A DNA stretch of 64,000 nucleotides from Mediterraneibacter butyricigenes (GTDB lineage Bacteria; Bacillota; Clostridia; Lachnospirales; Lachnospiraceae). Both the position numbers and the translations under genes were made by a program. Positions 1 to 64,000 of this stretch are shown piece by piece. The stretch is taken from contig NZ_BHGK01000001.1 of assembly GCF_003574295.1 (NCBI RefSeq), positions 1,550,001-1,614,000 on the forward strand, given 5' to 3'. Every line of letters starts with the position of its first letter. Positions within the stretch are counted from its first letter, which is position 1. The notes under the pieces were generated by a model. It did not search any database, was not told where the DNA came from, and saw nothing but the letters and a program-made list of their open reading frames with translations.

Positions 1-29
1 GGTTAAAGAAGTGATGATTTTTCATAAAA

Positions 30-254
30 TCAGTATTTAATTTTTGTTGCCATCGTATAAACGTATTCTTCTGGTGTAGGTCGTTTCTTTCCGAAATAAC
101 TTGAAAATTCAGCTTGCACATCTGGGTCATCGCTGTAATACATTTCATCAATGGTTGACTGAATACGTTCCTTTACTTCTGATACAGAAACACCCTGTTG
201 ATGTGCAATCGCTTTAAAAACTTGTTTTGTATCTCGTTTTTTGATACCCAACAT
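30..254 (-). CDS. Small Spo0A C-terminal-domain-like protein
   Basis: A 74-residue protein resembling the DNA-binding C-terminal domain of sporulation regulator Spo0A. It has the helix pattern VFKAIAHQQGVSVSEVKERI, then an acidic stretch and the tail PTPEEYVYTMATKI. No receiver domain is present. Family members of this size are common near the regulatory end of Clostridia ICEs, and this one lies on the same strand as the Tn916-like transfer genes. A role as a small element regulator is inferred; domain similarity was judged by eye. The start is the ATG preceded by GAAAGGTTG. Confidence 0.6.
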   Translation of the reverse strand: MLGIKKRDTKQVFKAIAHQQGVSVSEVKERIQSTIDEMYYSDDPDVQAEFSSYFGKKRPTPEEYVYTMATKIKY

Positions 255-279
255 TTAACCACAACCTTTCTGAAGAAAT

Positions 280-687
280 TTAATCCCAATCATACTCATC
301 AATGATATTCTTGATTTCGCTGGAGACTGATTTGTCATTCTTTAGTGTTTTAACAACTTTTGCAAATTCATTACGGTTTGGATTTTTTATATCATTATAG
401 CAACGGTGAAGCATTAAAATGTTATGTGAAGTTGGATTTTTTCTGACGGAATTGATTAACAATTCTTCATATCCCTTTTTATAGAACTTTTCTACAAAAT
501 GAACTAAATCACCGGGCATTCCAAAATTAACTGAGGGATTAGTGGATATAATTTCTAAAATTGGCTCTACAAATTCATAAGGATTTTGATATGAAAGCAT
601 AGCACTTAATATTTCATCATCAAGATAATACTCTTCATAAGGCTTTGCTGATTTTTTTAGTTCTTCAATTATTTGTTCTTTGGTCAT
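280..687 (-). CDS. Hypothetical acidic protein, possible immunity protein
   Basis: A 135-residue soluble protein without signal peptide or membrane segment. The core VHFVEKFYKKGYEELLINS followed by RKNPTSHNILMLHR resembles small proteins encoded beside polymorphic-toxin loci, which act as immunity factors; this match is from memory of the pattern only. I start it at ATG (MTKEQII), because AAAGGAAAA sits just upstream and would overlap the alternative upstream ATG. It is the first of four small genes in a row, three of them membrane proteins. No toxin gene is visible here. Confidence 0.5.
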   Translation of the reverse strand: MTKEQIIEELKKSAKPYEEYYLDDEILSAMLSYQNPYEFVEPILEIISTNPSVNFGMPGDLVHFVEKFYKKGYEELLINSVRKNPTSHNILMLHRCYNDIKNPNRNEFAKVVKTLKNDKSVSSEIKNIIDEYDWD

Positions 688-740
688 TATACATTTTCCT
701 TTCAAACTTTGGTTGTTCAGCTCTACAAGCTGGAAGTTGT

Positions 741-1256
741 CTAATTCTTCTTTTTCTGATTCGAAATACTTCTCTGTGTATTTTTGACATCTCTTACTAA
801 TAACTGAACGTTATCATAAGCTAAGCCAAATTTAAAAAGCTTTTCACCTTGTTTATTATAGAAAATCGTGACCTTATCCCAACTGCTGCTTACATTTCCA
901 TCTCCATAATCTTTATAAAACTCTTCAATTTTTTCATTAGAGAATGCAATGTCTGACAATTTATATTCTCTCTTTGTTAAGAAAAATGAATACACAACTT
1001 TGCCTTTGTATCTTTCACATTTTCTTGTTAAACCATGCAAAAAACAGAATAAAAATATAAGAAAAATAACTGTGATTCCAATATCAAAAATCATCGTATC
1101 TGTACCTGCACAAAGTGATATCACTCCAAAATACATCGTACACACCAAAAATAAGGCAAACATAACGATATAAAGAATTCTATATCTCTTCTTTAGCGAT
1201 ATTATGTATTTGGGTTTTTCCTCAGTCAATATATTAGATTCCTTTTTCATCTCCAT
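741..1256 (-). CDS. Two-TM hypothetical membrane protein
   Basis: A 171-residue protein with two hydrophobic segments (about residues 27-50 and 57-75), then a soluble C-terminal half containing KVTIFYNKQGEKLFKFGLAYDN. This layout, a membrane hairpin plus a small beta-rich domain resembling a PH-like fold, is seen in several uncharacterised Firmicutes families. It lies 17 bases after the next gene on the minus strand, so the cluster is probably one transcript. No function is assigned. It belongs to the accessory cargo located after orf13 of the ICE. Confidence 0.6.
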   Translation of the reverse strand: MEMKKESNILTEEKPKYIISLKKRYRILYIVMFALFLVCTMYFGVISLCAGTDTMIFDIGITVIFLIFLFCFLHGLTRKCERYKGKVVYSFFLTKREYKLSDIAFSNEKIEEFYKDYGDGNVSSSWDKVTIFYNKQGEKLFKFGLAYDNVQLLVRDVKNTQRSISNQKKKN

Positions 1257-1273
1257 CTATTTTTCTGTCCCCT

Positions 1274-1645
1274 TCAATAAAATATCTCATCCAAGTCGCG
1301 TATAGACACATCGCTTTTCCTATACCACTTTGCAAATTTTCGATATATCCTTGTCGGGGGAATTACCATACTTAGCATCATCCATACACACATCCAAAAA
1401 ATTCCTATAGTTGCACCAAAAGCACAGTAAATAAACTCTTTAAAAATAATAAGAAGAACAACTGATGGCACTATAAATCCAGCTAATACACCGATTAATT
1501 GAAGCCAAAATGTAAATTTGTATGATCTTATAAATTTATTATAATTCTCCTCAAGTAATATTTCTTTTGCAAAATCCTTCATGTCCAAGTTCTGTCGTAG
1601 ATTTTCTAATGAAGCATTCGCTTGGATTAAGTCTCTTTTCTGCAT
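1274..1645 (-). CDS. Two-TM hypothetical membrane protein
   Basis: A 123-residue protein with an N-terminal amphipathic region (residues 1-40), two strongly hydrophobic segments (about 45-68 and 72-95) and a basic C-terminal tail (YRKFAKWYRKSD) expected to face the cytoplasm. AGGAGAAG precedes the ATG. It is co-directional with and tightly spaced to its neighbours. I do not recognise the family. The gene neighbourhood suggests membrane-bound immunity or signalling cargo, but this is inference. Confidence 0.55.
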   Translation of the reverse strand: MQKRDLIQANASLENLRQNLDMKDFAKEILLEENYNKFIRSYKFTFWLQLIGVLAGFIVPSVVLLIIFKEFIYCAFGATIGIFWMCVWMMLSMVIPPTRIYRKFAKWYRKSDVSIRDLDEIFY

Positions 1646-1682
1646 ATTCCTAACTTCTCCTAATTTTTTCTGCCTATAAAAA

Positions 1683-2285
1683 TTATCTTGTTACAGTAAT
1701 TACAATAGAGATTAGAATTGCCACTATAATACTAATTATTGGCCAGTGATTTTTTAATATATTTTTTCCAGTGTAAACTCTTCCGACTTCCATATAACCA
1801 CTGATGATACCTGTACTGTTCATGGCTGAAAGCATGTCATCTGTAACACCAGGAATTACTTTTGTTATGGAATTTATTCCATTTCTTCTCATGGCTGCTT
1901 CCTCGATGCCCAGCATAACTTGCAAAACCCATTCCTCAAATTCCGTTCTCTCTCTGTTGCAAAAATTTATGTATCTGGTCATTAGCCCGACCTGAATTCT
2001 TCCAATAAAAAACATGATAAATCCAACGACAAATGCTACAGCCGGAACGATAAATTGAAAAACTCTAGGAAGGTCGCAAAGTATAAGAACAAACAAAGGA
2101 ATCGCTCCAAACAATAAATCTATCCCCCAAAATGACAAATAGAATCCTTTGCGAAGTTTTTTAGTCACTTCTTCCGGTGAGTAAATAATCGTGCTTTTAT
2201 CAGCTTTGTTCACAGTGTGAACAATTAACCATGTTGGAATTCCGATAAGAACCGATACTATAAGTAGTGGAATTATTATATCCAT
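1683..2285 (-). CDS. Hypothetical membrane protein with four predicted TMs
   Basis: A 200-residue membrane protein. Hydrophobic stretches lie at about residues 3-22, 50-70, 77-98 and 180-198, with a soluble stretch of about 80 residues before the last one (CNRERTEFEEWVLQVMLG and following). A good GAGGAGGAG site lies 8 bases upstream of the ATG. The last helix just before the C terminus suggests a tail-anchored arrangement. The family was not recognised with confidence. It is the first gene of the small accessory cluster running toward position 1. Confidence 0.55.
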   Translation of the reverse strand: MDIIIPLLIVSVLIGIPTWLIVHTVNKADKSTIIYSPEEVTKKLRKGFYLSFWGIDLLFGAIPLFVLILCDLPRVFQFIVPAVAFVVGFIMFFIGRIQVGLMTRYINFCNRERTEFEEWVLQVMLGIEEAAMRRNGINSITKVIPGVTDDMLSAMNSTGIISGYMEVGRVYTGKNILKNHWPIISIIVAILISIVITVTR

Positions 2286-2423
2286 ACAACAATCTCCTCC
2301 TCAAATTTCAATTTTCTTGATTCTGTAAACTGGAAGTTATAGCCTGTCAGAGTAATATGTCATACCAGATTGTCATTCTAATAGAAATCCATCTTATTAC
2401 AAAACATAAAATTTTTCTTTTCT

Positions 2424-3050
2424 CTAGAAAGTTTTTTCCCAGTCCTCATCTGTATATGAAACTTCTTCATTCATTAGATTTCCGCCAACTACTAATTTCC
2501 CTGTATCGACATTATAAATATTTAGATAAATTGAATAATCAGGATTGCCATCTAATATCTGATACATGGCACAATATATAGCTGTTTTTCCAACGCATGA
2601 AAAAGCTTTTTTAAATGAAAGCTCTTGATCATAGTACATATTAATAGTGTTATATGAATCATTACAACACATATCATACTTCTGATTGATACCTGTTAAT
2701 ACTGCCTTTTGATCATCTATATGTTTTTCAACATATCCTTTCCAATACTCAATTTCTTCCTGAGTAGCAACCATATTAACTTGTCCGTCAATACATTCGA
2801 TTTTCTGATAATTTCCGTCACTGTTTTCTTTAAGATAGTCAACTAGTGCTTCTTCATCATACCCAGACAATCCTTTAAACTGTTCTGGAAAAACAATTTC
2901 TATTGTATCTTCTAAAACTGTAGGGTTCTTTATTACACTACTTTCCTTTTCGTTTACAGATTCCGTCACAGTGTCTATTTCTTTACTACACGCCGTCAAG
3001 AATGTGCATACTAACACAACAACTAGTACAGTAAGAGTGCGTTTTTTCAT
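2424..3050 (-). CDS. Putative lipoprotein
   Basis: A 208-residue secreted lipoprotein. The N terminus MKKRTLTVLVVVLVCTFLTAC is a type II signal peptide with lipobox LTAC, so the mature protein should start at Cys21, anchored on the outer face of the membrane. The mature part is acidic and has four further cysteines. GGAGGAAAAATC precedes the ATG. It lies downstream of the transfer genes in the accessory segment. The function is unknown; it could be surface exclusion or cargo unrelated to transfer. Confidence 0.7.
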   Translation of the reverse strand: MKKRTLTVLVVVLVCTFLTACSKEIDTVTESVNEKESSVIKNPTVLEDTIEIVFPEQFKGLSGYDEEALVDYLKENSDGNYQKIECIDGQVNMVATQEEIEYWKGYVEKHIDDQKAVLTGINQKYDMCCNDSYNTINMYYDQELSFKKAFSCVGKTAIYCAMYQILDGNPDYSIYLNIYNVDTGKLVVGGNLMNEEVSYTDEDWEKTF

Positions 3051-3070
3051 GATTTTTCCTCCGTTTTTTG

Positions 3071-3229
3071 CTATTCTCTGTATTCAAACAACATATCATA
3101 ATCCTTAATTATGATTTTGTGCTGTTCCTCATTAGTTAAGTAATTCTCATTATTCTCTTTTGCAACTTTCGATTTGTCTTTTTTTTCATTATACACAGTA
3201 TTTATGTATTTTTCTACATATTTATCGCT
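3071..3229 (-). pseudogene. Open fragment lacking a start, probable gene remnant
   Basis: An open stretch of about 50 codons on the minus strand reads as a charged peptide (DKYVEKYINTVYNEKK near its start, KDYDMLFEYRE at the end), closed by TAG just before the lipoprotein gene. An in-frame stop precedes it and no plausible start codon with a ribosome site is visible. The composition is protein-like, so I read it as the C-terminal scar of a lost gene, but chance cannot be excluded. The rest of the interval 3051-3313 is AT-rich without clear features. Confidence 0.3.
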
Positions 3230-3313
3230 TTAGAAATTGCCTTAAAATATTATAATAGATTGCAAAATAGTATAGATTAAATAACAACTTTCCATACTAT
3301 TCTGCTGTAATAT

Positions 3314-4216
3314 TTATTCTACAATCTTCCAGTTATCGTCCTTATGAAGCATAAGCTCATACTGTGAAATTTGCGTCATTTTCGATTTGTTGTCCAGATA
3401 TTTCACAGACACACTGACCTTGAGATTATCGCCATCTTTGGTAAAGACAGGGTTTTCCAGTTCTGAAAATACATAATCGCCAGATACAGGGGCAAGCACA
3501 CCGTCTTTGACATAGTAGGCAAGTTCCTTTTCCGTAGCTGTCGGGTACAGCTTAAAGAATGTTTCCAAGAAAGCGGTAGCGTCTTTGACTGAATCGGAGC
3601 TGACACTGACATCGGCTTCCTGTGCTTTCGGTTCATACTTTGATTTCTGCACTGCCGGAGCAAGGGTAGGATTCTGGGTAATGACCATTGCACCGTCCTT
3701 ATCCACATGAACGGTCACGGTGTAGTTTTCTGTGACTGCCTGTGTCTGTTCTCCCTCTTTTACCTGCTGATCTACTTCGTAGGCAACGGTAAAATCGTTC
3801 GTTCCAGACGGCTTTACATTCCAGACCAGCACATTTGTAACCGTAGCACTGGTTGGTATATCGGTTCTGATGGTATCGGCGTTCAAGTCCTGTAATTCTT
3901 TGGTAAGGTATTTACTGATTTCCGTTGTCCTTGCTTCAATGGCTTCCTTGCTGGTATCCCATGAGTAGTAGGCTTTCGCAAAGTTCTTGACGAAATTCTC
4001 AATACCGTTGGTATCGTTCAATCTTAGCTGAATGATTTCTTTTTCATGTACCGTGTGGGTGTCAATGGCGGTAAAGTTCTTATACACACCAAAACTGGTG
4101 CTTGCCAGAAGCACCGCCCACAACAGCAGGACAGATTTCTTATGTGTCCCGACTTTCATGGTATGCACTTTCTTATTCTTAGGTGCTTTCTCTGTTTTTT
4201 CTTTTTTCTTAAACAT
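3314..4216 (-). CDS. tcpC: TcpC-family conjugation protein (Tn916 Orf13-like)
   Basis: A 300-residue bitopic membrane protein, equivalent to Tn916 Orf13 and related to TcpC/VirB8. A basic cytoplasmic N terminus (MFKKKEKTEKAPKNKK) precedes one membrane helix (about residues 28-46), followed by two tandem NTF2-like extracellular domains: the first around VKNFAKAYYSWDT, the second around FLETFFKLYPTATEKELAYY. The family forms a scaffold ring of the Gram-positive type IV machinery. It follows the wall hydrolase gene by 14 bases, in normal Tn916 order. Length and gene order fit well. Confidence 0.9.
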   Translation of the reverse strand: MFKKKEKTEKAPKNKKVHTMKVGTHKKSVLLLWAVLLASTSFGVYKNFTAIDTHTVHEKEIIQLRLNDTNGIENFVKNFAKAYYSWDTSKEAIEARTTEISKYLTKELQDLNADTIRTDIPTSATVTNVLVWNVKPSGTNDFTVAYEVDQQVKEGEQTQAVTENYTVTVHVDKDGAMVITQNPTLAPAVQKSKYEPKAQEADVSVSSDSVKDATAFLETFFKLYPTATEKELAYYVKDGVLAPVSGDYVFSELENPVFTKDGDNLKVSVSVKYLDNKSKMTQISQYELMLHKDDNWKIVE

Positions 4217-4230
4217 ATTTCAAGTCCTTT

Positions 4231-5238
4231 CTATTGTTTGATTCTTCCGGCACAAATGATGTGCTGTTGCCAGTAGGCAGAGGTCAAATCGGTATAGCCG
4301 ATTGGATTTCCGGCATGGTACATCTGATTGTTTCCCACATAGATTCCTACATGGGTTACATAGTCGCTGGTATTGTAGGTGGAATGGAAAAAGACCAAAT
4401 CGCCAGCCTGTGCCTGTGACAATGGAATATGCTGGGTTGCGTCATACTGTGCCTGTGCAGTTCGTGGCAGGCTGATTCCGGCTTTTCCGTAGCACCACTG
4501 GGTAAGTCCAGAACAGTCAAAAGAGGTGTTCGGGTTACTGCCACCATAGACATATTTCCAGCCTTGATACTTCAATGCTTCATTCATAACCGCCTGTACC
4601 GTTTCGTTGCTGAACTGCTTCACAGTCAGATATTGGTTGACCAGCTCCACATAAAACATATTCCCGTAGTTATAACGCCAGCCACCATTTTTACTGACCG
4701 CTATTGGGTTCGTATAAGTTACTTTTGCACTGCCGGATTTATTCTTTGCGAAATTCTCTGCAAGGTTGAAGCTGTGCTTTTTCCCGTTCTTCGCCACATA
4801 GTCTGCATAGCCACCACCATAGTTATAAGATTGAATGACCACGTTAATGTCATTCATACCTTTGGCTTTACAGGAAGAAAGCAGGGACGCAAAATATTTA
4901 CACCCCTGCTTAATGGATTCTTCTGTACTTAATGAGTTTGGCGGTAGTCCCAGACTTTCACTGGACTGCATAACATCGGTAGCCGTACCGCCACTTTCCA
5001 CCTGTATAATGGCAAGCAGGACGTTCACATACTCCGAGATACCGTTTTCTCTGGCGTATCTTTCTACCATCGGCTGATGTTTGAGGACATCGGCTGACAG
5101 GTTCATGCCAGAATAGACAGGCGAATAGCTGTCGGAACTGTCGTCATCTTCGCCGGAAATCAATATCCCGAAAAAGAGGACGATGGAAAAAAGGACTGGA
5201 AATATCGTACCTATGATAAGGATACGCTTTAATCTCAT
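4231..5238 (-). CDS. cwlT: Bifunctional cell-wall hydrolase, lysozyme-like plus NlpC/P60 (Orf14, CwlT-like)
   Basis: A 335-residue secreted or membrane-anchored wall hydrolase, equivalent to Tn916 Orf14 and ICEBs1 CwlT. An N-terminal membrane segment (residues 6-27) is followed by a lysozyme-like domain with the glutamate in IIQVESGG and YNYGGGYADYV. A C-terminal NlpC/P60 endopeptidase domain carries the Cys in FDCSGLTQW and the His in VTHVGIYVG. It opens the wall locally for the mating channel. Its start overlaps the end of the Orf15 gene by 4 bases, so translation is coupled. Confidence 0.93.
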   Translation of the reverse strand: MRLKRILIIGTIFPVLFSIVLFFGILISGEDDDSSDSYSPVYSGMNLSADVLKHQPMVERYARENGISEYVNVLLAIIQVESGGTATDVMQSSESLGLPPNSLSTEESIKQGCKYFASLLSSCKAKGMNDINVVIQSYNYGGGYADYVAKNGKKHSFNLAENFAKNKSGSAKVTYTNPIAVSKNGGWRYNYGNMFYVELVNQYLTVKQFSNETVQAVMNEALKYQGWKYVYGGSNPNTSFDCSGLTQWCYGKAGISLPRTAQAQYDATQHIPLSQAQAGDLVFFHSTYNTSDYVTHVGIYVGNNQMYHAGNPIGYTDLTSAYWQQHIICAGRIKQ

Positions 5239-7382
5239 TTTTTCCGTCCTTTCTCTGGTTGCTTCGTAACAGTCTTACGATTTTGTTTTTGGTTGACCTG
5301 TTTCTGTACGGTTGTTTTCTTTTGATTACTTCTGGATTCCGCTACGTTTGACTGATTCGTTCTGGCAACAGATTTGACCTGTTGTTCCTGTCTGATATTG
5401 GTTCGGACATTTTCTTTTCCAGCCTTGACTTCTGCATTTTTTATCACAGAAGAAGTAACAGGACGTTTCATATCCGGCTTAGTAACTGTATCGGTCTGTG
5501 CAGGTTTTGGAACAGGTGTGGCAACAGGGCGTTCATGGCTTCTGGTAGCTCCGGCTGTCGCTGATCCATTCGCATGAACTGTCTGTCTTGCTTCCTGTGC
5601 TTTCTGTAATTCCTGCTTTTTCTGTGAGATATTTTCCCTGTGCAGGTTGCGTTTCTGTGTACGCTGTTCCTGTCGGTTTTCCCGTTCTTCCACAACGCCA
5701 CGCTTAAAGTCCGATACATTATCCTTTGCTTTCTGTTTTGCAGAGTGAACAGCATAACCAGCCTGTGTCGGTAAGTCTTTCACATTTTCTTTCAGAGAAG
5801 AAGCACTGTCACGGACTTTATTTTTTGTATCCATTACAGCACCTACCGCAGAACCGACACGGCTTCCCACGGAAATATCATTATTCCTTTGTGGTCTGCC
5901 TGGCGTATTTTTATGTGTAGAACGAGAGTGATTATAAGTAGAACCAGCGACTGCACCAGCACCAGCTCCGACCATACTTCCTGTACCCACAGCCCTTGCA
6001 AGTCGGCGTTCCATACGTCTTGCCCTGTGTCGCATGAACACCATCGGTCTACGGAATATCCGGCGACCTATCTGCTGGCTGTCATTGGCATTCAGACTGA
6101 ACATACTCATTAGTTCTCCGAGTTTCATGTAGATTCCGGCAAAACAGATTATCTGCAAAAATGCCACCATAAAGAACGGATAGTCTGTTGAGATATTGTA
6201 GAACATACTGGAAATCGAAAATGCCACCGTCACAACCAATGTAATTCCAGCTCTTGTCATAATGGCATTGAACACACGGACAACTGCCTGTTTCGCCATG
6301 TTTTCATAGGTTGGTATCATGGACATTAAAAAGCTGACAGGCAGGAACATGGCATAGATGATAAAAAGTATCTGGGAAAATAACATCATGCCGGTAAGCA
6401 GAAAGATAAAGATTGTGATACCGAGATTGAAAATGAGCAGGAAGAACACCATGCCAAGACGGTTGACGACCTGCGGAATGGTAAGGTTGTCATTGTCGTT
6501 ATCCTCAATCTCTGTTTTTACAACATTTTCCCTTGTTTCCCCATCTTCATCGGACGGGCTGGCAGATACCAGAGCTTCTACACGGTCAGTCCCGATTTCT
6601 TCGGTATCGCTGTTCCCGAACTGCAATAACAGCCACGGTTTTTCTACCTGTATCGCAAACAGGCTGTCACGGATAAGGTCTACGCTGTCCTTGCCTTTGC
6701 TTTGTGAATCGGGGAGCATGATTTTTGTCCCCAAGTCCAGAGAAGCGGTGCTGATGTCCGAACTGAAATCATTGATTTTCTGGATATAATTGGGAGCATA
6801 AGCAATAAAGGACGCAGACACAATGAACACCACCACAAAATTGATAACGGCGTGAAGTGCCTTGCTGGTTTCCCGTTTGAGAAGTCCTGTATAGGCAATG
6901 TAAACACCTACAATCAGAATGATAATGAGCAGGAATCCCACATAGAACCCACTGCTGGAAAATCCGTTTTCGGTCACTCCGGCAAGTGTCTGGATACTTT
7001 TCCCGATACTGTCTGCCATGTCATTGATGAAGTCCAGCTTATACGCCTGTTGCACCACATACCCTGTGGCATTGCTAAGATACAGGCTGATTGTCCAGAC
7101 AAAATTTGTGATACAGTAAAGCCCGTACTGCACCGATTTTCCAATGCCGTCCAGCCAGTTCCACGGAAGCCAAGACCAGCTATTGTCCACATAGAAATCA
7201 AGCTGATAATTGGAAAGCGGATACTTTGAATACAGGTTGTCTGCATTGACCGTATCATCGACCAGTCCAGACGCATGAGCCACCGTCCCAAGCAGGGACA
7301 GCAGTACCAGCGTGACGGTCACGGCAAGCAGAACCAGTTTCAGTACATGGAATACCTTTTCTTTTGTGACAGATTTCATCAT
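5235..7382 (-). CDS. CD3337/EF1877-type mobilome membrane protein (Tn916 Orf15-like, VirB6 role)
   Basis: A 715-residue polytopic membrane protein at the Orf15 position. A signal-like N terminus (LLAVTVTLVLLSLLGTVAHA) is followed by about seven hydrophobic segments up to residue 425. The cytoplasmic tail from about residue 440 to the end is rich in R, K, Q and T with coiled-coil character (KRNLHRENISQKKQELQKAQ). The family is the VirB6-like core of the Tn916/ICEBs1 transfer channel. It overlaps both neighbours by 4 bases, indicating a single coupled operon. Confidence 0.88.
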   Translation of the reverse strand: MMKSVTKEKVFHVLKLVLLAVTVTLVLLSLLGTVAHASGLVDDTVNADNLYSKYPLSNYQLDFYVDNSWSWLPWNWLDGIGKSVQYGLYCITNFVWTISLYLSNATGYVVQQAYKLDFINDMADSIGKSIQTLAGVTENGFSSSGFYVGFLLIIILIVGVYIAYTGLLKRETSKALHAVINFVVVFIVSASFIAYAPNYIQKINDFSSDISTASLDLGTKIMLPDSQSKGKDSVDLIRDSLFAIQVEKPWLLLQFGNSDTEEIGTDRVEALVSASPSDEDGETRENVVKTEIEDNDNDNLTIPQVVNRLGMVFFLLIFNLGITIFIFLLTGMMLFSQILFIIYAMFLPVSFLMSMIPTYENMAKQAVVRVFNAIMTRAGITLVVTVAFSISSMFYNISTDYPFFMVAFLQIICFAGIYMKLGELMSMFSLNANDSQQIGRRIFRRPMVFMRHRARRMERRLARAVGTGSMVGAGAGAVAGSTYNHSRSTHKNTPGRPQRNNDISVGSRVGSAVGAVMDTKNKVRDSASSLKENVKDLPTQAGYAVHSAKQKAKDNVSDFKRGVVEERENRQEQRTQKRNLHRENISQKKQELQKAQEARQTVHANGSATAGATRSHERPVATPVPKPAQTDTVTKPDMKRPVTSSVIKNAEVKAGKENVRTNIRQEQQVKSVARTNQSNVAESRSNQKKTTVQKQVNQKQNRKTVTKQPEKGRKK

Positions 7383-9831
7383 TCCAAATCCACCTCACTT
7401 TTTATCGGCGGTCTGGTATCAAAGGCATGGAGCAGTTCTACAAAGACAGGGTGTATCTGTACCACGCCGACACGCCCGTATAAATCCTGCATTAAGCATT
7501 GTCCGTTCTCCAAATCCCTCAACCGTTTCTGGTTGTTTTCGTCCTCACTGTCCAGTCCGAAAAACTCTAAGGTCTGTTTGATTTCATTAGTATCTGTGGA
7601 GCGGAACGCAAACTTTAAACCGATGTTATTTTTCAGGCTTTCTTTCGATACGTCCCCAGAGGATTGTGTCACGAAATAAACTCCGGCGTTCATGGCTCTA
7701 CCAGCACGCACCAGCTTGTTTGAGAGTGTTTCTCCTTGTGCCACATTTAAGAACGCCCATGCTTCGTCCAAGTCCACGATTTTAAAATGCTTCGGTCACT
7801 GTGAATGAAGTCAAGGGCAAAGGTACTGATAACAATTAAGATGGATACCGACAACAGTTCAATGGTCGTGTATTCCTCAAAGGTGGTATCCTTATCCGGC
7901 AGAACCAAATCTGCGACCTGTATAATGTTGAGCTGGTTATCCAGACTGATTGCATTTTCCACCGAACCGTCCGAGAACAAAAGCTGTGCAAAATCATAGT
8001 CCGTAAAACTTTCGATATGGTCTGCAATGTTACGGGATACGGCGGTATCCTCTTTTCGCAGTTCCTCAATGACCTGCAACAGCCCGTGGTTTGTGTTCTG
8101 GGATACCGTGCGGACAGCTTTTCTAAGGACAGGGAACTTTTCGCCGTCCCTTGAAGAAATTCCTGTAAGGAATGTAAGAATGTCGATGGCAAGACTTTCA
8201 GCGTCCTTGACATCTTTCATAATCACATACGGGTCTAACAGCCCTTGATTGCTGGAATCACTGGTAATGTTTACAATGTTGATTTCTTCTGCAATCTCCG
8301 ACAGAGTTTCTTTCCAGTTCCCACGCTCACTTTTCGGGTCTAGGATAACCGCCTGTCCACCGAACAGGACGGAATAATATACCAGCAGGTTATTGCAGAA
8401 TGATTTTCCACCACCAAGCGAACCCACAAAGGCAGAAGCCAACGCATTTGTGACCGTACCTTTTACCCCTTGACTGGCAAGGGACGGTTGCAGGTAGACA
8501 TTTCTTCCCGTATCCACGGAATATCCGATATAGATTCCTGTATTTTCGCCCAACATCTGAGTAGCACCGAAACCAAGTCCGGCTAAAAAGTCGGATTTCA
8601 CATACTGGATATAATCATTGATATAACGTTTGCTGGCTGGAAGAAACTCTCCATGCAGTCCCATCATATCTCCGGCAGGACGTACCAGCTTCACGTTCAA
8701 ATCATCGTAAAAGTCCTTGACTTCATCACAACGGCGTTTCAGTTCGTCAAGATCGGGTGCAGACACCCGTATGACGTAACTTAACTTGTACATACTTTCC
8801 TTGCTCTGGTCTAAATCTGTTTCCAGTTCATCGACACTGTCTAAGGCTTCCACCACATTTGAACTTGTTTCATTTCCGGCTTGATAGGCGTGATTGTCCA
8901 AGTCCTTTAATTCCTTTTTCTTATTACGGACAGTGGTTAAGGCTTTCTTATTTCCGACAATCTCAACATTCATGGACGTATCCACAGGGAATGTGAACTG
9001 CTGTTGCTGGAAATAAAAGATTTCCGATGATGGGAAGTCCAGCTCCCCGACAATGGCATTGACCGTAAAGTAGGATACATAGCTTTCGCTGTCCTCATGT
9101 TCCAGACGCAAATATCGCTGGCTTTCTTCCACCACACAACGGGTAGGACGGATAAGGTCATAATACTTAATCAGAGTTTCTCTTTTTAATTTTCTTTTGG
9201 GTAGAGGATACACATAATCTTCATAGGCTATCCCGTCCCTGCCGTAGAGGTGTTCCATCAGATACGCAAAGTCTTTGGCTTCCAGTCGGCGGATTTTGAA
9301 CCTACGGGAGATTTTATTTTCCAGCAGTTTTTCCATCTTCACATAACGGTTGATTTCATCATTGCTCATGGAAACAAAGTCATTCATCAGCGTGTGCCTT
9401 ACCTCATTCAAAAACTCACGGAATGTCAGAAATACCGATTTTTTGATGTTCTTCAGATTGACTTCGTCCTCTGTGACCATGAGCTTGAATCCCAGAAAGA
9501 AACGGTAATCCACTTGATTATCACCTATCATGGATACAAGGGCTTCGGTCTGTTCGTCTATCTTTTGATAGGCGATTTCCTTTAATTTTCCTGTTACCAG
9601 CTTCTTTGACTGTTCCTGTATGCTTCGGATTGAACTTTCGGTTGCAATCTGCAACGCATGAATCTTTCCCTCACGGGACTGTGCTATAAGCTGACGGAAG
9701 CTGTCATGCACAAGGTATTTCTGCTCTGGGGATAAGAATGAATAATTGTACGGTATCAGCTCATAGTAGGCGAACACCTCATTGTCGTTATTCCAGACAA
9801 GGTTATTGTCGATATATTTAATCGGGAACAT
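7379..9831 (-). pseudogene. VirB4-like conjugation ATPase (Tn916 Orf16), frameshifted
   Basis: Two overlapping reading frames together give about 817 residues, the normal length of Tn916 Orf16. The first (9831 down to 7747) holds the N-terminal domain and Walker A (GSLGGGKS). The second (7777 down to 7379) begins with the Walker B segment (VDLDEAWAFL) and ends the ATPase domain. The frame changes at the run ATTTTAAAATCG; restoring one A would rejoin them. Without the shift the product lacks Walker B and would be inactive. Either the gene is damaged, the base is a homopolymer error, or translation slips at this site. The C-terminal frame overlaps Orf15 by 4 bases. Confidence 0.85.
7780..7786 (-). 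other. Slippery heptamer T TTA AAA at the VirB4 frame break
   Basis: On the minus strand, in phase with the upstream frame, the bases read T TTA AAA. This is the X XXY YYZ form used for -1 ribosomal slippage, and a -1 shift here leads directly into the Walker B frame. Whether it works in vivo is unknown; a simple one-base deletion in an A run is the simpler explanation. Confidence 0.45.
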
Positions 9832-10207
9832 AGGTCACACTCCTTACTGCCGTGATAGTTTCCTCAAATTTTTGCTTATGCAGGTTCACGGCTTTTCCGG
9901 CATAAGTCACTTTGGGACGCAGGGCATACAGAACCATCGTCTTGATGTAACTGTATGGCTTTTTCCCGTCAAAGGTTTTCTGTGACATAAACCATGTAAG
10001 GGCAACGGGAATCCCGAAATATTTTAAAAATGCACCCTCAATCATGGAAAGTGGCGGTACGTCTGCAAACAGAATGATGATAAATTCCGTCAGCACAAAC
10101 CATGTAATCTGGGTAAAGGTCACAGGGAATGGCAGGTTGACATCATTGATGGCATACAGTACCTTTTCCACGTTCCAGATACTTGTATAACTTCGGATTT
10201 TCTTCAC
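9818..10207 (-). CDS. tcpE: TcpE-family conjugation membrane protein (Tn916 Orf17)
   Basis: A 129-residue inner-membrane protein equivalent to Tn916 Orf17 and TcpE of clostridial pCW3. Two hydrophobic segments (about residues 30-48 and 55-77) are followed by the family-typical FDGKKPYSYIKTMVLYALRP. I use the GTG start because AAAGGAG lies 9 bases before it. It overlaps the VirB4-like gene by 14 bases. TcpE proteins are needed for efficient transfer and are thought to support the ATPase at the membrane. Confidence 0.9.
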   Translation of the reverse strand: MKKIRSYTSIWNVEKVLYAINDVNLPFPVTFTQITWFVLTEFIIILFADVPPLSMIEGAFLKYFGIPVALTWFMSQKTFDGKKPYSYIKTMVLYALRPKVTYAGKAVNLHKQKFEETITAVRSVTYVPD

Positions 10208-10320
10208 TTGTAGTAACTCCTTTCTTCATTTTCATAACAACAGGGACAGCCGGATTTAACAGACTGTCCCCAAGAGAAAAGCTGACAGTAGCACCAGTGG
10301 CGGTGCTGATCTGCCAGCCC

Positions 10321-10824
10321 TTAACGCAGTACCTCACAGATACCAGCGTTTGTTGCAATAAATGTCCCCTCTATATCGAGGTCACGCCCGTAGGCTTCGT
10401 AGTCGATATAGTTCTGTAAAGAGGACGGGATTTCTCCGAGTACCTGTTCTTCATCAATCAGATAGTAGGCTAAATCGGTCATTGTTTCACAGCCGGAATA
10501 CAGAATGATGTCGTCCTTATGCTCCACCAGTTCTTCCAGACTTCCATAGCAGGACACGAAACTTTCCAAGTCGTCCAGCAGGTAATCGGGTAATTCTTCC
10601 AACTGCTCATAGATACGGTTCAGTTCCGAAATGGAGATATATTCGCTAATCTCCATCGGGAAGTTGTCCGTATCATGGATTGCGTATTCTTCGTACTCCG
10701 TATTTAAGCCGATACGTTCTACAATCACTTCTTCGTCCAATGGAAAAGAGAACCAGTCCCCGACCAGTTCTCCCTCATTGTACTTGCCAAGGTTGGCTAT
10801 ATAGACTTGCATATCATCAATCAT
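10321..10824 (-). CDS. ardA: ArdA antirestriction protein (Tn916 Orf18 position)
   Basis: A 167-residue, strongly acidic protein of the ArdA family, DNA mimics that bind type I restriction enzymes and protect incoming DNA. Family features are the N-terminal strand MQVYIANLGKYNEGELVGDWFS (split here as IANLGKYNEGE and GDWFSFPL), the central FPMEISEYISISELNRI and the C-terminal YGRDLDIEGTF. The length is that of classical ArdA. It is the last of three related genes in tandem. The roughly 110 bases after it hold the ribosome site for Orf17. Confidence 0.92.
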   Translation of the reverse strand: MIDDMQVYIANLGKYNEGELVGDWFSFPLDEEVIVERIGLNTEYEEYAIHDTDNFPMEISEYISISELNRIYEQLEELPDYLLDDLESFVSCYGSLEELVEHKDDIILYSGCETMTDLAYYLIDEEQVLGEIPSSLQNYIDYEAYGRDLDIEGTFIATNAGICEVLR

Positions 10825-10840
10825 AAGCGGTCACTTCCTT

Positions 10841-11236
10841 TCACTCATTGTATTCATAAAATCTGCCATGCACACACAAGAACCGTTCTGATGGTTCTTC
10901 CATATCCGAACAGTTCCGATGGTATGTAATATTGCAAAGTCCGGCTTCCAGCTCTTGCAGGTTTGGAAACCATTCTCTTTGAATTGCAGGTATATCTTCG
11001 GGTGGGATTTCACTCTCCGAAATCGCAAGGCAGATATTGTTTAACAGGTCAAGGTCTGTATCTTGCAGGATTTCAAAAGGGAAATCATAATCACTGATAA
11101 GATAACGGTCACTGTCCGGCGGTAAGCCAATGGATTGTTTTAATGCTTCTATGTTGCAGGGAAGTGTAAACCATGCACAGCCTGTATCTTTTTCCTGTTC
11201 ATCAAGATTGATAACAAATACTTTCATTTCTGCCAT
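10841..11236 (-). CDS. Short ArdA-family paralogue
   Basis: A 131-residue acidic protein clearly related to its two neighbours. The N-terminal strand KVFVINLDEQEKDTGCAWFT matches the ArdA start, and FPFEILQDTDLDLLNNI corresponds to the middle domain, but the C-terminal ArdA domain is shorter. ATG at 11236 is chosen because AGGTGG lies 7 bases upstream. A complete ArdA has three subdomains, so this shorter form may bind restriction enzymes differently or pair with a neighbour; that is inference. Confidence 0.7.
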   Translation of the reverse strand: MAEMKVFVINLDEQEKDTGCAWFTLPCNIEALKQSIGLPPDSDRYLISDYDFPFEILQDTDLDLLNNICLAISESEIPPEDIPAIQREWFPNLQELEAGLCNITYHRNCSDMEEPSERFLCVHGRFYEYNE

Positions 11237-11251
11237 AAGCAATACCACCTG

Positions 11252-11743
11252 TCAAAGTTTGAACATGCCGTTGTTGCAGAGGGCATAACGTCCTTTTTCT
11301 TCCAGCTCATGGGCGTAGGCTTCCAGATTAAAATATTTCTTTCCCTTTTCGGAGAGAGCAGAAAATTCAATGTTATGCTCCAAGCGGTAACGGGCAACGT
11401 CCATGATGTTGTGGCACTCTGGATAAAACAGAAATTCTTCGGATTTCTGCAATAAATCCTCTACACCGCCACAATAGGGAATCAACTCTTTGTATGCCTG
11501 CTGAACTTCTGGCGATAAATCCGTGTAAGTAAAGTACAGCTTGTTTAACCGTCTGACAGATGTTGTCCTTACAATGTCGCCAGCAAAAGGGAGCTTCATG
11601 TCTGTGATTTGATAATCTTTACTGTCAGCTTCCACACCGAGCAGGTCACGGAACAGTTCATAATCAATAGGTAAATCAAACCAGCGAGAGGTTTTATCCT
11701 CTGCTGATTTGGTCGTTTCAATCAATACGCTACATTCTTCCAT
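11252..11743 (-). CDS. ArdA-family paralogue
   Basis: A 163-residue acidic protein with the layout of ArdA: WFDLPIDYELFRDLLGV near the start, then LPFAGDIVRTTSVRRLNKLY, a central four-helix-like part, and the ending NLEAYAHELEEKGRYAL, matching the C-terminal signature of the canonical ArdA two genes on. Sequence divergence is high, suggesting a distinct target range rather than a recent duplication. It lies between TcpD and the short paralogue with only 5 to 8 bases of spacing. Confidence 0.72.
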   Translation of the reverse strand: MEECSVLIETTKSAEDKTSRWFDLPIDYELFRDLLGVEADSKDYQITDMKLPFAGDIVRTTSVRRLNKLYFTYTDLSPEVQQAYKELIPYCGGVEDLLQKSEEFLFYPECHNIMDVARYRLEHNIEFSALSEKGKKYFNLEAYAHELEEKGRYALCNNGMFKL

Positions 11744-11748
11744 AGGCT

Positions 11749-11970
11749 TTACGCTCCAATAATCTTATTGAATAACTGTAACAATACGTCTTTTACGCCG
11801 GACGCATTGAATACAAGACCAACGGCTACTAAGGCAACTACCAAGAATCCGATGAGTTTGGAAAACTCACGCTTGAATCCCAAGTAGATACCGATAACAA
11901 CAATCGCCATCAGCACAAGGCTCTGTGCGTTGCTTAAAAACCAGTTATAAAGGTTCTGTCCAAAATTCAT
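11749..11970 (-). CDS. TcpD-family small membrane protein
   Basis: A 73-residue protein with two hydrophobic segments (about 15-30 and 38-58, IGFLVVALVAVGLVFNASG) at the Orf19 position. It resembles the TcpD family of clostridial conjugation systems, which form small integral subunits of the mating apparatus. Its ATG overlaps the stop of the preceding DUF3789 gene by 4 bases (ATGA), and GAAAGGAG precedes it. Confidence 0.7.
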   Translation of the reverse strand: MNFGQNLYNWFLSNAQSLVLMAIVVIGIYLGFKREFSKLIGFLVVALVAVGLVFNASGVKDVLLQLFNKIIGA

Positions 11971-12101
11971 GCTTTCTTTTCTCCTTTCAGTTCCATCATT
12001 TTTCGGTCAGACTGTCTGCCAGCCTGTAAAATACACATGGCAATCACGCCAACTGTTCCCCCTAAAGAGAAGAGCAGGAAGTCAAATAATAATCGTTGCA
12101 T
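11967..12101 (-). CDS. DUF3789 small membrane peptide
   Basis: A 44-residue peptide starting MQRLLFDFLLFSLGGTVGV and continuing with AMCILQAGRQSD and a charged tail. This fits DUF3789, a single membrane helix with a conserved GGTVGV motif followed by a QAGR-type motif. It overlaps TcpD by 4 bases and sits just 3 bases after the relaxase stop. The same family occurs in the second element before mobC (54821-54964), so it is linked to mobilisation genes in both ICEs. Confidence 0.75.
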   Translation of the reverse strand: MQRLLFDFLLFSLGGTVGVIAMCILQAGRQSDRKMMELKGEKKA

Positions 12102-12104
12102 TTT

Positions 12105-13337
12105 TCAATTCTCCTTTTCCAAAATCACATCTTCGGTAGATGTGGTCTGCTGTTCAATTATCTTGTAATGCTTTTCCGTCAGTTTCGTGGATTTACGGAT
12201 TTCTTTCAGATAATCAATCCCTGTTTTCGCTGTGATTGTTTCCAGCATTTTGAGTGTCGGGTCAACCTGCCGTTGAATCCAGCGTAGGGTTCTGTCCAGT
12301 GTGTAGGGTTCAGGTTTGGTCGTGAGCTTTAACGGCTCTCTGTTTTCCCCGATGAACCACGCCCAACGGACAGATAATTTCCAGTCGCTCCGTTTCTTGT
12401 CTGCTTCCTTATCCACAAAGCGTACATAACGGTTGATAATAGAAAATGCCGTCCGTTCAGCGTCATAGTAAGTCAGCAGGTCACGGACAGCATAATAAGC
12501 ACGTTCATTTTTTAACCGTATTTCAAATCTGTTTTTTATCGGTGCTTCCTCAATGGGAATCCCAAGTTTGATGTACTGCTCATAGCTTTTTTCATAAACA
12601 CAGAAGTACACCTCACTTTTCAATGAGCCGATATAAAGCGTATACCCCATACCAGCCTTGTCCTGTTCCTCATGCTTGACCAGTTCGCCGGAAGCATAGG
12701 ACTTAAAGGAACGGAACACCGATACACATTCCTCATTCCGGCATTTTTCGGTCAGTTCTGGAATATCTAACATTCCCGTATGGTCATTGATGGCAAGGTC
12801 AAGACGTTTCATCACACCGCCGTCCACCAGAGCGTCCATAAGGAAGTCATACCAGCTCCGTTCCTGTGCCAGCAGATAACTTTCAAACTGGCGACAGCCT
12901 TTTCCTTTCAGTTCCAGCAGGACACCTTTTTCTTCATCGGGAGAAGTATATACGAAAATATCTCCGATGTAGTAGTGTTCTGTATAACTGTAATGCCCGA
13001 AGTCCTCATGTATCATGTATTGAATATTGAGCTGTAAAATATCTTTGATGATGTGTCCAATATCCAGTGTCGGAAACCGTATCCTCACATAATCAAACAG
13101 CATGGTAAGCGGTGCTTCTGGATTGAATTTTTCCAGAGCTTCCAAAAGTTTTACTTTCATTTCTTCTGTGACTGCCACCTTGCCGGATTCGATACGGCTT
13201 AAATGTTCACGGCTGATTCCAGCCATGACCGCAAGTTTCGTCTGGGATACACCGTACTGCAAACGCCTGTCTGCAAAATCCTGTATCCACTCTGTATCAT
13301 TCAGTGCGATACCCCCTTTACGAAAAAACTGTGACAT
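12105..13337 (-). CDS. MOBT relaxase / replication initiation factor (Tn916 Orf20)
   Basis: A 410-residue relaxase of the Rep_trans/MOBT type. An N-terminal XRE helix-turn-helix (about residues 22-75, VSQTKLAVMAGISREHLSRI) precedes the replication-initiator catalytic domain with the metal-site strand MKRLDLAINDHTG and the C-terminal winged region RFEIRLKNERAYYAVRDLL. It nicks oriT, which lies just upstream. The start is uncertain: ATG at 13337 lies inside a perfect palindrome and lacks a ribosome site, whereas AAAGGGGG precedes a CTG at 13304 in the same frame. Confidence 0.9.
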   Translation of the reverse strand: MSQFFRKGGIALNDTEWIQDFADRRLQYGVSQTKLAVMAGISREHLSRIESGKVAVTEEMKVKLLEALEKFNPEAPLTMLFDYVRIRFPTLDIGHIIKDILQLNIQYMIHEDFGHYSYTEHYYIGDIFVYTSPDEEKGVLLELKGKGCRQFESYLLAQERSWYDFLMDALVDGGVMKRLDLAINDHTGMLDIPELTEKCRNEECVSVFRSFKSYASGELVKHEEQDKAGMGYTLYIGSLKSEVYFCVYEKSYEQYIKLGIPIEEAPIKNRFEIRLKNERAYYAVRDLLTYYDAERTAFSIINRYVRFVDKEADKKRSDWKLSVRWAWFIGENREPLKLTTKPEPYTLDRTLRWIQRQVDPTLKMLETITAKTGIDYLKEIRKSTKLTEKHYKIIEQQTTSTEDVILEKEN

Positions 13338-13355
13338 TTTATATCCGATGTCACA
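13330..13355. promoter_or_regulatory. Palindrome overlapping the relaxase start, candidate operator
   Basis: Perfect 8-base arms TGTGACAT and ATGTCACA are separated by 10 bases containing a TATAAA-like box (minus strand). The left arm contains the annotated ATG of the relaxase gene. Because the relaxase carries an XRE-type HTH, autoregulation at this site is plausible but not shown. Confidence 0.5.
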
Positions 13356-13431
13356 GCAGTAAAAAAAGCTACCAAACGCTTGATTTCAGCCAAGAATCGG
13401 TAACTTTTGTGTATGTTTCCTTGTGATTTGT

Positions 13432-13456
13432 GCCCCTCTGTTAGATACCGAGGGGC
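13432..13456 (-). other. oriT: oriT core of the Tn916/ICEBs1 (MOBT) type
   Basis: On the minus strand the site reads GCCCCTC, then GGTATCTAACA, then GAGGGGC: a 7-base perfect inverted repeat around a loop. It has the same form as the Tn916 and ICEBs1 oriT cores, which combine C-run and G-run arms with TATCTAACAG-like or GCTAACAG-like loops. It lies between the coupling-protein and relaxase genes, as in Tn916. Nicking is expected in the loop. Confidence 0.8.
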
Positions 13457-13465
13457 TTGATATAT

Positions 13466-13491
13466 GCTGGCGTGGCTACCGCCACACCAGC
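13466..13491. other. Second hairpin beside oriT
   Basis: GCTGG-C-GTGGC and GCCAC-A-CCAGC form an imperfect stem of about 10 pairs with a tiny loop, immediately beside the oriT core. Further short repeats run to 13550. In this ICE family such sequences flank oriT as accessory protein sites or single-strand origins; the role here is inferred. Confidence 0.5.
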
Positions 13492-13557
13492 AAGGCTAGT
13501 CCGTACCTGTGGCTTTCGCTTCGCACGCCACTTGTCCGTCCTGCCTTATGTGTGCAA

Positions 13558-13971
13558 TCATTCCATTTCCAGAGTAAATTTTTCTGGATTGTCCACAATA
13601 TTGTATGTGCCGTCTATCTGGTTCTCCTGCCGATAGGAAAAGCTAAATGCCGAGTTGCCGGATTCAGCGTCTTTCTGGTTCTTGTAGACCGTAACAGAAA
13701 GTGCGTGGGGAATCTGAATATCATAACTGAAACGGACACTGTGAAAAGAGTTGTCCCTGCATTTTTCAAATATTTGTTCCGCACATTTCTGTTGATCGGT
13801 CACGACCAAAGTGTTGAGTATGACCGACACCCGTAGCTCATAATGGTTATCAGAGCCAGAGCCAGACGAAGAAGATACGTCCATCTGTCGTCCCCATTGC
13901 AGGTAAAACAGGATTCCTGCCAAGAGCAGAAGTATAGTGATTACTATAATTATTGTCCGTTTTCTTATCAT
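13558..13971 (-). CDS. Hypothetical membrane-anchored protein
   Basis: A 137-residue protein with an N-terminal membrane anchor (residues 5-23, RTIIIVITILLLLAGILFY), then a serine/glycine linker (SSSSGSGSD) and a beta-rich outer domain containing VRFSYDIQIPHALSV. It lies between oriT and the HTH gene and is transcribed away from the latter. I do not recognise the family. A conjugation-surface or entry-exclusion role is possible but unsupported. Confidence 0.55.
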   Translation of the reverse strand: MIRKRTIIIVITILLLLAGILFYLQWGRQMDVSSSSGSGSDNHYELRVSVILNTLVVTDQQKCAEQIFEKCRDNSFHSVRFSYDIQIPHALSVTVYKNQKDAESGNSAFSFSYRQENQIDGTYNIVDNPEKFTLEME

Positions 13972-13985
13972 TTTAATTTCCTCCG

Positions 13986-14011
13986 TACACCTGTATTACA
14001 GTACAAGTGTA
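13986..14011. promoter_or_regulatory. Imperfect palindrome between divergent genes, candidate operator
   Basis: TACACCTGTA and TACAAGTGTA are inverted copies matching at 9 of 10 positions, separated by TTACAG. They sit between the minus-strand gene ending at 13971 and the plus-strand HTH gene starting at 14080. Binding by that HTH protein is the obvious hypothesis. Confidence 0.45.
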
Positions 14012-14079
14012 GAGCAAAACAGCTTATTTTTCAATACAGCTATATTTATAATTTGATTAAAAGAACGAGGTAAACAAAA

Positions 14080-14280
14080 ATGACAGTGTACATGGATTTA
14101 GAAAATCTTCTCAAAGAAAAGAATATCAGTAAAAATAAAGTCTGTGAAGCCTGTAATTTACAGAGGACACAGCTCAACAACTACTGCAAAAATAAAGTAA
14201 CCAGAATCGACTTCTCCATCTTAGCAAAGTTGTGTGAATATCTGGACTGCACACCTAATGACATCTTGAAATTAAAGTAA
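14080..14280 (+). CDS. Small XRE/Cro-type HTH regulator
   Basis: A 66-residue protein that is essentially one Cro/C1-type helix-turn-helix: LLKEKNISKNKVCEACNLQR, QLNNYCKNK, then FSILAKLCEYLDCTPNDILK. It is the only gene on the plus strand in this ICE and overlaps the 3' end of the coupling-protein gene tail to tail by 9 bases. GAGGT lies upstream of the ATG. Such proteins typically repress or time ICE transfer genes; the palindrome at 13986-14011 is a candidate target. Confidence 0.8.
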   Translation: MTVYMDLENLLKEKNISKNKVCEACNLQRTQLNNYCKNKVTRIDFSILAKLCEYLDCTPNDILKLK

Positions 14281-15663
14281 GGCTTCGGATTGCTCGAGAG
14301 CCTTTTTTTCTGTTCTCCTTTCTGCAAGTTCCCCAATCGTACCCAAGAAATCATAGCCTTTGGGTACAAGGGGAGTGTAAAATTCTGATATGACACTTGT
14401 TCCCACATCACAGTATCCACGCCCTTTAATTCGCTTCTGGAAAAATTGTTTTTTCACATCACTTCCAAAGAGCATACCGTAACCAAGTTCACTCATGCGA
14501 CCAAGCCCCACACGGAAGTTAAAGTTATCTCTGATACCGTCCCCGAAATATTTTGCGTCTGGACGCTGGCAAGCCACAATCAGAAAATAGCCAGCCTGTC
14601 TGCCAAGCATGACGATTTTCTTTAGCTGGCTTAACAGGGCGGTACTTTCTTTTGTTGTGAGCATTTCTAGGAAAGCCACATATTCATCAAAGATAAGGAA
14701 TTGTGGAGAAAGTCCCAGATAGGCATAGTTTTCTCCTGTACGGTAGTTCGGGTTCAGTTTCATTTCTTCCGAGCGTGTGACCATGCCCTCATAAAAGGTA
14801 TTGACGCAGTCAATCATATCGTCTTTCGTGTGGTAGACATTTCCCATAACCGTTCCCAAATCTGCAAGGTCAGCGTTCTTCGGGTCAAGAATATATAAAT
14901 CTGCATTGGTTCTAAGCAGTGCTTCAATGATGGTCAGTAGAAAATAGGTCTTTCCACCACCTGTACCACCGCAGATAAGGGCATGGGGAAGTGAATCATA
15001 TTCCCACACCAGATTTTTCATTAACCGCAGACCGCCGTTTTCGGCAATTACTTCATCAATCGAAATACGGTTCGCTATCATATCATAGAGCAGGGTGTAT
15101 TCGATATAGCCGTCATGCAGTGTCTTGTCGGTCAGCTCACAGTACAGTCCCGATTCCAGTTTATCCTCTAAGGACAGGAGCTGTTCTTGATATTTTCCCA
15201 TTGTAATTTCACACAGGATATGGAGCAATCCATTGTCCATCTGGTAGTAAATTTTCGGAAACCACACGATTTTTTCTCTTGATCTGCTTTGCAGGTCAGT
15301 GAAAAAAACGCTGTCTTTGGTGTTCTCCGCTTCATACCATTTATTTTCCAGCACCATGCGAGCCAGTTTTTGTCTGTGTAGCAACCGCTTGATACGGTCA
15401 TATCCATAACGGTAGTAGAGAAAAGCGACCAATGCACAAACACCAGTCGCTATCAGAACCGTAATGGAATTGTAGGCAGTCCAAGTAATTCCGGCATGGA
15501 GCAGGTTAAAATCTTTCCAGTTGGTAACAAGAAGCTGTCGCAGATTCAGTAGCAGGAACACCGCAACGAACAGGAGCAACAGCCAGCCGATACAGAAATG
15601 ATAGACCAGCGATTTATCACTGGCATGAATCCTGTTACCTTTAGGTTTTTGCCATACTTTCAT
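14272..15663 (-). CDS. tcpA: TcpA/FtsK-type conjugation coupling ATPase (Tn916 Orf21)
   Basis: A 463-residue DNA translocase that couples the relaxase-bound strand to the channel. Two membrane helices (about residues 25-43 and 66-86) precede an FtsK/SpoIIIE domain with Walker A GGTGGGKTYFLL, Walker B FLIFDEYVAF and the downstream RPDAKYFGDGIRDNFNFRVG. The size fits Tn916 Orf21. The promoter region is the 100-base gap before the DUF6483 gene. Confidence 0.92.
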   Translation of the reverse strand: MKVWQKPKGNRIHASDKSLVYHFCIGWLLLLFVAVFLLLNLRQLLVTNWKDFNLLHAGITWTAYNSITVLIATGVCALVAFLYYRYGYDRIKRLLHRQKLARMVLENKWYEAENTKDSVFFTDLQSRSREKIVWFPKIYYQMDNGLLHILCEITMGKYQEQLLSLEDKLESGLYCELTDKTLHDGYIEYTLLYDMIANRISIDEVIAENGGLRLMKNLVWEYDSLPHALICGGTGGGKTYFLLTIIEALLRTNADLYILDPKNADLADLGTVMGNVYHTKDDMIDCVNTFYEGMVTRSEEMKLNPNYRTGENYAYLGLSPQFLIFDEYVAFLEMLTTKESTALLSQLKKIVMLGRQAGYFLIVACQRPDAKYFGDGIRDNFNFRVGLGRMSELGYGMLFGSDVKKQFFQKRIKGRGYCDVGTSVISEFYTPLVPKGYDFLGTIGELAERRTEKKALEQSEALL

Positions 15664-15766
15664 ATAAACTCCTTTCTTTGGACGTAAGAAAAGCAGTCAA
15701 TCATGTAGACTAACTGCTTTGTGAATATAAATATAAAATTATAAAGGCTGATTTTTTAATTCTGTA

Positions 15767-16162
15767 TTACTCATTATATTTGAGCAAATAAAGCAAATCG
15801 CTATATCCCGATTTCATAAGTAATTGTTTGAAACCAGAAAGCACTTCTTCTTTTGTATAATTGTTGTTTTCCAAAAACTGATTATCTTTTTCACTAAGGT
15901 ACTGATAAAAAAGAGCCACCGCCATTACTTCGTTTTTGTTTGTATAGTCAATGCTATCTAAAAGTATGTTCTCTGCTTCGTTAATCTGTCCTAAATCAAT
16001 CATATTAAGAAAAATTTTCAAATTTTTTCCCGATACTTCATACTTGTTTTCTTTTTCAAGTTCAACAGAAACATACTTTTTCCCAAAGGCTAATGAAAAT
16101 AATACTCTTACCATTTCTTTTATCATTCGCATGATGTAATCTTTTTCATCGGTAAAATTCAT
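15767..16162 (-). CDS. DUF6483-like protein
   Basis: A 131-residue soluble protein. The start KDYIMRMIKEMVRVLFSLAFG and the following helices fit the pattern of DUF6483 proteins of unknown function, common in Clostridia. It has no signal peptide. It lies between the conserved orf21 and orf22 positions of the ICE together with the peptidase-like gene, so both are cargo inserted in the backbone. Confidence 0.6.
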   Translation of the reverse strand: MNFTDEKDYIMRMIKEMVRVLFSLAFGKKYVSVELEKENKYEVSGKNLKIFLNMIDLGQINEAENILLDSIDYTNKNEVMAVALFYQYLSEKDNQFLENNNYTKEEVLSGFKQLLMKSGYSDLLYLLKYNE

Positions 16163-16235
16163 TTTCCCATCTCCTTAAATGTTGGTTTAATTGTTTGGAA
16201 CATATAAGCTAACTTATAAAACTGGAATTTTCAAA

Positions 16236-16838
16236 TTATTCTTTGCAAATAACCTTTGAACCTTCACCATCAATTACAATTCCCTGACGGTTGTTAATTG
16301 GGCATAGATTCAAATCCGAAAACTCAGTCATTATTTTCTCGGTAACTTTCTTAAATGGTGCTGTAAGATAATGCGGAAGAACATAGAAATCAATCAAATC
16401 AAGCCCTGCATCATCTTCTTGTGAGTAGTCCTCCGGCTTTTCATCCATTTGCTCGATATATTGGATGCTTGGAGCGCATATAATCGCACCTGCCGATTCA
16501 CCAATCATCAGTTTTCCCTTTGCCAATTCTTTCTTCAACAGCTCATCCGTTCCCGTTTTACGGAGCTGGTCTATAAGGAAAAAAGAATTTCCGCCGGTAA
16601 AATATATCACATCCGCATCTTCAAAAACAGACTGTATCGTTGAATAAGCCTCCGTTGAAATATCAATTTCAGTTACGATTGCTCCCAACTTTTTGAATAA
16701 TTTTCGAGCCGAGCCGACATAACCGATGTAGCCTTCACACAGCGAAGCTGTTGGAATAAATGCGACTTTTTTATTTTCAATTTCTTCCTTTATCAGACTT
16801 CCTACACTTGAAAAGTGCGAACATAAAAACAGTTTCAT
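16236..16838 (-). CDS. S51-type peptidase / class I glutamine amidotransferase-like protein
   Basis: A 200-residue protein of the dipeptidase E / peptidase S51 superfamily. The alpha/beta fold shows VAFIPTAS, then IYFTGGNSFFLI and the nucleophile elbow KLMIGESAGAIIC, where Ser is the probable catalytic residue. The later histidine lies in YVLPHYLTAPF. ATG at 16838 follows AAGGAG at good spacing. Family members cleave Asp-X dipeptides or act on cyanophycin-like substrates; the substrate here is unknown. It is cargo, not part of the transfer backbone. Confidence 0.8.
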   Translation of the reverse strand: MKLFLCSHFSSVGSLIKEEIENKKVAFIPTASLCEGYIGYVGSARKLFKKLGAIVTEIDISTEAYSTIQSVFEDADVIYFTGGNSFFLIDQLRKTGTDELLKKELAKGKLMIGESAGAIICAPSIQYIEQMDEKPEDYSQEDDAGLDLIDFYVLPHYLTAPFKKVTEKIMTEFSDLNLCPINNRQGIVIDGEGSKVICKE

Positions 16839-16934
16839 CAATATTCTCCTTTATATATAAATTACGATTTGATTAGATAAGCACATTATATCAATTATAT
16901 ACGACCCGTACAACAGAAAATCTAAGTTATGAAC

Positions 16935-17318
16935 TTATTTCTTCGGCGGTTGCTGTGGAGCATTGTTCTGTGAATTTCCGGCATGAGTGCCTTTGTTCTT
17001 CAAAACAATATCGTCTGCTTTTACATACCAGTCCACATCTGCACCACGGTAATTTGCATTGGCTACCGTATCTGCCACAGGGTTGATAAGTTCCACTTCG
17101 GCGTTGTAGTCATAGTCCTTTAACGGCACAGTTGCTGGAACGGATACCTGTATCATGCGTCCCTGTGTGTTGCATTTCAAATCGTAGGTACGTTCCTTAA
17201 TTTCCTCACTTACCGTTCCATCTTCATTTTGTACATGAACCTCACGGCGTAATGCGGAGAACTTCAACACTCCGAAAGTCTTTTCTTTATCAATAACGAT
17301 TCCATTTGCTAATCTCAT
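16935..17318 (-). CDS. YdcP-family protein (Tn916 Orf22)
   Basis: A 127-residue protein matching the DUF961/YdcP family of Tn916 and ICEBs1 elements: MRLANGIVIDKEKTFGVLKF at the start and VELINPVADTVANANYRG in the centre. The C-terminal tail is Q/P/K-rich and probably disordered. These are early genes of the element, next to the attachment end; they affect transfer-gene expression or DNA processing, but the molecular role is poorly known. Confidence 0.9.
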   Translation of the reverse strand: MRLANGIVIDKEKTFGVLKFSALRREVHVQNEDGTVSEEIKERTYDLKCNTQGRMIQVSVPATVPLKDYDYNAEVELINPVADTVANANYRGADVDWYVKADDIVLKNKGTHAGNSQNNAPQQPPKK

Positions 17319-17333
17319 AATCTGAATACCTCC

Positions 17334-17657
17334 TTATTTACTTTCTGCTGGTAACATATCGTCTGCAAGCAGGATATAATTGACAAATCCACGTTCCCCG
17401 ATTTTATACCCATCGGTAGTAATACGTGGGTTGATAAGTTTTACTTTCTGCTCCGGCGAGAAATGTTTTTCGCCAGCTTTGGCAGGAAGTGTCACAACTA
17501 CATCATCGGCTCTCTGCACATCGGAATACAGGTTGTAGCTTCTGGTAATGACAGCCATACGCCCGTTGATTCTCTGCTGTTCCGTAGTGTTTTCTCCGGC
17601 AAACTCCAAGTTCCCGAAAGTCTCTTCCATGTTTGGTACGACAAATCTTAATTCCAT
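17334..17657 (-). CDS. YdcP-family protein (Tn916 Orf23)
   Basis: A 107-residue paralogue of the following gene, with the shared elements METFGNLEF-like (MEETFGNLEFAGE) and VKLINPRITTDGYKIGERGF. It is separated from Orf22 by 15 bases including a strong GGAGG site. It is the first transfer-backbone gene in the minus-strand operon, as in Tn916. Confidence 0.9.
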   Translation of the reverse strand: MELRFVVPNMEETFGNLEFAGENTTEQQRINGRMAVITRSYNLYSDVQRADDVVVTLPAKAGEKHFSPEQKVKLINPRITTDGYKIGERGFVNYILLADDMLPAESK

Positions 17658-17708
17658 AAATAATTGACCTCTTTTCTTTCAGTTTTAGTTTCTTTCCTGC
17701 TGTACGTT

Positions 17709-17783
17709 GTGGGGAGCTACACTCCCCACGCCCCTAGTGGACTTCACGCTCCTGTAAACCAAGTGCTTCACGGGAGCGTGAAG
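17709..17783. terminator. Two adjacent strong hairpins between adhesin and transfer operon
   Basis: GTGGGGAG/CTCCCCAC (17709-17729, loop of 5) and CTTCACGCTCC/GGAGCGTGAAG (17742-17783, loop of 20) are perfect inverted repeats. Neither is followed by a T run, so classical termination is doubtful. They separate the adhesin transcript from Orf23 and could limit read-through or stabilise the 5' end of the transfer mRNA. Confidence 0.45.
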
Positions 17784-17835
17784 TTGCAAAAAGGGTGGCG
17801 ACCTTGAACGCTCTACCAACCGCTACCTTACCGCC

Positions 17836-20800
17836 TTATGATTTCTTTCTACGGCGTTTGAAGTAAAGCATACCGCCAAGCCCTACGCAGGAAAGACTGA
17901 GCATGACAAGATAAGCATAGATATTGGTATTGTCGCCTGTTTTTGGACTGTTACTTGTCTTAGTAATCGTAGATGGTGTATCCGGCGTGTCGGTATCCTT
18001 TGGTGTGTCTGGTACTTCCGGCACTTCCTTGATTGTCACAGTCTGTCCATCGTCTGTGATGTCCTTATGTTCCGTCACTTTCTTTGGTTCGTCTGGATTA
18101 GTCATATCGTATAATTCCTCAAATGTGACAAGGCTCTTGCCACCAAGAAAAGAACCATCAAAGGTAAAGGCAATCTCAACTGTCATTTTTTCATTGTCGG
18201 CTGTAAACTCATAATCATTGGATACTTTCTTTCCATCAATCAGAAGTTTTGCATTTTCCTTTTTTAACATCTGCCAGCCGGAAAGTTTGTATTTTGTTCC
18301 AACTTCCAGACCATCTAATGTGACTTTATCCACAATCGTTACATCTTTTCCGGCTTCGATTTCTTTCTTGCCGTTCTTGTCCGTAGCGGTAGTATGGATT
18401 TTGATGATACGTTCCGTGATAAGAACGGTCTGTCCATCATCGTTGATGTCCTTATGTTCGGCAACCTTGACAGGCTCTTTCGGATTGCTCATATCGTACA
18501 ATTCCTCAAAGGTAACAAGGTTCTGACCGCCAAGAGCTGAACCATCAAAACTGTAAGTAATCTCAACCGTCATTTTTTCGCTGTCAGCAGTGAAAGTGTA
18601 ATCACTGTCTACACGTTTCCCGTCAATCAGAAGTTCGGCGTTTTCTTCCTTTAACATCTGCCAGCCAGAAAGTTTATATTTTCTGCCTGTTTCCAAGCCA
18701 TCAAGTGTGACTTTGTCCACGATCTTGATGTCTTTTCCGGCAACAATCATTTTTTCGCCTGTTTTCTTGTCGGTAGCTGTGGTATGGATTGTGATTTCTT
18801 TTTCGTATTCATCGGTCAGTGTCCCTAAATCTACGGTCACTTTATTTCTGGATACGACCACCTCAAAGGCTGGAATCAGCTTAAATCCGGCGTTGGAATC
18901 ACACTTTAATTCCTCAATCACATAGGTATCATAGAGTAATGCACCTTTGCTGTCGTCTGGTTCAGATGTCCCAAACCATACACCGTCTTCACTGGATTTT
19001 CCGGCATTGGTATTGACCTTGTGGGAAGCCCAGCTTGAAGCAGTAGAGAACTGACCGTTTTTGTCAGTAACTACAATATGGGATTCTCCCGTTGTCTTGC
19101 TTGTAATTCTGAATGGAACACCTGCAAGACGTTTGTGTGTACCTGCACCGATTTTTACACCCTCAATATCGCCACGTTTAATCTGGTTGTAGACAGAGTG
19201 GGATTTGTCGGTCAAGTCCACGATTTTTCCATCTTCCGTGATAGAAAAGTCGATTGCCTTTGCACCATCTGTCAAGTAGCCCTCTGGTGCTTTGCTTTCT
19301 TCTAATCTGTAATTTCCGTAAGGGAGCAAGTCGGCAGAAGTAGAAGCAATTCCGTCAATGCCTGTCTGAATCTTCTTTACGGTTTCATTCTTGTTGTATA
19401 ATTTTCCCACAACCAGTACAGGACTGTCATTTAAGGAAATGATGTTAAACTCTGTGTACTGTAAGGTCGCACTTCCCTGTGCTTTGGTATCCTTTGTTTC
19501 AAGGTCACGTTTCTGGATTTTCATACCGCCACGGATAACCTTGTCGGATACGGAATATTGGTTGCTTCCAGAAAGTACGGCAAGTTCGCCATCTTCGGAA
19601 ATCTGTGTAAGGTACGTTCCCTTAATCTGTTCGGAACTTCCGTCAGCCTGCATATATGCACCATCTAATAAGTAGCCGTTTGGTGCTTTTGTTTCTGTGA
19701 CAGTGAGTGTACCAAGTGGCAGTACATTTTTACCGTCCTGTGTATAGAAGCTGTCGCCGGATACTTTGTAGCTGTCGGCAAGTCTGGATACATAATGGAT
19801 AGTTCCGTCACTGTCTTTTTCGGCAACGGTTTTGGTTGTCCATGTACGGGTAGCCTTTGCAGGAAGATTGTCTGCATTGTAGTAACCGTCATAATAGCTC
19901 CATGTGAACTCTGCACCCTCTAAAGAAGCAGTTCCCTGTGGAGTGGATTTTCCTGTTTCCATGTCGATTTTGAATAAATCAATCAAAGTTTCTGTGACTT
20001 TTGGAGTGTCGGCAACAGTCAAAGTCGCTGTTTTTCCAACTTCCACATTTAAGGCATGGACAGTAGAATCCAGCTTGTAACCTTTTGGAGCAGAAAGCTC
20101 TTTGATGTAAACTGTTCCAGCTTTTACCTCAACTTCTTTGGTATCGCCGTTTCCATCGGCAGTAAGTGTGGCAAGCTGGCTGTTACAGCCCTTATCAGAA
20201 TAGACACCAAATGTCGCACTCTCAAAAGAATAATTGGCATTGCTATCTGTGACAGTGGGATTGGAAGAAGTCTTTTTGACCTTTGCATTTCCCACATTTA
20301 ACTTCGCCCAGAACTGTCCGATGTCCTGTCCTTCGCCAGTGTAAATGTAACCGCCACATTCATAGCGTCCCTTATTTGCTTTCACAAATGCTTTCGCACC
20401 AGCGTACACTTCATTCTGTACTGCCTGTGAGATTTCATTATAGGAAGCTCTGACGTTGTCGCACTGCCAGCCGAGCTGTTCACTCAATCTCTGCCAGACA
20501 ACACATTGTTCCAGCAAATACTTCTGGTTGTTATTCAGCCCTGTATGAGTAGCGGTATATTGCTTGACGTACTCTAAGGAAAGAGCAACGTCCGCAATCT
20601 GATCACTACTCATACGTGTACTTGCGTCAGACCTTGTTTTATATCCATTCTTGAAATTAGTATTGATGTCCACGCAGTAGGCAGTTTCGCCCTCAACTTT
20701 CATGTGTCCCTCATGGAACGTGGATTTAATAGAACCGTCATTCATAATTTGTTCAATGTAGCCGACACGTTCTGCTGATTCTGTCCAGTATTGATTGCCG

Positions 20801-20889
20801 GAAGCATGAACCGCCGTCACTGGTAATGCCGTAAGAATGGTTGCAAAAGCAAGCGTTCCTGTCAGCAATCGCTTTACTAGCTTATTCAT
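17836..20889 (-). CDS. VaFE-repeat thioester surface adhesin with sortase signal
   Basis: A 1017-residue cell-wall protein. It has a signal peptide (residues 1-29, ending VHASG) and a thioester-type domain with Cys in AYCVDINTNF and Gln in LLEQCVVWQR. Several SpaA/Cna-B domains follow, such as KGYKLDSTVHAL and APEGYLTDGAKAIDF. Two tandem VaFE repeats of about 125 residues (starting ITIHTTATDKKTGEK and IKIHTTATDKNGKKE) precede the sortase motif SPKTG, a membrane helix and KRRRKKS. Thioester domains attach covalently to host or cell surfaces. Its place at the outer end of the ICE suggests mating-pair or host adhesion cargo. Confidence 0.92.
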   Translation of the reverse strand: MNKLVKRLLTGTLAFATILTALPVTAVHASGNQYWTESAERVGYIEQIMNDGSIKSTFHEGHMKVEGETAYCVDINTNFKNGYKTRSDASTRMSSDQIADVALSLEYVKQYTATHTGLNNNQKYLLEQCVVWQRLSEQLGWQCDNVRASYNEISQAVQNEVYAGAKAFVKANKGRYECGGYIYTGEGQDIGQFWAKLNVGNAKVKKTSSNPTVTDSNANYSFESATFGVYSDKGCNSQLATLTADGNGDTKEVEVKAGTVYIKELSAPKGYKLDSTVHALNVEVGKTATLTVADTPKVTETLIDLFKIDMETGKSTPQGTASLEGAEFTWSYYDGYYNADNLPAKATRTWTTKTVAEKDSDGTIHYVSRLADSYKVSGDSFYTQDGKNVLPLGTLTVTETKAPNGYLLDGAYMQADGSSEQIKGTYLTQISEDGELAVLSGSNQYSVSDKVIRGGMKIQKRDLETKDTKAQGSATLQYTEFNIISLNDSPVLVVGKLYNKNETVKKIQTGIDGIASTSADLLPYGNYRLEESKAPEGYLTDGAKAIDFSITEDGKIVDLTDKSHSVYNQIKRGDIEGVKIGAGTHKRLAGVPFRITSKTTGESHIVVTDKNGQFSTASSWASHKVNTNAGKSSEDGVWFGTSEPDDSKGALLYDTYVIEELKCDSNAGFKLIPAFEVVVSRNKVTVDLGTLTDEYEKEITIHTTATDKKTGEKMIVAGKDIKIVDKVTLDGLETGRKYKLSGWQMLKEENAELLIDGKRVDSDYTFTADSEKMTVEITYSFDGSALGGQNLVTFEELYDMSNPKEPVKVAEHKDINDDGQTVLITERIIKIHTTATDKNGKKEIEAGKDVTIVDKVTLDGLEVGTKYKLSGWQMLKKENAKLLIDGKKVSNDYEFTADNEKMTVEIAFTFDGSFLGGKSLVTFEELYDMTNPDEPKKVTEHKDITDDGQTVTIKEVPEVPDTPKDTDTPDTPSTITKTSNSPKTGDNTNIYAYLVMLSLSCVGLGGMLYFKRRRKKS

Positions 20890-20920
20890 ATTTTCTCTTT
20901 CTCCTTTCGATTTTGGGTAT

Positions 20921-20947
20921 GAAAAAAGACGCTCATTTATTGAACGC
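20921..20947 (-). terminator. Hairpin plus T-run upstream of the adhesin gene
   Basis: On the minus strand GGCGTTCA and TGAGCGTC pair (two G-T wobbles) around AATAA-like bases and are followed by six T residues, about 40 bases before the adhesin ATG. This is terminator-like and placed where it could attenuate the adhesin or block transcription entering from the element end. Confidence 0.5.
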
Positions 20948-21204
20948 CTTTAACTTAATTAAATTCAACCTAACGGGTATCTTGTTTCCATGTGATAAAT
21001 GATTTTAAATACGATTGTAACAAATTATCAGTAATTCCCGAAAAAGTGGTTGGTTTGCTAACAGCCTGCTAACACTCTAAAGGATATAATTGAATATTAG
21101 AGTTTATTAACAGAGTCGTTGTGCAAGCCCCTTTTCCGCTTTTTGGGGCGTTAAACGTCCCTTACAGGATAATCGAACTACTGCATACTAACCGCCACAG
21201 GGAA

Positions 21205-21245
21205 CTCCTAAGCGCTAGCTGTGGGTTCGATTCCCGCAGGGGACG
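21205..21245 (+). other. att core plus 3' half of tRNA-Arg(CCT)
   Basis: CTCCTAAG (21205-21212) equals the anticodon loop of tRNA-Arg(CCT). The bases that follow complete a 3' tRNA half: anticodon stem GCGCT, T-arm GTGGG-TTCGATT-CCCGC, acceptor strand AGGGGAC. The sequence to the left is ICE DNA without a D-arm, so this is a junction formed by integration in the anticodon loop. No CCA is encoded. Confidence 0.7.
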
Positions 21246-21252
21246 GTTACTA

Positions 21253-21303
21253 AAAAAGCGGTAATGATTAGCAGAAAATGCTATATCATGAGCCGCTTTT
21301 TTT
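21253..21303 (+). terminator. Terminator after the tRNA half
   Basis: AAAAAGCGG and CCGCTTTTTTT form the outer stem, with ATGAT/ATCAT inside, followed by a long T run. The position directly after a tRNA 3' end fits the original terminator of the tRNA. Confidence 0.65.
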
Positions 21304-21346
21304 CTTTTCGATGAGATAAGAAAAGGCAGGCAGGGAATGAATTTCC

Positions 21347-21567
21347 AGCTAATTTGAAGTAATTTTCGTTAGCTGGCAGCTAATCAAAAATGCTGTTTTG
21401 CAAACGGGAAAAAATGGACTTCCTGCTAACATCGGGGTTCGTTCCTGTTGAAACCTCAGATCGGGGATGTAAAACAGGGTAAAACGGAGAAAAATCCTTT
21501 GCTGAAAGGAACTTCTGCAAACATCTATTAGCTGAAACAATAGAATATTTCATTAGCTGTAGCTAAT
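21347..21567. repeat. AGCTAAT/ATTAGCT repeat region
   Basis: At least six copies of AGCTAA or its inverse TTAGCT occur in about 220 bases (near 21347, 21369, 21378, 21528, 21553, 21561), plus GCTAAC at 21425. No gene is visible in 21304-21662. The same motif family recurs at the left end of the second ICE (33878-34037). Integrase arm sites or partition iterons are possible. Confidence 0.55.
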
Positions 21568-21662
21568 GGCAAACGGGATGCTCGTTTGGATCAGATTCAA
21601 ATATAAGAATCTAATCTGAACGGGCATTTTTTAGTTTGGATTACAGGAAAAGGAGGAGTTCA

Positions 21663-22979
21663 ATGGCAGGAAAAGAAAACGAATCAAACAGGCTGTTTGA
21701 GGATGAGAAAGTCATAGAAATTGAGATTGAAAGACTCAGATCATTTAAAGGCCATCCTTTTAAAGTGAATGACGATAAGGAAATGCATCTCCTGAAGGAC
21801 AGCATAAAACAGTACGGTGTATTGAATCCGTTGATCGTAAGGCCGGTACCAGATGGTGCATACGAAATCATTTCTGGTCACAGAAGAAAATATGCGGCAT
21901 AGCAACTTGGATATCGGAAAGTGCCTGTGATCATTCGAGTTATGAACGATGAGGAAGCCATTATAAAAATGGTGGATGCTAATCTTCAAAGGGAACGGAT
22001 CAGTTACAGTGAGAAAGCTTTTGCTTACAAAATGAAAAATGATGCTATGAAAGGGACTGCTGGAAGACCGCGTAGCCAAATCGACCACAATTTAAAAGGA
22101 AAGAGAACAGTGGAAATTATCGCAGAAGAAACAGGTGAAAGTCCAAAGCAGGTGCAAAGATATATTACTCTTACGAACCTGATTCCAGAGCTTTTACAGC
22201 AGTTAGACGATGAACTGATTTCCTTCAATCCGGCAGTTGAACTGGCAGCATTAAACGAAAAGGAACAAAAACAGCTAATCGAAGCCATGGATTATGCTCA
22301 GTCAGTGCCCTCTCTTTCTCAGGCACAGCGAATAAAAAAATTGAGCAAAGATGGAAAGCTGACCTTAGAAAAGATGCAGGAAATTCTCAGTGAAATAAAA
22401 AAAGGAGAAATAACAAGAGTCACATTTACAAATATTGGAAATTATATTGATTTTGGAGCCATGACTCAGGTTGACAGTGATATTTTTTTAGAATTATTTT
22501 CAAAAGTCCAGATAAGTGAATCGGACGAAATCACGTATCAGTCTTTTTTAGATCAATGTTCGAAGGCAGAGACTTTTTTACTGCTGGCAGATAATTGCGG
22601 AGAGATTGTATTAGATAAACTGCTGGTAGAACAACTGAAGGAAAGATTTCCTGAATTAAAAGTAGCAGTTATGGTGCGAGGCGGCGAAGTTCTGAATGAT
22701 GCGACAAAAGAAGATGCTATTTATGTAGGAATGGATCAGGTTGCAGAAGTCGTTTCCAATGGAAAACCGGTACCGGGAACGGTGTATGAATTGCTTTCTG
22801 AAGAAGCAAAGGAATTGCTGGACCATGCGGATGTGATTTTGTCAAAGGGTCAGGGGAATTATGAATCCTTATCCAATCAGGGAAGACATATTTTCTTTAC
22901 CTTCTTATGTAAATGTGATCAATTTACAGAGCGATTTGGGGTTCCGGAACTGACCGGAATGTTTGTGGAAGAATGTTGA
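21663..22979 (+). pseudogene. Chimera: ICE-type ParB remnant fused to DUF89/ARMT1 remnant
   Basis: The first part is a ParB/Noc-type protein (EIEIERLRSFKGHPFKVNDD, IISGHRRKYAA, and the HTH part SPKQVQRYITLTNLIPELLQ), homologous to the complete ParB at 36022. It is interrupted by TAG at 21900-21902 where homologues continue. After about 22430 the same frame becomes the C-terminal domain of a DUF89/ARMT1-type metal-dependent phosphatase (GNYIDFGAMTQV, LLLADNCGEIVLDKLL, GGEVLNDATKEDA, ILSKGQGNYESL). GGAGGAG precedes the ATG. The junction shows that a deletion joined an ICE remnant to a chromosomal gene. A 352-residue product could still start after the stop. Confidence 0.85.
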
Positions 22980-23007
22980 TTTTTCTTTATAAAATCCACA
23001 AAGGATA

Positions 23008-23036
23008 TTGACAATATCACAAAAAAGTTGTAAAAT
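23008..23036 (+). promoter_or_regulatory. Promoter of the glp operon
   Basis: TTGACA, a 17-base spacer and TAAAAT form a near-consensus sigma-A promoter. The predicted start near 23043 gives a leader of about 118 bases before glpP, containing the antiterminator hairpin. Confidence 0.75.
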
Positions 23037-23083
23037 ACAACATGTAGAGACGTTTCAAATTCATATTGGGCAGAGAAGATGAA

Positions 23084-23123
23084 GCCACATAATACGTACT
23101 AGAGGTATTTTGTGGCTTTTTTT
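23084..23123 (+). terminator. Leader terminator, probable GlpP antitermination target
   Basis: GCCACATAATAC pairs with GTATTTTGTGGC (11 of 12) and is followed by seven T residues, inside the glpP leader. GlpP proteins bind leader mRNA in the presence of glycerol-3-phosphate and prevent termination at such hairpins, so the operon is probably self-controlled. Confidence 0.75.
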
Positions 23124-23160
23124 GTACCATTTTTTAAATCGATTTAAAGGGAGTAACACT

Positions 23161-23730
23161 ATGATCACAACAGCAATACGGAAAAAATTTATGGAATATC
23201 CGGTGATTGCGGCGGTACGGACACTGGACGACTTTGAGGCTGCATTTCACTCTAAAGTAAAGATTATCTTTATGGTTGGAGGAGATGTATTTAAATGCAG
23301 AAAGAAAATCCAGGAAGCAAAAGAACAGGGAATGGTTGTCTTTTTCCATATGGATCTGGTAGAAGGAATCGGAAAAGATGCAAGCGGAATACATTTTGCA
23401 AAAGAAACTCTGGGGATTTCAGGAGTTCAGTCGACCAGAGTACATATTTTAAAGCTGGCGAAGCAGGAAAAACTGGTGACGGTGCATAGACTGTTTGTCA
23501 CAGACTTTCAGGCACTGCAAAGTGGATTAAAACTTGTTCATACGTCTAATCCTGATTTTGTGGAACTTACTCCGGGGATTTTACATCCCATTGTGAAAAA
23601 AGTAAGCAAAGAAATTCCATATCCGGTGATTTCCAGCGGCTTAATTGCAGGAAAAGATGAAGTGGAAAAACTGTTGAAAGAAGGAGCATCCAACATTGTT
23701 TGCAGTGATCAGAAATTATGGTCTTTCTAA
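23161..23730 (+). CDS. glpP: Glycerol-3-phosphate-responsive antiterminator
   Basis: A 189-residue TIM-barrel-like RNA-binding regulator. Family marks include FMVGGDVFKCRKKIQEAKEQ, FFHMDLVEGIGKDASGIHFA, VHRLFVTDFQALQSG and the final VISSGLIAGKDEVEKLL. It senses glycerol-3-phosphate and allows read-through of leader terminators. It is the first gene of its own operon, 37 bases after the hairpin, and lies 15 bases before the dehydrogenase gene. Start chosen at ATG after AAGGGAG. Confidence 0.92.
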   Translation: MITTAIRKKFMEYPVIAAVRTLDDFEAAFHSKVKIIFMVGGDVFKCRKKIQEAKEQGMVVFFHMDLVEGIGKDASGIHFAKETLGISGVQSTRVHILKLAKQEKLVTVHRLFVTDFQALQSGLKLVHTSNPDFVELTPGILHPIVKKVSKEIPYPVISSGLIAGKDEVEKLLKEGASNIVCSDQKLWSF

Positions 23731-23745
23731 GAAAGGAGCAAAAAA

Positions 23746-25233
23746 ATGATGAATATATTACCGCCTCCGATATTTAAATATGATGTTGCAGATATGGAAG
23801 GGTTGGAAAAAAAGATTTCCAGATGGTCTGACAGAAAAAAATTGCCTGAAATGGAACTGAAACAGGTGTTATGCGGACAGAATGCGATTTATATGCTGCC
23901 GGATGCTCTGCGCTTTCTTGGCGTGACACAGGAACAGGAAATATTGGTTATCATGGATGAGGTGGAAATGGTACGTGGAGACCAAAAAGTGAAACCACTG
24001 GTCAAGGATATTTTGACAGAAAGCGGTTATCAGTGGAAAGAGATTGTCTTAAAAGGAGATAAGAACGGACAGGTTCATCCTGATTTTGAGACGATTGAAC
24101 AGATTCTTCCTCATCTTCATGAAAATTGCGCCATTGTGTCAGTAGGATCCGGTGTTGTAACTGATTTGTCGAAACATTCCAGTTTTTTGTGGTATGAAGA
24201 GCATAAAGAAGCAGGACAGATTCCACTCATTGCCTGTATGACAGCAGATTCTGTTCCGGCTTATTCTTCCCGTTCTTCTATTATTTCCAAAGACGGTGTA
24301 AAAAGAACCTGGCCTTCCAGACTTCCTCATATCATTATTATGGATTATAAAATCTTAAGAGACTGTCCGAAAGAATATAACATTGCAGGTGCGGGAGACT
24401 TATTCCCTCTGTTTTGCTCTTTTACTGACTGGTATCTGGCAGACACCCTAGGCCTTGCAAATTTCCTGGATGGTTCCTGGAGAATTCTGGATGATGCCAG
24501 AGACTTATTAATTCCTTATGCCGGTGAAATTGCAAAGGGAGAGTTAGACGGAATTGAAGTATTGAGTAAATGTCTGACTCTTTGTGGACTTTCTATGACA
24601 TTTGCAAGGGATTCGGTTCCGGTATCCGGTTATGAACATGTGATGAGTCATATGCTGGATATGAGTGCGGCAGCCAATGGAAGAGCAACCGGTTTGCATG
24701 GAGAACAGGTAGGAGTCAGCATTTTATGGTCATTGGCACAGATTGAAATGTTAACCGATTATCTGGATCAGAATTATGATTCGATTTCCCTGGATGGATG
24801 TTATCCGGAAGAAGAGAAAATGCATCAGCATATTATGGAAGTTTTCCATGATGTGGACGAAACAGATGCAATGGGTGCCGAGTGCTGGCATGATTACCAA
24901 CAAAAACTCCATGGCTGGGAAAATGCAAGAAGTAAGATGGAAGAATTTCTGAAAAACTGGAAAGAATACAGAAATACTTTCCGGACACTGCTTCCATATA
25001 CAGTAAAAGACTGCGCAAAAGCATTATCTTTGTTTGGACATCCACTGATGCCAACAGAAATGAAAGTGCCGATTGAAGAAAAGAGAATGCGCTGGGCGCT
25101 TCGAAATGCCCGACTCATGAGAAAACGATTTACAACAGCTGATTTAGTTGGATTTTTGGGCTTATATGATCAGGCATGGGAAGATCAGGTGGTGGCCAAA
25201 GTAATGGCAGCAATTGAAGAGGTTCGAAATTAA
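23746..25233 (+). CDS. sn-glycerol-1-phosphate dehydrogenase-like protein
   Basis: A 495-residue member of the iron-type alcohol dehydrogenase superfamily, closest in pattern to AraM/EgsA glycerol-1-phosphate dehydrogenases, which reduce DHAP to glycerol-1-phosphate. Seen motifs are the nucleotide-binding IVSVGSGVVTDLSKH, MTADSVPAYSSRSS, AGAGDLFPLFCSFTDW, and metal-site histidines in SGYEHVMSHMLDM and GLHGEQVGV. It is about 90 residues longer than typical EgsA, the excess being at the C terminus. It is the second gene of the GlpP-controlled operon. The exact substrate is inferred. Confidence 0.8.
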   Translation: MMNILPPPIFKYDVADMEGLEKKISRWSDRKKLPEMELKQVLCGQNAIYMLPDALRFLGVTQEQEILVIMDEVEMVRGDQKVKPLVKDILTESGYQWKEIVLKGDKNGQVHPDFETIEQILPHLHENCAIVSVGSGVVTDLSKHSSFLWYEEHKEAGQIPLIACMTADSVPAYSSRSSIISKDGVKRTWPSRLPHIIIMDYKILRDCPKEYNIAGAGDLFPLFCSFTDWYLADTLGLANFLDGSWRILDDARDLLIPYAGEIAKGELDGIEVLSKCLTLCGLSMTFARDSVPVSGYEHVMSHMLDMSAAANGRATGLHGEQVGVSILWSLAQIEMLTDYLDQNYDSISLDGCYPEEEKMHQHIMEVFHDVDETDAMGAECWHDYQQKLHGWENARSKMEEFLKNWKEYRNTFRTLLPYTVKDCAKALSLFGHPLMPTEMKVPIEEKRMRWALRNARLMRKRFTTADLVGFLGLYDQAWEDQVVAKVMAAIEEVRN

Positions 25234-25274
25234 TCTGTGCAGAAAAATATCATTGGAAAGGAAGAAAAAGGACG

Positions 25275-26684
25275 ATGAATGAAAGATGGACGGAGTTTAT
25301 AGAAGAAGTAACAAAAGTCTGTAAGGGAACCGATATTTTAACAAGCCCGGAAGACTGTTTGATCTATTCCCATGGTTGTTATCCACGAGAATATAAATGG
25401 CTTTTGCAGGGAAAATATCCTTACATATCCAAGGCAGTTCTTGTGCCGGAAAATGAACAGGAGATTAGCGAAATTGTACAACTGGCAAGAAAAAATCAGA
25501 TTCATATCATTCCTTATGGAGGTGGCAGCGGAATCGTAGGCGGCTCTATCCCATATAATGGGGAGATTATTATTGATGTAAAAAGATTGAAAGACTTTTC
25601 CATCAATGTTGTGAATGGAACAGCAAGAGGCGGTGCCGGCCTTACCGGAGCAGAGTTTGAAAATCTGTTAAATGAACATGGTTATACCTGCGGACAGTAT
25701 CCTCAGTCTTTCCAGAGTGCTACTTTGGGCGGTATGACAGTAACCAGAGCAATCGGAACATTTTCTACAAAATACGGAAAAATGGATGATATGGTAACAG
25801 GAATGTCAGTGGTCTTACCGGATGGACAAATCTATCAATCCCATGCGGCGCCAAAGCGCTCTACCGGTCCGGAACTGAATCAGATTTTCCTCGGAAGCGA
25901 AGGTGTGTATGGTGTGATCACCAGTGTAGAAATGAAGATTTACCCAATTGCTGAAACAAGAATTTTCCAGGCCTATACTTTCCCATCTACCCACGATGGA
26001 TTAAATGCAATCCGAAGCTTTATGCATAAAGGGTTAAGACCTGCAGTGGTACGACTTTACGATGAAGTAGAAGCAACCCATAAAATTGCCCAGTATGGTT
26101 TTGAAAAAGGATTCACTCTTTTAATCCTTGTGTTTGAAGGATGCAAAGAGATGACAGAGTTAGAAGCAAAATTGACCAAAGAAATCTGTCTGGCCAATTA
26201 CGGAAGAGATAAAGGGGAAAAATCAGCGGTAGAATGGCTGGAAAGCCGTTTCTCTACGAAAAAAATGCTGGATTATGATGCCATCAAAGGCGGAACAGCA
26301 GATGCCATTGAAGTGGCAGCTCCATGGGATTGTATTGAAACCGTCTGGAGAGAGATGAGAAAAGCATTAGAGCCTCTTTGTGAAGTAGTAGACTGCCATT
26401 TCTCCCATGTTTATCATAATGGCGCAAGTGTTTATGTAATTTTCCATGCAAAAACAAATGGCGATGACAAAGATGGAGAACAAAGATATTTAGATTGTCT
26501 GGATCTTGCCATCCGTACCAGTTTGAAATATGGCGGAAATGTATCCCATCATCATGGTGTTGGAACAGCAAAAGCAGAATACTTAAAAGAAGAACATGGA
26601 GAAGCAGGCGTTTATGTGATGAAGGCATTAAAGGACAGCCTGGATCCTGATGGAATCATAAATAAAGGAGTGCTTGGATTATGA
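25275..26684 (+). CDS. FAD-linked oxidase, alkyl-DHAP-synthase-like
   Basis: A 469-residue flavoprotein of the VAO/PCMH type. The FAD-binding half contains IIPYGGGSGIVGGSIPY, GATLGG-like SATLGGMTVTRAIG and KYGKMDDMVTGMSVVLPDG. The later STGPELNQIFLGSEGVYGVI strongly recalls alkylglycerone-phosphate synthase and D-lactate/glycolate oxidases. Histidines VSHHHGVGTAKAEY near residue 430 are the conserved active-site type. With a G1P dehydrogenase and kinase beside it, a three-carbon phosphate substrate is likely. It overlaps the next gene by 4 bases (ATGA). Confidence 0.8.
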   Translation: MNERWTEFIEEVTKVCKGTDILTSPEDCLIYSHGCYPREYKWLLQGKYPYISKAVLVPENEQEISEIVQLARKNQIHIIPYGGGSGIVGGSIPYNGEIIIDVKRLKDFSINVVNGTARGGAGLTGAEFENLLNEHGYTCGQYPQSFQSATLGGMTVTRAIGTFSTKYGKMDDMVTGMSVVLPDGQIYQSHAAPKRSTGPELNQIFLGSEGVYGVITSVEMKIYPIAETRIFQAYTFPSTHDGLNAIRSFMHKGLRPAVVRLYDEVEATHKIAQYGFEKGFTLLILVFEGCKEMTELEAKLTKEICLANYGRDKGEKSAVEWLESRFSTKKMLDYDAIKGGTADAIEVAAPWDCIETVWREMRKALEPLCEVVDCHFSHVYHNGASVYVIFHAKTNGDDKDGEQRYLDCLDLAIRTSLKYGGNVSHHHGVGTAKAEYLKEEHGEAGVYVMKALKDSLDPDGIINKGVLGL

Positions 26685-27814
26685 GAAAATTATCGTTTGA
26701 AACCCCGGATATCATGGATATTTTAAATCATCAGGTGATTCATATGGATCAGGCTGTGACCTATTGTCCGGAGTATCTGGTTACCGGAAAGATGAGAAAT
26801 TACCCGTCCAGAACGGCTCAGATTATCAGGGCAGTTTATCTTGGAGAGTTGGAAGATAGTAAAGAAAATGCAGATCTGGCTTTTGCACCGATTTTATCCG
26901 GCCAGGGAGAGCGGTGGCAGAATTTTGGAGAAAAACCGGAAGGATATTTGTTAAGTGTCATCCTTGGAAGAGAGATGTTTTTAAAGAAAGGATATCACAC
27001 CCAGGACGCTGAAGCGTTAAAAGAAAAAGTAGAAAAAAACGATGGACATTATTTAAACTGCTCCAAAGAGGAAGAGGAAGAATGGAAAAAAGTGCTTCCG
27101 TTATCCAAAAACATCCGGACAGGTTTATTGCTGGATGAAGCAACTTTTGTCTATGCAGCAAAAGAAAAAGAAAAGCTGGGTGCATTTTTACAGAAAAAGA
27201 ATATCTGTGTATCAGAAGAAATCGGACCATATTTTACCGGCTTTGATTATCTGGCAGCAGGACTTGTAGAGGAAGGAATTAAAGTAGTAAAAGATTTAAT
27301 TGCAGAATGGGAAAAACAAGGATTTCATCAAATGATTACTTTAACAGGACAAAGTCAGTACCTGTTTACCGAAATGCTTTCCTATCTGGATCTTCAGACA
27401 GACATCGAATTTATTTCCATTCTGGATCTTGCAGATGATTTTCGAATTCAGAATGATTATGTATATGGAGGAAGTTTTTATACCAGATATGCCAAAAAGG
27501 CGGTAAAACTGAATCAATTATCAAAGGCAGAAAAAGAAACACCGATTTTAAACTGCCCGGAATTTTTACCACAGGTAGAAGGGGAGAAAAGAAAGAATGT
27601 AGTTGGAATCTGGACACCGCCGTTATGTGCAGAATATGAAGCAGTGATGACAGAGCCAGAATTCCAAAAGGCTATCTATGAAAGAAGTCTGGCAGAAATC
27701 AAAAAAACACATTTTAAAAAGCTAGTAGTATGTGATCCATATGCATATCATATGCTGTTGAAAAATGGCTATGGCAAAGAAAATGTTGCGTATTATTTCA
27801 GCGTAATGAATTAA
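26681..27814 (+). CDS. Hypothetical partner of the FAD-linked oxidase, possibly CCG-domain-derived
   Basis: A 377-residue soluble protein translationally coupled to the flavoprotein. I do not recognise it firmly. Its repeats, such as GFDYLAAGLVEEGIKVVKDL followed by LTGQSQYLFTEMLSYLD, and the later AEIKKTHFKKLVVCDPYAY, have the rhythm of the CCG domains in GlcF/GlpC/HdrB subunits that accept electrons from such oxidases. However, the paired cysteines that bind the cluster are missing. It may be a cluster-less derivative acting as a structural or substrate-channelling subunit. This is inference. Confidence 0.45.
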   Translation: MRKLSFETPDIMDILNHQVIHMDQAVTYCPEYLVTGKMRNYPSRTAQIIRAVYLGELEDSKENADLAFAPILSGQGERWQNFGEKPEGYLLSVILGREMFLKKGYHTQDAEALKEKVEKNDGHYLNCSKEEEEEWKKVLPLSKNIRTGLLLDEATFVYAAKEKEKLGAFLQKKNICVSEEIGPYFTGFDYLAAGLVEEGIKVVKDLIAEWEKQGFHQMITLTGQSQYLFTEMLSYLDLQTDIEFISILDLADDFRIQNDYVYGGSFYTRYAKKAVKLNQLSKAEKETPILNCPEFLPQVEGEKRKNVVGIWTPPLCAEYEAVMTEPEFQKAIYERSLAEIKKTHFKKLVVCDPYAYHMLLKNGYGKENVAYYFSVMN

Positions 27815-27921
27815 ATGGGAGAATGTAATACGGATAACCTGTTGCCAAGTATGCATCAAGCCTGAAACAGCAGGTGGGGGATACTCATAGCAGATAAAAT
27901 AATAAAAAAGGAGAAGTAATT

Positions 27922-29469
27922 ATGAGTAAGTATGTATGTGGCATCGACATTGGAACAACAGGCGTAAAGGTAATGATTTTTGATATGGACGGAACTGCAA
28001 TTTCCAGTACTTATTCCGAGTATCCATGTACTTTCCCACAGACAGGCTGGGTTGAACAGGATGGAAATATGACCTGGCAGCGCACCTGTGAAACAAGTAA
28101 AAAAGCAATTGAAAAATCAGGTCTGGATCCAAAAGAAATCGTAGCAATCGGTCTTTCTACTCAGAGATGTACCGTTACTCCAATTGACAAAGATGGAAAT
28201 CCTCTTTGTGATGCAATATCCTGGCAGGATTCCCGTTCTTTCGAAGAAGTGGAAGATATCAAACGTATCGTGGGAGAAGAAAAATTCTATGAAATTACAG
28301 GTTATCCTTTAGGAACCGTATTATCCGTAACAGAGATTATGTGGTGGAAAAAACACAAACCTGAAATTTATGAAAATGCATATCTTTTTGTTCTGGATCA
28401 GGAACGTGTGTTACATAATCTGGGCGTGGAAGGATATTATCAGGATTGGTCCAATGGTTCTTTGTATGGACTGATGGATATCCGCAAATTTGAATGGGAT
28501 GTGGAACTGACAAAACAGCTGGGAATTGACCCGGATAAACTTCCACAACTGGTTCCTTCCGGAAAAGTATTAGGTAAAGTATCCAAAGAAGCGGCTGAGT
28601 TAACCGGTTTCGCAGAAGGAACACTTCTTGTATCCGGTGCCGGAGATCAGCAGTGTGCAGGAATTGGAGCAGGTGCTATTAAAGACGGTGTCATAGAAGT
28701 AACAATGGGTACCGCAGGTGTTACATTAGGTTATATGGGACAGGCAAATCTGGATCCATCTATGAAGATGCCATGTGCAGCTCACGCAATTGCAGGAAAA
28801 TGGGAAAGTGAAGGCCTTCAGAACGCAGCTGGTGCAGCATTCAAATGGTATCGGAATGAATTTGCATTCCCGGAAGCACAAAAGGCAGCAGCAGAAGGAC
28901 TGGATGTATATGATCTGATCGATGAACAGATCGAACAGGTAGAACCTGGATGTAACGGATTGATTTTCCTTCCATATCTGGCAAGTTCTGCAGCACCGAA
29001 CTGGGATGCATTTGCAAGAGGAACCTTTGTTGGATTTAACCTGGGACATGGACGGGCTGACATGGCAAGAGCCATTTTAGAAGGTGTTACTTTTGAAGCA
29101 CGTGAAATTATTGACCGAATGATTTCAAACGGAATGGTTGTAAATGAAATCTGCTTAAGCGGCGGCGGTTCAAAGGGAGCTGTCTGGTGTCAGATTCAGG
29201 CTGATATTTACGGAAAGCCATGTACCTCTCTGGATGTTGAAGAAGCAACCACATTAGGCGCAGCTATTTTAGCAGCTTTAGGCGCAGGACTTTTTGATGA
29301 TGTAGAACAGGCAGTAGATAAAATGCTGAAACGGAAAAAAGTCTATGAACCAAATATGGAAAACCATGCATTATACAATAAGTATTTTGAACTTTATAAA
29401 AAATCCTATCAGGCATTAAGCAGTGCAGGCATTTATGAAGATCTGGTAAAAACAGCATTGAACAAATAA
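27922..29469 (+). CDS. FGGY-family carbohydrate kinase (glycerol/xylulose kinase-like)
   Basis: A 515-residue sugar kinase. The first domain has the phosphate loop GIDIGTTGVKVMIFD, ISWQDSRSFEEVEDIK and GLSTQRCT; the second has LVSGAGDQQCAGIGAGA, VTMGTAGVTLGYM and the ATP-site ICLSGGGSKGAVWCQIQADI. The length is normal for glycerol or xylulose kinases. The catalytic base is presumably the Asp in GAGDQQ. GGAG precedes the ATG, about 100 bases after the partner gene. In this operon a triose or polyol substrate is most likely. Confidence 0.88.
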   Translation: MSKYVCGIDIGTTGVKVMIFDMDGTAISSTYSEYPCTFPQTGWVEQDGNMTWQRTCETSKKAIEKSGLDPKEIVAIGLSTQRCTVTPIDKDGNPLCDAISWQDSRSFEEVEDIKRIVGEEKFYEITGYPLGTVLSVTEIMWWKKHKPEIYENAYLFVLDQERVLHNLGVEGYYQDWSNGSLYGLMDIRKFEWDVELTKQLGIDPDKLPQLVPSGKVLGKVSKEAAELTGFAEGTLLVSGAGDQQCAGIGAGAIKDGVIEVTMGTAGVTLGYMGQANLDPSMKMPCAAHAIAGKWESEGLQNAAGAAFKWYRNEFAFPEAQKAAAEGLDVYDLIDEQIEQVEPGCNGLIFLPYLASSAAPNWDAFARGTFVGFNLGHGRADMARAILEGVTFEAREIIDRMISNGMVVNEICLSGGGSKGAVWCQIQADIYGKPCTSLDVEEATTLGAAILAALGAGLFDDVEQAVDKMLKRKKVYEPNMENHALYNKYFELYKKSYQALSSAGIYEDLVKTALNK

Positions 29470-29490
29470 TTCTATTTGAGGAGGCTCGAT

Positions 29491-30288
29491 ATGAATGAAT
29501 TAAAACAAAGGGTTTTATCCGATGTGAAAATGTTTGTTCTGGATATGGACGGCACATTTTATCTGGGCGATCAGCTGATTGAAGGTTCATTAGAATTTAT
29601 TGATAAGGTAAAAGAGACCGGAAGAGATTTTATCTTTTTTACCAACAATGCGTCCAGAATCGGATCATTTTATAAGACAAAGCTTGCGAAAATGGGAATG
29701 GATTCGGAAAATGTTACCGTTCTTACAGCAGGAGACGTTACCATTGAGTATCTGAAAACCTTCTACCCGGGAAAAAGAGTTTATCTGAACGGGACCCCCC
29801 TGTTAGAACAAAGCTTTTTAGAGGCTGGAATTCAATTGGTTGTGGATGATCCGGATGTGGTGATTCAAAGCTTTGACAAAACATTGACTTATGAAAAACT
29901 GGAAAGAATCTGTAATTATATCAGAAAAGGTGTACCATTTTTAGCGACTCATATGGATACCAATTGTCCGACAGAAGACGGATTTATTCCTGACTGTGGT
30001 GCCATGTGTGATTTAATCATTTCCTCTACAGGTGTGAACCCAAAATTCCTTGGAAAACCTTGTAAGGAAACCTTGGATATGGTGCTGAAAAAGACTGGAT
30101 GCAGTGTAGATGAAATTGCATTTGTCGGTGACCGTATTTATACCGATGTTGCCACTGGTGTAAACAACGGTGCGAAAGGCTTCTTAGTATTGACTGGAGA
30201 AGCCGATATGAAAACAGTGGAAGAATCTGATGTAGTTCCAACCTGCATCTTCGATTCTCTGTATGAGATGTCATCTTATTTGTCATAA
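29491..30288 (+). CDS. HAD-IIA (NagD-type) phosphatase
   Basis: A 265-residue hydrolase of HAD subfamily IIA. Motif I is LDMDGTFYLGD (nucleophile Asp), motif II FFTNNASR, the C2-type cap spans the middle, and motif III/IV is FVGDRIYTDVATGVNNGA. Related enzymes act on glycerol phosphate, phosphoglycolate or p-nitrophenyl phosphate. Being last in the operon after the kinase suggests dephosphorylation of the pathway product or repair of wrong phosphates. ATG at 29491 has GAGGAGG upstream. Confidence 0.88.
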   Translation: MNELKQRVLSDVKMFVLDMDGTFYLGDQLIEGSLEFIDKVKETGRDFIFFTNNASRIGSFYKTKLAKMGMDSENVTVLTAGDVTIEYLKTFYPGKRVYLNGTPLLEQSFLEAGIQLVVDDPDVVIQSFDKTLTYEKLERICNYIRKGVPFLATHMDTNCPTEDGFIPDCGAMCDLIISSTGVNPKFLGKPCKETLDMVLKKTGCSVDEIAFVGDRIYTDVATGVNNGAKGFLVLTGEADMKTVEESDVVPTCIFDSLYEMSSYLS

Positions 30289-30298
30289 ACTTAAAAGG

Positions 30299-30378
30299 AG
30301 CGCCCACATTCATTCGCAAAGGCGCCGGACGGCGCTTTCCCGCTGCAGTGCAGCTAACTTTGCTCATAAAAGGGCGCT
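30299..30378. repeat. Nested palindromic element after the glp operon
   Basis: An outer pair AGCGCCC/GGGCGCT encloses AAAGGCGCC-GGA-CGGCGCTTT-like and GCTGCAGTGCAGC palindromes, giving a three-branched foldable unit of 80 bases. It is GC-rich compared with its surroundings. It could be a REP/MITE-like repeat or an mRNA-stabilising end. Confidence 0.45.
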
Positions 30379-30388
30379 TCACCCATCG

Positions 30389-30443
30389 AAAAACAGAGCC
30401 CCCAGATCTTTAAGCAAGCATAAATCCGGGTGTCTCTGTTTTT
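30389..30443 (+). terminator. Terminator of the glp operon
   Basis: AAAAACAGAG and CTCTGTTTTT form a 10-base perfect stem with an inner CCC/GGG pairing, ending in T residues. It follows the HAD gene by 100 bases and lies before the promoter at 30500; it can work in both directions. Confidence 0.65.
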
Positions 30444-30499
30444 CAATGCGGGAACTGATGGAAAATATTACATAAATGTTACAAATATAATAATAAATG

Positions 30500-30528
30500 T
30501 TTACAAAAATGGGTTCGTGTGTTAAAAT
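30500..30528 (+). promoter_or_regulatory. Promoter of the truncated SH3 gene
   Basis: TTTACA, a 17-base spacer and TAAAAT. The predicted transcript would begin about 60 bases before the AAAGGAGG site and ATG of the SH3-domain gene. Confidence 0.6.
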
Positions 30529-30596
30529 TGGTATTAAGAAATGGGAATATCTATCCAGAAAATGCTTTCTTATGGGATAGCATAAAAGGAGGACAC

Positions 30597-30838
30597 ATGA
30601 AGAAAACAATTACACATTATCTTTTTAATGGTTTCGCTTTAGGATGCCTGATTTTTGGTCTGATTATGACAGTGGAGTCCAAGGATGTGCAGGCGGCAAC
30701 GACAAAATATGTTACAGCGTCAGCTCTGAACATCCGGAAGGCAGCGTCTACCAGCAGTGCAAAAGTGGGAACTTATAGTAAAGGAACCAAAGTGACTAGT
30801 TACGGAACCAGTGGAAGCTGGACCAAAGTGAAATATCG
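30597..30838 (+). pseudogene. Secreted SH3b-domain protein, truncated by an IS
   Basis: The gene starts at ATG after AAAGGAGG and encodes a signal peptide (MKKTITHYLFNGFALGCLIF to VQAAT) followed by the beginning of a bacterial SH3 domain (VTASALNIRKAASTSSAKVG, TYSKGTKVTSYGTSGSWTKV). At about residue 81 the SH3 pattern stops and the frame runs into IS sequence to TAG at 30920. Intact relatives carry more SH3 repeats or a wall hydrolase domain, which are missing here. Promoter and ribosome site remain intact, so a short secreted fragment may still be made. Confidence 0.8.
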
Positions 30839-31440
30839 GGTTATAGGACAAAACGTGTTGATGGCTAATCCCATTCAACAAACGTTTTGTCCTTTTTATG
30901 TAAGTCACTCCAAACAATAGCATCGCCCCAAATAGAAAGCGTTTTCTCTAATCGATGCTTTTCGTTCATCCTTTGATATATAGCGGTAATGCTTTGATCT
31001 GTAGGCATAACTTTTATGATTTCAGACAAGGGAAGTGGCTTCGGAGAGTGCATGTAACACCACCAATAAACAGCTTTTATTCGCCGTTCTATTGATAATC
31101 CCCTATGATTTCTCAACATTTCCCGAAGTCTTGCATTCACCCCTCCTTCTATTCGATTATTCATAGAAGGTGCAGAAAAAGAATGCATCGCCTCATCCAG
31201 ATATGTAAAAAGTGTGTTTTCCCGGATCAGTTTCAAGAGAGATCTTTCTGCCTTCAATAACCTTTCATGGTTTGGGCGTTTGTTCCCATGCTCATCGATT
31301 GTCATTTCATCAAGAAATACCTGATGCCTTTTTATCCATGTCATAAAACGTTCTATCCATCTCCCTGCTTCTTGTTTATTCTCGATTTTTAACAGATTTT
31401 TGGCTAAACTATAAAGTTCCATTCCTGTCTGCGTGTTCGG
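30839..31440 (-). mobile_element. IS1249-like insertion sequence fragment
   Basis: The minus strand encodes the C-terminal part of an IS1249-group (IS256 family) transposase, stop at 30865. Typical text includes MNNRIEGGVNARLREMLRNH with the conserved Glu, then IERRIKAVYWWCYMHSP. The N-terminal half with the first catalytic aspartates is absent, cut near 31440 where the integrase remnant begins. The end carries the inverted pair GGACAAAACG/CGTTTTGTCC (30846-30892), a likely IS end or terminator. The element is inactive. Confidence 0.75.
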
Positions 31441-31840
31441 CCTGGAAGTGGTATAGCGTTTCACCTGGCAAAATACGTGAAAGATACACCTATGATCTCC
31501 CACCGGTTGTTTTCCACAGTCTCAGACACAGCAGTGTTACCTATAAGCTGAAACTGAATGGTGGAGATATCAAGGCAGTTCAGGGCGACTCCGGACATGC
31601 TCAGGTCAGCATGGTTACGGATGTATATTCCCATATCCTGGATGACGACCGGAAGAAAAATGCAGAGCTGTTTGAAGAAGCATTTTATGAGAAAAAAATC
31701 TGGATCCGCAGATGCATCCGAATACAGCACAAAATACGGTAACGGTTCCGGAAGGTGTGGATGCAGAACTGCTTGCAAAGGTCCTTAATAATCCTGAGAT
31801 GGCAGCACTTCTTACGCCACTTGCGAAGACAATGAAGTGA
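31437..31840 (+). pseudogene. C-terminal remnant of a tyrosine recombinase (integrase)
   Basis: Only the catalytic end of an ICE or phage integrase remains. It shows the H-x-x-R box (PPVVFHSLRHSSVTYKLKLN), GDSGHAQVSMVTDVYSHI with the second His and the nucleophile Tyr, and, after a one-base loss in an A run near 31690, the ending GVDAELLAKVLNNPEM to stop TGA. The start is cut off by the IS fragment. It is a relic of an earlier element at this locus and in the same orientation as the plus-strand scars. Confidence 0.8.
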
Positions 31841-31924
31841 AAAATAGTGAAAAAATAGTGTAATTTTAGTGAAAAAATGGGTTTCGTTAAAAGGAATGTT
31901 AAAAATATATCTCCATCATGCTAA

Positions 31925-31953
31925 TTGATATCACCGTCATTTGATGGTAAAAT
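31925..31953 (+). promoter_or_regulatory. Promoter upstream of fic
   Basis: TTGATA, a 17-base spacer and TAAAAT, about 34 bases before the Fic start codon. Confidence 0.6.
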
Positions 31954-31986
31954 GATGAAGATAATATTAAAATGAAGGAGATTTCG

Positions 31987-33033
31987 ATGAGAAGTTTTGA
32001 TTATATAAAAACTCCGGAGCAATTTCTAAAACCTGAAATTGTTCAGATGGTCGGAAGCATTCATGAGCATAAAGGTAAGCAGGAATTGTTCCTTGAAGCC
32101 AATATAGACGAATTGAAAACTCTGCTGGAAGTTGCTTTGATTCAAAGTACAGGGGCTTCTAACAGGATTGAAGGTATTTATACTACCGACAAACGTTTGG
32201 AAGAATTAGTAAGACAGAAAGCCGAACCGCGTAACCGGTCTGAACAGGAAATATCCGGATACCGGGAAGTTCTTACCACTATCCATGAAAGTTATGAGTA
32301 TATTAATCCGAGACCAAATATTATTTTACAATTGCATCGGGATTTATACTCATATTCCGGAAGAAATGCTGGTGGAAATTATAAAAATTCGGATAATGTA
32401 ATTGCAGAAACAGATGCAGAAGGTCATCAGAAAGCGCGTTTTATCCCGGTGCCGGCATTTCAGACTCCAGAAGCTATGAATGAACTTTGTACAAATTTTC
32501 TGGAAGCATGGGATGCAGATCGAATAGATAAGTTGATTCTTATCCCTATGTTTATTCTTGACTTTCTGTGTATTCATCCATTTAATGATGGAAATGGACG
32601 AATGAGCCGCCTGTTAACACTTCTTTTGTTTTATAAAGCCGGTTATATTGTCGGAAAGTATGTCAGTATTGAAATGCTGATTGAAAAGACAAAAGAAACT
32701 TATTATGAGGCATTACAGGAAAGTTCCAATGGATGGCACGAGAATGAAAACAGATATGAGTCATTTGTAAAATATTATCTGGGAATTATTCTGAAAGCAT
32801 ACAGTGAGTTTGAGGGGCGTGTAGAGCACCTGAAAAACAGAAGCCTTTCAAAGCCGGATCGTATAAAGACAGTGATTGATAATAAGGTAGGAAAAATTAC
32901 CAAAAAAGAAATCATGGAGTTATGTCCGGATATAAGCAAGGTAACTGTAGAAAGGACCCTGACGGAACTGGTTAAAAGTGGATATATCGCAAAAGTAGGT
33001 GCCGGACCGGCAACTGGATATGTTCGTATTTAA
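31987..33033 (+). CDS. Fic-domain protein (class II, self-inhibited AMP transferase)
   Basis: A 348-residue Fic/DOC family enzyme, likely to transfer AMP from ATP to protein hydroxyls. The N-terminal inhibitory helix shows STGASNRIEG, matching the S/T-x-x-x-E-G/N pattern whose Glu blocks ATP. The catalytic loop is HPFNDGNGRMSR, complete with His and the phosphate-binding residues. A C-terminal winged-helix domain (TKKEIMELCPDISKVTVERT) probably binds DNA or targets. ATG at 31987 is used because the upstream ATG lies inside the AAGGAG site. No separate antitoxin is visible. Confidence 0.9.
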   Translation: MRSFDYIKTPEQFLKPEIVQMVGSIHEHKGKQELFLEANIDELKTLLEVALIQSTGASNRIEGIYTTDKRLEELVRQKAEPRNRSEQEISGYREVLTTIHESYEYINPRPNIILQLHRDLYSYSGRNAGGNYKNSDNVIAETDAEGHQKARFIPVPAFQTPEAMNELCTNFLEAWDADRIDKLILIPMFILDFLCIHPFNDGNGRMSRLLTLLLFYKAGYIVGKYVSIEMLIEKTKETYYEALQESSNGWHENENRYESFVKYYLGIILKAYSEFEGRVEHLKNRSLSKPDRIKTVIDNKVGKITKKEIMELCPDISKVTVERTLTELVKSGYIAKVGAGPATGYVRI

Positions 33034-33503
33034 ATCGGCTGTCGTGGTCGAAATACCATAGACAAATCAACAACAACGTTGTATAGTAATAATAGAAATC
33101 TGGTCAATTGAATATTGTTTATCATTCCCGCTTGTAAGGGGATGGTAGCCGGTATATGATATCTGTCAGTAACAACAGAGCTTTCCCCGGATGTTAGCAG
33201 CTGCAAAGAATCTGCTAATTTTCAGGTCTTATCTGGTCTTGACAGAAAGGGTATTCAGATTACTAGAATTTGATTCGAAAATAAAAAAAGTCCTTGATAA
33301 TAAAAGGCTAAACATATCAGTTCTTGACAGGGATTGACAGAACCACAGAGCTCTCCTAAGAGAAAGCCGAGGCATTCCCCAAAGGGAAAAAATGAAAAAC
33401 AACTTTCAGTTCGAATCTATTCTGAAAAATGCTAATGGTGACAACAAAGCATTCCCCAAATTGGGGAACGTTCTAATGTTACCAAATCAAAAAAATCTGT
33501 AGA
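33034..33503. other. Non-coding stretch with an att-like core
   Basis: No gene is supported here. It contains CTCCTAAG at 33353-33360 within CCACAGAGCTCTCCTAAGAG, closely resembling the ICE-side junction at 21195-21212 (CCACAGGGAACTCCTAAGCG). CATTCCCCAAA is repeated at about 33373 and 33451. I read it as an old element end left beside the tRNA. Confidence 0.45.
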
Positions 33504-33532
33504 TTGACAACTCGAAAAAGAGTTGATAATCT
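33504..33532 (+). promoter_or_regulatory. tRNA-Arg promoter
   Basis: TTGACA, a 17-base spacer containing the inverted repeat CAACTC/GAGTTG, then TAATCT. It lies about 60 bases before the tRNA 5' half at 33592 and is probably the original promoter of the target tRNA gene. Confidence 0.6.
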
Positions 33533-33559
33533 TATATATGGCCGAAGGGAAAATCCTAG

Positions 33560-33582
33560 AAACCCAGTAAAATCAAGGGTTT
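33560..33582 (+). repeat. 23-base direct repeat, copy 1
   Basis: Identical to 33798-33820. Each copy is itself an inverted repeat (AAACCC at one end, GGGTTT at the other). The two copies bracket both tRNA pieces, so the 215-base interval is a duplicated tRNA-plus-terminator block. Confidence 0.75.
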
Positions 33583-33591
33583 GCGGCATGT

Positions 33592-33631
33592 GTCGTCATA
33601 GCTCAGCTGGATAGAGCACTCGCCTCCTAAG
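33592..33631 (+). pseudogene. 5' half of tRNA-Arg(CCT)
   Basis: Acceptor strand GTCGTCA, T-A, D-arm GCTC-AGCTGGATA-GAGC and anticodon stem CTCGC with loop CTCCTAA are perfectly normal. After the anticodon loop the expected GCGAG strand is replaced by GGGTC and no T-arm follows. The gene was therefore cut in the anticodon loop by an integrated element. Confidence 0.75.
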
Positions 33632-33638
33632 GGTCAGG

Positions 33639-33692
33639 TGGAGCAATCCCCTTTCGGAAGCGATTTATGAAATAAATTTGAAAATTGCTCCA
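33639..33692. repeat. Inverted repeat in the segment between att cores
   Basis: TGGAGCAAT (33639-33647) and ATTGCTCCA (33684-33692) are perfect 9-base inverted copies, in the 107-base piece between the cores at 33624 and 33739. It may be an integrase arm site or part of a deleted element. Confidence 0.5.
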
Positions 33693-33706
33693 TTACAATT
33701 AAATAC

Positions 33707-33783
33707 GTCTCAGTACCTCAGTAGGATAGAGGGGTCGCCTCCTAAGCGGTAGGTCGGGTGTTCGAATCACCTCGGGAACGCCA
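33707..33783 (+). tRNA. tRNA-Arg(CCT), hybrid or ICE-restored copy
   Basis: A complete 77-base cloverleaf including encoded CCA: D-arm CCTC/GAGG, anticodon stem GTCGC/GCGGT with loop CTCCTAA (anticodon CCT), T-arm GGGTG-TTCGAAT-CACCT. The acceptor stem GTCTCAG against CGGGAAC has two mismatches. I infer that the 5' half was supplied by an element end and the 3' half by the second ICE, restoring a tRNA-like gene. Whether it is charged is unknown. Confidence 0.65.
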
Positions 33784-33790
33784 AAAACTC

Positions 33791-33832
33791 CGCCGGAAAA
33801 CCCAGTAAAATCAAGGGTTTCCGGCGTTTTTT
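33791..33832 (+). terminator. Terminator after the tRNA, with direct-repeat copy 2
   Basis: CGCCGGAAAACCC pairs with GGGTTTCCGGCG around an 11-base loop and is followed by six T residues. It includes the second copy of the 23-base repeat (33798-33820). Confidence 0.75.
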
Positions 33833-33877
33833 CATTTTTACGGAAAAAGTGAAAAATCGTAAAATTCACAGATTTTC

Positions 33878-34037
33878 ATTAGCAAAATCTCCGTCAGCTA
33901 ATGGAAATTAGGACGAATGTCGTCCGCCTTTCAGGTGAACGACTTGCTAATAAAAATTAGCAGGATTTTCGCTATTTTGCTAATGAAAATGCCCTCTCTG
34001 CTAATGGCAGAAAAATTCGAGCAAAATTCCTGCTAAT
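33878..34037. repeat. TTAGC/GCTAA repeat region at the left end of the second ICE
   Basis: Seven or more copies of GCTAAT or ATTAGC (near 33879, 33897, 33946, 33956, 33979, 34000, 34032), one pair arranged as GCTAAT-AAAA-ATTAGC. The interval 33833-34140 has no gene. The same motif is clustered beside the ParB remnant at 21347-21567, which supports common descent of the two element ends. Confidence 0.6.
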
Positions 34038-34153
34038 GAATAAGGCGTTCGTTACCCTGTTAATTCGTTCATTTAGGGGTGGTCAAGCGACAATCGCACA
34101 CTACTTCTATGCCATTTCTTATTATATAATTGCGGTAACAGGAGGTGGTTGTT

Positions 34154-34333
34154 TTGAAAGAACAAAAATATCATTTATACCTTTCCAAGGACGAATACAG
34201 CGAAGTGCTGCAATCACTTATCCGTTTGAAGAACAGCCTGATAGCACAAGGCAGATACACGGACGCAGCAGATGATATTATTTGCAAGGTGCTTTCAGCC
34301 AAGAAAAGAAAGTTCAAAATCAAATATATCTGA
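34154..34333 (+). CDS. Small ICE protein related to the one at 58325
   Basis: A 59-residue protein with probable TTG start after AGGAGG. The pattern YHLYLSKDEYSEVLQSL, then GRYTDAADDIICKVL and KKRKFKI, is shared with the protein at 58325-58528 (STDAVDDLIIKVG, KKKFKV). Both look like small two-helix regulators or toxin/antitoxin-like proteins, but the function is unknown. It is the first gene of the second ICE and ends before a bidirectional terminator. Confidence 0.65.
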   Translation: MKEQKYHLYLSKDEYSEVLQSLIRLKNSLIAQGRYTDAADDIICKVLSAKKRKFKIKYI

Positions 34334-34341
34334 ACACGAAT

Positions 34342-34373
34342 AAAGACCGCCTACACTTTTGTAAGCGGTCTTT
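34342..34373. terminator. Bidirectional terminator
   Basis: AAAGACCGC and GCGGTCTTT form a perfect 9-base stem with a 14-base loop, between convergent genes ending at 34333 (+) and 34409 (-). Confidence 0.75.
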
Positions 34374-34408
34374 GCTAATTTAGAGTAAGTTAGACAAACT
34401 GGAATTTA

Positions 34409-34630
34409 TTAGGCAAACAGAATAAGTGCAACACCTGTGATAAGCAGAACTATACCAACAACAAACTCTATCATTCCCACTTTCTTTGCGTATTCTTCTT
34501 TCTTCCGACCGGCTTTGAAATCCGCCTCAAAACCGTTGATAAGATTGTATTTCTTTTTAAAGTAAATGAAGTATCCAAACAGAAGGAATGCCAATCCCAG
34601 AACTACAGCCAATACCTTTAGGAATATCAT
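34409..34630 (-). CDS. DUF3784 small membrane protein
   Basis: A 73-residue protein with two membrane helices (about residues 3-24 and 50-72) joined by the conserved loop KKKYNLINGFEADFKAGRK, the mark of DUF3784. The function is unknown. It is the only minus-strand gene in the left part of the second ICE, and may be chromosomal-type cargo. GGAGGTG precedes the ATG. Confidence 0.75.
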   Translation of the reverse strand: MIFLKVLAVVLGLAFLLFGYFIYFKKKYNLINGFEADFKAGRKKEEYAKKVGMIEFVVGIVLLITGVALILFA

Positions 34631-34819
34631 ATAAACACCTCCACAAAAAATTCAAATTTGTCTTTCTCTTAATTTCCTATTATACACCAAAATTATGAAT
34701 ATTTCTACCCGCCGTCTATTGACCTCAATTAAGAGGAAAGTAGGTGGCTTTTTTTGTTAGCAAAAAAATTTTCAAGAAATTTTGAAAAAACACCCCCCAA
34801 AAACGCTCTCCCATTTCAA

Positions 34820-35213
34820 ACAAGTGAAGGGGTTAATTCCGAGCCACGAAAAGGTCAGCCCTTTCACTTGTATTTTGACAACTGAATAAACCATTCACTA
34901 AGACTTTAATTCTGATGATTTTAGCCACCTTATCGGGTACGCCGTGACTTCTGCATTGCAGAACAGCGAGAACTCCCGGTATAGGTAACAGGTTGCCCCT
35001 GTTACGGCGATGACAGTCAGAAGGATAATGATACTTCTCTACGGAGCTGGCGGAGTACCCGGCAGAGGTGAAATTCCTATGATACAGATTAGCAGTCTGT
35101 TCCTTAGTGACTTCCCGTGAGCTTATTGCTCGGCAAGGGGTGTTGAGAACAAATATTGCCCGACCGGTTAGGAAATGAGCCGGTCAAGTACATAGCCATA
35201 CTGCGATGGCTAT
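34820..35213 (+). ncRNA. Hairpin-rich leader before parA, candidate structured RNA
   Basis: Six foldable units lie in 390 bases without a gene: ACAAGTGAA/TTCACTTGT (34820-34871), GTAACAGG/CCTGTTAC (34985-35005), AGAAG/CTTCT near 35020, GAGC/GCTC near 35120, GACCGG/CCGGTC (35162-35185) and ATAGCCAT/ATGGCTAT (35192-35213). The last ends 13 bases before the parA ribosome site. A TTGACA at 34874 could start transcription. A regulatory leader, a partition site or an origin are all possible. Confidence 0.5.
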
Positions 35214-35240
35214 GAATTTCACGAAAGGAGGACGCACAAA

Positions 35241-36065
35241 GTGTCGAACTGCAAAACGATTGCGATATGCAATCAAAAAGGCGGAGTTGGAAAGACGACC
35301 ACTACGGTAAACCTCGGCGTCGGTCTTGCAATGCAGGGAAAGAAAGTGCTGCTCATAGACGCAGACCCACAGGGCGACTTAACCACTTGTCTCGGTTGGC
35401 AGGATACAGACAACTTGGGTATCACGCTTGCAACGAAACTCACAGATGTCATAAATGAAACGATGAATGACCCTACGGTCGGTATTCTGCACCACGACGA
35501 AGGTGTTGACCTTATTCCGGCAAACCTTGAGCTTTCAGCAATGGAGTTTAACCTTGTCAACGCAATGAGCAGAGAGACGGCATTGAGAAACTATCTCAGC
35601 GAAGTGAAGGAGAAATACGACTATATCTTAATAGATTGTATGCCTTCCCTCGGAATGGTAACAATCAATGCTCTATCTGCGGCAGACAGCGTAATAATTC
35701 CTGTTCAGGCTCAGTATTTACCGGCAAAAGGTATGACGCAGCTTGTTCAGACCATTTCACGAGTTAAGAAGCGTATCAATCCGGGCTTAAAGATTGACGG
35801 TATGCTTCTCACTTTGGTGGATAGCCGTACCAACCTCGCCAAAAGCACGGTAGAAGCTCTGAGAGAGAACTTCGGTAGTCAAATCAAGATGTATCGAACA
35901 TATATCCCGATTGCCGTAAAAGCCGCAGAGACTTCTTCCAAAGGCAAGAGCATTTTTGCCTACGAACCGGGCAGCACGGTGTCAAAAGCGTACACCGAAT
36001 TTACAAAGGAGGTGTTAGCCGATGGCAGGAAGAAAGAGCGACTTCACTCTCACGAAGCTCGATGA
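35241..36065 (+). CDS. parA: ParA-type partition ATPase
   Basis: A 274-residue Walker-type ATPase: deviant Walker A CNQKGGVGKTTTTVNL, A' LIDADPQGDLTTCLG and Walker B YDYILIDCMPSLGM. GTG start after GAAAGGAGG. Such ParAs keep the excised circular ICE from being lost at division and are typical first genes of Tn1549/CTn elements. It overlaps parB by 44 bases, so the two are co-translated. Confidence 0.93.
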   Translation: MSNCKTIAICNQKGGVGKTTTTVNLGVGLAMQGKKVLLIDADPQGDLTTCLGWQDTDNLGITLATKLTDVINETMNDPTVGILHHDEGVDLIPANLELSAMEFNLVNAMSRETALRNYLSEVKEKYDYILIDCMPSLGMVTINALSAADSVIIPVQAQYLPAKGMTQLVQTISRVKKRINPGLKIDGMLLTLVDSRTNLAKSTVEALRENFGSQIKMYRTYIPIAVKAAETSSKGKSIFAYEPGSTVSKAYTEFTKEVLADGRKKERLHSHEAR

Positions 36066-36966
36066 CTTATTCTCGACGCAGGAACAGAGAGATGAAGAAA
36101 AACTTTCAAAAATCCGAGATATTCCCTTGACTGAGATTGACGATTTCCCCGACCACCCTTTTAAGGTGCGTGATGACGAGGATATGGCACAGCTCATTGA
36201 GAGTATTAAGGAACGAGGGGTAATCACTCCGGCGACGGTAAGGCAGAAAGAGGACGGCAGATACGAACTCATATCGGGACACAGACGAAAGCGAGCCTGT
36301 GAGCTTGCCGGGTTTGATACTCTCCGTTGTGAGGTCGTTGAACTGAACCGAGACGAAGCCACGATTTTAATGGTTGAGAGCAACTACCAAAGGTCGCAGA
36401 TACTTCCCTCGGAAAAAGCCTATGCCTACAAAATGCGTTTGGAAGCATTGAGCAGACAAGGCAAAAGAACAGACCTAACTTCCGACCCAGTGGGTTGGAA
36501 GTCAAGCGGAAAAGAAACAGCACAACTAATTGGAGAGCAGTCGGGTGACAGTCAAACCCAAGTTCGCAGATATATTCGCCTTACAAACCTTGTTCCCGAA
36601 CTTTTGGAATATGTTGATGAGGGGCGAATTAAAATGCGACCGGCGGTTGAATTGTCTTTTCTCGATGAGGACAGTCAGCGTGATGTGGTTGATGAAATCG
36701 ACCTGAACGACGCAACCCCGTCCCACGACCAAACAATCCGTATGCGAAAGTTCTTTGAGGAGGGCAAGCTCACAACCGAAGCAATCCAAGCGATTATGTC
36801 GGAGGAAAAACCAAACCAAAGGGAGAAAATTGTTTTGAGGGGCGATAGGGTTCGACAGCTTATCCCGAAGAATATTCCCATAAGCCAAACGGAGGATTTT
36901 GTGTGCAAGGCATTGGAGCATTACAACAAGTTTCTGCGAAGCAGAGCCGACCGTGACAGCCGATAG
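36022..36966 (+). CDS. parB: ParB-type partition protein
   Basis: A 314-residue DNA-binding partition protein: the ParB/Srx nuclease-like domain with IPLTEIDDFPDHPFKVRDDE, YELISGHRRKRACELAGF and NYQRSQILPSEKAYAYKM, then the HTH part TQVRRYIRLTNLVPELLEYV. It binds a parS site and loads ParA. It is complete and clearly homologous to the broken copy at 21663. A candidate palindromic site follows at 37025-37050. Confidence 0.92.
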   Translation: MAGRKSDFTLTKLDDLFSTQEQRDEEKLSKIRDIPLTEIDDFPDHPFKVRDDEDMAQLIESIKERGVITPATVRQKEDGRYELISGHRRKRACELAGFDTLRCEVVELNRDEATILMVESNYQRSQILPSEKAYAYKMRLEALSRQGKRTDLTSDPVGWKSSGKETAQLIGEQSGDSQTQVRRYIRLTNLVPELLEYVDEGRIKMRPAVELSFLDEDSQRDVVDEIDLNDATPSHDQTIRMRKFFEEGKLTTEAIQAIMSEEKPNQREKIVLRGDRVRQLIPKNIPISQTEDFVCKALEHYNKFLRSRADRDSR

Positions 36967-37024
36967 CCTTCCCCCTTTCTCACACTCTAACCCCTATATA
37001 TACCGGCTATTAACCTGCTGAAAA

Positions 37025-37050
37025 ATATACTCTATCTCCCTTGAGTATAT
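37025..37050. promoter_or_regulatory. Palindrome downstream of parB, possible parS-like site
   Basis: ATATACTC and GAGTATAT are perfect 8-base inverted copies with a 10-base spacer, 59 bases after parB. The rest of 36967-37199 is AT-rich. A partition site is suggested only by position; a weak terminator is the alternative. Confidence 0.35.
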
Positions 37051-37110
37051 CTATCTCTAATAACATATAGCTGTCTATAAAAGGGTTCGCACATTTGGAG
37101 CAAAAGCAAA

Positions 37111-37179
37111 ATGTCTGCTACGATAAAAAGTTCAGCCAATCGCACCTTTGATGTTTTGACCGGTTTTGATTACGATTAA
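37111..37179 (+). CDS. Possible 22-residue peptide
   Basis: ATG with GGAG 10 bases upstream opens a short frame reading MSATIKSSANRTFDVLTGFD and ending TAA. The protein-like composition and ribosome site make translation possible, but length alone cannot exclude chance. Confidence 0.25.
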   Translation: MSATIKSSANRTFDVLTGFDYD

Positions 37180-37199
37180 GGCAGAAAGGAGCGATGGAT

Positions 37200-37904
37200 A
37201 TGAAAAACAGGCTGATACCTTGTGTTCTTGCCTGCCTGATGATTTTCCTCGTAGGTTGTAACGGTAACACAGCCAAAGAAGCTGCACAGGAGATTACGAA
37301 AACAGAGACTTCTTTTCCGGCTGGTAATACCGAAACAGATTCTCAGGAAGAAACGGCAGAAGAACCGGAAAGCACGACAGTTCAGGAAGAAACACCGATT
37401 ACGGCAGAAGAAAGCCAATCAACCGCTGAAAGGCAGACGGTTGCGACTGTTCAGACAAAACCGGCGGAAGAAAAAACGGCTGATACTCCTGCAACCGAAA
37501 AGCCAAAGGCAGAGCCACCGAAGCAGACAACCACGCAGGCTGAACCCGAAAAACAAACGGAACAGCCAAAAGAACAGACAACTGCCGAACAAAAGCCGGT
37601 TGAAAAACCGACTGAAAAGCCGGCAGAACCGAAACCGACAGAGCCGCACAAGCAGACATTCGATGTCAGCCCTTATGTTAGTTACGCAAAAGAGTATGCG
37701 GTAAGCATAGGGCTTTCTCTTGACATCACGGCGACAGAATGTTGGGACAACCCCATATCCGCAAATCCTAACCGAAGCGGTATCAAGTCTGATATTGAAA
37801 GCAGACTGAACCGATACAAGAACAGCGAGGGTTTTACCGCTGTGTGGATATGGACAGAAAAGCTATCCGATACGGATTACAACATCTATATCGGCTACTG
37901 CTAA
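37200..37904 (+). CDS. Lipoprotein with long E/K/P/T linker
   Basis: A 234-residue lipoprotein: signal peptide MKNRLIPCVLACLMIFLVGC with lipobox LVGC. Residues about 25-155 form a low-complexity spacer of Glu, Thr, Pro, Lys and Gln that could span the wall. The C-terminal 80 residues form a compact domain (YAKEYAVSIGLSLDI, ATECWDNP, SRLNRYKNSEGFTAVWIWTE). The function is unknown; its place between parB and the adhesin suggests a surface role. ATG at 37200 has AAAGGAG at good spacing. Confidence 0.75.
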   Translation: MKNRLIPCVLACLMIFLVGCNGNTAKEAAQEITKTETSFPAGNTETDSQEETAEEPESTTVQEETPITAEESQSTAERQTVATVQTKPAEEKTADTPATEKPKAEPPKQTTTQAEPEKQTEQPKEQTTAEQKPVEKPTEKPAEPKPTEPHKQTFDVSPYVSYAKEYAVSIGLSLDITATECWDNPISANPNRSGIKSDIESRLNRYKNSEGFTAVWIWTEKLSDTDYNIYIGYC

Positions 37905-37925
37905 AACAAAATAATTTTAAGCGGA

Positions 37926-37952
37926 CGCACTGAGTAAAATCGGTGCGTTTTT
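37926..37952 (+). terminator. Terminator after the lipoprotein gene
   Basis: CGCAC and GTGCG pair around 12 bases and are followed by TTTTT, just before the GGAGG of the adhesin gene. Confidence 0.6.
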
Positions 37953-37974
37953 GCATTTCAAGGAGGAAAACGCA

Positions 37975-40900
37975 ATGGTTAAAACAAAATTCAAGAAAGC
38001 CGTCTCGCTTATGTTGGCGGCGGTTATGAGCCTTACTGCTTTTACGGGCATTGGGGCAACGACAGCCTTTGCAGCCGTAGGAGAAAAAGCCGATGTGTAC
38101 CTCGTCGATTATCCCCGAAGCGGAGATACCAATAACAACGGCGAATGGGGACACGGCAATCTCAACTATATGAACGGTTGGAAAGGCTTGTCCACAAAAT
38201 ATACAGGACTTCGTGCAATGGGTTCGTATTCGGGCAATATTGCCTACTGTATTGAACCGGGTACAGGTCAGCGGACTGGAGATACTCTCACCGAAAAGGA
38301 CGAGAACTTCTTTAATAACATCAGCCCGAACGGAACGATTTCCGGCGATGACATTCGCCTGCTTATCGGTCGTATCTTGCAGTACGGCTACCGTGGAGGT
38401 ATTTCGACAAGCTGGAAGTCGCAGAATGAAAGCGACGCAAACTGCATCGCACACGCTTATGCCACTCAGATTTTGATTTGGGAAACGATTGTCGGAGAAA
38501 GAGACGCAGGCTTTAATCACGTTTCTACCAGCGGATACAATGCCGTGCTTGAATGTGTAAGCACTGCACACCCACTCCGCAGTAAAATCTTGTCGTACTA
38601 CAACAGTATGGTAACAAGTGTTCAGAATCACACCAAAGTGCCGAGCTTCTGCACAAGGTCAAGCGGTTCTGCAAAGGTAAACGAGCTTGAATGGAACGGA
38701 AGCAAGTATGTTGCTACTCTCACCGATACAAACGGTGTGCTTGGCAATTACAACTTCTCGGCAAACATTGACGGGGTTTCTTTCTCTGTCAGCGGAAACA
38801 AATTGACTGTTTCGATGGAGAAAGCTCCGAGCAAGGAATTTACCATCACAGCCGCAAAAAAGAACGGTGTCCGCAGAGGTGTTGTCGTATGGTCTGACGG
38901 TATCCATCAGAACGGAAACGGCATTCAGGATGTGGTCACTTATGCTCAGGAGGTCAGTGACCCTGTCAGCGGCTTTGTCAAAATGAAGGTAAGCTACGGC
39001 TCTTGTCAGATTGTAAAGACAAGTGAGGACGGAAAGGTTGACGGCATTCAGTTTACCATAAGCGGTAACGGTGTCAATCAGACTGTAACAACCGCAAACG
39101 GCGGTAAATTCCAACTGGATAACCTTATGCCCGGTGTTTACACGGTAACAGAACAGTCTATCGACAAATATGTTCCGCAGGAGGTTCACAGAGTAACTGT
39201 TGTTGCCGGTCAGGTGTCAAAGGTCAATTTCAATAATGTTCTCAAAAGAGGTAATCTTCAGGTCATCAAATCTTCTGAGGATAACTTGGTTGAGGGCGTT
39301 ACCTTCCATCTTTACGGCACATCTCTTTCCGGTATTGCTGTCGATGAGTATGCCGTGACAGATAAGAACGGTGTTGCTTCTTTTGATGATGTGCTTATCA
39401 GCGGCACTACCCCATACACCATTGAGGAAGTGGATACCGCAATCCGTTATGTTGTGCCTGCAAATCAGACCGCACCGATTAACTGGAAAGAAGTAACCAC
39501 AAGAAACTTCACGAACATTCTCAAAAAGTTCAGCGTAACCGTAACAAAGAGCGACCGAGAGGAAGGCACACCGCAGGGCGACGCTACCCTTGCCGGAGCA
39601 GTTTACGGTATCTATAAAGGCGAAACCCTTGTGGACAAGTATGTGACGGATAAGAACGGGCAGTTTACCACAAAGGAATATGTCTGTGATAATGACTGGA
39701 CAATCCGTGAAATCACGCCGTCCGAGGGTTATCTGCTTGATACGACTGTTCACAAGGTCGGTGCTGAACCGCAGCTTTATACGGTGGAACACAATCAGAC
39801 AGCAAATGATGTTACCGAACAGGTTATGAAAGGCAATATCGCCATTATCAAGCACACCGATGACGGCGAAACTCAGATTGAAACACCGGAAAACGGAGCA
39901 ACCTTTGAAATCTATCTCAAATCTTCCGGCAGTTTTGACGCAGCAGAAGAAGATGAAAGAGATGTCATTGTCTGTGATGAAAACGGTTTCGGGCAGACAA
40001 AGGATATGCCTTACGGCGTATATACCGTTCATCAGACCTCCGGTTGGGAAGGTCGTGAGCTGATGAAGAACTTTGATGTGTTCATTGCTCAGGACGGACA
40101 GACCTACCGCTATCTTATCAACAACGCAAACTTTGAAAGCTATATCAAGGTTGTCAAGGTGGACGCAGAAAGCGGTAAAAACATTCCTTATGCCGGTGCA
40201 GGCTTCAAAATCTTTGACCCTGACGGCAATCAGGTAACAATGACCTTCACTTATCCTACTCCGACAACGATTGATACTTTCTACACCGACGCAAACGGAC
40301 AGCTTGTGACACCGGAAAAACTGGAATACGGCAAGGGATATTCTCTTGTAGAAGTTCAGGCTCCTTACGGATATGTGCTTGACAGCACACCGGTGTACTT
40401 TGATGTGGCAGAGGAACATTCTTCCGATGAGGGTGGTATTACCGTGATTAAGGTCGATAAGCCTAATATGGCACAGAAAGGTACAGTCAGCATTGAAAAG
40501 ACCGGCGAGGTGTTTTCAGGGGTAAATATCTCCGGCGTGGAAAACGCCGATGTGATTTATCAGCCTGTCTATGAAGTGAAAGGTCTTGCAGGTGCAGTTT
40601 ATGAGATTAGCGCAGCAGAAGATATTATCACTCCCGACGGTACACTCCGTTATGCAAAGGGCGAGGTAGTAGATACTGTTACCACAGATGAAAACGGACT
40701 TGCCAAGAGTAAGGAGCTTTATCTCGGAAAATATACGGTGGTTGAAATTACTGCACCGGAGGGTATGGTCATCAACAAAGAAGCTCACGATGTTGAGCTG
40801 ACTTATGCCGGTCAGGAAGTGTCTGTAACCGAAACCGCCACAAGCTTTGTAAACGACAGGCAGAAAGTAGCGGTAAGTCTTGAAAAGACTATTGAAAAGA

Positions 40901-42225
40901 ACGACATCTTCAATATCGGCAACGGCGATGAAATGAAGAATATCAGCTTCGGACTTTTCGCCGCAGAAGAACTTGTTTCTGCAAGCGGTACTTCTATTCC
41001 GGCAGACGGACTGATTGAGATTATCTCACTTTCCGAGAACGGCAAGGCTGTTATCAAAACCGACCTTCCTTTCGGAAGCTACTATGTAAAGGAACTTGCC
41101 ACCGATGAGCATTATATCCTTACCGACGCCAAGTATCCGTTCACTTTCAGCTATGCCGGTCAGGATACCGCAAATGTTGAGATTGCGGTCAATGACGGCA
41201 AGCCGATTGAAAACAAGCTCATTTACGGTTCTGTTTCCGGTAAGAAGATTACCGAAAACGGCGAAGCACTGGGAGGTGCTGTAATCGGTCTGTTTAAGGC
41301 TGATGAAACCGAATTTACAAAAGAAAATGCTTTGATGACTGCTACCTCCCAAAAAGACGGTAGCTTTTCTTTTGAGAAAGTACCGTATGGCAACTGGCTT
41401 GTAAGAGAAATCGAGCAGCCGGAGGGCTTCGTGCTTGATGAAACTTCTTATGAAGTTAAAATCTCCGAGGTCGCTCAGGTCATTGAGGTCGAAATCGTCA
41501 ATGAGTATGTTCACGGCAATATCAAGTTGACTAAGGTCGATGAAGATTACCCGGACAACAAGCTGACAGGAGCGACCTTTGAGGTTTACAAAGATGTAAA
41601 CGGCGACGGTAAACTGGATGACGCCGACGAGCTTATCGGAACTCTCTCCGAAACCTCTACCGGTATTTACGAGATGAAGGAACTTCTTTACGGAAAATAC
41701 CTTGTAAGAGAAACCAAAGCACCGGATGGCTTTGAGCTTGATAAGGGTGTGTACTCTGTTTTCATTGAAAAAGATGAAACCACCTACGAGGTAGAAAACA
41801 AAGCCGGCGTCGGCTTTATTAACACAGCTATGAAAGGAAACCTGAAAATCGTTAAAACTTCCTCTGACGGTAAGGTTGAAGGCTTCACTTTCAGAGTTAC
41901 AGGAGTAAACGGTTACGACCGAAGCTTCACGACCGATAAGAACGGCGAAATCATTATCGAGGGACTTCGTATCGGCGATTACACCATTTCCGAGGTTCAG
42001 GATAGTGTTTCTGCTTCCTATGTGCTTCCTGCGGATAAGATTGCAACCGTAAAGGTCGGTTCTACTACCGTTGTGGAAATGCACAATGAGCTGAGAGATA
42101 CACCAAAGACCGGAGATAACAGCAATGTGGGCTTGTGGACGGCACTTGCGGGACTTTCTGCCCTCGGTATTGTCGGCACAGCCGTTGTTGCGTACAGAAA
42201 AAAGAAGAAGGAGGACAATGAGTAA
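37975..42225 (+). CDS. Large SpaA-type thioester adhesin with sortase signal
   Basis: A 1416-residue cell-wall protein. It has a signal peptide (to TTAFAAVG) and a thioester domain with Cys in NIAYCIEPGTGQ and Gln in AYATQILIWETI. About nine SpaA/Cna-B-type isopeptide domains follow, recurring as lysine-rich strands such as CQIVKTSEDGKVDGIQFTI and ending motifs of the type APDGFELDKG. The sortase motif is TPKTG, followed by a membrane helix and KKKKEDNE. The rod-like repeat stack holds the covalent-binding tip away from the cell. Role: adhesion to host or mating partner. Confidence 0.93.
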   Translation: MVKTKFKKAVSLMLAAVMSLTAFTGIGATTAFAAVGEKADVYLVDYPRSGDTNNNGEWGHGNLNYMNGWKGLSTKYTGLRAMGSYSGNIAYCIEPGTGQRTGDTLTEKDENFFNNISPNGTISGDDIRLLIGRILQYGYRGGISTSWKSQNESDANCIAHAYATQILIWETIVGERDAGFNHVSTSGYNAVLECVSTAHPLRSKILSYYNSMVTSVQNHTKVPSFCTRSSGSAKVNELEWNGSKYVATLTDTNGVLGNYNFSANIDGVSFSVSGNKLTVSMEKAPSKEFTITAAKKNGVRRGVVVWSDGIHQNGNGIQDVVTYAQEVSDPVSGFVKMKVSYGSCQIVKTSEDGKVDGIQFTISGNGVNQTVTTANGGKFQLDNLMPGVYTVTEQSIDKYVPQEVHRVTVVAGQVSKVNFNNVLKRGNLQVIKSSEDNLVEGVTFHLYGTSLSGIAVDEYAVTDKNGVASFDDVLISGTTPYTIEEVDTAIRYVVPANQTAPINWKEVTTRNFTNILKKFSVTVTKSDREEGTPQGDATLAGAVYGIYKGETLVDKYVTDKNGQFTTKEYVCDNDWTIREITPSEGYLLDTTVHKVGAEPQLYTVEHNQTANDVTEQVMKGNIAIIKHTDDGETQIETPENGATFEIYLKSSGSFDAAEEDERDVIVCDENGFGQTKDMPYGVYTVHQTSGWEGRELMKNFDVFIAQDGQTYRYLINNANFESYIKVVKVDAESGKNIPYAGAGFKIFDPDGNQVTMTFTYPTPTTIDTFYTDANGQLVTPEKLEYGKGYSLVEVQAPYGYVLDSTPVYFDVAEEHSSDEGGITVIKVDKPNMAQKGTVSIEKTGEVFSGVNISGVENADVIYQPVYEVKGLAGAVYEISAAEDIITPDGTLRYAKGEVVDTVTTDENGLAKSKELYLGKYTVVEITAPEGMVINKEAHDVELTYAGQEVSVTETATSFVNDRQKVAVSLEKTIEKNDIFNIGNGDEMKNISFGLFAAEELVSASGTSIPADGLIEIISLSENGKAVIKTDLPFGSYYVKELATDEHYILTDAKYPFTFSYAGQDTANVEIAVNDGKPIENKLIYGSVSGKKITENGEALGGAVIGLFKADETEFTKENALMTATSQKDGSFSFEKVPYGNWLVREIEQPEGFVLDETSYEVKISEVAQVIEVEIVNEYVHGNIKLTKVDEDYPDNKLTGATFEVYKDVNGDGKLDDADELIGTLSETSTGIYEMKELLYGKYLVRETKAPDGFELDKGVYSVFIEKDETTYEVENKAGVGFINTAMKGNLKIVKTSSDGKVEGFTFRVTGVNGYDRSFTTDKNGEIIIEGLRIGDYTISEVQDSVSASYVLPADKIATVKVGSTTVVEMHNELRDTPKTGDNSNVGLWTALAGLSALGIVGTAVVAYRKKKKEDNE

Positions 42226-42314
42226 TGGACGCTAAAACAATCGTAGCAGTTGTATTAGTCGCCTTTATTATCGGCGGCTTTATCTTCTTGCAGATTAAGA
42301 ACAGAAAGAAATAA
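42225..42314 (+). CDS. 29-residue single-TM peptide
   Basis: ATG overlaps the adhesin TAA by one base (TAATG). It encodes MDAKTIVAVVLVAFIIGGF and a basic end KNRKK: one membrane helix and nothing else. GGAGG lies 13 bases upstream. It is translationally coupled to the adhesin and followed by a strong terminator, so it may assist export or anchoring of the adhesin. Confidence 0.6.
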   Translation: MDAKTIVAVVLVAFIIGGFIFLQIKNRKK

Positions 42315-42315
42315 G

Positions 42316-42360
42316 GAACGCTTGTGTGGGCGGAGTGAAAACTTCGCCCACCGTTCTTTT
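42316..42360 (+). terminator. Terminator of the adhesin operon
   Basis: Outer GAACG/CGTTC and inner GTGGGCG/CGCCCAC stems are followed by TTTT. Confidence 0.75.
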
Positions 42361-42373
42361 ACGGAGGTGCATT

Positions 42374-42667
42374 ATGAATAAGCAAAAGACGGTTGACAGC
42401 AAGGTGCTTGCAATACTCAGAGAATGCCCCGAAACGAGGTATGACGATATGCAGCTTATCCTTTGCTATTACAACCGATACAGCTATATGAGAGTCGGAG
42501 ATTTACCGCTTGAGGATATAGTCAACAACTATAAAGGCTACGGCTTGCCGTGCTTTGAGACTATCCGCAGAGCAAGACAGAGAGTGCAATCCCTATTTCC
42601 CGAACTGTCAAGGCAGTGCAGTGGCTGCGACTGCGGAAACATCAGAATTGTGATTGAAGTAAGCTGA
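42374..42667 (+). CDS. Conserved ICE protein, unknown function
   Basis: A 97-residue protein with helical character. The segment DLPLEDIVNNYKGYGLPCFE followed by TIRRARQRVQSLFPEL resembles a helix-turn-helix used in the early genes of such ICEs. Four cysteines cluster near the C terminus (CSGCDCGN), possibly a metal site. GGAGGTG precedes the ATG. It starts the long transfer operon after the terminator. Confidence 0.6.
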   Translation: MNKQKTVDSKVLAILRECPETRYDDMQLILCYYNRYSYMRVGDLPLEDIVNNYKGYGLPCFETIRRARQRVQSLFPELSRQCSGCDCGNIRIVIEVS

Positions 42668-42676
42668 GGTGTGGAT

Positions 42677-43270
42677 ATGAACGAGGGAAAAAGAAAAATC
42701 GGTGAATACACTGTTCTTTGCTCGGTCAATGTGGGCGAAAAGGAAGTTATCTTGGCTTCCAATGAGCAAAGTACAAACGGCGATAAATTTATGTGCGGCT
42801 TTGCAGAGCGAAACGACCTGTTTGAACTGTGTTCGGAATGTATGGTAAGCGATGACTATATCGAAATCGTACACCTTTTCGGAAGCCGTGTGGCAAATGA
42901 AGCGGAGCTTTTCAAGGAACAGGTCGAAAAACTGGATATTCCAATCACACTCATAACAGAAGCCGACTGTATCCCCGACCACTATTCCAAAGACATCAAC
43001 GGCAAAATCATAGCCATTGACCCCAAGGTATTAAAGCCTGAATTTCAGAGAGCCGACAGACAGCTCTACTATGTTACAGGTGGTTTCGGTGCGTCGGCAA
43101 ACAGCCGTGGAAGTGCCGTGTTTTGTACCAATCTTCACACCGGCAAATCAACCCGATATGAAAGAATGGATGTTATGGGCGAAATAAAGCCTGAGCGTCT
43201 GCCTGAATGGGCAAAGGAAAAGGCACAAGAGCTTTCAAACAAGAAGCGAAATAAAGACAAAGAACGATAA
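42677..43270 (+). CDS. Hypothetical ICE protein
   Basis: A 197-residue protein not recognised. The N-terminal half has KIGEYTVLCSVNVGEKEVIL and a cysteine-containing strand; the C-terminal half shows QLYYVTGGFGASANSRGSAV and a charged end. The strand GGFGASANSRGSAVFC recalls a small beta domain seen in several ICE accessory proteins. ATG at 42677 follows GAGGTG. It lies 9 bases after the previous gene in the same operon. Confidence 0.6.
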   Translation: MNEGKRKIGEYTVLCSVNVGEKEVILASNEQSTNGDKFMCGFAERNDLFELCSECMVSDDYIEIVHLFGSRVANEAELFKEQVEKLDIPITLITEADCIPDHYSKDINGKIIAIDPKVLKPEFQRADRQLYYVTGGFGASANSRGSAVFCTNLHTGKSTRYERMDVMGEIKPERLPEWAKEKAQELSNKKRNKDKER

Positions 43271-43283
43271 GGAGGACAAAGCA

Positions 43284-43517
43284 ATGAAGGAAAATTTCAC
43301 TTTTCAGCAAAAGACAAAGCTTCTGACGAAACTGTTTGACGCAGGCTGCAATACCGAAAAGAAATTGCAGCAGCTCGACATGGAGAGCATTTTGAAAATT
43401 CCGGGTATCACTATTCCGGATATGAGTCTGATTATCGAGTTTCAGAAGCAGACCAAAGCCAATAAGCTGTTCTCTTATTTGGGAGGTGGCACTGATGAGC
43501 AGGCAGGAACAGAATGA
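43284..43517 (+). CDS. Hypothetical small ICE protein
   Basis: A 77-residue helical protein: FTFQQKTKLLTKLFDAGCNT, then LDMESILKIPGITIPDMSLI. GGAGG lies 9 bases before the ATG, and its end overlaps the next gene by 23 bases, which suggests coupled translation. No family could be assigned. Confidence 0.6.
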   Translation: MKENFTFQQKTKLLTKLFDAGCNTEKKLQQLDMESILKIPGITIPDMSLIIEFQKQTKANKLFSYLGGGTDEQAGTE

Positions 43518-44052
43518 CCGCCATATCATTTGGAGCGACATTAGCCTTGACCTTGATGATTGGCGAGAGTCTTTGGAGGAACTGTATCCCGGATATTCCG
43601 ATGATGAGCTTTACGACATTATGGTAAAATCCAATGCCGAAAATCTTTATGATGAACGAGTAAATCTCAATATTCAGCTTTCACAGCCGATTATTGTTAT
43701 CGGCGACCTCGGCAGATGGAACGGCAGAGTGTCGGGCTACAAGATGATTGATTCCGGCAACATTAAGGACTGCCTTTATTCCGATACCGATTACAACGAA
43801 TGGTATGTGGATAAGTACGGCGACCTTCGTGCCGACGCCGTTCATCACGACGGTACAAACCATTATCTTTACCGTGTATTCAAAGACGGTGTTACCGATA
43901 CGCAGATTGAAAATCTGCAAGATAAAATCTATAACGGAAAAGCCACAAGAGCCGACATCACACGAGTTACCAAAAGGCTCGGCGATGACATTGCCGGAGT
44001 TTATGGTTTTCCTATTCCAAAGCAAAGACAAACAAACGAACAAGCGAGGTGA
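43495..44052 (+). CDS. Conserved ICE protein, unknown function
   Basis: A 185-residue acidic protein. SLDLDDWRESLEELYPGYSD at the start and QPIIVIGDLGRWNGRVSGYK, then DLRADAVHHDGTNHYLYR are recognisable blocks seen in ICEs of gut Clostridia. ATG at 43495 is chosen because GGGAGGTGG lies 7 bases upstream. It may relate to antirestriction or DNA modification, judging only by neighbours. Confidence 0.6.
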   Translation: MSRQEQNDRHIIWSDISLDLDDWRESLEELYPGYSDDELYDIMVKSNAENLYDERVNLNIQLSQPIIVIGDLGRWNGRVSGYKMIDSGNIKDCLYSDTDYNEWYVDKYGDLRADAVHHDGTNHYLYRVFKDGVTDTQIENLQDKIYNGKATRADITRVTKRLGDDIAGVYGFPIPKQRQTNEQAR

Positions 44053-44057
44053 TGAAA

Positions 44058-44741
44058 ATGGATTACAGAGTATTGACCGAAGCAGAGCGTAAATACACCT
44101 TCAGCCAAAGTCAGCAGCTCTCTATGCAGACCGGTCTTATCGGATATTTGAGAGCCGACTTCGGTTCTAACGGGAACGAGTTTTGGACGACTTGGAACGA
44201 TTTCAGAAAAGACTTGAAAACCGATGAATTTAAGGCTGAATTTGATGAAGTCATAAACGGATTGCGTGACGGCGATGTTTTGTCCGGCAGAAAGGCTATG
44301 TCCTCTTACTGTTATTCCACTCCCGACAGCTCCTTTAATGATGACTGCAACCACTACGGCATCCGTCTTGATACGGGAAAGTACAGCTATCTTATGAGAT
44401 TTAACCCCAACAGGGGCGAGTACAATCTGTACTGCTATTGCTATCAGAAAGAGTGGCTAAATGCCCACTTGAAAAACGCTGAGCGAGGTATCCGATTTAT
44501 CAACCCGCACTATCAGGAGCAGTTTCGCATTGCGGACGGAGAAAAAATCTCAATCAAGCTCGGCGACGGCAAAACAATGGAGAGAACTTGCAGATATATC
44601 GACGACTACCATTTGGAGGTCGGCACAAATCTCTACCATATCTGCGAATTTGCCGAGCTTTGCGAGAGAAACGGTCATACCGTAGAACCAGCCGCAAAAG
44701 AAAACACGAAATCCGCAAAGGACAAAGAAAAAACACGATAA
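44058..44741 (+). CDS. ICE protein with LPD-type C-terminal domain
   Basis: A 227-residue protein. The N-terminal part begins YRVLTEAERKYTFSQSQQLS. The C-terminal 70 residues (TMERTCRYIDDYHLEVGTNL and YHICEFAELCERNGHTVEP) look like a large-polyvalent-protein-associated domain found in phage and ICE polyvalent proteins. ATG at 44058 has GAGGT at good spacing. It is directly upstream of the DarB-like gene, with a GGAGGTG site between them. Confidence 0.6.
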   Translation: MDYRVLTEAERKYTFSQSQQLSMQTGLIGYLRADFGSNGNEFWTTWNDFRKDLKTDEFKAEFDEVINGLRDGDVLSGRKAMSSYCYSTPDSSFNDDCNHYGIRLDTGKYSYLMRFNPNRGEYNLYCYCYQKEWLNAHLKNAERGIRFINPHYQEQFRIADGEKISIKLGDGKTMERTCRYIDDYHLEVGTNLYHICEFAELCERNGHTVEPAAKENTKSAKDKEKTR

Positions 44742-44756
44742 GGAGGTGCAGACGAG

Positions 44757-47700
44757 GTGGCAAGAAAATTTGACCTGATTTCAGAGCTGTATGAAAGAAC
44801 CTGTTTTGCAGTTACAGACAATCCGGTAAACTGGCAATCGTTTCTGAAAACAGCAGGCAGAAATTTCAGGCTCCGATTTGATGAACAGCTTCTCATTTAT
44901 GCCCAAAGACCCGACGCAACAGCCGTGCTTGAAATCGAACGATGGAACGGTACTTTCGGTCGCTGGGTAAACCGAGGAGCAAAGGGTATTGCCGTATTTG
45001 AGGACACAGACAGAAGCCGTCAAAGGCTGATTCATTACTTTGATATATCGGACACCCACGAAAGTCGACATTCCCGCCCTGTTCCGATTTGGGAGATGAG
45101 ACCCGAATATGAAGCAGAAGTTATTGAAACACTTGAAAATACTTTCGGTGCGGTAAACGATACAACGAGTATTGAAAATGTCGTCAAAGAGAGCATTGCC
45201 AATGCCGTTGAGGATAACATCGCAGACTATATCTCCGACTTTATGAGTTTGGGTGCAGGAAGCGATATTGAGTATTTGTCTGCCGACGAAGCAAATGCCT
45301 TGTATTTGGAGCTTGTCAGAAACAGCGTATCATATATGGTTATGGCACGATTGGGACTGAACGCAGACAAGGTCTATTCTCCCGATGACTTTGCCGGTAT
45401 TTCAAGTTTTAATTCACAGGAAGTTCTCAATGCGGTGGGTATTGCTACAAGCGACATTGCAGAAATGGCGTTGCTCCCTGTCAGCAGAACAATCAGCACG
45501 CTCAGCAAGGAAAATCGCATAATTGATGAACAGGAGCAATCCGAATACAATAAAGACATCAAAGACGAAAGGAGTCAAAGCGATGAGCGAAATCACATAC
45601 ACGATGGTGGGAGATTACAATCTTCCGAACCTGAAACTGCCGGAGCAGACGGAAGTGACTCTCGGCAGATGGTCGCAGATGAGGAGAACTTATCTGAAGG
45701 AACATCACAAAATCCTGTACTACAATCTTCTGACGAAAGGGATTCTGAACAGTCACTTGGCGGAGGTTCAGCAGAGAGCCAGCGAACTGGAGGAAACTCT
45801 CGTGAAGCAGATGGCACAGAAAGCCGGGCTGACGGAGCAGATGAAAGCGGAAGATATGATGAAGTGGGTTCGCCTGATGAACAACATCAGGAACTCGGCA
45901 CAGGAAATCGTGAAGAATCAGGTAATATTCGCTTAGAGTATTACGACAGAAACCACGAGGACAAGAGCCTGCCGTTTTTCGGTGGCGATGATACTATCCG
46001 AGAGATACTCGGTACTACCCCGCATTTGTCCGCTTCAAAGGAAGAAATCAAAGACTTCTATGAGAGAAATACGGACAATGCGACCCGTACCGAATATATC
46101 AAGGGTATCTTCAATAACGACTACACCCGGCTTACCTTAAACGACGGCAGGCTTGTGGGATACAAAACATTTCAGAATGTCCTCCACTTGTGGGAGGGTG
46201 AATACGAAAACAGAACCGCTCAGAGTTTCTACGACTGGGGCGTTATCGCACAGCATTTTGAAGCAATGAGACTTTTGGGAGAATTGACCGATACAATGAA
46301 ACCGATTCCGTCTATGGACGGTCAGTTGACTCTCATTATGGGAAATCAGGCAGAGGAACAAAAAACCTCTGCCTTTACTTTTTCTCAGGAAATCATAGAC
46401 GCTGTATTGACCCGTGGAAGCGGAGTTTCCGAGGGTAAAATGCGTATCTATGAGCAGTTTGAAAAGAGCATTTCCGCAAAAGAGAACGCCGACTTCTTGA
46501 AAAACGAATACGGTTGGGGCGGCTCTTATCCGGTCATCATCGGTGCAGGCATTGACGAACAGCACGACGGAAAAGGTATCACAATTTCAAAAGGTATCGG
46601 AAGCGACAAGCCGCACATTACTCTTTCTTGGTCTCAGGTGGAAAAGCGTATCGGAGACCTTATCCGTATGGACAGATACCTAAACCCAAAGGAAAAAGAA
46701 AAGTACCCTGAATGGCTTGAAAAGCAGGAAGAACGGCGAGCCGAGCTTGCAGAGCAGAGAAAAAACCGTGAGATACTTTCTACCGCACCGCCTGAACCTG
46801 AAAACAAAGAGGACGAGCCGGAAGCGCAGTATGAATATCATCTCGGCGACAGCGTGTATATTGGGGCTTCTCAGTATGAGATTTTGTCCTTTGATGAAAA
46901 CCGTGTAATGCTCTATGACTTCGATATGCCCTTATTCAACAAGGAACTTTCAAGGGAAGAATTTGACCGCAAAGTGCGTGAAAATCCGATGAACGACCAC
47001 TTGAAGGTCAGTGTATTACCGGCGGAAGAAAAAACCGTTACAGGCGAAAATAAAGCTCAAAACGATACTGAAACCGTACCGGATTTCAGTCCGAAAACCG
47101 GTTATGACGACGCCTTCTTTATTGACCGGGACAATGAAAGTGTAACTTGGATGTACTATAACCCCGACAGCAATGCCGGAGGTCAGTATGTTACAAATAC
47201 TCTTTCTTTTGACGAGATACAGCAAGTCGCACGGGAGTATGACTCGGCAGAGGATTTCTTTGATTATCTCGGTAGCATTGCAAATCAGGAGCTTGCCGAT
47301 GTAGGTACGGAATGGTTTGTGGACGCAGACCGAGAATTTCACAGGACACCGGATTTGACCGACTGTACCTCTGCCACAATGGAAGCTCTTATTGAAAACA
47401 CTGAAAGAGCTGATATGGTGGCAACAAATATCGGGAATGTACCGATTGAGGATTACAGAGAAATCGTTGCTACTCAAAACGGTTTTGACAGCGATGAGGA
47501 AATGTATAACGAGGGTGTTCGTATCGGCAACGGTTACGACAAAGAGCCTGAACCGATTGTCCCCGCTTGGGAGCAAAAGAAAAAGTCAAAAGTAAAGAGC
47601 TTTGACCTCCACCCGGATATTCCTATGTCCGAACGACACAACTTTGACCTTGCCAATAATCAGGTTGAAGAAGTGAACAAGAAAGAACGCTTCCACCGAA

Positions 47701-50700
47701 ACTATGCAGCAATAAAAGTCCTGAGAGATTGTCAAAACGAAAACCGTTTTGCAACACCTGACGAGCAGAAAATCTTGTCGAGATATGTCGGTTGGGGCGG
47801 TATTCCCGAAGCCTTCGACGAACGAGCAGGAGCTTGGCATACAGAGTATGCAATGCTGAAAAACATCCTGACGCCGGAGGAATATGCGTCGGCAAGAGAA
47901 AGCACACTGACTGCATTTTACACTCCGCCCGAAGTATCTACCGCCATTTACAAGGTGTTGGAACAGATGGGATTTCAGGAGGGCAACCTGCTTGAGCCGT
48001 CCTGCGGTATCGGTAATTTCATCGGTATGCTGCCCAAGTCAATGGAAAACGCAAAGGTTTACGGTGTTGAGCTTGATACCATTTCAGCCGGTATCGCTCA
48101 GCAGCTTTATCAGAAATCTTCCATTGCGGCACAGGGCTTTGAGGAAGTAAATGTCCCCGACAGCTTCTTTGACGGCATTATCGGCAATGTGCCTTTCGGA
48201 GATTTCAAAGTCTCCGATAAACGATACGACAAGTACAATTTCTTAATCCACGATTATTTCTTTGCAAAATCGCTTGATAAGTTACGCCCCGGCGGTGTGA
48301 TGGCTCTTGTGACAAGCAAAGGAACTATGGACAAGGAAAACTCCAATGTGCGTAAATATATCGCACAGAGGGCGGAGCTTCTCGGAGCAATCAGACTTCC
48401 GAACGACACCTTCAAAGGTAATGCCGGGACAGAGGTCGTATCCGATATTCTGTTTCTGCAAAAGCGAGACAGACTCATAGATATTGAGCCGGATTGGGTT
48501 CATCTTGACACCGACGAAAACGGTATAAGGATGAACTCATATTTTGTTCAGCACCCGGAAATGATACTCGGCGAAATGAAAATGGTAAGCGGTCGCTTCG
48601 GACCGGAAGCAACCTGTGAACCGTTTGAAAATGCCGACCTTTCGGAGCTTTTGAACGAAGCAGTCTCAAACATTCACGGAGAAATCTCCGAATACGAGGT
48701 TGCCGACGAACTGGAGGAAGAAGATAATTCTATCCCGGCAGACCCTATGGTAAGGAACTTCTCTTACACTGTTTTAGACGATAAAATCTATTTCCGTGAG
48801 AACTCCCGTATGTCCCCGGTGGAGGTATCTGCAACCGCTGAGAACCGCATTAAGGGTATGATTGGGATAAGAGATTGCGTCCGTAACTTGATTGAACTGC
48901 AAACCGAGGATTACCCGGACAGCGAAATCAAACAGGCACAGGATAAGCTGAACACACTGTATGACAGCTTTACAAAGAAGTACGGACTGATTAACAGCCG
49001 TGCCAATACTTCTGCCTTTTCCGACGACAGCTCCTATGCTCTGCTCTCCGCTCTTGAGGTTATCAATGAAGATGGCGAACTGGAACGCAAGGCGGATATG
49101 TTCTTCAAAAGGACGATTAAACCGCACAAGCCGGTAACGGAGGTTGACACCGCAGACGAGGCTCTCGCTGTCTCTATGGGCGAAAAAGCAGCCATTGATA
49201 TGGAATATATGATGGAGTTGTCCGGCAAAAGTGAGGAGGAATTATTCGCTGACTTAAAGGGTGTAATCTTCTTAAATCCCCTTTATGAGTACGGTAATTC
49301 CTATGAGCCGAAGTATCTGATGGCAGACGAATATCTGTCGGGCAATGTTCGTGAGAAGCTGGCGACAGCCAAAAGGTCTGCGGCACTGTATCCCGAAGAT
49401 TACACCGTCAATGTGCAGGCACTTGAAAAGGTGCAGCCAAAGGATTTGACGGCAAGCGAGATTTCCGTAAGGCTCGGTGCGACTTGGATACCGCCCGAAA
49501 TATTCCAACAGTTTATGTTTGAGTTTCTCGACACCCCACGCTATGCACAATGGAATATCAAGGTTCACTACTCTCAGTTTACCGGCGAATGGAACATTGA
49601 GGGAAAGAGCTACGACCGTTCCAATGTAAAAGCGTACAGCACATACGGTACTTCCCGCATCAACGCATATAAGATAATTGAGGAAACACTGAACCTGAAA
49701 GATGTCCGAATCTTTGACTATATCGAAGATGAGGAAGGCAGAAAGAAAGCCGTTCTCAATAAAAAAGAGACGGCAATCGCACAGGCAAAGCAGGAACTCA
49801 TAAAGCAGGGCTTTCAGGACTGGATATGGGCTGACCCTGCCCGCCGAGAAAAACTCACGAAGATGTATAACGAAAAGTTCAACAGTATAAGACCCCGTGA
49901 GTACGACGGAAGCCACATTGTTTTCAACGGTATGAACCCGGAAATCGAACTCCGTGAACATCAGAAAAATGCGGTTGCACACATTCTGTACGGCGGTAAT
50001 ACGCTGTTAGCACACGCAGTCGGTGCGGGCAAGACCTTTGAAATGGTAGCCGCCGCTATGGAGTCCAAACGACTGGGACTTTGCAATAAGTCGCTGTTCG
50101 TAGTGCCAAATCACTTAACCGAGCAATGGGCGGCGGAGTTCTTACAACTCTATCCGGCGGCGAATATTCTCGTAGCGACAAAGCGAGATTTTGAGACAAA
50201 GAACCGCAAAAAGTTCTGCGGTCGAATTGCCACGGGAGATTATGACGCCGTAATCATCGGTCATTCTCAGTTTGAGAAAATCCCGATGTCCATTGAAAGA
50301 CAGAGGGCAATTCTTGAGCAGCAGCTTGAAGAACTGACAGACGGTATTATGGATTTGAAGCGAAACCGTGGAGAAAACTTCTCCATTAAACAGCTTGAAA
50401 AGTCTAAAAAGTCCGTGAAACAAAAGCTGGAAAAGCTCAACGACCAAAGCCGAAAGGACGATGTTGTTACCTTTGAAGAACTCGGTGTGGACAGGCTTTT
50501 TATTGACGAGAGTCATTATTACAAGAACCTCTATCTTTACACCAAAATGCGTAATGTGGGCGGTATCGCTCAAACGGAAGCACAGAAATCCTCCGACCTG
50601 TTTATGAAGTGCCGATACCTTGACGAGCTTACAGGCGGTCGAGGAACGGTATTTGCAACCGGTACTCCTATCTCAAACAGTATGGTGGAGCTATATACCA

Positions 50701-52421
50701 TTCAGCGATACTTGCAGTACAACACGCTTGTCAAAAACAACTTGCAGCACTTCGACTCGTGGGCAAGTACCTTTGGAGAGACTGTAACAGCCGTTGAGCT
50801 TACCCCGGAGGGAACGGGTTACAGAGCGAAAACCCGCTTTGCGAAATTCTACAACCTACCGGAGCTTATGGCGATGTTTAAGGAGGTCGCCGACATCAAG
50901 ACGGCGGATATGCTGGAACTGCCTGTGCCGGAAGCACACTTCCACAATGTTGCGGTCAAGCCTTCGGAAATGCAGAAAGAGATGGTTGCTTCCCTTGCGG
51001 AACGAGCCGAGAAAGTCCGTGGCGGCGGTGTAGATTCGAGTGTAGATAATATGCTTAAAATTACAAACGACGGCAGGAAGTTAGCACTTGACCAGCGTAT
51101 GCTTAACGATATGCTGCCTGATTTTGAGGGCAGTAAAATCAACGCCTGCGTCGATAACATCTACCGTATTTGGGAGGAAACAGCCGATAAAAAATCGGCA
51201 CAGCTTGTGTTCTGCGACCTCTCAACTCCAAAGAATGACGGAACATTCTCGGTATATAACGACATCAGAAAGAAGCTCATAGAGCGTGGTGTCCCCGAAA
51301 GCGAAGTCCGCTTTATCCACGAAGCAGATACCGATGTGAAGAAAAAAGAACTGTTCCAAAAGACCCGTAAAGGCGAGGTCAGAGTGCTTCTCGGCTCTAC
51401 GCAAAAGATGGGAGCCGGCACGAATGTTCAGGACAGACTTATCGCACTTCACGATGTGGATTGCCCGTGGAGACCGTCAGACTTGGAGCAGCGTTCCGGT
51501 CGAATTATCCGTCAGGGTAACTCAAATCCTGATGTAGATATTTACCGCTATGTAACGGAGCAGACCTTTGACGCATATCTCTATCAGCTTGTAGAGGGAA
51601 AGCAAAAGTTCGCCAGTCAGATTATGACGAGCAAATCCCCGGTGCGTTCTGCCGAGGATATTGATGAAACCGCCCTTTCCTATGCAGAGATTAAAATGCT
51701 TGCCACCGGCAACCCGTATATTAAGGAGAAGATGGATTTGGACATTCAAGTTCAAAAGCTGAAGCTCTTAAAATCCAACTTTCTATCTGAAAAATACGCT
51801 TTGGAAGATAAGATAATCAAATATTATCCGCAGCGAATTACAGCTTTGGAAAACCGTATTGAAGGATTGAAGCAAGATGTAGAAACTGCGAAACAGCACC
51901 CGAAACCAACGGACGACCGATTTGTCGGTATGGAGGTTAAGGGTGTTTTTTATTCCGAAAAAGCCGACGCCGGTAAAGCAATCATTGAAGCCTGCAAGCA
52001 GATGAACAGCCCCGACCCTATTCCTCTCGGCAAGTACCGAGGGTTTGAAACGGAACTGCTTTTTAATACCGCAGAGCGAAATTATGAGGTTCGACTGAAA
52101 GGTGCGACAAGCAGAAATGTTCCTCTCGGTGATGACGCACACGGCAATATTATCCGTCTTGATAACGGCATTGAGAGATTTGCCGAGAGCTTGTCGCTTG
52201 CGGAAAATGACCTTGAGAACACCACAAATCAGTTGGAAACCGCAAAGAAAGAAGTCCAAAAACCGTTTATCCAAGAGGAAGAACTAAAGACAAAGCTTGC
52301 CCGCTTGGACGAGCTGAATATCTTGCTCAATATGGATAAGCGAGAAAACGAAATTGTCGGCGGCGAACCCGATGAGGGCGAAGTGCCGAACACACGAAAG
52401 GAGAAAACCTATGAACGATAA
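44757..52421 (+). CDS. Giant DarB-like methylase-helicase (LtrC/SNF2-type)
   Basis: A 2554-residue polyvalent protein with GTG start. In order it contains an ArdC/LtrC-type N-terminal domain (FRLRFDEQLLIYAQRP, about residues 1-120), an E/G/S/D-rich linker (about 255-395), several small LPD-type domains, and an N6-methylase-like domain with motif I LLEPSCGIGNFIG near 1080 and NVPFGDF near 1143. A superfamily II helicase follows, with Walker A AVGAGKTFEM near 1750, DESH near 1917, ATGTPISN near 1970 and QRSGRIIRQG near 2245. Phage P1 DarB has the same composition and protects incoming DNA from type I restriction. The linker doubles as a second gene, tnpV. Confidence 0.9.
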   Translation: MARKFDLISELYERTCFAVTDNPVNWQSFLKTAGRNFRLRFDEQLLIYAQRPDATAVLEIERWNGTFGRWVNRGAKGIAVFEDTDRSRQRLIHYFDISDTHESRHSRPVPIWEMRPEYEAEVIETLENTFGAVNDTTSIENVVKESIANAVEDNIADYISDFMSLGAGSDIEYLSADEANALYLELVRNSVSYMVMARLGLNADKVYSPDDFAGISSFNSQEVLNAVGIATSDIAEMALLPVSRTISTLSKENRIIDEQEQSEYNKDIKDERSQSDERNHIHDGGRLQSSEPETAGADGSDSRQMVADEENLSEGTSQNPVLQSSDERDSEQSLGGGSAESQRTGGNSREADGTESRADGADESGRYDEVGSPDEQHQELGTGNREESGNIRLEYYDRNHEDKSLPFFGGDDTIREILGTTPHLSASKEEIKDFYERNTDNATRTEYIKGIFNNDYTRLTLNDGRLVGYKTFQNVLHLWEGEYENRTAQSFYDWGVIAQHFEAMRLLGELTDTMKPIPSMDGQLTLIMGNQAEEQKTSAFTFSQEIIDAVLTRGSGVSEGKMRIYEQFEKSISAKENADFLKNEYGWGGSYPVIIGAGIDEQHDGKGITISKGIGSDKPHITLSWSQVEKRIGDLIRMDRYLNPKEKEKYPEWLEKQEERRAELAEQRKNREILSTAPPEPENKEDEPEAQYEYHLGDSVYIGASQYEILSFDENRVMLYDFDMPLFNKELSREEFDRKVRENPMNDHLKVSVLPAEEKTVTGENKAQNDTETVPDFSPKTGYDDAFFIDRDNESVTWMYYNPDSNAGGQYVTNTLSFDEIQQVAREYDSAEDFFDYLGSIANQELADVGTEWFVDADREFHRTPDLTDCTSATMEALIENTERADMVATNIGNVPIEDYREIVATQNGFDSDEEMYNEGVRIGNGYDKEPEPIVPAWEQKKKSKVKSFDLHPDIPMSERHNFDLANNQVEEVNKKERFHRNYAAIKVLRDCQNENRFATPDEQKILSRYVGWGGIPEAFDERAGAWHTEYAMLKNILTPEEYASARESTLTAFYTPPEVSTAIYKVLEQMGFQEGNLLEPSCGIGNFIGMLPKSMENAKVYGVELDTISAGIAQQLYQKSSIAAQGFEEVNVPDSFFDGIIGNVPFGDFKVSDKRYDKYNFLIHDYFFAKSLDKLRPGGVMALVTSKGTMDKENSNVRKYIAQRAELLGAIRLPNDTFKGNAGTEVVSDILFLQKRDRLIDIEPDWVHLDTDENGIRMNSYFVQHPEMILGEMKMVSGRFGPEATCEPFENADLSELLNEAVSNIHGEISEYEVADELEEEDNSIPADPMVRNFSYTVLDDKIYFRENSRMSPVEVSATAENRIKGMIGIRDCVRNLIELQTEDYPDSEIKQAQDKLNTLYDSFTKKYGLINSRANTSAFSDDSSYALLSALEVINEDGELERKADMFFKRTIKPHKPVTEVDTADEALAVSMGEKAAIDMEYMMELSGKSEEELFADLKGVIFLNPLYEYGNSYEPKYLMADEYLSGNVREKLATAKRSAALYPEDYTVNVQALEKVQPKDLTASEISVRLGATWIPPEIFQQFMFEFLDTPRYAQWNIKVHYSQFTGEWNIEGKSYDRSNVKAYSTYGTSRINAYKIIEETLNLKDVRIFDYIEDEEGRKKAVLNKKETAIAQAKQELIKQGFQDWIWADPARREKLTKMYNEKFNSIRPREYDGSHIVFNGMNPEIELREHQKNAVAHILYGGNTLLAHAVGAGKTFEMVAAAMESKRLGLCNKSLFVVPNHLTEQWAAEFLQLYPAANILVATKRDFETKNRKKFCGRIATGDYDAVIIGHSQFEKIPMSIERQRAILEQQLEELTDGIMDLKRNRGENFSIKQLEKSKKSVKQKLEKLNDQSRKDDVVTFEELGVDRLFIDESHYYKNLYLYTKMRNVGGIAQTEAQKSSDLFMKCRYLDELTGGRGTVFATGTPISNSMVELYTIQRYLQYNTLVKNNLQHFDSWASTFGETVTAVELTPEGTGYRAKTRFAKFYNLPELMAMFKEVADIKTADMLELPVPEAHFHNVAVKPSEMQKEMVASLAERAEKVRGGGVDSSVDNMLKITNDGRKLALDQRMLNDMLPDFEGSKINACVDNIYRIWEETADKKSAQLVFCDLSTPKNDGTFSVYNDIRKKLIERGVPESEVRFIHEADTDVKKKELFQKTRKGEVRVLLGSTQKMGAGTNVQDRLIALHDVDCPWRPSDLEQRSGRIIRQGNSNPDVDIYRYVTEQTFDAYLYQLVEGKQKFASQIMTSKSPVRSAEDIDETALSYAEIKMLATGNPYIKEKMDLDIQVQKLKLLKSNFLSEKYALEDKIIKYYPQRITALENRIEGLKQDVETAKQHPKPTDDRFVGMEVKGVFYSEKADAGKAIIEACKQMNSPDPIPLGKYRGFETELLFNTAERNYEVRLKGATSRNVPLGDDAHGNIIRLDNGIERFAESLSLAENDLENTTNQLETAKKEVQKPFIQEEELKTKLARLDELNILLNMDKRENEIVGGEPDEGEVPNTRKEKTYER
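45583..45936 (+). CDS. tnpV: TnpV-family protein nested out of frame in the DarB-like gene
   Basis: A 117-residue protein in the +1 frame of the surrounding gene. It matches the transposon-associated TnpV family: MSEITYTMVGDYNLPNLKLP, LGRWSQMRRTYLKEHHKILY, then EDMMKWVRLMNNIRNSAQEI. A near-perfect AAAGGAG lies 8 bases upstream of its ATG. In the other frame the same bases encode the low-complexity linker of the giant protein. The small protein looks conserved along its whole length, so it is the constrained frame. TnpV function is unknown; it was named from Tn4451. Confidence 0.85.
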   Translation: MSEITYTMVGDYNLPNLKLPEQTEVTLGRWSQMRRTYLKEHHKILYYNLLTKGILNSHLAEVQQRASELEETLVKQMAQKAGLTEQMKAEDMMKWVRLMNNIRNSAQEIVKNQVIFA

Positions 52422-52803
52422 AATGACACCCGATAAGGAAAGAGAAAACTGCCCTTGCAGAAAAGCAATCATTAACCCTTTTGACGCAATGATGATGGTT
52501 GTGGTCAGGAGACTTGATAAAGCATATCTCGAATTGAAAAGAAGCAAACCGCCCGCAAAGGAAGCAGAATTTGCCCTTAGAAATGCAAAGCTTTCTTTCT
52601 ACGGAGAGTTGGTTCGACAGAGCATTGAAACGGTGTTTTCGCCGGAAGAAATCATTGCTTTGTATGAAAACGACGACCTTGCGGGAGGTGCTTGGACTGT
52701 TTGGAATGACATCGGCTGCCCTGTTGATAAGATACTCATTATCATTGCAAAGCTCAGTATCAACGAACCGATACAGAAAGCGGTTGCCGATTTGCTGATG
52801 TAG
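52411..52803 (+). CDS. Hypothetical ICE protein
   Basis: A 130-residue helical protein. MNDKMTPDKERENCPCRKAI and AMMMVVVRRLDKAYLELKRS open it; FALRNAKLSFYGELVRQSIE follows. Its ATG overlaps the giant gene by 11 bases and has GAAAGGAG, showing coupled translation. No family is recognised. The position between antirestriction and TOPRIM genes suggests DNA handling. Confidence 0.6.
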   Translation: MNDKMTPDKERENCPCRKAIINPFDAMMMVVVRRLDKAYLELKRSKPPAKEAEFALRNAKLSFYGELVRQSIETVFSPEEIIALYENDDLAGGAWTVWNDIGCPVDKILIIIAKLSINEPIQKAVADLLM

Positions 52804-52819
52804 AACGGCGGTGATAATT

Positions 52820-53773
52820 ATGCCGTATATTGCACCGGAAGTCATAACCGAAGCCAAACGAATGGATTTATTAACCTATCTTAGAGAGTATGAACCGGGC
52901 GAGCTTGTTAAATTTTCAAGTAACACCTACACCACAAGAACCCACGACAGCTTGAAGATTTCCAACGGCAAATGGATGTGGTGGTCGAGAGGTATCGGGG
53001 GCAAATCTGCCCTCGATTACCTTATCAAAGTCCGTGGAATGGATTTTGTGGAGGCGGTTCAGACCATTATGGGAAACGGTTCAGTCAGCTTTCCGACTTG
53101 TGAAAACATCAAAAGTTATGAGAACCAGCCTTTGCTTCTGCCTGAAAAAAGCCCCACTACCGATGTGGTATTTGATTATCTTTTCGGGCGTGGGATTGAT
53201 TATGAAATTATCAACTACTGCTTGGAACAGAAGCTAATCATCGAGTCGCTCCCATATCATAATGCTGTTTTTATCGGCTATGACGAGAACAAAGAACCTA
53301 AATACGCCGCATACAGAGCAACAAATCAATCAAGAATTATGGGCGACTGCACCGGAAGCAAAAAGCAATATTCTTTCCGCCTGACTGCCGAGAACACCGG
53401 AGAGGTTCATCTTTTTGAGTGTGCCATTGACCTGCTTTCCTATGCAACTTTGATGAAGCTGGAGGGCAAAGACTGGCGACAGTTTAACCTTGTTTCTCTT
53501 GCGGGAGTGTATTCCCCAAAGCAGAAAATCGAGGACTCGAAAGTGCCTGTTACACTCGGCAGGCTGCTTGAAAAGGACAAAACAATCAGGCGAATTGTTC
53601 TTCATTTGGACAATGATATTGCCGGAAGAAAAGCGACCAAAGCGTTGCAGACGATTCTTTCAGATAAGTATGAAGTCGTTGACGACCCTCCCCAATATGG
53701 GAAAGATGTCAACGACTTTCTTTGTAAACGCTTGGGAATAAAAGATAAAACCGAAAGGAGTTTTGCACGATGA
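52820..53773 (+). CDS. DUF3991/TOPRIM-domain protein
   Basis: A 317-residue primase-like protein. The N-terminal DUF3991-type part includes KWMWWSRGIGGKSALDYLI; the TOPRIM part has the Glu strand VHLFECAIDLLSYA and the metal-binding IVLHLDNDIAGRKA, then YGKDVNDFLC. TOPRIM domains with this context occur in relaxase-linked primases that copy the transferred strand. ATG at 52820 is preferred over an upstream GTG for spacing to CGGTG. It overlaps the next gene by 4 bases. Confidence 0.85.
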   Translation: MPYIAPEVITEAKRMDLLTYLREYEPGELVKFSSNTYTTRTHDSLKISNGKWMWWSRGIGGKSALDYLIKVRGMDFVEAVQTIMGNGSVSFPTCENIKSYENQPLLLPEKSPTTDVVFDYLFGRGIDYEIINYCLEQKLIIESLPYHNAVFIGYDENKEPKYAAYRATNQSRIMGDCTGSKKQYSFRLTAENTGEVHLFECAIDLLSYATLMKLEGKDWRQFNLVSLAGVYSPKQKIEDSKVPVTLGRLLEKDKTIRRIVLHLDNDIAGRKATKALQTILSDKYEVVDDPPQYGKDVNDFLCKRLGIKDKTERSFAR

Positions 53774-54687
53774 AACTAAAAGAAATCAGAGAAATGTACC
53801 CGGAGGGAACGCAGATTGTACTCACTGAAATGGCTGGCGAAAGTCAAATGCCCTACGGTCTGAAAGGAACGGTTAAATTCGTTGACGACGCCGGACAGAT
53901 TCATATGAGTTGGGAAAACGGAAGCTCCCTCGCCTTGAATATTAACGAGGATACCTTTGAAAAGGTAGAAGCACCTGAGAAGATTTCCGTCATTCTTGTT
54001 GAGCCGGGCAGGTATCCGAAGCTCATTGAAATCGAGGATACGCTTGAAGCAATGCAGTCTCTTGTGGAGGGAGATATTGAAGAATATATGCCCTTTGAGG
54101 ACGAAGTTGCCATCATCTGCAACGATGAAGGAAAGATGAACGGCTTGCCGTTGAACAGGGCAGTTTATTCCGAGCCTGAGAATGTTGAGATGAGTTATCC
54201 GCAGTTGAAAGCTCATTTCCGGCAGGCAGAAAAAGAAAGAAACCACACGACCGGATATATTGTTTTTACGGATGACAGCTTTGACAAGCCTTACACAGAG
54301 GAACAAAGAACCTATGTTGTCAGCAGTAACAATAAGGCTTTCATTGAGGGTATGGGAGGATATTCTATCTATGCTTCTTCCCTTGACGGCTCGGATAAAT
54401 GTGTGCGACTGGAAGCGTATATGGCTGATGAACACGGCGGCAAGGATGGTTGGAAGATTGAAAAATGTTATGTGAAAGACGACAGCAACCGTGAAATGCT
54501 CGACATTATTGCCGGCAAGTTCTTCATTGCATACGCACCGATTGAGTCGGAAAAGTTCCTCAGTATGCCGAAAGAACTGGCTCGTAAGTACGAGGAAAAG
54601 TTCAAATACCCGGAGAGATTTTATAAGTCCTTGGACGGTATTGAAGCAAAGCCGTATAAGCCTGTCTCAAAGGATATGGAGAGATAA
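53770..54687 (+). CDS. DUF4314 plus DUF3846-type protein
   Basis: A 305-residue multidomain protein. Residues 1-70 are DUF4314-like (YPEGTQIVLTEMAGESQMPY, GLKGTVKFVDDAGQIHM), followed by a DUF3846-like segment (KISVILVEPGRYPKLIEIED, AIICNDEGKMNGLPLNRAVY) and a C-terminal domain with FTDDSFDKPYTEEQRTYVVS. The first is an SH3-like barrel. Such combinations are common in Firmicutes plasmids and ICEs; biochemical function is unknown. It is co-translated with the TOPRIM gene. Confidence 0.75.
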   Translation: MKLKEIREMYPEGTQIVLTEMAGESQMPYGLKGTVKFVDDAGQIHMSWENGSSLALNINEDTFEKVEAPEKISVILVEPGRYPKLIEIEDTLEAMQSLVEGDIEEYMPFEDEVAIICNDEGKMNGLPLNRAVYSEPENVEMSYPQLKAHFRQAEKERNHTTGYIVFTDDSFDKPYTEEQRTYVVSSNNKAFIEGMGGYSIYASSLDGSDKCVRLEAYMADEHGGKDGWKIEKCYVKDDSNREMLDIIAGKFFIAYAPIESEKFLSMPKELARKYEEKFKYPERFYKSLDGIEAKPYKPVSKDMER

Positions 54688-54699
54688 GAGTCAATCTAT

Positions 54700-54789
54700 G
54701 GGGCAACCCTGAGTGTCTGCATAATCTTAGCGAGCAGACCATTTATGGACAGGAATGTCCAAAACGGTACACTCGTTAGGGGTTGCCCC
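54700..54789. other. Nested inverted repeats before the mobilisation genes, candidate oriT
   Basis: GGGGCAACC (54700-54708) pairs with GGTTGCCCC (54781-54789). Inside, GAGTGT (54711-54716) pairs with ACACTC (54769-54774), GTCTGC (54715-54720) with GCAGAC (54734-54739), and GGACA (54747-54751) with TGTCC (54756-54760). The result is a branched fold just upstream of DUF3789, mobC and the relaxase, where MOBP oriT sites usually lie. It is not followed by a T run. Confidence 0.5.
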
Positions 54790-54820
54790 TAATACCCCAA
54801 GCAAGAAAGGAGCATAAGCT

Positions 54821-54964
54821 TTGCGGGAGATAGTATTGGTCGCCGCCGGGTTACTCATCGGCGGCTTTTTCGGAGTAACAACAATGTGCCTGTTTCAGAT
54901 AAACCGGGACAGACACTATATTTACAGAAAGGACAGCGATAAAAATGAGCAAGAGAAACATTGA
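54821..54964 (+). CDS. DUF3789 small membrane peptide
   Basis: A 47-residue peptide from TTG (after GAAAGGAG): REIVLVAAGLLIGGFFGVTT, then MCLFQINRDRHYIYRKD. One membrane helix with GGFFGV and a QINR motif fits DUF3789, like the peptide at 11967 in the other ICE. It overlaps mobC by 20 bases. Confidence 0.65.
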   Translation: MREIVLVAAGLLIGGFFGVTTMCLFQINRDRHYIYRKDSDKNEQEKH

Positions 54965-55286
54965 AAAGCACATTCTGATGAACAAGGCAGAAGCTCAGGA
55001 TTTGCAGAAAAAAGCAAAGCGGGCGTGTCTTTCCGAAGGCGGACTTATCCGTTTGCTTCTCAGAGGATACGAGCCGAGAGAAAAGCCCGATGAAAGATTT
55101 TACGATGTTATGCGTGAGCTTTCCGCTATCGGCAACAACATCAATCAGCTTGCGGCGAAAGCAAACACCCTCGGATTTGTGGACGCACCGCAGCTCAAAA
55201 AGGAAGCCGAGCGTTGGCACAAGTTTCAGGCTGATGTGGAGCGTACTTTTTTAAGACCCGATAAGAGCGATATGAAATGGCAGTAA
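54945..55286 (+). CDS. mobC: MobC-type relaxosome accessory protein
   Basis: A 113-residue DNA-binding protein. The ribbon-helix-helix-like N-terminal half (HILMNKAEAQDLQKKAKRAC, LSEGGLIRLLLRGYEP) and the MobC signature MRELSAIGNNINQLAAKANT are clear. It bends or opens DNA at oriT to help the relaxase. It overlaps the relaxase gene by 10 bases and lies just after the nested repeats. Confidence 0.9.
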   Translation: MSKRNIEKHILMNKAEAQDLQKKAKRACLSEGGLIRLLLRGYEPREKPDERFYDVMRELSAIGNNINQLAAKANTLGFVDAPQLKKEAERWHKFQADVERTFLRPDKSDMKWQ

Positions 55287-56647
55287 GTAAATTGTGGTCG
55301 GTCACATCAAGGCTCGGTCAGGTAATCGACTATGCCGCCAATCCCGAAAAGACGGCGGCAGACATTTACACCGAGGAACAGTATCAGGCTCTCCGTGATG
55401 TTCTCAGCTATGCAAAGGACGAAGAAAAAACCGAGCGTGAGTTTTTCGTAGAGGGTATCAACTGCAACCCTGCGACCGCAAGAGACCAGTTTATATCTGT
55501 AAAAAAAGCATACGGCAAAGACGACGGCATTCAAGCCTATCACGGATACCTGAGCTTTAAGGAACAGGACATATCCCCGGAGCTTGCACAGAAAATCGGA
55601 ATGGAATTTGCAAACGAAGTGTGGGGCAAAAGATTTCAGGTGGTGGTTACTACTCATCTGAACACGAAACACCTGCACTGTCATTATGTAATAAACTCCG
55701 TTTCCTTTGTGGACGGCAAGCGGTTATGGGGCGACGAAAAAGCGTGGTTCAAGTTTCGTTTGGTTGCCGACTGCCTTTGTGAAAAGTACGGACTGTATTA
55801 CAATCCGAACCCAAACCGCAGTAAGCAATCCTCTTATTACTACAAGCAGGAACAAGCCGGTATGCCGAGCCGATATTCAATGACCCGTGACGCCATTGAT
55901 GAAGCGATTGCACACAGCACCAACTTAAAGACCTTTGATTATATCCTGACTCAGATGGGCTATGAACATTGTCTCAGCGACAGTCGAAAGTATTGGACGA
56001 TTGTCCCGAAAGGATACAAGAAGCCGATACGACTTAAATCACTCGGAGAGAATTATACCGAGGACGCAATCAAGCGTAGGCTGACGGAAAATCAAAAGGT
56101 TCTTATCGTTCCTTTTGCAAAGGAAACGGTAAGAGTCAGGCAGTACCGAATGCCCACAAGAGAACACAAAGTCAAAAAGGTCGGCGGACTGTATGGGCTG
56201 TATCTGCATTACTGCTATAAGCTGGGTTATCTGCCGAAGTACAAAAAACAGAATACCGCAAGGCTTCACTATCTTTTGAAAGAAGATTTGCTGAAGCTCG
56301 ACAAAATCACTCAGGAGACAAGGCTGCTTGGACGGGAGAACATTTCTACCGACGAGCAGCTTTTCTCATATAAAGAGTCCGTGTTGTCGCAAATCAAATC
56401 CTTGACTGACGATAGAACGCACCTGCGAAAACAGTTAAGAAGAAATTTGAGTGACGATGAGCTATCAAATGTCAAAGAGCAGATTACGGCAATCACGAGC
56501 AAGCTGTGGACTCTCCGCAAAGAGGTCGGTCTTTGTGATGACATAGCCGAAAGGTCAAAGGTTATTGAAGCCAACCTTGAAACGGTAAGAGTTTACGAAG
56601 AAAAACAAGAACGAAAGGAGCAGAACCGTAATGACAAACGGAGGTGA
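55277..56647 (+). CDS. MOBP-type relaxase
   Basis: A 456-residue relaxase/mobilisation nuclease. It has N-terminal tyrosine candidates (QVIDYAANPEKT), a metal-site histidine in AYHGYLSFKEQDI and the family's histidine pair in THLNTKHLHCHYVINSVSF. The C-terminal half is helical with a coiled coil (SLTDDRTHLRKQLRRNLSDD). It nicks oriT and carries the strand to the recipient. The order mobC, relaxase, pcfB matches Tn1549-like elements. The catalytic Tyr was not identified with certainty. Confidence 0.9.
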   Translation: MAVSKLWSVTSRLGQVIDYAANPEKTAADIYTEEQYQALRDVLSYAKDEEKTEREFFVEGINCNPATARDQFISVKKAYGKDDGIQAYHGYLSFKEQDISPELAQKIGMEFANEVWGKRFQVVVTTHLNTKHLHCHYVINSVSFVDGKRLWGDEKAWFKFRLVADCLCEKYGLYYNPNPNRSKQSSYYYKQEQAGMPSRYSMTRDAIDEAIAHSTNLKTFDYILTQMGYEHCLSDSRKYWTIVPKGYKKPIRLKSLGENYTEDAIKRRLTENQKVLIVPFAKETVRVRQYRMPTREHKVKKVGGLYGLYLHYCYKLGYLPKYKKQNTARLHYLLKEDLLKLDKITQETRLLGRENISTDEQLFSYKESVLSQIKSLTDDRTHLRKQLRRNLSDDELSNVKEQITAITSKLWTLRKEVGLCDDIAERSKVIEANLETVRVYEEKQERKEQNRNDKRR

Positions 56648-57425
56648 TGCGGCAGAACAGGTCGTCAGGCTATCGCTTGAAGGCTTTGAAGTAGCCGCAA
56701 AATTAAGCGGAGCGGCAGCAAAGAATATTGCCGTTCTTTTAGTCTCTGTTCTCAAACAGGAACAGAAAACAAAAGGCAAGGCTCGACTTACTAATATGAT
56801 TAAGTCGGGCAAGGAGCTGAAGGTGTTTTCTATCCCCAACAAGGACTTGAAGAAGTTTACCGAGCAGGCAAAACGCTACGGCGTTCTCTACTGCGTACTC
56901 AGGGATAAAAACACAAAGGGCGATAATGTCCCGATTGATATTATTGCCCGTGCAGAGGACGCTTCCAAAATTCAGAGAATCGTTGAGAGATTTGAACTCG
57001 GTAAAGTTGATAAGGCTGCGATTGTCACCGAGTCTCAGAAGGCTGTCGAAAAGCGTGAAGCTTTGGAGAAAGACAAGCCGACGAAAACCAAAAACGAAAT
57101 CATCACTGAGGAAGCCGTCAGAAAACCTATTCAGAAAGAGGGGTATTCCCAGTCAAACCCCACAGTCGCCAAAACGGACAAAAACCCTCCGTCAAGGCAC
57201 GACTCCGAGCCGGTAGATATGCAAACTGATAAGGGTACTGTAAGCGACAGACAGAGAAAGCCGTCGGTAAAAGCAAAGCTTGACCGATATAAGGCACAGT
57301 CCAAGCAGCAGAAAGAAGCAGAACGCAAAGAGCCGGAGGTATCAAAGCCGGAAGTCAAGAACGCCCCGGCACAGACCGTACACCAGCAGCCGAAACCTAA
57401 AAGCAAAAATGTGAAAGAGAGGTAA
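56631..57425 (+). CDS. PcfB-family relaxosome/coupling adaptor
   Basis: A 264-residue protein. The N-terminal domain (VVRLSLEGFEVAAKLSGAAA, then KVFSIPNKDLKKFTEQAKRY and DIIARAEDASKIQRIVERFE) is the PcfB/DUF3801 type. The C-terminal 120 residues are basic, Lys/Gln/Pro-rich and probably disordered. In pCF10, PcfB is a substrate adaptor between relaxosome and VirD4-like PcfC. It overlaps the relaxase gene by 17 bases. Confidence 0.85.
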   Translation: MTNGGDAAEQVVRLSLEGFEVAAKLSGAAAKNIAVLLVSVLKQEQKTKGKARLTNMIKSGKELKVFSIPNKDLKKFTEQAKRYGVLYCVLRDKNTKGDNVPIDIIARAEDASKIQRIVERFELGKVDKAAIVTESQKAVEKREALEKDKPTKTKNEIITEEAVRKPIQKEGYSQSNPTVAKTDKNPPSRHDSEPVDMQTDKGTVSDRQRKPSVKAKLDRYKAQSKQQKEAERKEPEVSKPEVKNAPAQTVHQQPKPKSKNVKER

Positions 57426-57430
57426 TCACA

Positions 57431-58315
57431 ATGACAAACAATTTTACCCCTGCTAAGGCAGGACAGCAGAGCAAACGACTTTCCAAAGAGGAATATGCCG
57501 AGAAGATGAAGGCTGAAAAAGAAGCCGTATATCAGATGGCGGACGACACCGCAAAGGCGATTGTTTCCGACCCGGAAAAGTTCAAAGCCTTCCTTGATAC
57601 GCAGAGCCGTCTTGACAGATACTCTGCGGTCAACGCACTTCTGATTTTCAAGCAGCTTCCCGAAGCAAGCCAGCTTAAAAACTTTGATGACTGGAGCAAA
57701 GATAATGTGAAAATTCAGAAAGGTGCGAAAAGCATTTCCATTCTTGAACCTGTCGAGTATGCAAAGAAAGACGGTACGACCGGCATTTCCTACAATGTGA
57801 AAAAGGTCTTTGATGTTTCGCAGACCAACGGCAAAAGACCGCCTGCACCGACTGTCAACCGTGACCCGAAAGCACTCATTACCGTTATGCTGGATTCTTC
57901 CCCGGTTGAAGTGGAAGCAACAAATGAGCTTCCGTATCCCAATATGGCGGCGTTTTATAACAACGAGGAACAGACCTTGTATGTAAAGCGTGATGTGGGA
58001 GACAGCGTAGCGGTCGCTCAGTGCGTAGCACAGGAGCTTGGCCACGCACAGCTCTCTATCAACAGCGACAGTTACAGCAGAGCGGATATGGGCTTTCAGG
58101 CAGTATGTATCGGCTATATGCTTTGCAAAAAGTACGGCGTCGATACACAGAATTTTGCTATCAACCGTATCCCTGAAAAGCTCGCCGGCAAAGAGCCGAA
58201 GGACATTCGCTATGAGCTTTCCAAAACGAGAAACGCAATGGCGGATATTCACTCCCGTGTTTCCGATGAGCTTTACAAGAAAAAGCAGGAACGAAGCAAA
58301 GACTACGAAAGATAA
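57431..58315 (+). CDS. ArdC/LtrC-like protein with degenerate metallopeptidase motif
   Basis: A 294-residue protein. Residues about 55-115 are ArdC-N-like (YSAVNALLIFKQLPEASQLK, WSKDNVKIQKGAKSISILEP). The C-terminal half looks like a zincin peptidase, but the expected HExxH appears as QELGH (CVAQELGHAQLS), followed by FQAVCIGYMLCKKYGVDT. ArdC proteins protect single-stranded incoming DNA from restriction. The altered motif suggests binding without, or with changed, catalysis. It sits between PcfB and the coupling protein genes. Confidence 0.75.
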   Translation: MTNNFTPAKAGQQSKRLSKEEYAEKMKAEKEAVYQMADDTAKAIVSDPEKFKAFLDTQSRLDRYSAVNALLIFKQLPEASQLKNFDDWSKDNVKIQKGAKSISILEPVEYAKKDGTTGISYNVKKVFDVSQTNGKRPPAPTVNRDPKALITVMLDSSPVEVEATNELPYPNMAAFYNNEEQTLYVKRDVGDSVAVAQCVAQELGHAQLSINSDSYSRADMGFQAVCIGYMLCKKYGVDTQNFAINRIPEKLAGKEPKDIRYELSKTRNAMADIHSRVSDELYKKKQERSKDYER

Positions 58316-58324
58316 GGTGAGACT

Positions 58325-58528
58325 ATGGCGAAGGAAGAAATGTATCATATCGCATTGGACGATTATGAACACGGCATTATTATCCGTTCTCTCAACGACG
58401 AGAAAACAGATTTGATGAACGAGGGCAAATCTACCGATGCGGTGGACGACCTTATCATCAAGGTCGGAACTGCCCCAAAGAAAAAGTTCAAAGTTATCGA
58501 AAAGGAACGCTCCTGTGAATCGAGATAA
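58325..58528 (+). CDS. Small ICE protein related to the one at 34154
   Basis: A 67-residue protein: MYHIALDDYEHGIIIRSLND, then STDAVDDLIIKVGTAPKKKF. It shares the TDA-x-DD-x-I-x-KV core and the KKFK end with the first gene of this ICE. It overlaps the VirD4 gene by 14 bases. Function unknown; tight coupling to the coupling protein hints at a role in transfer. Confidence 0.7.
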   Translation: MAKEEMYHIALDDYEHGIIIRSLNDEKTDLMNEGKSTDAVDDLIIKVGTAPKKKFKVIEKERSCESR

Positions 58529-60311
58529 CGAGAGGCAGTCTGCTATTATTCTTTCCGTCATCGGTATTATCCCGGTCGTATGGCTGGCACTTCTGATTGC
58601 ACCCTCTGTAAAAGGAGGATTGCCGGAAATACTGCCGAGCCTATTAACAGCGTTCAACGAACCATTTCATATTGAGCTATGCGAGGACAGCCTAAAAACT
58701 GTCCTCGTTTTGCTTCTCTGCTATGCAATGGGTATTGGGATTTACTTCTCAACACAGAAGAATTACCGAAGGCGTGAAGAACACGGTTCTGCAAAATGGG
58801 GCAATGCAAGAGCCGTAAACAAAAAATACAGACAGTCTCCGGCTTCTGCAAATAAGCTGATGACGCAAAATGTCTGTATCGGACTCAATGCGAAGAAACA
58901 CCGAAGAAACTTAAACACCCTTGTGTGCGGCGGTTCGGGAGCCGGTAAGACAAGGTTTTACTGCAAGCCGAATCTTATGCAGTGCAACACATCATTTGTC
59001 ATTCTTGACCCAAAGGGCGAAATTCTCCGAGATACCGGAAAGCTGCTTGAAAGCAAAGGCTATGAAGTCCGTGTTCTCGATTTGATTTCAATGGAGAAAA
59101 GCCATTGCTATAACCCGTTTGTCTATTTGCAGAATGACAACGATGTGCAAAAGCTCGTGACGAACCTTTTTAAGAGTACCACTCCGAAAGGAAGTCAATC
59201 ACAAGACCCCTTTTGGGATACCTCGGCTTCAATGCTTTTGCTTGCACTTGTATTTTATCTTCATTATGAAGCACCCGAAGATGAACAGAACTTTGCAATG
59301 ATAATGGAAATGCTCAGAGCCGGTGCGATTGAGGACGAGGAGGACACAAGACCTTCTCCTCTTGATGAACTGTTTGCGGAATTGGAGATGTCGAATCCCG
59401 ACCACATTGCTTTGAAGTATTACCGTTCCTATCATTCAGGTGCGGCGAAAACCTTAAAGTCCATACAGATAACCCTTGCGGCAAGACTGGAAAAGTTCAA
59501 CCTTGAAAGTCTTGCTTCTTTAACCACCACAGACGAGCTTGACCTCCCGTCACTCGGAGAGAAAAAGGTCGCTCTGTTCGCTTTGATACCGGATAACGAT
59601 TCCAGCTTTAACTTCTTGGTATCTATCCTTTACACACAGCTTTTTCAGCAGTTGTTTTATGCTGCCGACCATATTCACGGCGGCTCGCTTCCCGTTCCCG
59701 TTCATTTTTTGATGGACGAGTTTGCGAATGTTTCACTCCCTGATGACTTCGACAAAATTCTTTCGGTTATGCGTTCCCGTGGGGTATCGGTAAGTATTAT
59801 CTTGCAGAACTTGGCACAGCTTAAAGCCTTGTTTGAAAAGCAATGGGAAAGCATTGTAGGTAACTGCGACGAGTTTTTATATCTCGGCGGCAACGAGCAA
59901 AGCACCCACAAATATGTGTCCGAGCTTCTCGGCAAGGAAACCATTGATACCAACACTTTCGGAAAAAGTACCGGTCGAAGCGGCAACTACTCCACAAATT
60001 ATCAGATTAGCGGTCGAGAGCTTCTTACTCCTGATGAGGTTCGTATGCTTGATAACCAATATGCAATTCTGTTTATTCGTGGAGAACGCCCCGTTATGGA
60101 CTTCAAGTACGACATCTTGAAGCACCCGAATGTGGCACTTACAACCGATGGAAAGGCTTCTGCATATAAACACGGCGAAGTGACCATCAAGCACTCATCA
60201 ATTTCCGTTCTTTCTATTGACCCGGAAGAACTTCCGGAGGAAAGCTACGGAGAAACCAATTACGAACTTCTGTCCGATGAGGATTTTGAAGTGAATAAAA
60301 ACTTATTTTAA
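58515..60311 (+). CDS. VirD4/TraG-type coupling ATPase (PcfC-like)
   Basis: A 598-residue type IV coupling protein. Two membrane helices (about residues 10-30 and 53-73) precede the ATPase: Walker A CGGSGAGKTRFYCKP, conserved FVILDPKGEILRD, Walker B PVHFLMDEFANVSLPD and the sensor-like ILQNLAQLKALFEKQW. I choose GTG at 58515 with AAAGGA upstream, since the earlier frame overlaps the preceding gene fully. It brings the relaxase-DNA complex to the channel. Confidence 0.92.
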   Translation: MNRDNERQSAIILSVIGIIPVVWLALLIAPSVKGGLPEILPSLLTAFNEPFHIELCEDSLKTVLVLLLCYAMGIGIYFSTQKNYRRREEHGSAKWGNARAVNKKYRQSPASANKLMTQNVCIGLNAKKHRRNLNTLVCGGSGAGKTRFYCKPNLMQCNTSFVILDPKGEILRDTGKLLESKGYEVRVLDLISMEKSHCYNPFVYLQNDNDVQKLVTNLFKSTTPKGSQSQDPFWDTSASMLLLALVFYLHYEAPEDEQNFAMIMEMLRAGAIEDEEDTRPSPLDELFAELEMSNPDHIALKYYRSYHSGAAKTLKSIQITLAARLEKFNLESLASLTTTDELDLPSLGEKKVALFALIPDNDSSFNFLVSILYTQLFQQLFYAADHIHGGSLPVPVHFLMDEFANVSLPDDFDKILSVMRSRGVSVSIILQNLAQLKALFEKQWESIVGNCDEFLYLGGNEQSTHKYVSELLGKETIDTNTFGKSTGRSGNYSTNYQISGRELLTPDEVRMLDNQYAILFIRGERPVMDFKYDILKHPNVALTTDGKASAYKHGEVTIKHSSISVLSIDPEELPEESYGETNYELLSDEDFEVNKNLF

Positions 60312-60325
60312 CGGAGGAAAACACA

Positions 60326-60685
60326 ATGAACATTTTTAAGAAGAACAACGAAAAGAAAACTACTCAGAAGCTGCCTATGACCGGAAAGGTTCAGAAAGGC
60401 TTCCGTGCTTACTGCGCCGTAATCGCAGCAGCAACTCTTGTTTGCGGTATGAGCGTTACCGCTTTTGCCGCCAGCGACCCGATTACCGTAGTCAACAATC
60501 TGTCCGATTTCATCTTCGGTCTTATCCGTGCCATCGGTCTTATCCTGCTTGGCTTCGGTATCGTTCAGGTCGGTCTCTCTTTGAAGTCTCACGACCCGTC
60601 TCAGAGAGCCAACGGTTTCCTGACTCTTGCAGGCGGTATCATCATTACCTTTGCAAAGGAAATCCTTACCCTTATTACCGGTTAA
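60326..60685 (+). CDS. Maff2-family protein, VirB2 pilin-like
   Basis: A 119-residue protein with a signal-type N terminus (AVIAAATLVCGMSVTAFAAS, cleavage likely after AFA), then two hydrophobic helices (about 62-82 and 97-116) separated by LKSHDPSQRANG. Size and topology match Maff2 and VirB2-like pilin subunits of Gram-positive transfer systems. GGAGG precedes the ATG. It is followed by a strong hairpin before the VirB6-like gene. Confidence 0.8.
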   Translation: MNIFKKNNEKKTTQKLPMTGKVQKGFRAYCAVIAAATLVCGMSVTAFAASDPITVVNNLSDFIFGLIRAIGLILLGFGIVQVGLSLKSHDPSQRANGFLTLAGGIIITFAKEILTLITG

Positions 60686-60704
60686 GAGAACACAGTTATC
60701 AAAC

Positions 60705-60734
60705 GGGGCATACCTGGCATTTCAGGTATGCCCC
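60705..60734 (+). terminator. Strong hairpin after the pilin-like gene
   Basis: GGGGCATACCTG and CAGGTATGCCCC form a perfect 12-base stem with loop GCATTT. No T run follows (TAATCTTAAAGG), so it is more likely an attenuating or 3'-protecting hairpin that favours pilin mRNA over downstream genes. Confidence 0.6.
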
Positions 60735-60758
60735 TAATCTTAAAGGAGGTGCAAACAG

Positions 60759-61595
60759 ATGAGTGATAACTGGGTAGTTCAGAACCTCGAAAATGCCCTT
60801 GAAACTTGGAACAGCAAGCTTTCGGAAATATGGCAGTTGCTAACCACTTCGCCGCAACAGTTCAAAGGCGGCAGTATTTGGTCGGTAATGGTGAATATCA
60901 ACGGAGCAGTTCAGGCTATCGGTCTTGCCCTGCTTGTTCTGTTTTTTGTTGTCGGTGTGGTTCGCACCTGCGGAAGTTTTACCGATGTAAAGAAACCGGA
61001 ACACGCATTAAAGCTGTTTATCCGCTTTGCCATTGCCAAAGGTGTGATTACCTACGGGCTGGAGCTTATGCTTGCCCTGTTCGACATCGTACAAGGTACG
61101 ATTTCAACCATTATGACATCTGCGGGATTCGGTACGCCCAATCAAACAACTTTACCTGCTGAAATGGTAACAACCATTGAAAGCTGCGGATTTTTTGAAA
61201 GTATCCCATTGTGGGCGGTTACTCTTATCGGCGGACTGTTTATCACGGTCTTGTCGTTCATTATGATAATGACGGTGTACGGACGATTTTTCAAGCTGTA
61301 TATGTACACTGCTCTCGCTCCGATACCGCTTTCCACATTTGCCGGAGAACCGTCGCAGAATGTGGGTAAGAGCTTTATAAAGAGCTACTGTGCCGTTTTG
61401 CTTGAGGGAGCAGTAATTGTACTTGCTTGTATCATCTTCTCCCTATTTGCTTCTACGCCGCCGGTAGTGAACCCTGACGCAGCAGCCGTTACTCAGGTAT
61501 GGGCATATATCGGCGAACTGGTATTCAATATGCTTGTGCTTGTCGGTGCGGTTAAGATGAGCGACCGAATTATCCGTGAAATGATGGGCTTATAA
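60759..61595 (+). CDS. VirB6/TrbL-like polytopic membrane protein
   Basis: A 278-residue protein with six or more hydrophobic segments, for example AVQAIGLALLVLFFVVGVVR, AVTLIGGLFITVLSFIMIMT and LLEGAVIVLACIIFSLFA. The conserved-looking YGRFFKLYMYTALAPIPLST is typical of VirB6/TrbL-like channel proteins in Tn1549-type elements. It builds the inner-membrane part of the transfer channel. GGAGGTG precedes the ATG. Confidence 0.82.
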   Translation: MSDNWVVQNLENALETWNSKLSEIWQLLTTSPQQFKGGSIWSVMVNINGAVQAIGLALLVLFFVVGVVRTCGSFTDVKKPEHALKLFIRFAIAKGVITYGLELMLALFDIVQGTISTIMTSAGFGTPNQTTLPAEMVTTIESCGFFESIPLWAVTLIGGLFITVLSFIMIMTVYGRFFKLYMYTALAPIPLSTFAGEPSQNVGKSFIKSYCAVLLEGAVIVLACIIFSLFASTPPVVNPDAAAVTQVWAYIGELVFNMLVLVGAVKMSDRIIREMMGL

Positions 61596-61609
61596 CGGGA
61601 GGTTCTCTG

Positions 61610-61795
61610 ATGAAGAAAAACAAGAATAATAACGATAGATGGCAGGGCTATACGCCTGCCGACTGCGACTGCAAATATTGTGTGTATTACGGAGGAAAGA
61701 AAAACGGCAATGTGATTTGCCTTGCGGACACCTGCGTCTGCTCTGATGAAATCCGTCACGCAAAACAAGCATATCGCAGAGAAAGGAGCTTTTGA
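61610..61795 (+). CDS. Small cysteine-rich ICE protein
   Basis: A 61-residue protein with six cysteines in CDCKYC-YYGG and VICLADTCVCSDEIRHA, suggesting a small zinc or disulfide fold. It has no signal peptide, so zinc is likelier. GGGAGG precedes it by 8 bases. Its stop overlaps the prgI ATG (TGATG). It occurs at this position in related ICEs; function unknown. Confidence 0.65.
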   Translation: MKKNKNNNDRWQGYTPADCDCKYCVYYGGKKNGNVICLADTCVCSDEIRHAKQAYRRERSF

Positions 61796-62160
61796 TGGAA
61801 GTCAAAATTAACCGAGAGATACGAAATTACACAGAGTCAATGTTTTTTGGACTGTCGCTCAGACAGTTCATTTTTTCTGTCCTCGCCTGTGCGGTAGCGG
61901 TAGGACTTTACTTCCTCCTAAAACCGTACCTCGGAACAGAAACTGTATCGTGGGTGTGCATTTTGGGAGCTGCCCCTTTTGCGGCTCTCGGCTTTGTGAA
62001 ATACAACGGAATGACGGCTGAGAAATTTATATGGGCGTGGATAAAGTCCGAGTTCCTTATGCCGAAAAAGCTGGTCTTTCATTCCACCAACACCTATTAC
62101 GAATTGATGAAACCGACAATCGAACAAAAACAGAAGGAGGCTTATAAGAACAATGATTAA
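61795..62160 (+). CDS. PrgI-family membrane protein
   Basis: A 121-residue protein with two close membrane helices (about residues 22-42 and 47-66) near the start, after MEVKINREIRNYTESMFFGL. The later FIWAWIKSEFLMPKKLVF is typical of PrgI, a VirB3-like subunit next to the VirB4 ATPase. ATG at 61795 overlaps the preceding TGA; its 3' end overlaps the VirB4 start by 8 bases. Confidence 0.88.
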   Translation: MEVKINREIRNYTESMFFGLSLRQFIFSVLACAVAVGLYFLLKPYLGTETVSWVCILGAAPFAALGFVKYNGMTAEKFIWAWIKSEFLMPKKLVFHSTNTYYELMKPTIEQKQKEAYKNND

Positions 62161-64000
62161 AACTCTTACAAACCTGTTAAAGCAGGACAAAGAAAAGTTC
62201 GTAGTACCAAAGGGCGTACAGGATTGTATTCCCATTACCGCTATTTATGATGACGGCATTTTCCGTGTAGGCAAGGACAAGTATTCCAAAAGCTTCAAGT
62301 TCACGGATATTAACTATGCCGTAGCGAGCCGTGAGGATAAGGAAGCAATGTTCCTTGAATACTCCGAGCTTCTCAACTCTCTTGACAGCGGAGCTACTAC
62401 AAAGCTGACTATCAACAACAGACGGCTTAACCGTCTTGACTTTGAGAAAACCATTCTTATCCCCGAAACCGGCGATGAGCTTGATGTTTACCGAGAGGAA
62501 TATAACAAAATGCTTCTCGACAAGGCAACCGGGGCAAATGCCATCGTTCAGGATAAATATGTTACTATCTCCATCAATAAAAAGAGCGTGGAGGACGCAC
62601 GAACCTATTTTGCCCGTGTCGGTGCTGACCTGATTGCCCACTTTGCAAGACTCGGAAGCAAATGTGTGGAGCTTGAAACCGATGAGAGACTGAGAATTGT
62701 CCACGATTTCTTCCGTGTCGGGGAGGAAACCGCCTACCACTTCAATATTAAGGAAACGAGAAAGAAGGGACACGATTTCAAGGATTATGTTTGCCCCGAT
62801 ACAATGGAATTTGAAAAGGACTACTTCAAAATGGGAAACCGTTACGGGAGAGTCCTTTTTCTTCGTGAGTACGCTTCCTATATCAAGGACAGTATGGTAG
62901 CCGAGCTTACCGACCTGAACCGCAACCTGATGATGTCCATTGACATCGTACCTGTTCCTACCGATGAAGCGGTGCGAGAAGCAGAGAGCAGACTGCTTGG
63001 GGTTGAGACGAATATAACCAACTGGCAGAGAAAGCAGAATCAGAACAATAACTTTTCCGCTACCGTTCCGTATGATATGGAACAGCAGAAAAAGGAAATG
63101 AAGGAGTTCCTTGATGACCTTACCACTCGTGATCAGCGAATGATGTTCGCTGTACTCACTATGGTTCATACTGCGGACTCCAAAGAACAGCTTGATAACG
63201 ACACCGAAGCTCTGCTTACTACGGCAAGAAAGCATTTGTGCCAGTTTGCCGTTCTCAAGTATCAGCAGATGGACGGACTGAATACGGCTATGCCCTTTGG
63301 AACACGCAAGATTGACGCATTCAGAACCCTTACCACAGAAAGCCTTGCGGTCTTTATTCCCTTCAGGGTTCAGGACATTTACCACGAAAACGGCATTTAC
63401 TACGGTCAGAATGTCATCAGTAAAAATATGATTATTGCCGACCGCAGACAGCTACTCAACGGCAACTCTTTTATTCTCGGCGTATCCGGCGGCGGAAAAT
63501 CCTTTGCGGCAAAGGGTGAAATTGAAAATATCATTCTTTCCTCCAATGCAGATGTTATTATCATAGACCCTGAGCGAGAGTATTCGCAGCTTGTAAAAGC
63601 TCTCGGCGGCGAAATAATCAATATTTCCGCTACTTCTCCGAGCCATATCAATGCGATGGATATGAACAAGGAATACGGCGACGGAGCAAACCCGGTTATC
63701 CTGAAATCCGAGTTCATTATGTCCCTTTGCGAACAGCTTATCGGCGGTACAAACCTCGGAGCAAAGCAGAAATCTATCATCGACCGTTGTACGGCAAGTG
63801 TTTACCGAGACTATCAGCAGAGAGGATATACCGGTACTGTTCCTACCTTGCAGGATTTTCGTGCGGAGCTTTTGAAACAGGACGAGCCGGAAGCAAAGGA
63901 AATCGCCCTTGCTATCGAGCTGTTTACTCACGGTTCTTTGAATACCTTTGCAAAGCCAACCAATGTTGATACGGATAACCGACTTATCTGTTATGACATT
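62153..64000 (+). CDS. VirB4-type conjugation ATPase, partial at window end
   Basis: An open frame of 616 codons starting MIKTLTNLLKQDKEKF and still open at 64000. The N-terminal domain includes VPKGVQDCIPITAIYDDGIF; the ATPase domain begins near residue 435 with Walker A LGVSGGGKSFAAKGEIENI and continues DVIIIDPEREYSQLVKALGG. Walker B lies beyond the window. It energises the transfer channel and pairs with PrgI, from which it is translated with an 8-base overlap. AGGAGG lies 12 bases upstream. Confidence 0.92.
   Translation, partial: MIKTLTNLLKQDKEKFVVPKGVQDCIPITAIYDDGIFRVGKDKYSKSFKFTDINYAVASREDKEAMFLEYSELLNSLDSGATTKLTINNRRLNRLDFEKTILIPETGDELDVYREEYNKMLLDKATGANAIVQDKYVTISINKKSVEDARTYFARVGADLIAHFARLGSKCVELETDERLRIVHDFFRVGEETAYHFNIKETRKKGHDFKDYVCPDTMEFEKDYFKMGNRYGRVLFLREYASYIKDSMVAELTDLNRNLMMSIDIVPVPTDEAVREAESRLLGVETNITNWQRKQNQNNNFSATVPYDMEQQKKEMKEFLDDLTTRDQRMMFAVLTMVHTADSKEQLDNDTEALLTTARKHLCQFAVLKYQQMDGLNTAMPFGTRKIDAFRTLTTESLAVFIPFRVQDIYHENGIYYGQNVISKNMIIADRRQLLNGNSFILGVSGGGKSFAAKGEIENIILSSNADVIIIDPEREYSQLVKALGGEIINISATSPSHINAMDMNKEYGDGANPVILKSEFIMSLCEQLIGGTNLGAKQKSIIDRCTASVYRDYQQRGYTGTVPTLQDFRAELLKQDEPEAKEIALAIELFTHGSLNTFAKPTNVDTDNRLICYDI

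Follow-up and report, generated by a model that had tools for sequence, protein, structure and literature searches.

Does a reading frame that passes from a parB gene straight into a DUF89/ARMT1-like gene encode a fusion protein, or is it what remains of two broken genes? The question is raised by positions 21663-22979 of a 64,000-nucleotide stretch of the Mediterraneibacter butyricigenes genome (contig NZ_BHGK01000001.1, here C1, positions 1,550,001 to 1,614,000 of the forward strand). This whole stretch is referred to below as the window, and coordinates are relative to it unless a contig is named. The original prediction took the frame for the product of a deletion that began within an ICE and ended in a host gene, and suggested that a 352-residue protein might still be made from an internal start. 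We arrive at a different account, to which we assign a probability of about 0.9: the fused frame is a two-gene pseudogene scar within a decayed ICE remnant at 21205-33353, hereafter module B, which belongs to a tandem array at tRNA-Arg(CCT).

Results

The fused frame and its join

Translation of 21663-22979 yields a ParB sequence with a single TAG at 21900-21902, after which the frame stays open to a stop codon ending at 22979. A ParB_N Pfam match (1.5e-12) falls within the first 79 residues, before the TAG; a sub-threshold HTH_ParB match lies downstream of it; and the remainder matches ARMT1-like_dom (PF01937, 1.3e-37, 130 bits against a curated cut-off of 25), covering profile positions 107-306 of 311 only. 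Translation and Pfam matches thus bear out the predicted unbroken passage from ParB into DUF89 and the amber codon at 21900, and the predicted 352-residue open frame is indeed present, opening at GTG 21921 in the same frame as the fusion. The join, which had been placed close by at about 22430, lies exactly at 22432/22433: homology to the intact parB1 genes of three other Lachnospiraceae genomes (G179, G341, and G418) stops at 22433, where homology to the intact DUF89 gene of the MAG Lachnospiraceae SUG225 starts at 99%. It connects parB1 codon 257 to DUF89 codon 100. As only one base is common to both sides, the junction is illegitimate, and since any such join retains the frame with a chance of one in three, a clean frame alone is not evidence of function.

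The parB1 part is 93-94% identical to the three intact genes, which extend for 34 codons beyond its end and are followed by parA and parB2. An intact ParB-type partition protein has an uninterrupted ParB_N region, an HTH, and a C-terminal part; here, the TAG falls inside the ParB_N region and the last 34 residues are gone. Relative to the G179 gene, the remnant carries 38 synonymous and 6 nonsynonymous changes (dN/dS 0.035), which indicates that the gene was constrained for nearly all of its divergence and that most of this divergence is older than the inactivation. Directly upstream of parB1, two of the relatives have ~165 bp extra (G179:C25:28393-28557 and G341:C13:4167-4331), a stretch that the window does not contain.

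The best relative of the DUF89 part is found on SUG225 contig JALEPU010000076.1, where the whole gene encodes a 280-residue protein that, unlike the window frame, includes the N-terminal CxxC-bearing part and has no ParB attached. The remnant is 99.1% identical to it over exactly 22433-22979, down to the stop codon, with five differing bases (3 nonsynonymous, 2 synonymous) and consequently only 3 differing positions among the last 181 residues. The pattern fits a recent loss of constraint, although this is suggestive only, five changes being too few for a test. The prediction that the N-terminal half had been lost does not hold, because comparison with the intact homologue shows the first 99 of 280 codons to be gone and about two thirds to be kept. 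The remnant retains the putatively catalytic ADNCGEIV, NDAT, and KGQGN stretches; the absent 99 of 280 residues include the part that carries a CxxC in 107 of 108 homologues, and activity without this N-terminal part is unlikely. The N-terminus is absent elsewhere in the host's own genome, which also has no second PF01937 match, and an inversion or translocation of the missing part was rejected on the first of these grounds. Solved relatives in PF01937, the family of DUF89/ARMT1-like damage-control phosphatases, are 2FFJ and 2G8L.

Table 1. Features of the fused frame, module B, and the surrounding tandem array.
Feature	Position	Strand	Remarks
First ICE, 24.5 kb	-3344 to 21205		integrase adjoining first tRNA
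Module B	21205 to 33353		
att core CTCCTAAG with tRNA-Arg(CCT) 3' half, closing the upstream ICE and opening module B	21205..21250	+	core positions
parB1 remnant	21663..22432	+	strong native ribosome-binding site; without the last 34 codons of intact relatives
In-frame TAG, preceded by 79 parB codons	21900..21902	+	sense codon in 5/5 intact relatives compared
Illegitimate junction parB1/DUF89	22432..22433	.	~1 bp common sequence
DUF89/ARMT1-like gene remnant	22433..22979	+	last 181/280 codons
Glycerol-phosphate-type gene cluster, 7.3 kb	22980..30301	+	stands between two pieces 20 bp apart in MAG SUG225
5' part of 447-aa gene locus, truncated, 543 bp	30302..30844	+	98% identical to SUG225
IS-like remnant	30845..31489	-	short inverted repeat AGGACAAAACGT...ACGTTTTGTCCT, truncated transposase-like ORF
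ICE tyrosine integrase C-terminal remnant, truncated and frameshifted	31490..31841	+	
Fic-domain gene	31972..33033	+	right-end gene of intact ICE
att core, right end of module B	33353..33360	+	
Two short spacers, 271 and 115 bp	33353-33739		each ending in tRNA-Arg 5' half
Third element	33739 to 82227		
Fourth element	82227 onward		

Search for the same join in other genomes

Looking for the same junction in other genomes, as the original prediction had proposed, produced no second case and no conserved, stop-free ParB-DUF89 family. Searching 397 family genomes with the DUF89 part returned DUF89 relatives, none of them joined to parB. A scan of ~85,000 species genomes gave no second join, an IMG/VR search gave nothing, and a plasmid search gave no match covering 80% of the query; in all three, entries from the genome that contains the window may be absent. 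A fused ParB occurs at none of 117 other DUF89 loci examined, and the one place among them where a ParB is near DUF89 (two records, L067 and L103) has an ordinary chromosomal parB ~6 kb off. Judged by its sequence, the parB1-DUF89 join is recent, non-homologous, and unique so far, with no conserved fusion family behind it.

Module B has the two ends of an ICE that is intact in G179

Module B measures 12.1 kb and has the att core CTCCTAAG at each side. An intact ICE of 68.7 kb is found at tRNA-Arg(CCT) in G179, which belongs to a different Lachnospiraceae genus, between cores at 27967 and 96714 of contig C25. Window 21205-22433 matches its left end at 94-96% identity, the similarity ending exactly at 22433, and window 31490-33360 matches its right end at 97.5%, starting at 31490. 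As both match one G179 contig, module B comprises the two ends of this 68.7-kb ICE but lacks ~65.5 kb of its interior, with 9.06 kb of other DNA found there instead. In the intact ICE, a left end like that of module B (96% identity) completes the tRNA-Arg. The ICEs of G179 and its close relatives G341 and G418 have left ends 92-96% and right ends 95-98% identical to those of module B and the same gene order, att-parB1 and int-Fic-att, whereas the G179 ICE, unlike module B, has parA, parB2, transfer genes, and intact parB1 and int between its ends. No DUF89 match is among those listed for the G179 genome. We also considered 22433-33500 as host DNA flanking a second ICE, and rejected this because of the ICE right end at 31490-33360.

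The DNA between the ends

The interior begins with the DUF89 remnant and the 7.3-kb cluster, whose genes encode a GlpP antiterminator, an Fe-ADH-type dehydrogenase, an FAD oxidase, an FGGY kinase, and a HAD phosphatase. The 495-aa Fe-ADH-like dehydrogenase is unusual, its best other match (32%, in 200 family genomes) being a second copy in its own genome. A glycerol-phosphate cluster alongside DUF89 is absent in nine wider relative loci examined. Beyond the cluster lies part of the 447-aa gene locus that follows DUF89 in SUG225, with 20 bp between the two. The IS-like remnant, so named by inspection and without a Pfam match, adjoins the truncated integrase. At least two more junctions are present between 22979 and 31490.

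SUG225 matches the DUF89 and 447-aa pieces at 98-99% identity, and a 280-bp SUG225 stretch ending in the 5' half of its tRNA-Arg is 97% identical to window 33353-33631, whereas alignable core DNA in the SUG225 housekeeping region upstream of its tRNA-Arg is only ~65-73% identical to the host. From this disparity, the DUF89 DNA appears foreign to the host. In addition, over 101 bp counted from the core in its tRNA-Arg, SUG225 shows no difference from the left end of the array's fourth element. Two separate SUG225 contigs agree on the origin, and the simplest reading would be a movement of DNA between the SUG225 lineage and the host lineage; as SUG225 is a MAG, mis-binned contigs would weaken this statement about the donor while leaving the junction untouched. 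We rejected the idea that a donor fragment had circularised and reopened at the tRNA, because the att core at 33353 stands between module B and the SUG225 tRNA spacer.

The tandem array at tRNA-Arg(CCT)

The sequence CTCCTAAG is the anticodon region of tRNA-Arg(CCT). It occurs four times in the window (21205, 33353, 33624, and 33739), compared with 1.26 expected in shuffles, and outside it at -3459, -3344, and 82227. Complete tRNA-Arg genes are present in two places, one at C1:1546624-1546700 and the other within the window at 33707-33783. This tRNA thus has a tandem row of at least four att-delimited elements, from -3459 to beyond 82227 (C1:1546542-1632227 and on), and, with insertion in the anticodon loop, each element supplies its own tRNA 3' half. 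The 271-bp spacer is 97% identical to the SUG225 tRNA flank, and the 115-bp spacer is a near-duplicate of the host's own spacer at C1:1546542-1546657; these likenesses suggest that tRNA-flanking spacers may travel together with ICEs. Window 33739-34405, in the element next to module B, has the same left end as the DNA after the G179 ICE (G179:C25:96714-97379, 90% identity), which may mean that the elements are passed on together in this order. In the first ICE, the VirB4-like gene (7379-9831) consists of two overlapping frames split near 7750, and this ICE may therefore also be decaying, unless the split is a sequencing error.

Discussion

Three other accounts of the fused frame deserve consideration. 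The first, a working ParB-DUF89 chimera made from the 352-codon frame through an internal start codon or TAG readthrough, draws on the length of the open frame and on the survival of the HTH part of ParB and of the DNCGE, ND, and KGQGN stretches of DUF89. Translation signals speak against it: a strong ribosome-binding site, AAAAGGAGGAG, precedes the parB1 start (ATG 21663), but the internal starts have no SD-like motif save one weak AGGA before GTG 22110. Use of the parB1 start, if it occurs at all, would give a 79-residue ParB_N stub, and translation most likely does not extend to the DUF89 part. The proposed product from an internal start accordingly lacks support, and a 352-residue protein is unlikely to be made at all. 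Considering also that the TAG breaks the ParB_N domain, that the DUF89 part that usually bears the CxxC has been lost, and that no second such join turned up in the collections searched, we regard a working chimera as very improbable.

A single deletion from inside the ICE into a neighbouring host gene, which would have left the fusion at the edge of the ICE, agrees with the sharp illegitimate join and with the absence of the DUF89 N-terminus from the genome. What this account leaves unexplained is the sequence beyond the DUF89 piece, where a matching ICE right end and att core follow after at least two further junctions; that right end still carries a truncated integrase, a Fic gene, and an att core, so the DUF89 fragment has the element on both sides of it. 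Moreover, the DUF89 DNA nearly matches that of SUG225, a distant genome that differs from the host by ~30% in alignable core DNA. ICE DNA was thus indeed lost, as predicted, with an illegitimate join, but the gene joined to parB1 is foreign and is itself bounded by the att sites of the element, and a deletion into a host gene is very improbable. It is likewise highly unlikely that the join is an assembly chimera absent from the cell. Assemblers fail in regions such as this array, which is rich in att repeats and in ICEs that resemble one another, but the join itself lies in unique sequence with no repeat and 1 bp shared, no repeated att core comes within 1 kb of it, and the contig spans 2.9 Mb in a 7-contig assembly.

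The pseudogene scar in a decayed ICE remnant therefore remains our preferred reading. An illegitimate join would have linked the two codons noted above, the frame being kept by chance, and the nonsense codon may have arisen before or after that event as the gene lost function. The surrounding element fits a putatively cis-mobilizable ICE remnant in a tandem array, that is, a CIME, an element without integration and transfer genes in which attL and attR are kept (PMC5704250). Indeed, CTCCTAAG occurs at 21205 and 33353, placed as are the ends of the intact G179 ICE; of the integrase (463 aa in G179), ~117 C-terminal codons are left, frameshifted; and none of the ORFs of 22433-33353 is a transfer gene. 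CIMEs in tandem accretion with ICEs, described for ICESt1-related elements of Streptococcus (PMC5704250), likewise keep both att sites, have lost integration and transfer genes, and stand in tandem at one tRNA gene. Module B differs from them in its interior, where 9 kb of other DNA, partly foreign and of chromosomal type, has taken the place of ICE sequence, and in its site, the anticodon loop of a Lachnospiraceae tRNA-Arg(CCT).

Module B might also have served as a transport vehicle. The ICE ends would then have captured the DUF89 gene and its neighbour from another gut bacterium, with the glycerol-phosphate-type cluster, and the att-bounded package would have moved between Lachnospiraceae genera together with that bacterium's tRNA-flanking spacer (33353-33624). 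We consider this extension possible but somewhat doubtful.

Conclusions

The fusion is ordinary in kind and brings no new biology on ParB or DUF89 proteins. It does serve as a warning: where a single genome seems to encode an in-frame "fusion protein", the frame can consist of two dead gene fragments joined by chance. The biology that remains is predicted to reside in the att sites, through which the integrase of a neighbouring ICE could excise module B or move it in cis. The locus provides a base-resolved case of the decay of an ICE to an att-bounded remnant that would hold the DNA of another bacterium.

Follow-up and report, generated by a model that had tools for sequence, protein, structure and literature searches.

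A tnpV gene within a giant methylase/helicase gene

The 64,000-nucleotide stretch of the Mediterraneibacter butyricigenes genome analyzed here, hereafter the window, carries a giant gene whose product joins an adenine methylase to an SNF2-type helicase and, wholly inside this gene and on the same strand, a complete tnpV gene (Table 1). The giant gene starts with a GTG codon at 44757, and tnpV extends from an ATG at 45583, the T of which is the third base of a giant Asp codon, to a TAG that ends at 45936. The coordinates, the +1 frame, the lengths of both products, and the ribosome site given in the preliminary description all proved correct by sequence, and the small protein matches PF14198 over positions 1–111 of 111, scoring 146 bits against a cut-off of 27. 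The giant peptide opposite tnpV is indeed the low-complexity E/G/S/D text reported earlier, with E17, G17, S17, and D12 among its 117 residues. The methylase (PF02384) and SNF2 (PF00176) domains both exceed their cut-offs and lie in one chain. By eye, the N terminus of the giant resembles ArdC-N; no Pfam ArdC match was obtained there at E values up to 1, and an ArdC-like feature is listed under the giant match in two Listeria plasmid records.

Table 1. Features of the tnpV/giant gene locus, in window positions
Feature	Positions	Strand	Basis
Giant host gene, 2554 aa, adenine methylase plus SNF2-type helicase	44757..52421	+	ORF and Pfam
tnpV ribosome site AAAGGAG, 8 nt 5' of ATG	45568..45574	+	Sequence
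Giant segment overlapping tnpV, 117 codons, acidic low-complexity linker	45582..45932	+	Peptide charge -19; pS 0.200 vs 0.734 upstream
tnpV, 117 aa, nested in the giant's frame +1	45583..45936	+	PF14198 4.9e-43; omega 0.083
Giant N6 methylase domain, residues 1042–1238	47880..48470	+	PF02384 5e-10
Giant SNF2-related domain, residues 1748–1923	49998..50525	+	PF00176 2e-9
Giant helicase C-terminal domain, residues 2171–2254	51267..51518	+	PF00271 4e-7

A start codon preceded by a ribosome-site-like core is present in 117 of 121 nested Bacillota tnpV genes. Among start codons picked by script, those of L070, L088–L090, L102, and L113 are far from the domain and doubtful. As background, such a core lies before 13 of the 75 ATGs in tnpV's frame of the window giant. 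An identical public copy of the locus has genes for DUF3991/TOPRIM, DUF3846, MobC, and a relaxase annotated downstream of the giant, and the window is therefore considered part of a mobilizable or conjugative element. A 1424-aa ORF lies upstream of the giant (window 37951–42225), and its counterpart in the identical copy is annotated as a SpaA isopeptide-forming pilin-related protein. This copy, with a giant and a tnpV 100% identical to those of the window, is on L115 (NZ_OY725736.1), a 518 kb record labeled a Monoglobus plasmid. The host genome (3.03 Mb) contains eight TnpV matches besides the window tnpV, one of which is nested in frame +1 of a second, diverged giant (L017, C1:1100631–1109267) that is 62% identical to the window giant over residues 959–2160.

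Distribution of the nested arrangement in Bacillota and phages

At a threshold of E up to 1e-100, giants were present in 68 of 299 genomes of the family. The family census covered the 5' regions of 60 plus 18 places, a portion of the giant list that left out more distant matches without a methylase part; L055 and L219 (both cut short) and L230 (a short duplicate) were unusable, leaving 75 giants with a readable 5' end. In 72 of these 75, TnpV lies on the same strand in frame +1, and the giant frame is open across it. Homologs in which the TnpV frame is broken while the giant remains open, a pattern whose regular occurrence the preliminary description had named as refuting its reading, were absent: 0 of the 75 giants keep a broken tnpV, and the three exceptions have none, as L213 retains the N-terminal region without a TnpV segment, L217 has no N-terminal region that could be found, and L220 is shortened. 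A scan of named genomes yielded at least 78 TnpV loci among the matches listed, 34 with the primary match in a giant and 44 free; again among the matches listed, all 34 giant-located matches are nested at +1, and none of the 44 free loci has a same-strand open frame across tnpV. In a sample of the phylum, PF14198 was detected in 28 of 398 genomes, and the 49 rows classified, which include a few loci taken twice and the window's own genome, comprise 28 nested and 21 free copies. L261 is the lone free row of the 21 with an open giant-type frame across tnpV, of 162 codons. In six free copies (L162, L163, L233, L234, L240, and L242), the frame corresponding to that of the giant is 26–32% like the giant linker (residues ~277–393), with stops interrupting it.

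Plasmids extend this distribution. Among 19 plasmid records, L115 repeats the window and 12 further Bacillota giants nest TnpV at +1, in Cohnella, S. suis, S. agalactiae, Anaerococcus, Aerococcus, Listeria, R. albus, Subdoligranulum (two), E. faecalis, Virgibacillus, and Selenomonas. The E values of these nested TnpVs span 7e-50 to 1e-5, with weak matches in R. albus (1e-5), E. faecalis (3e-8), and Listeria (2e-7), and the Cohnella and Aerococcus giants are broken at other places. Acaryochloris has a separate tnpV whose overlap with the start of the SNF2 gene is 8 nt, which shows that the pairing also exists without nesting. The plasmid search revealed no TnpV with the giants of Burkholderia, Agrobacterium, Campylobacter, Vallitalea, or S. 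ruminicola; together with L213, L217, and L220, these five indicate that TnpV is dispensable for some giants. In L148, L198, and L212, and also in L196, the giant stops or is divided close to residue 2019, with a free tnpV in the DNA that follows, a layout that fits an snf2 insertion hot spot like the one described in the consulted part of a report on S. suis (PMC9815147).

DarB-like giants of phages yielded weak matches to the TnpV profile (Klebsiella LASTA, 7e-6; Vibrio VvAW1, 1e-4; Sinorhizobium PBC5, 7e-5), with E values computed for the ORFs of a single locus. A search with the LASTA ORF returned 21 phage records, including duplicates, and no plasmid match; with P0001 as the sole query, no relative was found in viral_contigs. 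In all 11 named phages the ORF occupies the giant's +1 frame, shortly 5' of the methylase domain, and in IMG/VR 63 of 65 distinct viral loci, a few of which are the named phages again, are nested at +1. The two others are L326, which ends at a contig edge, and L306, a decayed remnant in which a 241-aa frame is open across the ORF; in this decayed prophage (L306 7982–8707) the nested ORF is intact and the giant broken. At the conserved Met, 49 of 63 phage loci have a start codon preceded by a ribosome-site-like core. Because their homology to TnpV is weak by sequence, the phage ORFs are called only TnpV-like here: PF14198 matches 6 of 10 at E up to 1 (best 1.8e-4) and its cut-off is not reached (18 bits against 27 in the example shown), and a profile-profile comparison with TnpV gave a weak E of 0.0027 at a probability of 11%. 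The two share the same frame and place, a like order of helices in the predicted models, and the same best viral structure match, Q8W6J4_2 (TnpV, E 0.48, probability 0.97; phage ORF, E 1.7e-7). From the lengths (2185 aa halves to 1093) and the identity, this structure is probably the second half of PBC5 orf33. In orf33 itself (L281 4907–11464; 2185 aa), the TnpV-like segment forms the C-terminal end as an in-frame fusion, and the protein overlaps the giant frame.

The records that were opened usually call only one of the two genes complete, which exposes a fault of annotation. In the identical copy of the window locus, the annotation includes TnpV but places the SNF2 start 1.9 kb after tnpV, at the cost of ~1030 N-terminal residues of the giant; the Selenomonas plasmid is annotated likewise. 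Conversely, the annotations of Listeria, S. suis, Anaerococcus, R. albus, E. faecalis, and Virgibacillus include the giant but omit the nested gene, according to a plasmid gene table that is itself incomplete, and most phage records opened call the giant alone.

Selection in the two reading frames

The preliminary description had proposed a comparison of rates in each frame across homologs, and this comparison bears out coding in the TnpV frame. For 19 window-like sequences (119 pairs), pS of the giant frame is 0.734 upstream of the overlap, falls to 0.200 within it, and returns to 0.711 downstream, while pN/pS takes values of 0.31, 1.48, and 0.26 in the same segments. The 3' edge of the drop in pS is not sharp, since windows in gappy columns just 3' of the overlap also have low pS (0.06–0.33). 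When isolated changes were sorted by their effect in both frames, omega was estimated at 0.083 for the TnpV frame (95% interval 0.05–0.12) and at 1.16 for the giant frame in the overlap (0.66–2.15), intervals and counts that are optimistic because the pairs share ancestry; the residue order of the giant is thus without detectable constraint over this stretch. None of the sorted isolated changes in the overlap creates a stop. Phages yield a similar picture: in five phages host pS reads 0.449, 0.153, and 0.453 across the three segments, with an omega of 0.123 for the nested frame and 0.72 for the host frame, and in a larger set host pS is 0.232 in the overlap (372 pairs) versus 0.609 downstream (355 pairs).

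The absence of stops from the giant frame of nested genes proves nothing by itself, because the label 'nested' already requires a long open frame; the independent evidence for openness comes from the census of giants found by homology and from the contrast with free genes. Across 50 free-standing tnpV genes, the giant-type frame averages 5.8 stops and is open in none. A wobble T that would create a stop for the giant is found at 0 of 2185 nested sites versus 290 of 1168 free sites, compared with 1164/4583 (nested) and 955/2520 (free) at harmless sites; in phages the corresponding counts are 0/1325 at stop-making sites and 323/2695 at harmless ones. Recoding the nested proteins to match free-gene codon usage preserves an open giant frame with a mean probability of only 0.002. 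Shuffling each gene's own codons among its own residues, a weaker test, gives a chance of openness with a median of 0.027, a mean of 0.073, and a largest value of 0.87, and this chance is below 0.05 in 63 of 99 nested genes. The earlier suggestion that an open giant frame arises from the TnpV frame as a by-product is hence rejected, given that this frame is open in 0/50 free genes and 1/21 of the further sample (L261).

Composition separates the two classes as well. The giant-frame peptide over tnpV has a median charge of -11 in nested genes, compared with +9.5 when free genes are translated in this frame, and where the wobble base decides between E/D and K/N-type residues it is G in 2327 of 2888 nested cases (0.81, versus 0.53–0.64 in other contexts) but in 460 of 1048 free ones (0.44, versus 0.48–0.54), with nearly equal G+C at the loci (0.46 nested, 0.45 free). 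This Bacillota-type G bias is not distinctive in phages. At the level of sequence comparison, these data show that the TnpV frame is kept for its amino acids and that the giant frame is kept open and, in Bacillota, acidic; the stretch of the giant over tnpV would therefore serve as a flexible linker. Dual coding at the overlap is thereby supported, and a chance overlap is rejected by the free-gene contrast, the drop in pS, and the omega of the TnpV frame. The earlier idea that tnpV was captured as a linker holds insofar as the giant apparently uses the stretch as one, with selection acting in both frames; the part that fails is capture in this particular element, as the nesting is old and recurs in the family giants, plasmids, and phages.

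A putative partner of the giant and its origin

We consider it about 65% probable that tnpV is an old gene nested in the giant methylase/SNF2-helicase gene, translated from its own internal ribosome site at +1, and that its product is the giant's dedicated partner. Such a role, suggested by the persistence of the pairing, is the most likely one for TnpV, ahead of one mainly in transposition. DarB-like or polyvalent giants are presumed to accompany DNA as it enters a cell, according to the consulted part of PMC5512222, and the recurrent pairing of TnpV with this class favors the partner role. Most likely, TnpV would be made from the internal ribosome site on the giant's own mRNA, and this small, helical, and usually not basic protein would bind the giant translated from the same message, so that the giant stays inactive, or competent for transfer, within the donor cell or virion up to its delivery along with the DNA. 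A chaperone or inhibitor acting during delivery would be the most likely specific role, with a subunit or regulator of the giant as a near alternative. The predicted TnpV model is helical with a short N-terminal hairpin, and median charges are -2 for nested, -1 for free, and -5 for phage proteins, the window copy being slightly basic at +2. PDB searches with this model found nothing useful (best E 2.2; best Z 5.3 in a second search), a PDB sequence search reached E 0.12 at best, no structure match points to a chaperone, PADLOC returned nothing for TnpV, and NCBIfam gave a sub-threshold match only.

Besides the giants without TnpV, the slightly basic window copy, the weak homology of the phage ORFs, and the want of a chaperone-like structure match, the existence of free tnpV copies far from any giant, some of them beside genes that by eye resemble serine recombinases, weighs against a partner. 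Such an ORF lies upstream of three of the five free tnpV copies of the host genome (L018, L019, and L021), which would suit an Xis-like recombination directionality factor, as postulated for Tn4451 in the consulted part of PMC3158075, that is merely housed in the giant. The persistent nesting in methylase/helicase giants, including those of phages, and the mostly neutral to acidic charge of TnpV make this reading improbable; no winged-helix or similar DNA-binding fold appears among the listed structure matches of TnpV, although the protein may well have one. The persistence of free copies in many contexts would also agree with real dual coding by a TnpV whose function is unrelated to the giant, e.g. 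one directed against host defense, and for which co-transfer and co-expression are the gain. That possibility is unlikely too, if marginally less so than an Xis-like factor, as nesting in a single frame of one gene family, both in elements of Bacillota and in phages, together with the Acaryochloris neighbor, exceeds what co-transfer needs. By far the least probable is that one frame alone is real, TnpV being a chance ORF or the giant a shorter gene starting 3' of tnpV, as the late SNF2 start in the incomplete gene table of the identical copy might suggest; selection on the TnpV frame and on the openness and acidity of the giant frame speaks against it, as does conservation of the giant upstream of tnpV (pN/pS 0.31).

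TnpV belongs to the same protein family (PF14198) as the tnpV products of Tn4451 and of C. difficile Tn6104–Tn6106, likewise mobile elements of Bacillota, although tnpV is described there as a gene of its own, whereas the window tnpV is wholly inside a methylase/helicase gene. The window giant shares the methylase and SNF2 helicase pair with the DarB-like or polyvalent proteins of PMC5512222, whose main text, so far as consulted, contains neither 'TnpV' nor 'overlap' and describes no nested gene. In S. suis, tnpV and the snf2 gene of conjugative elements also occur together, tnpV being reported in inserted cargo in the part of PMC9815147 consulted, whereas the S. suis and S. agalactiae giants found here (L117, L118) have their own nested TnpV-like ORF. 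A further parallel is comS in srfAB of Bacillus subtilis (PMC12915044, consulted in part), also a small gene in another frame of a very large bacterial gene; the TnpV case differs in having free relatives of the inner gene as a control and in recurring across many elements and phages. In the accessible portion of the openly licensed PMC literature, no description of TnpV nested in a methylase/helicase giant was found. The locus represents a clear instance of dual coding, widely shared among mobile elements of bacteria and among phages. Its outer frame has been pared down to an acidic linker, its inner one retains a protein, and free copies of the inner gene furnish a control seldom available for overlapping genes. 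The orphan TnpV family also gains a testable partner in a methylase/helicase thought to protect incoming DNA.

A single recent capture is rejected by the spread of nesting over elements, plasmids, and phages. More tentatively, TnpV might be a small partner family of delivered DarB-like methylase/helicases, with nesting at a fixed +1 in the conjugative elements, plasmids, and phages that several phyla harbor. Read-through of tnpV from a coding region lying upstream, and fusion with a methylase/helicase gene, may have created the outer gene; some of the free transposon copies that gave the family its name may then be escapees of the nested gene. The trees rest on few columns. With midpoint rooting, the tree of 120 rows, whose free rows are a biased sample found by window-like queries, groups 17 nested rows at the base. 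Free rows are basal in the 103-row tree, rooted on the very long Acaryochloris branch and with an unsettled bootstrap, and all 62 nested rows fall with 9 free rows into one clade (97/94). Nested and free rows are strongly clustered in both, starred branches forcing at least 4 changes between the two states among the 120 rows or at least 3 among the 103, and in the 103-row tree some free copies, e.g. L019 and L240, branch among nested ones.

Follow-up and report, generated by a model that had tools for sequence, protein, structure and literature searches.

In the window, that is, the whole 64,000-nt stretch of the Mediterraneibacter butyricigenes genome (3.03 Mb) that was analysed, a set of nested inverted repeats at 54700-54789 stands in front of the mobilisation genes of the second of two ICEs. 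An initial annotation, made from the letters of the sequence, had considered this segment as a candidate oriT with an unusual cloverleaf-like fold, and had named, among the findings that would speak against it, conservation of the fold as an RNA with a regulatory role only. The questions are therefore whether the segment is the oriT of this ICE, which of its possible pairings are conserved and where the nic lies. All positions are those of the window unless another record is named.

Gene context and fold of the site

The position just before the DUF3789-mobC-relaxase genes was confirmed by the Pfam gene context. Precisely, the site is preceded by a DUF4314/DUF3846 gene and followed, on the plus strand, by the genes of a DUF3789 small protein (54821-54964, with a TTG start at 54821; PF12664), of a NikA-like/MobC RHH relaxosome accessory protein (54945-55286; PF21983 and PF05713), which is the predicted oriT-binding partner, and of a MOBP (MobA/VirD2-type) relaxase (55277-56647; PF03432, E = 1.1e-35) predicted to nick the oriT. 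A DUF3801 gene and then the T4CP gene (58437-60311) were found by Pfam downstream of the relaxase. The site thus lies next to mobC and a relaxase gene, in a conjugative element that also has T4SS genes. The relaxase residues Y19, H127, H134 and H136 are candidate catalytic residues and are invariant in nine relatives (alignment A1); we presume their catalytic role from HUH relaxases generally. The relaxase had no match among the PDB sequences, and the MobC query had none in IMG/VR.

Elsewhere in the window, a Rep_trans (MOBT-type) relaxase (12198-12815, minus strand) presumably belongs to the first ICE, and the transfer origins of the two ICEs are therefore probably unrelated. The window also holds an Rfam pemK RNA (RF02913, 70.2 bits) at 35025-35082 on the plus strand and a tRNA gene at 33707-33780.

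All the four perfect pairings described initially are present. The outer stem has 10 bp (GGGGCAACCC, 54700-54709, with GGGTTGCCCC, 54780-54789), and the other three have 6 bp each: GAGTGT (54711-54716) with ACACTC (54769-54774), GTCTGC (54715-54720) with GCAGAC (54734-54739), and TGGACA (54746-54751) with TGTCCA (54756-54761). The GTCTGC stem overlaps the GAGTGT stem by 2 bases, hence 4 bp are left when both form. Free folding of the DNA gave -26.3 kcal/mol for the plus strand (z = -5.46; 0 of 200 shuffles as good) and z = -5.77 for the minus strand (no shuffle equally stable), with the branched form as the result on both strands.

The functional core, however, runs to about 54798, past the 54789 end given before, and its conserved part (54727-54797, plus strand), where our covariance model R1 matches over its full length with 69.1 bits (E = 1.5e-18 in the window), has an alternative fold into two adjacent hairpins, which is the version conserved in relatives. 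Folded on its own, the minus strand of 54727-54797 gives exactly this structure, and so does the minus strand of a distant relative (L013). The first is the long hairpin (54731-54775), closed by a basal stem of CGAG (54731-54734) with CTCG (54772-54775); its inverted repeat (54738-54768) pairs ACCATTT (54738-54744) with AAACGGT (54762-54768), with one A.C mismatch, and continues inward as TGGACA-GGAA-TGTCCA (54746-54761). The second is the adjoining G+C-rich hairpin TTAGGGG-TTG-CCCCTAA (54776-54792), 98.6% of whose cells are paired in alignment A2 (see below). It is followed on its 3' side by a conserved TACCCC tail (54793-54798), of which ACCC is invariant in A2. Because the right arm of the outer stem is part of the G+C-rich hairpin, the outer stem and this hairpin are mutually exclusive. 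The cloverleaf stands as a product of free folding, whereas relatives conserve the two adjacent hairpins instead; its outer stem is kept in the closer relatives only, and for two of its inner stems covariation gives no support.

Conservation of the two-hairpin core

We ran the relaxase as a query against 200 genomes of the family and against 84,980 species genomes. The regions upstream of the retrieved relaxase loci carry the same element, in dozens of related ICEs, with loci from many Clostridia. From 80 loci, 50 distinct cores were taken by anchors, and these follow a common plan on the plus strand, consisting of TTA-N-C-X-AGCA, the inverted repeat, CT-Y-G, TTAGGGG-loop-CCCCTAA and TACCC. 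The basal pair X-Y (54732/54774), beside the predicted nic, is complementary in every one of the 50 cores (G:C in 28, A:T in 19 and C:G in 3).

We then considered 40 aligned cores (alignment A2), from which the covariance model R1 was built. For the 18 pairs of the two-hairpin structure, 93.2% of the cells are paired (85.2% in shuffled alignments), 49 cells carry two-sided changes (14.2 shuffled), with 8 of the 18 pairs affected, and the covariation score is 0.202 (0.086 shuffled). The paired share, the number of pairs with two-sided changes and the number of two-sided cells all exceed every one of 500 shuffles, a comparison that is inflated by the relatedness of the sequences; slid registers, which retain this relatedness, were all far lower than the true register. 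Compensated changes in the G+C-rich hairpin include TTA/TAA to TCA/TGA and G:C to A:T. Such covariation is expected also for the arms of a double-stranded protein site, and does not by itself prove that the site acts as a folded single strand.

Since the homologous two-hairpin sequence stands at the same place, upstream of mobC and the relaxase, in these related ICEs, and since R1 also recognises a site upstream of mobC in the vanB plasmid pMG2200 (E = 3e-5 in 5.7 kb), the oriT reading is strongly supported. As judged from sequence comparison, we estimate a probability of about 0.92 that the second ICE has its oriT here and that this is a MOBP/Tn1549-like one.

The alternative is a structured RNA leader (an attenuator or a protein-binding mRNA) that would regulate the DUF3789-mobC-relaxase operon, with no DNA element involved. 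To evaluate it we considered the 55 strong R1 matches of the family search (E up to 7.4e-5) together with the positions of PF03432. In 35 of the 55 a PF03432 relaxase lies within 5 kb, and the element is oriented in the direction of the relaxase gene in 19 of these and against it in 16. A leader would be consistent with the location between two co-directional genes, with the very stable RNA fold (-44 kcal/mol, z = -5.28; no shuffle equally stable), with the left-arm hairpin GGG-GCAA-CCC, which in RNA would have a GNRA-type tetraloop, and with the small RNA that is reported to be required for mobilisation of another mobilisable element, SGI1 (PMC9299015). It is hard to reconcile with the 16 inverted copies or with the copies that occur without the operon. 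Moreover, no Rfam covariance model matched the element, either at the gathering score or at E = 10, no terminator-like site was found at the element, and wobble pairs are scarce among the variable pairs of A2. The indifference to direction fits a DNA site, and given the 16 opposed copies we regard the leader as very unlikely; copy orientation, the lack of an Rfam family and the orphan copies likewise disfavour the RNA-only fold of which the initial annotation had warned.

Predicted nic and outer stem

Relaxases need a fixed distance between the inverted repeat and the nic. In 43 of the 50 cores the minus-strand GCTYG motif lies 2-3 nt from the inverted repeat, whereas on the other (plus-strand) side the distance between motif and repeat ranges from 0 to 10 nt. 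From this spacing and from the Tn1549 motif we infer that the nic is probably on the minus strand, between 54731 and 54730, inside the base of the long hairpin; the predicted nic sequence, CTGCTCG|CTAAG, includes CGAG (54731-54734) as read on the minus strand. The Tn1549 nic is given as RYGCTTG|C in a table of PMC7755788. The window motif, CTGCTCG|C, agrees with it in 6 of 8 positions, the motif of L009-type oriTs in 7 of 8, and those of pMG2200 and of the L025 type in 8 of 8. The L025-type minus strand reads GCGTTTGGATATCCAAACGC TATGCTTG|CAAAA.

A second CTCG motif on the plus strand (54772-54775) offers a different nick, at CTCG|TTAGGGG (54775/54776), between the two hairpins; this concerns the nic only. 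CTYG|TTAGGG is also highly conserved, and in many relatives there is a GCTTG motif within this region. Its distance from the repeat varies between 0 and 10 nt, against the constant 2-3 nt of the minus-strand motif; L025-type oriTs have no plus-strand GCTYG, yet carry TATGCTTG|C after the repeat on the minus strand; and the pMG2200 site also favours the minus strand. A plus-strand nick is in our judgement unlikely.

With the nic on the minus strand, the MobC-type RHH protein would bind the site and recruit the relaxase, which would nick at CTGCTCG|CTAAG (54731/54730) and remain on the 5' end. The long hairpin, when single-stranded, would offer the relaxase its nic for both cleavage and re-joining. 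The T-strand would exit towards lower coordinates, so that the recipient would receive the toprim/primase-like and helicase/methylase genes at the start and the relaxase and T4SS genes at the end, which is the usual order of transfer.

The outer stem was examined in alignment A3, which consists of 23 closer relatives aligned with their flank. Here the inner stems of the initial annotation, considered as conserved elements, did no better than shuffles; in GAGTGT/ACACTC, 37% of the inner half was paired. Taken as a separate hairpin, the left arm did not exceed the shuffles of the alignment either. By column counts the outer stem is weak too, partly because the register is shifted in two relatives (L064 and L076). 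In a test based on ungapped runs, the pairing total of each left arm with its own right arm was 195, against a mean of 167 and a maximum of 191 when the arms were permuted (0 of 20000). The loop variants of the right hairpin are matched by the surviving left arm (CAA/TTG, CAG/CTG and AACAC/GTGTT). Precisely, L064 has compensated changes (AGGGCAACAC/GTGTTGCCCT), L087 and L092 share a compensated CAG/CTG that is probably one event, L037 has compensated changes in a shifted register, and in L068, L085, L091 and L097 the complementarity of the arms is gone. These compensations and losses together indicate that the outer stem is a real feature, specific to a sub-branch and dispensable. The free folds of L064 and L087 combine the outer stem with the conserved long hairpin, hence a branched form appears possible without the inner stems.

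The spacing of the left arm from the nic motif is constant, with a start at -27 in most members. On the T-strand of this sub-branch it would lie about 20 nt beyond the nic, where it could pair with the G+C-rich hairpin at the opposite end; this pairing would produce the branched fold, and the arm might keep the ends together or be a second MobC site. A wider proposal is that the left arm and the hairpin act as an intramolecular splint, which on the transferred strand would pair across the nic and keep its ends close for re-joining, and as a switch between two mutually exclusive folds, and that this oriT is shared widely in gut Clostridia, with relaxase-less integrative elements that carry copies being moved by these ICEs. 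It is speculative and, taken as a whole, rather doubtful. A competing account, which concerns the outer arm only and is compatible with the oriT identity, considers both G+C-rich arms as operators of MobC (RHH) that never pair, the branched fold being a by-product. Both arms contain GNNNNC within dyads (GGCAAC and GTTGCC; predicted sites only), the constant spacing of the left arm from the nic motif would suit an operator, and the oriTs of the pWBG749 family carry two SmpO sites with the GNNNNC motif (PMC8136818). Operators that never pair would not explain a left arm that varies to match the loop of the right hairpin, as the permutation test indicates; besides, the direction of the arms is always inverted here, and the pWBG749 sites lie within or upstream of IR2, whereas the present arms flank the predicted nic. 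We hold the operator account to be a serious possibility, although at somewhat less than even odds.

Orphan copies and comparison with known systems

The remaining 20 of the 55 strong R1 matches lack a PF03432 relaxase within 5 kb, a count that includes a few contig-end cases that cannot be judged (G026, G082 and G159), that depends on rough R1 E-values and that leaves room for remote relaxases of other families. No PF03432 match was found anywhere in seven further genomes with orphan copies, nor was any protein of the PF01076 or PF02486 relaxase families found near the orphans checked.

The genome of the window has two orphans, at 680467 and 1824571. The first (G000:C1:680467-680529; L002/L033:8468-8530) is a bare oriT-like copy, and there is no relaxase within 390 kb of it. 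It has only 76 nt, 91% identical, in common with an orphan of another genus (L161). Its surroundings are degraded, with a DUF4209 fragment on one side, an unrelated short frame on the other and an IS transposase nearby. The second lies in an 8.6-kb relaxase-less integrative element present in two genera (L168:3866-12481 and L165:3480-11915), whose two copies are 95.5-96.7% identical for most of their length, with serine recombinase, RepA_N, ResIII helicase and XRE genes, and with ORF6N in the copy of the window's genome. In this genome the segment adjoins pieces of kdpB and kdpC, and the kdp genes look interrupted.

Three further orphans (L161:8438-8946, L164:7909-8661 and L173:7354-7936) lie 0.1-0.3 kb from a TnpV gene, and L164 has two oriT copies in tandem, the G+C-rich hairpin of the first being decayed. 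As a general partner of orphan oriTs TnpV was rejected, as 30 of 30 other TnpV loci had no convincing oriT match. An identical oriT and relaxase were also found at NZ_OY725736.1:439779-441733, in a record of 518 kb that is deposited as a plasmid of Monoglobus pectinilyticus, and fragments of ICEs are filed as phage or virus (MT835766, MT839885 and IMGVR_UViG_2905444465).

The same oriT on elements without a relaxase of their own suggests that such elements may hitch rides. The orphan oriTs make mobilisation by resident ICEs testable, and hence the reach of the genes carried. For the large and mostly uncharacterised group of gut ICEs in question, which includes relatives of the vanB element, the analysis provides a secondary structure supported by covariation, a precise prediction of the nic and, with R1, a searchable tool. 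Branched oriTs were proposed earlier for Gram-positive bacteria (PMC8136818), so what is new here is the covarying outer arm, the structure common to the sub-branches and the orphan copies.

The iOriT or hitcher class (PMC11389934) comprises integrative elements that have an oriT but no relaxase. The orphan-bearing integrative elements resemble them, and the 8.6-kb one, with its serine recombinase and RepA_N, fits this class as far as gene content can indicate. In pCF10, the RHH protein PcfF binds inverted repeats and recruits the relaxase PcfG to the adjacent nic (PMC6514445), and by this description the present site is similar, with a predicted RHH partner and a relaxase that would act at a nic beside inverted repeats, although the similarity between MobC and PcfF (6qeq) is weak and not significant (E = 0.71). 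The staphylococcal oriTs of the pWBG749 family contain IR1-IR3, a core targeted by SmpP and the ossA/ossB sites bound by SmpO, the SmpO sites being GNNNNC near dyad symmetry, some of them on opposite strands (PMC8136818). As here, these oriTs have several inverted repeats with a possible branched single-stranded hairpin, an RHH accessory gene between oriT and relaxase, and oriT mimics on elements without mobilisation genes; by description, the window's G+C-rich arms, which flank the predicted nic, set it apart.

The closest comparison is with pMG2200, whose module (vanR-B, mobC and a PF03432 relaxase) is Tn1549-type as read from its annotation. The oriT of the vanB conjugative transposon Tn1549 has itself reportedly been described. 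A second, weaker R1 match in pMG2200 (L205:541-641, E = 0.02) lies close to vanR-B, some 1.5 kb before the Tn1549-type oriT, with TTGCTTG|CCA on the minus strand. As for the window, the pMG2200 oriT is upstream of mobC and a PF03432 relaxase, and its inverted repeat is followed by the nic motif on the minus strand (GGGAGTGGCTACACTCCC TATGCTTG|CTACG). The motif is ATGCTTG|C, which fits all eight positions of RYGCTTG|C, against CTGCTCG|C in the window. Its relaxase is only about 28% identical to that of the window over the matched part, the segment between its stems is longer and there is no left arm. Nevertheless, the adjacent hairpin TTGGGG-AAAT-CCCCAA, followed by ACCCC, is the counterpart of the window's G+C-rich hairpin.
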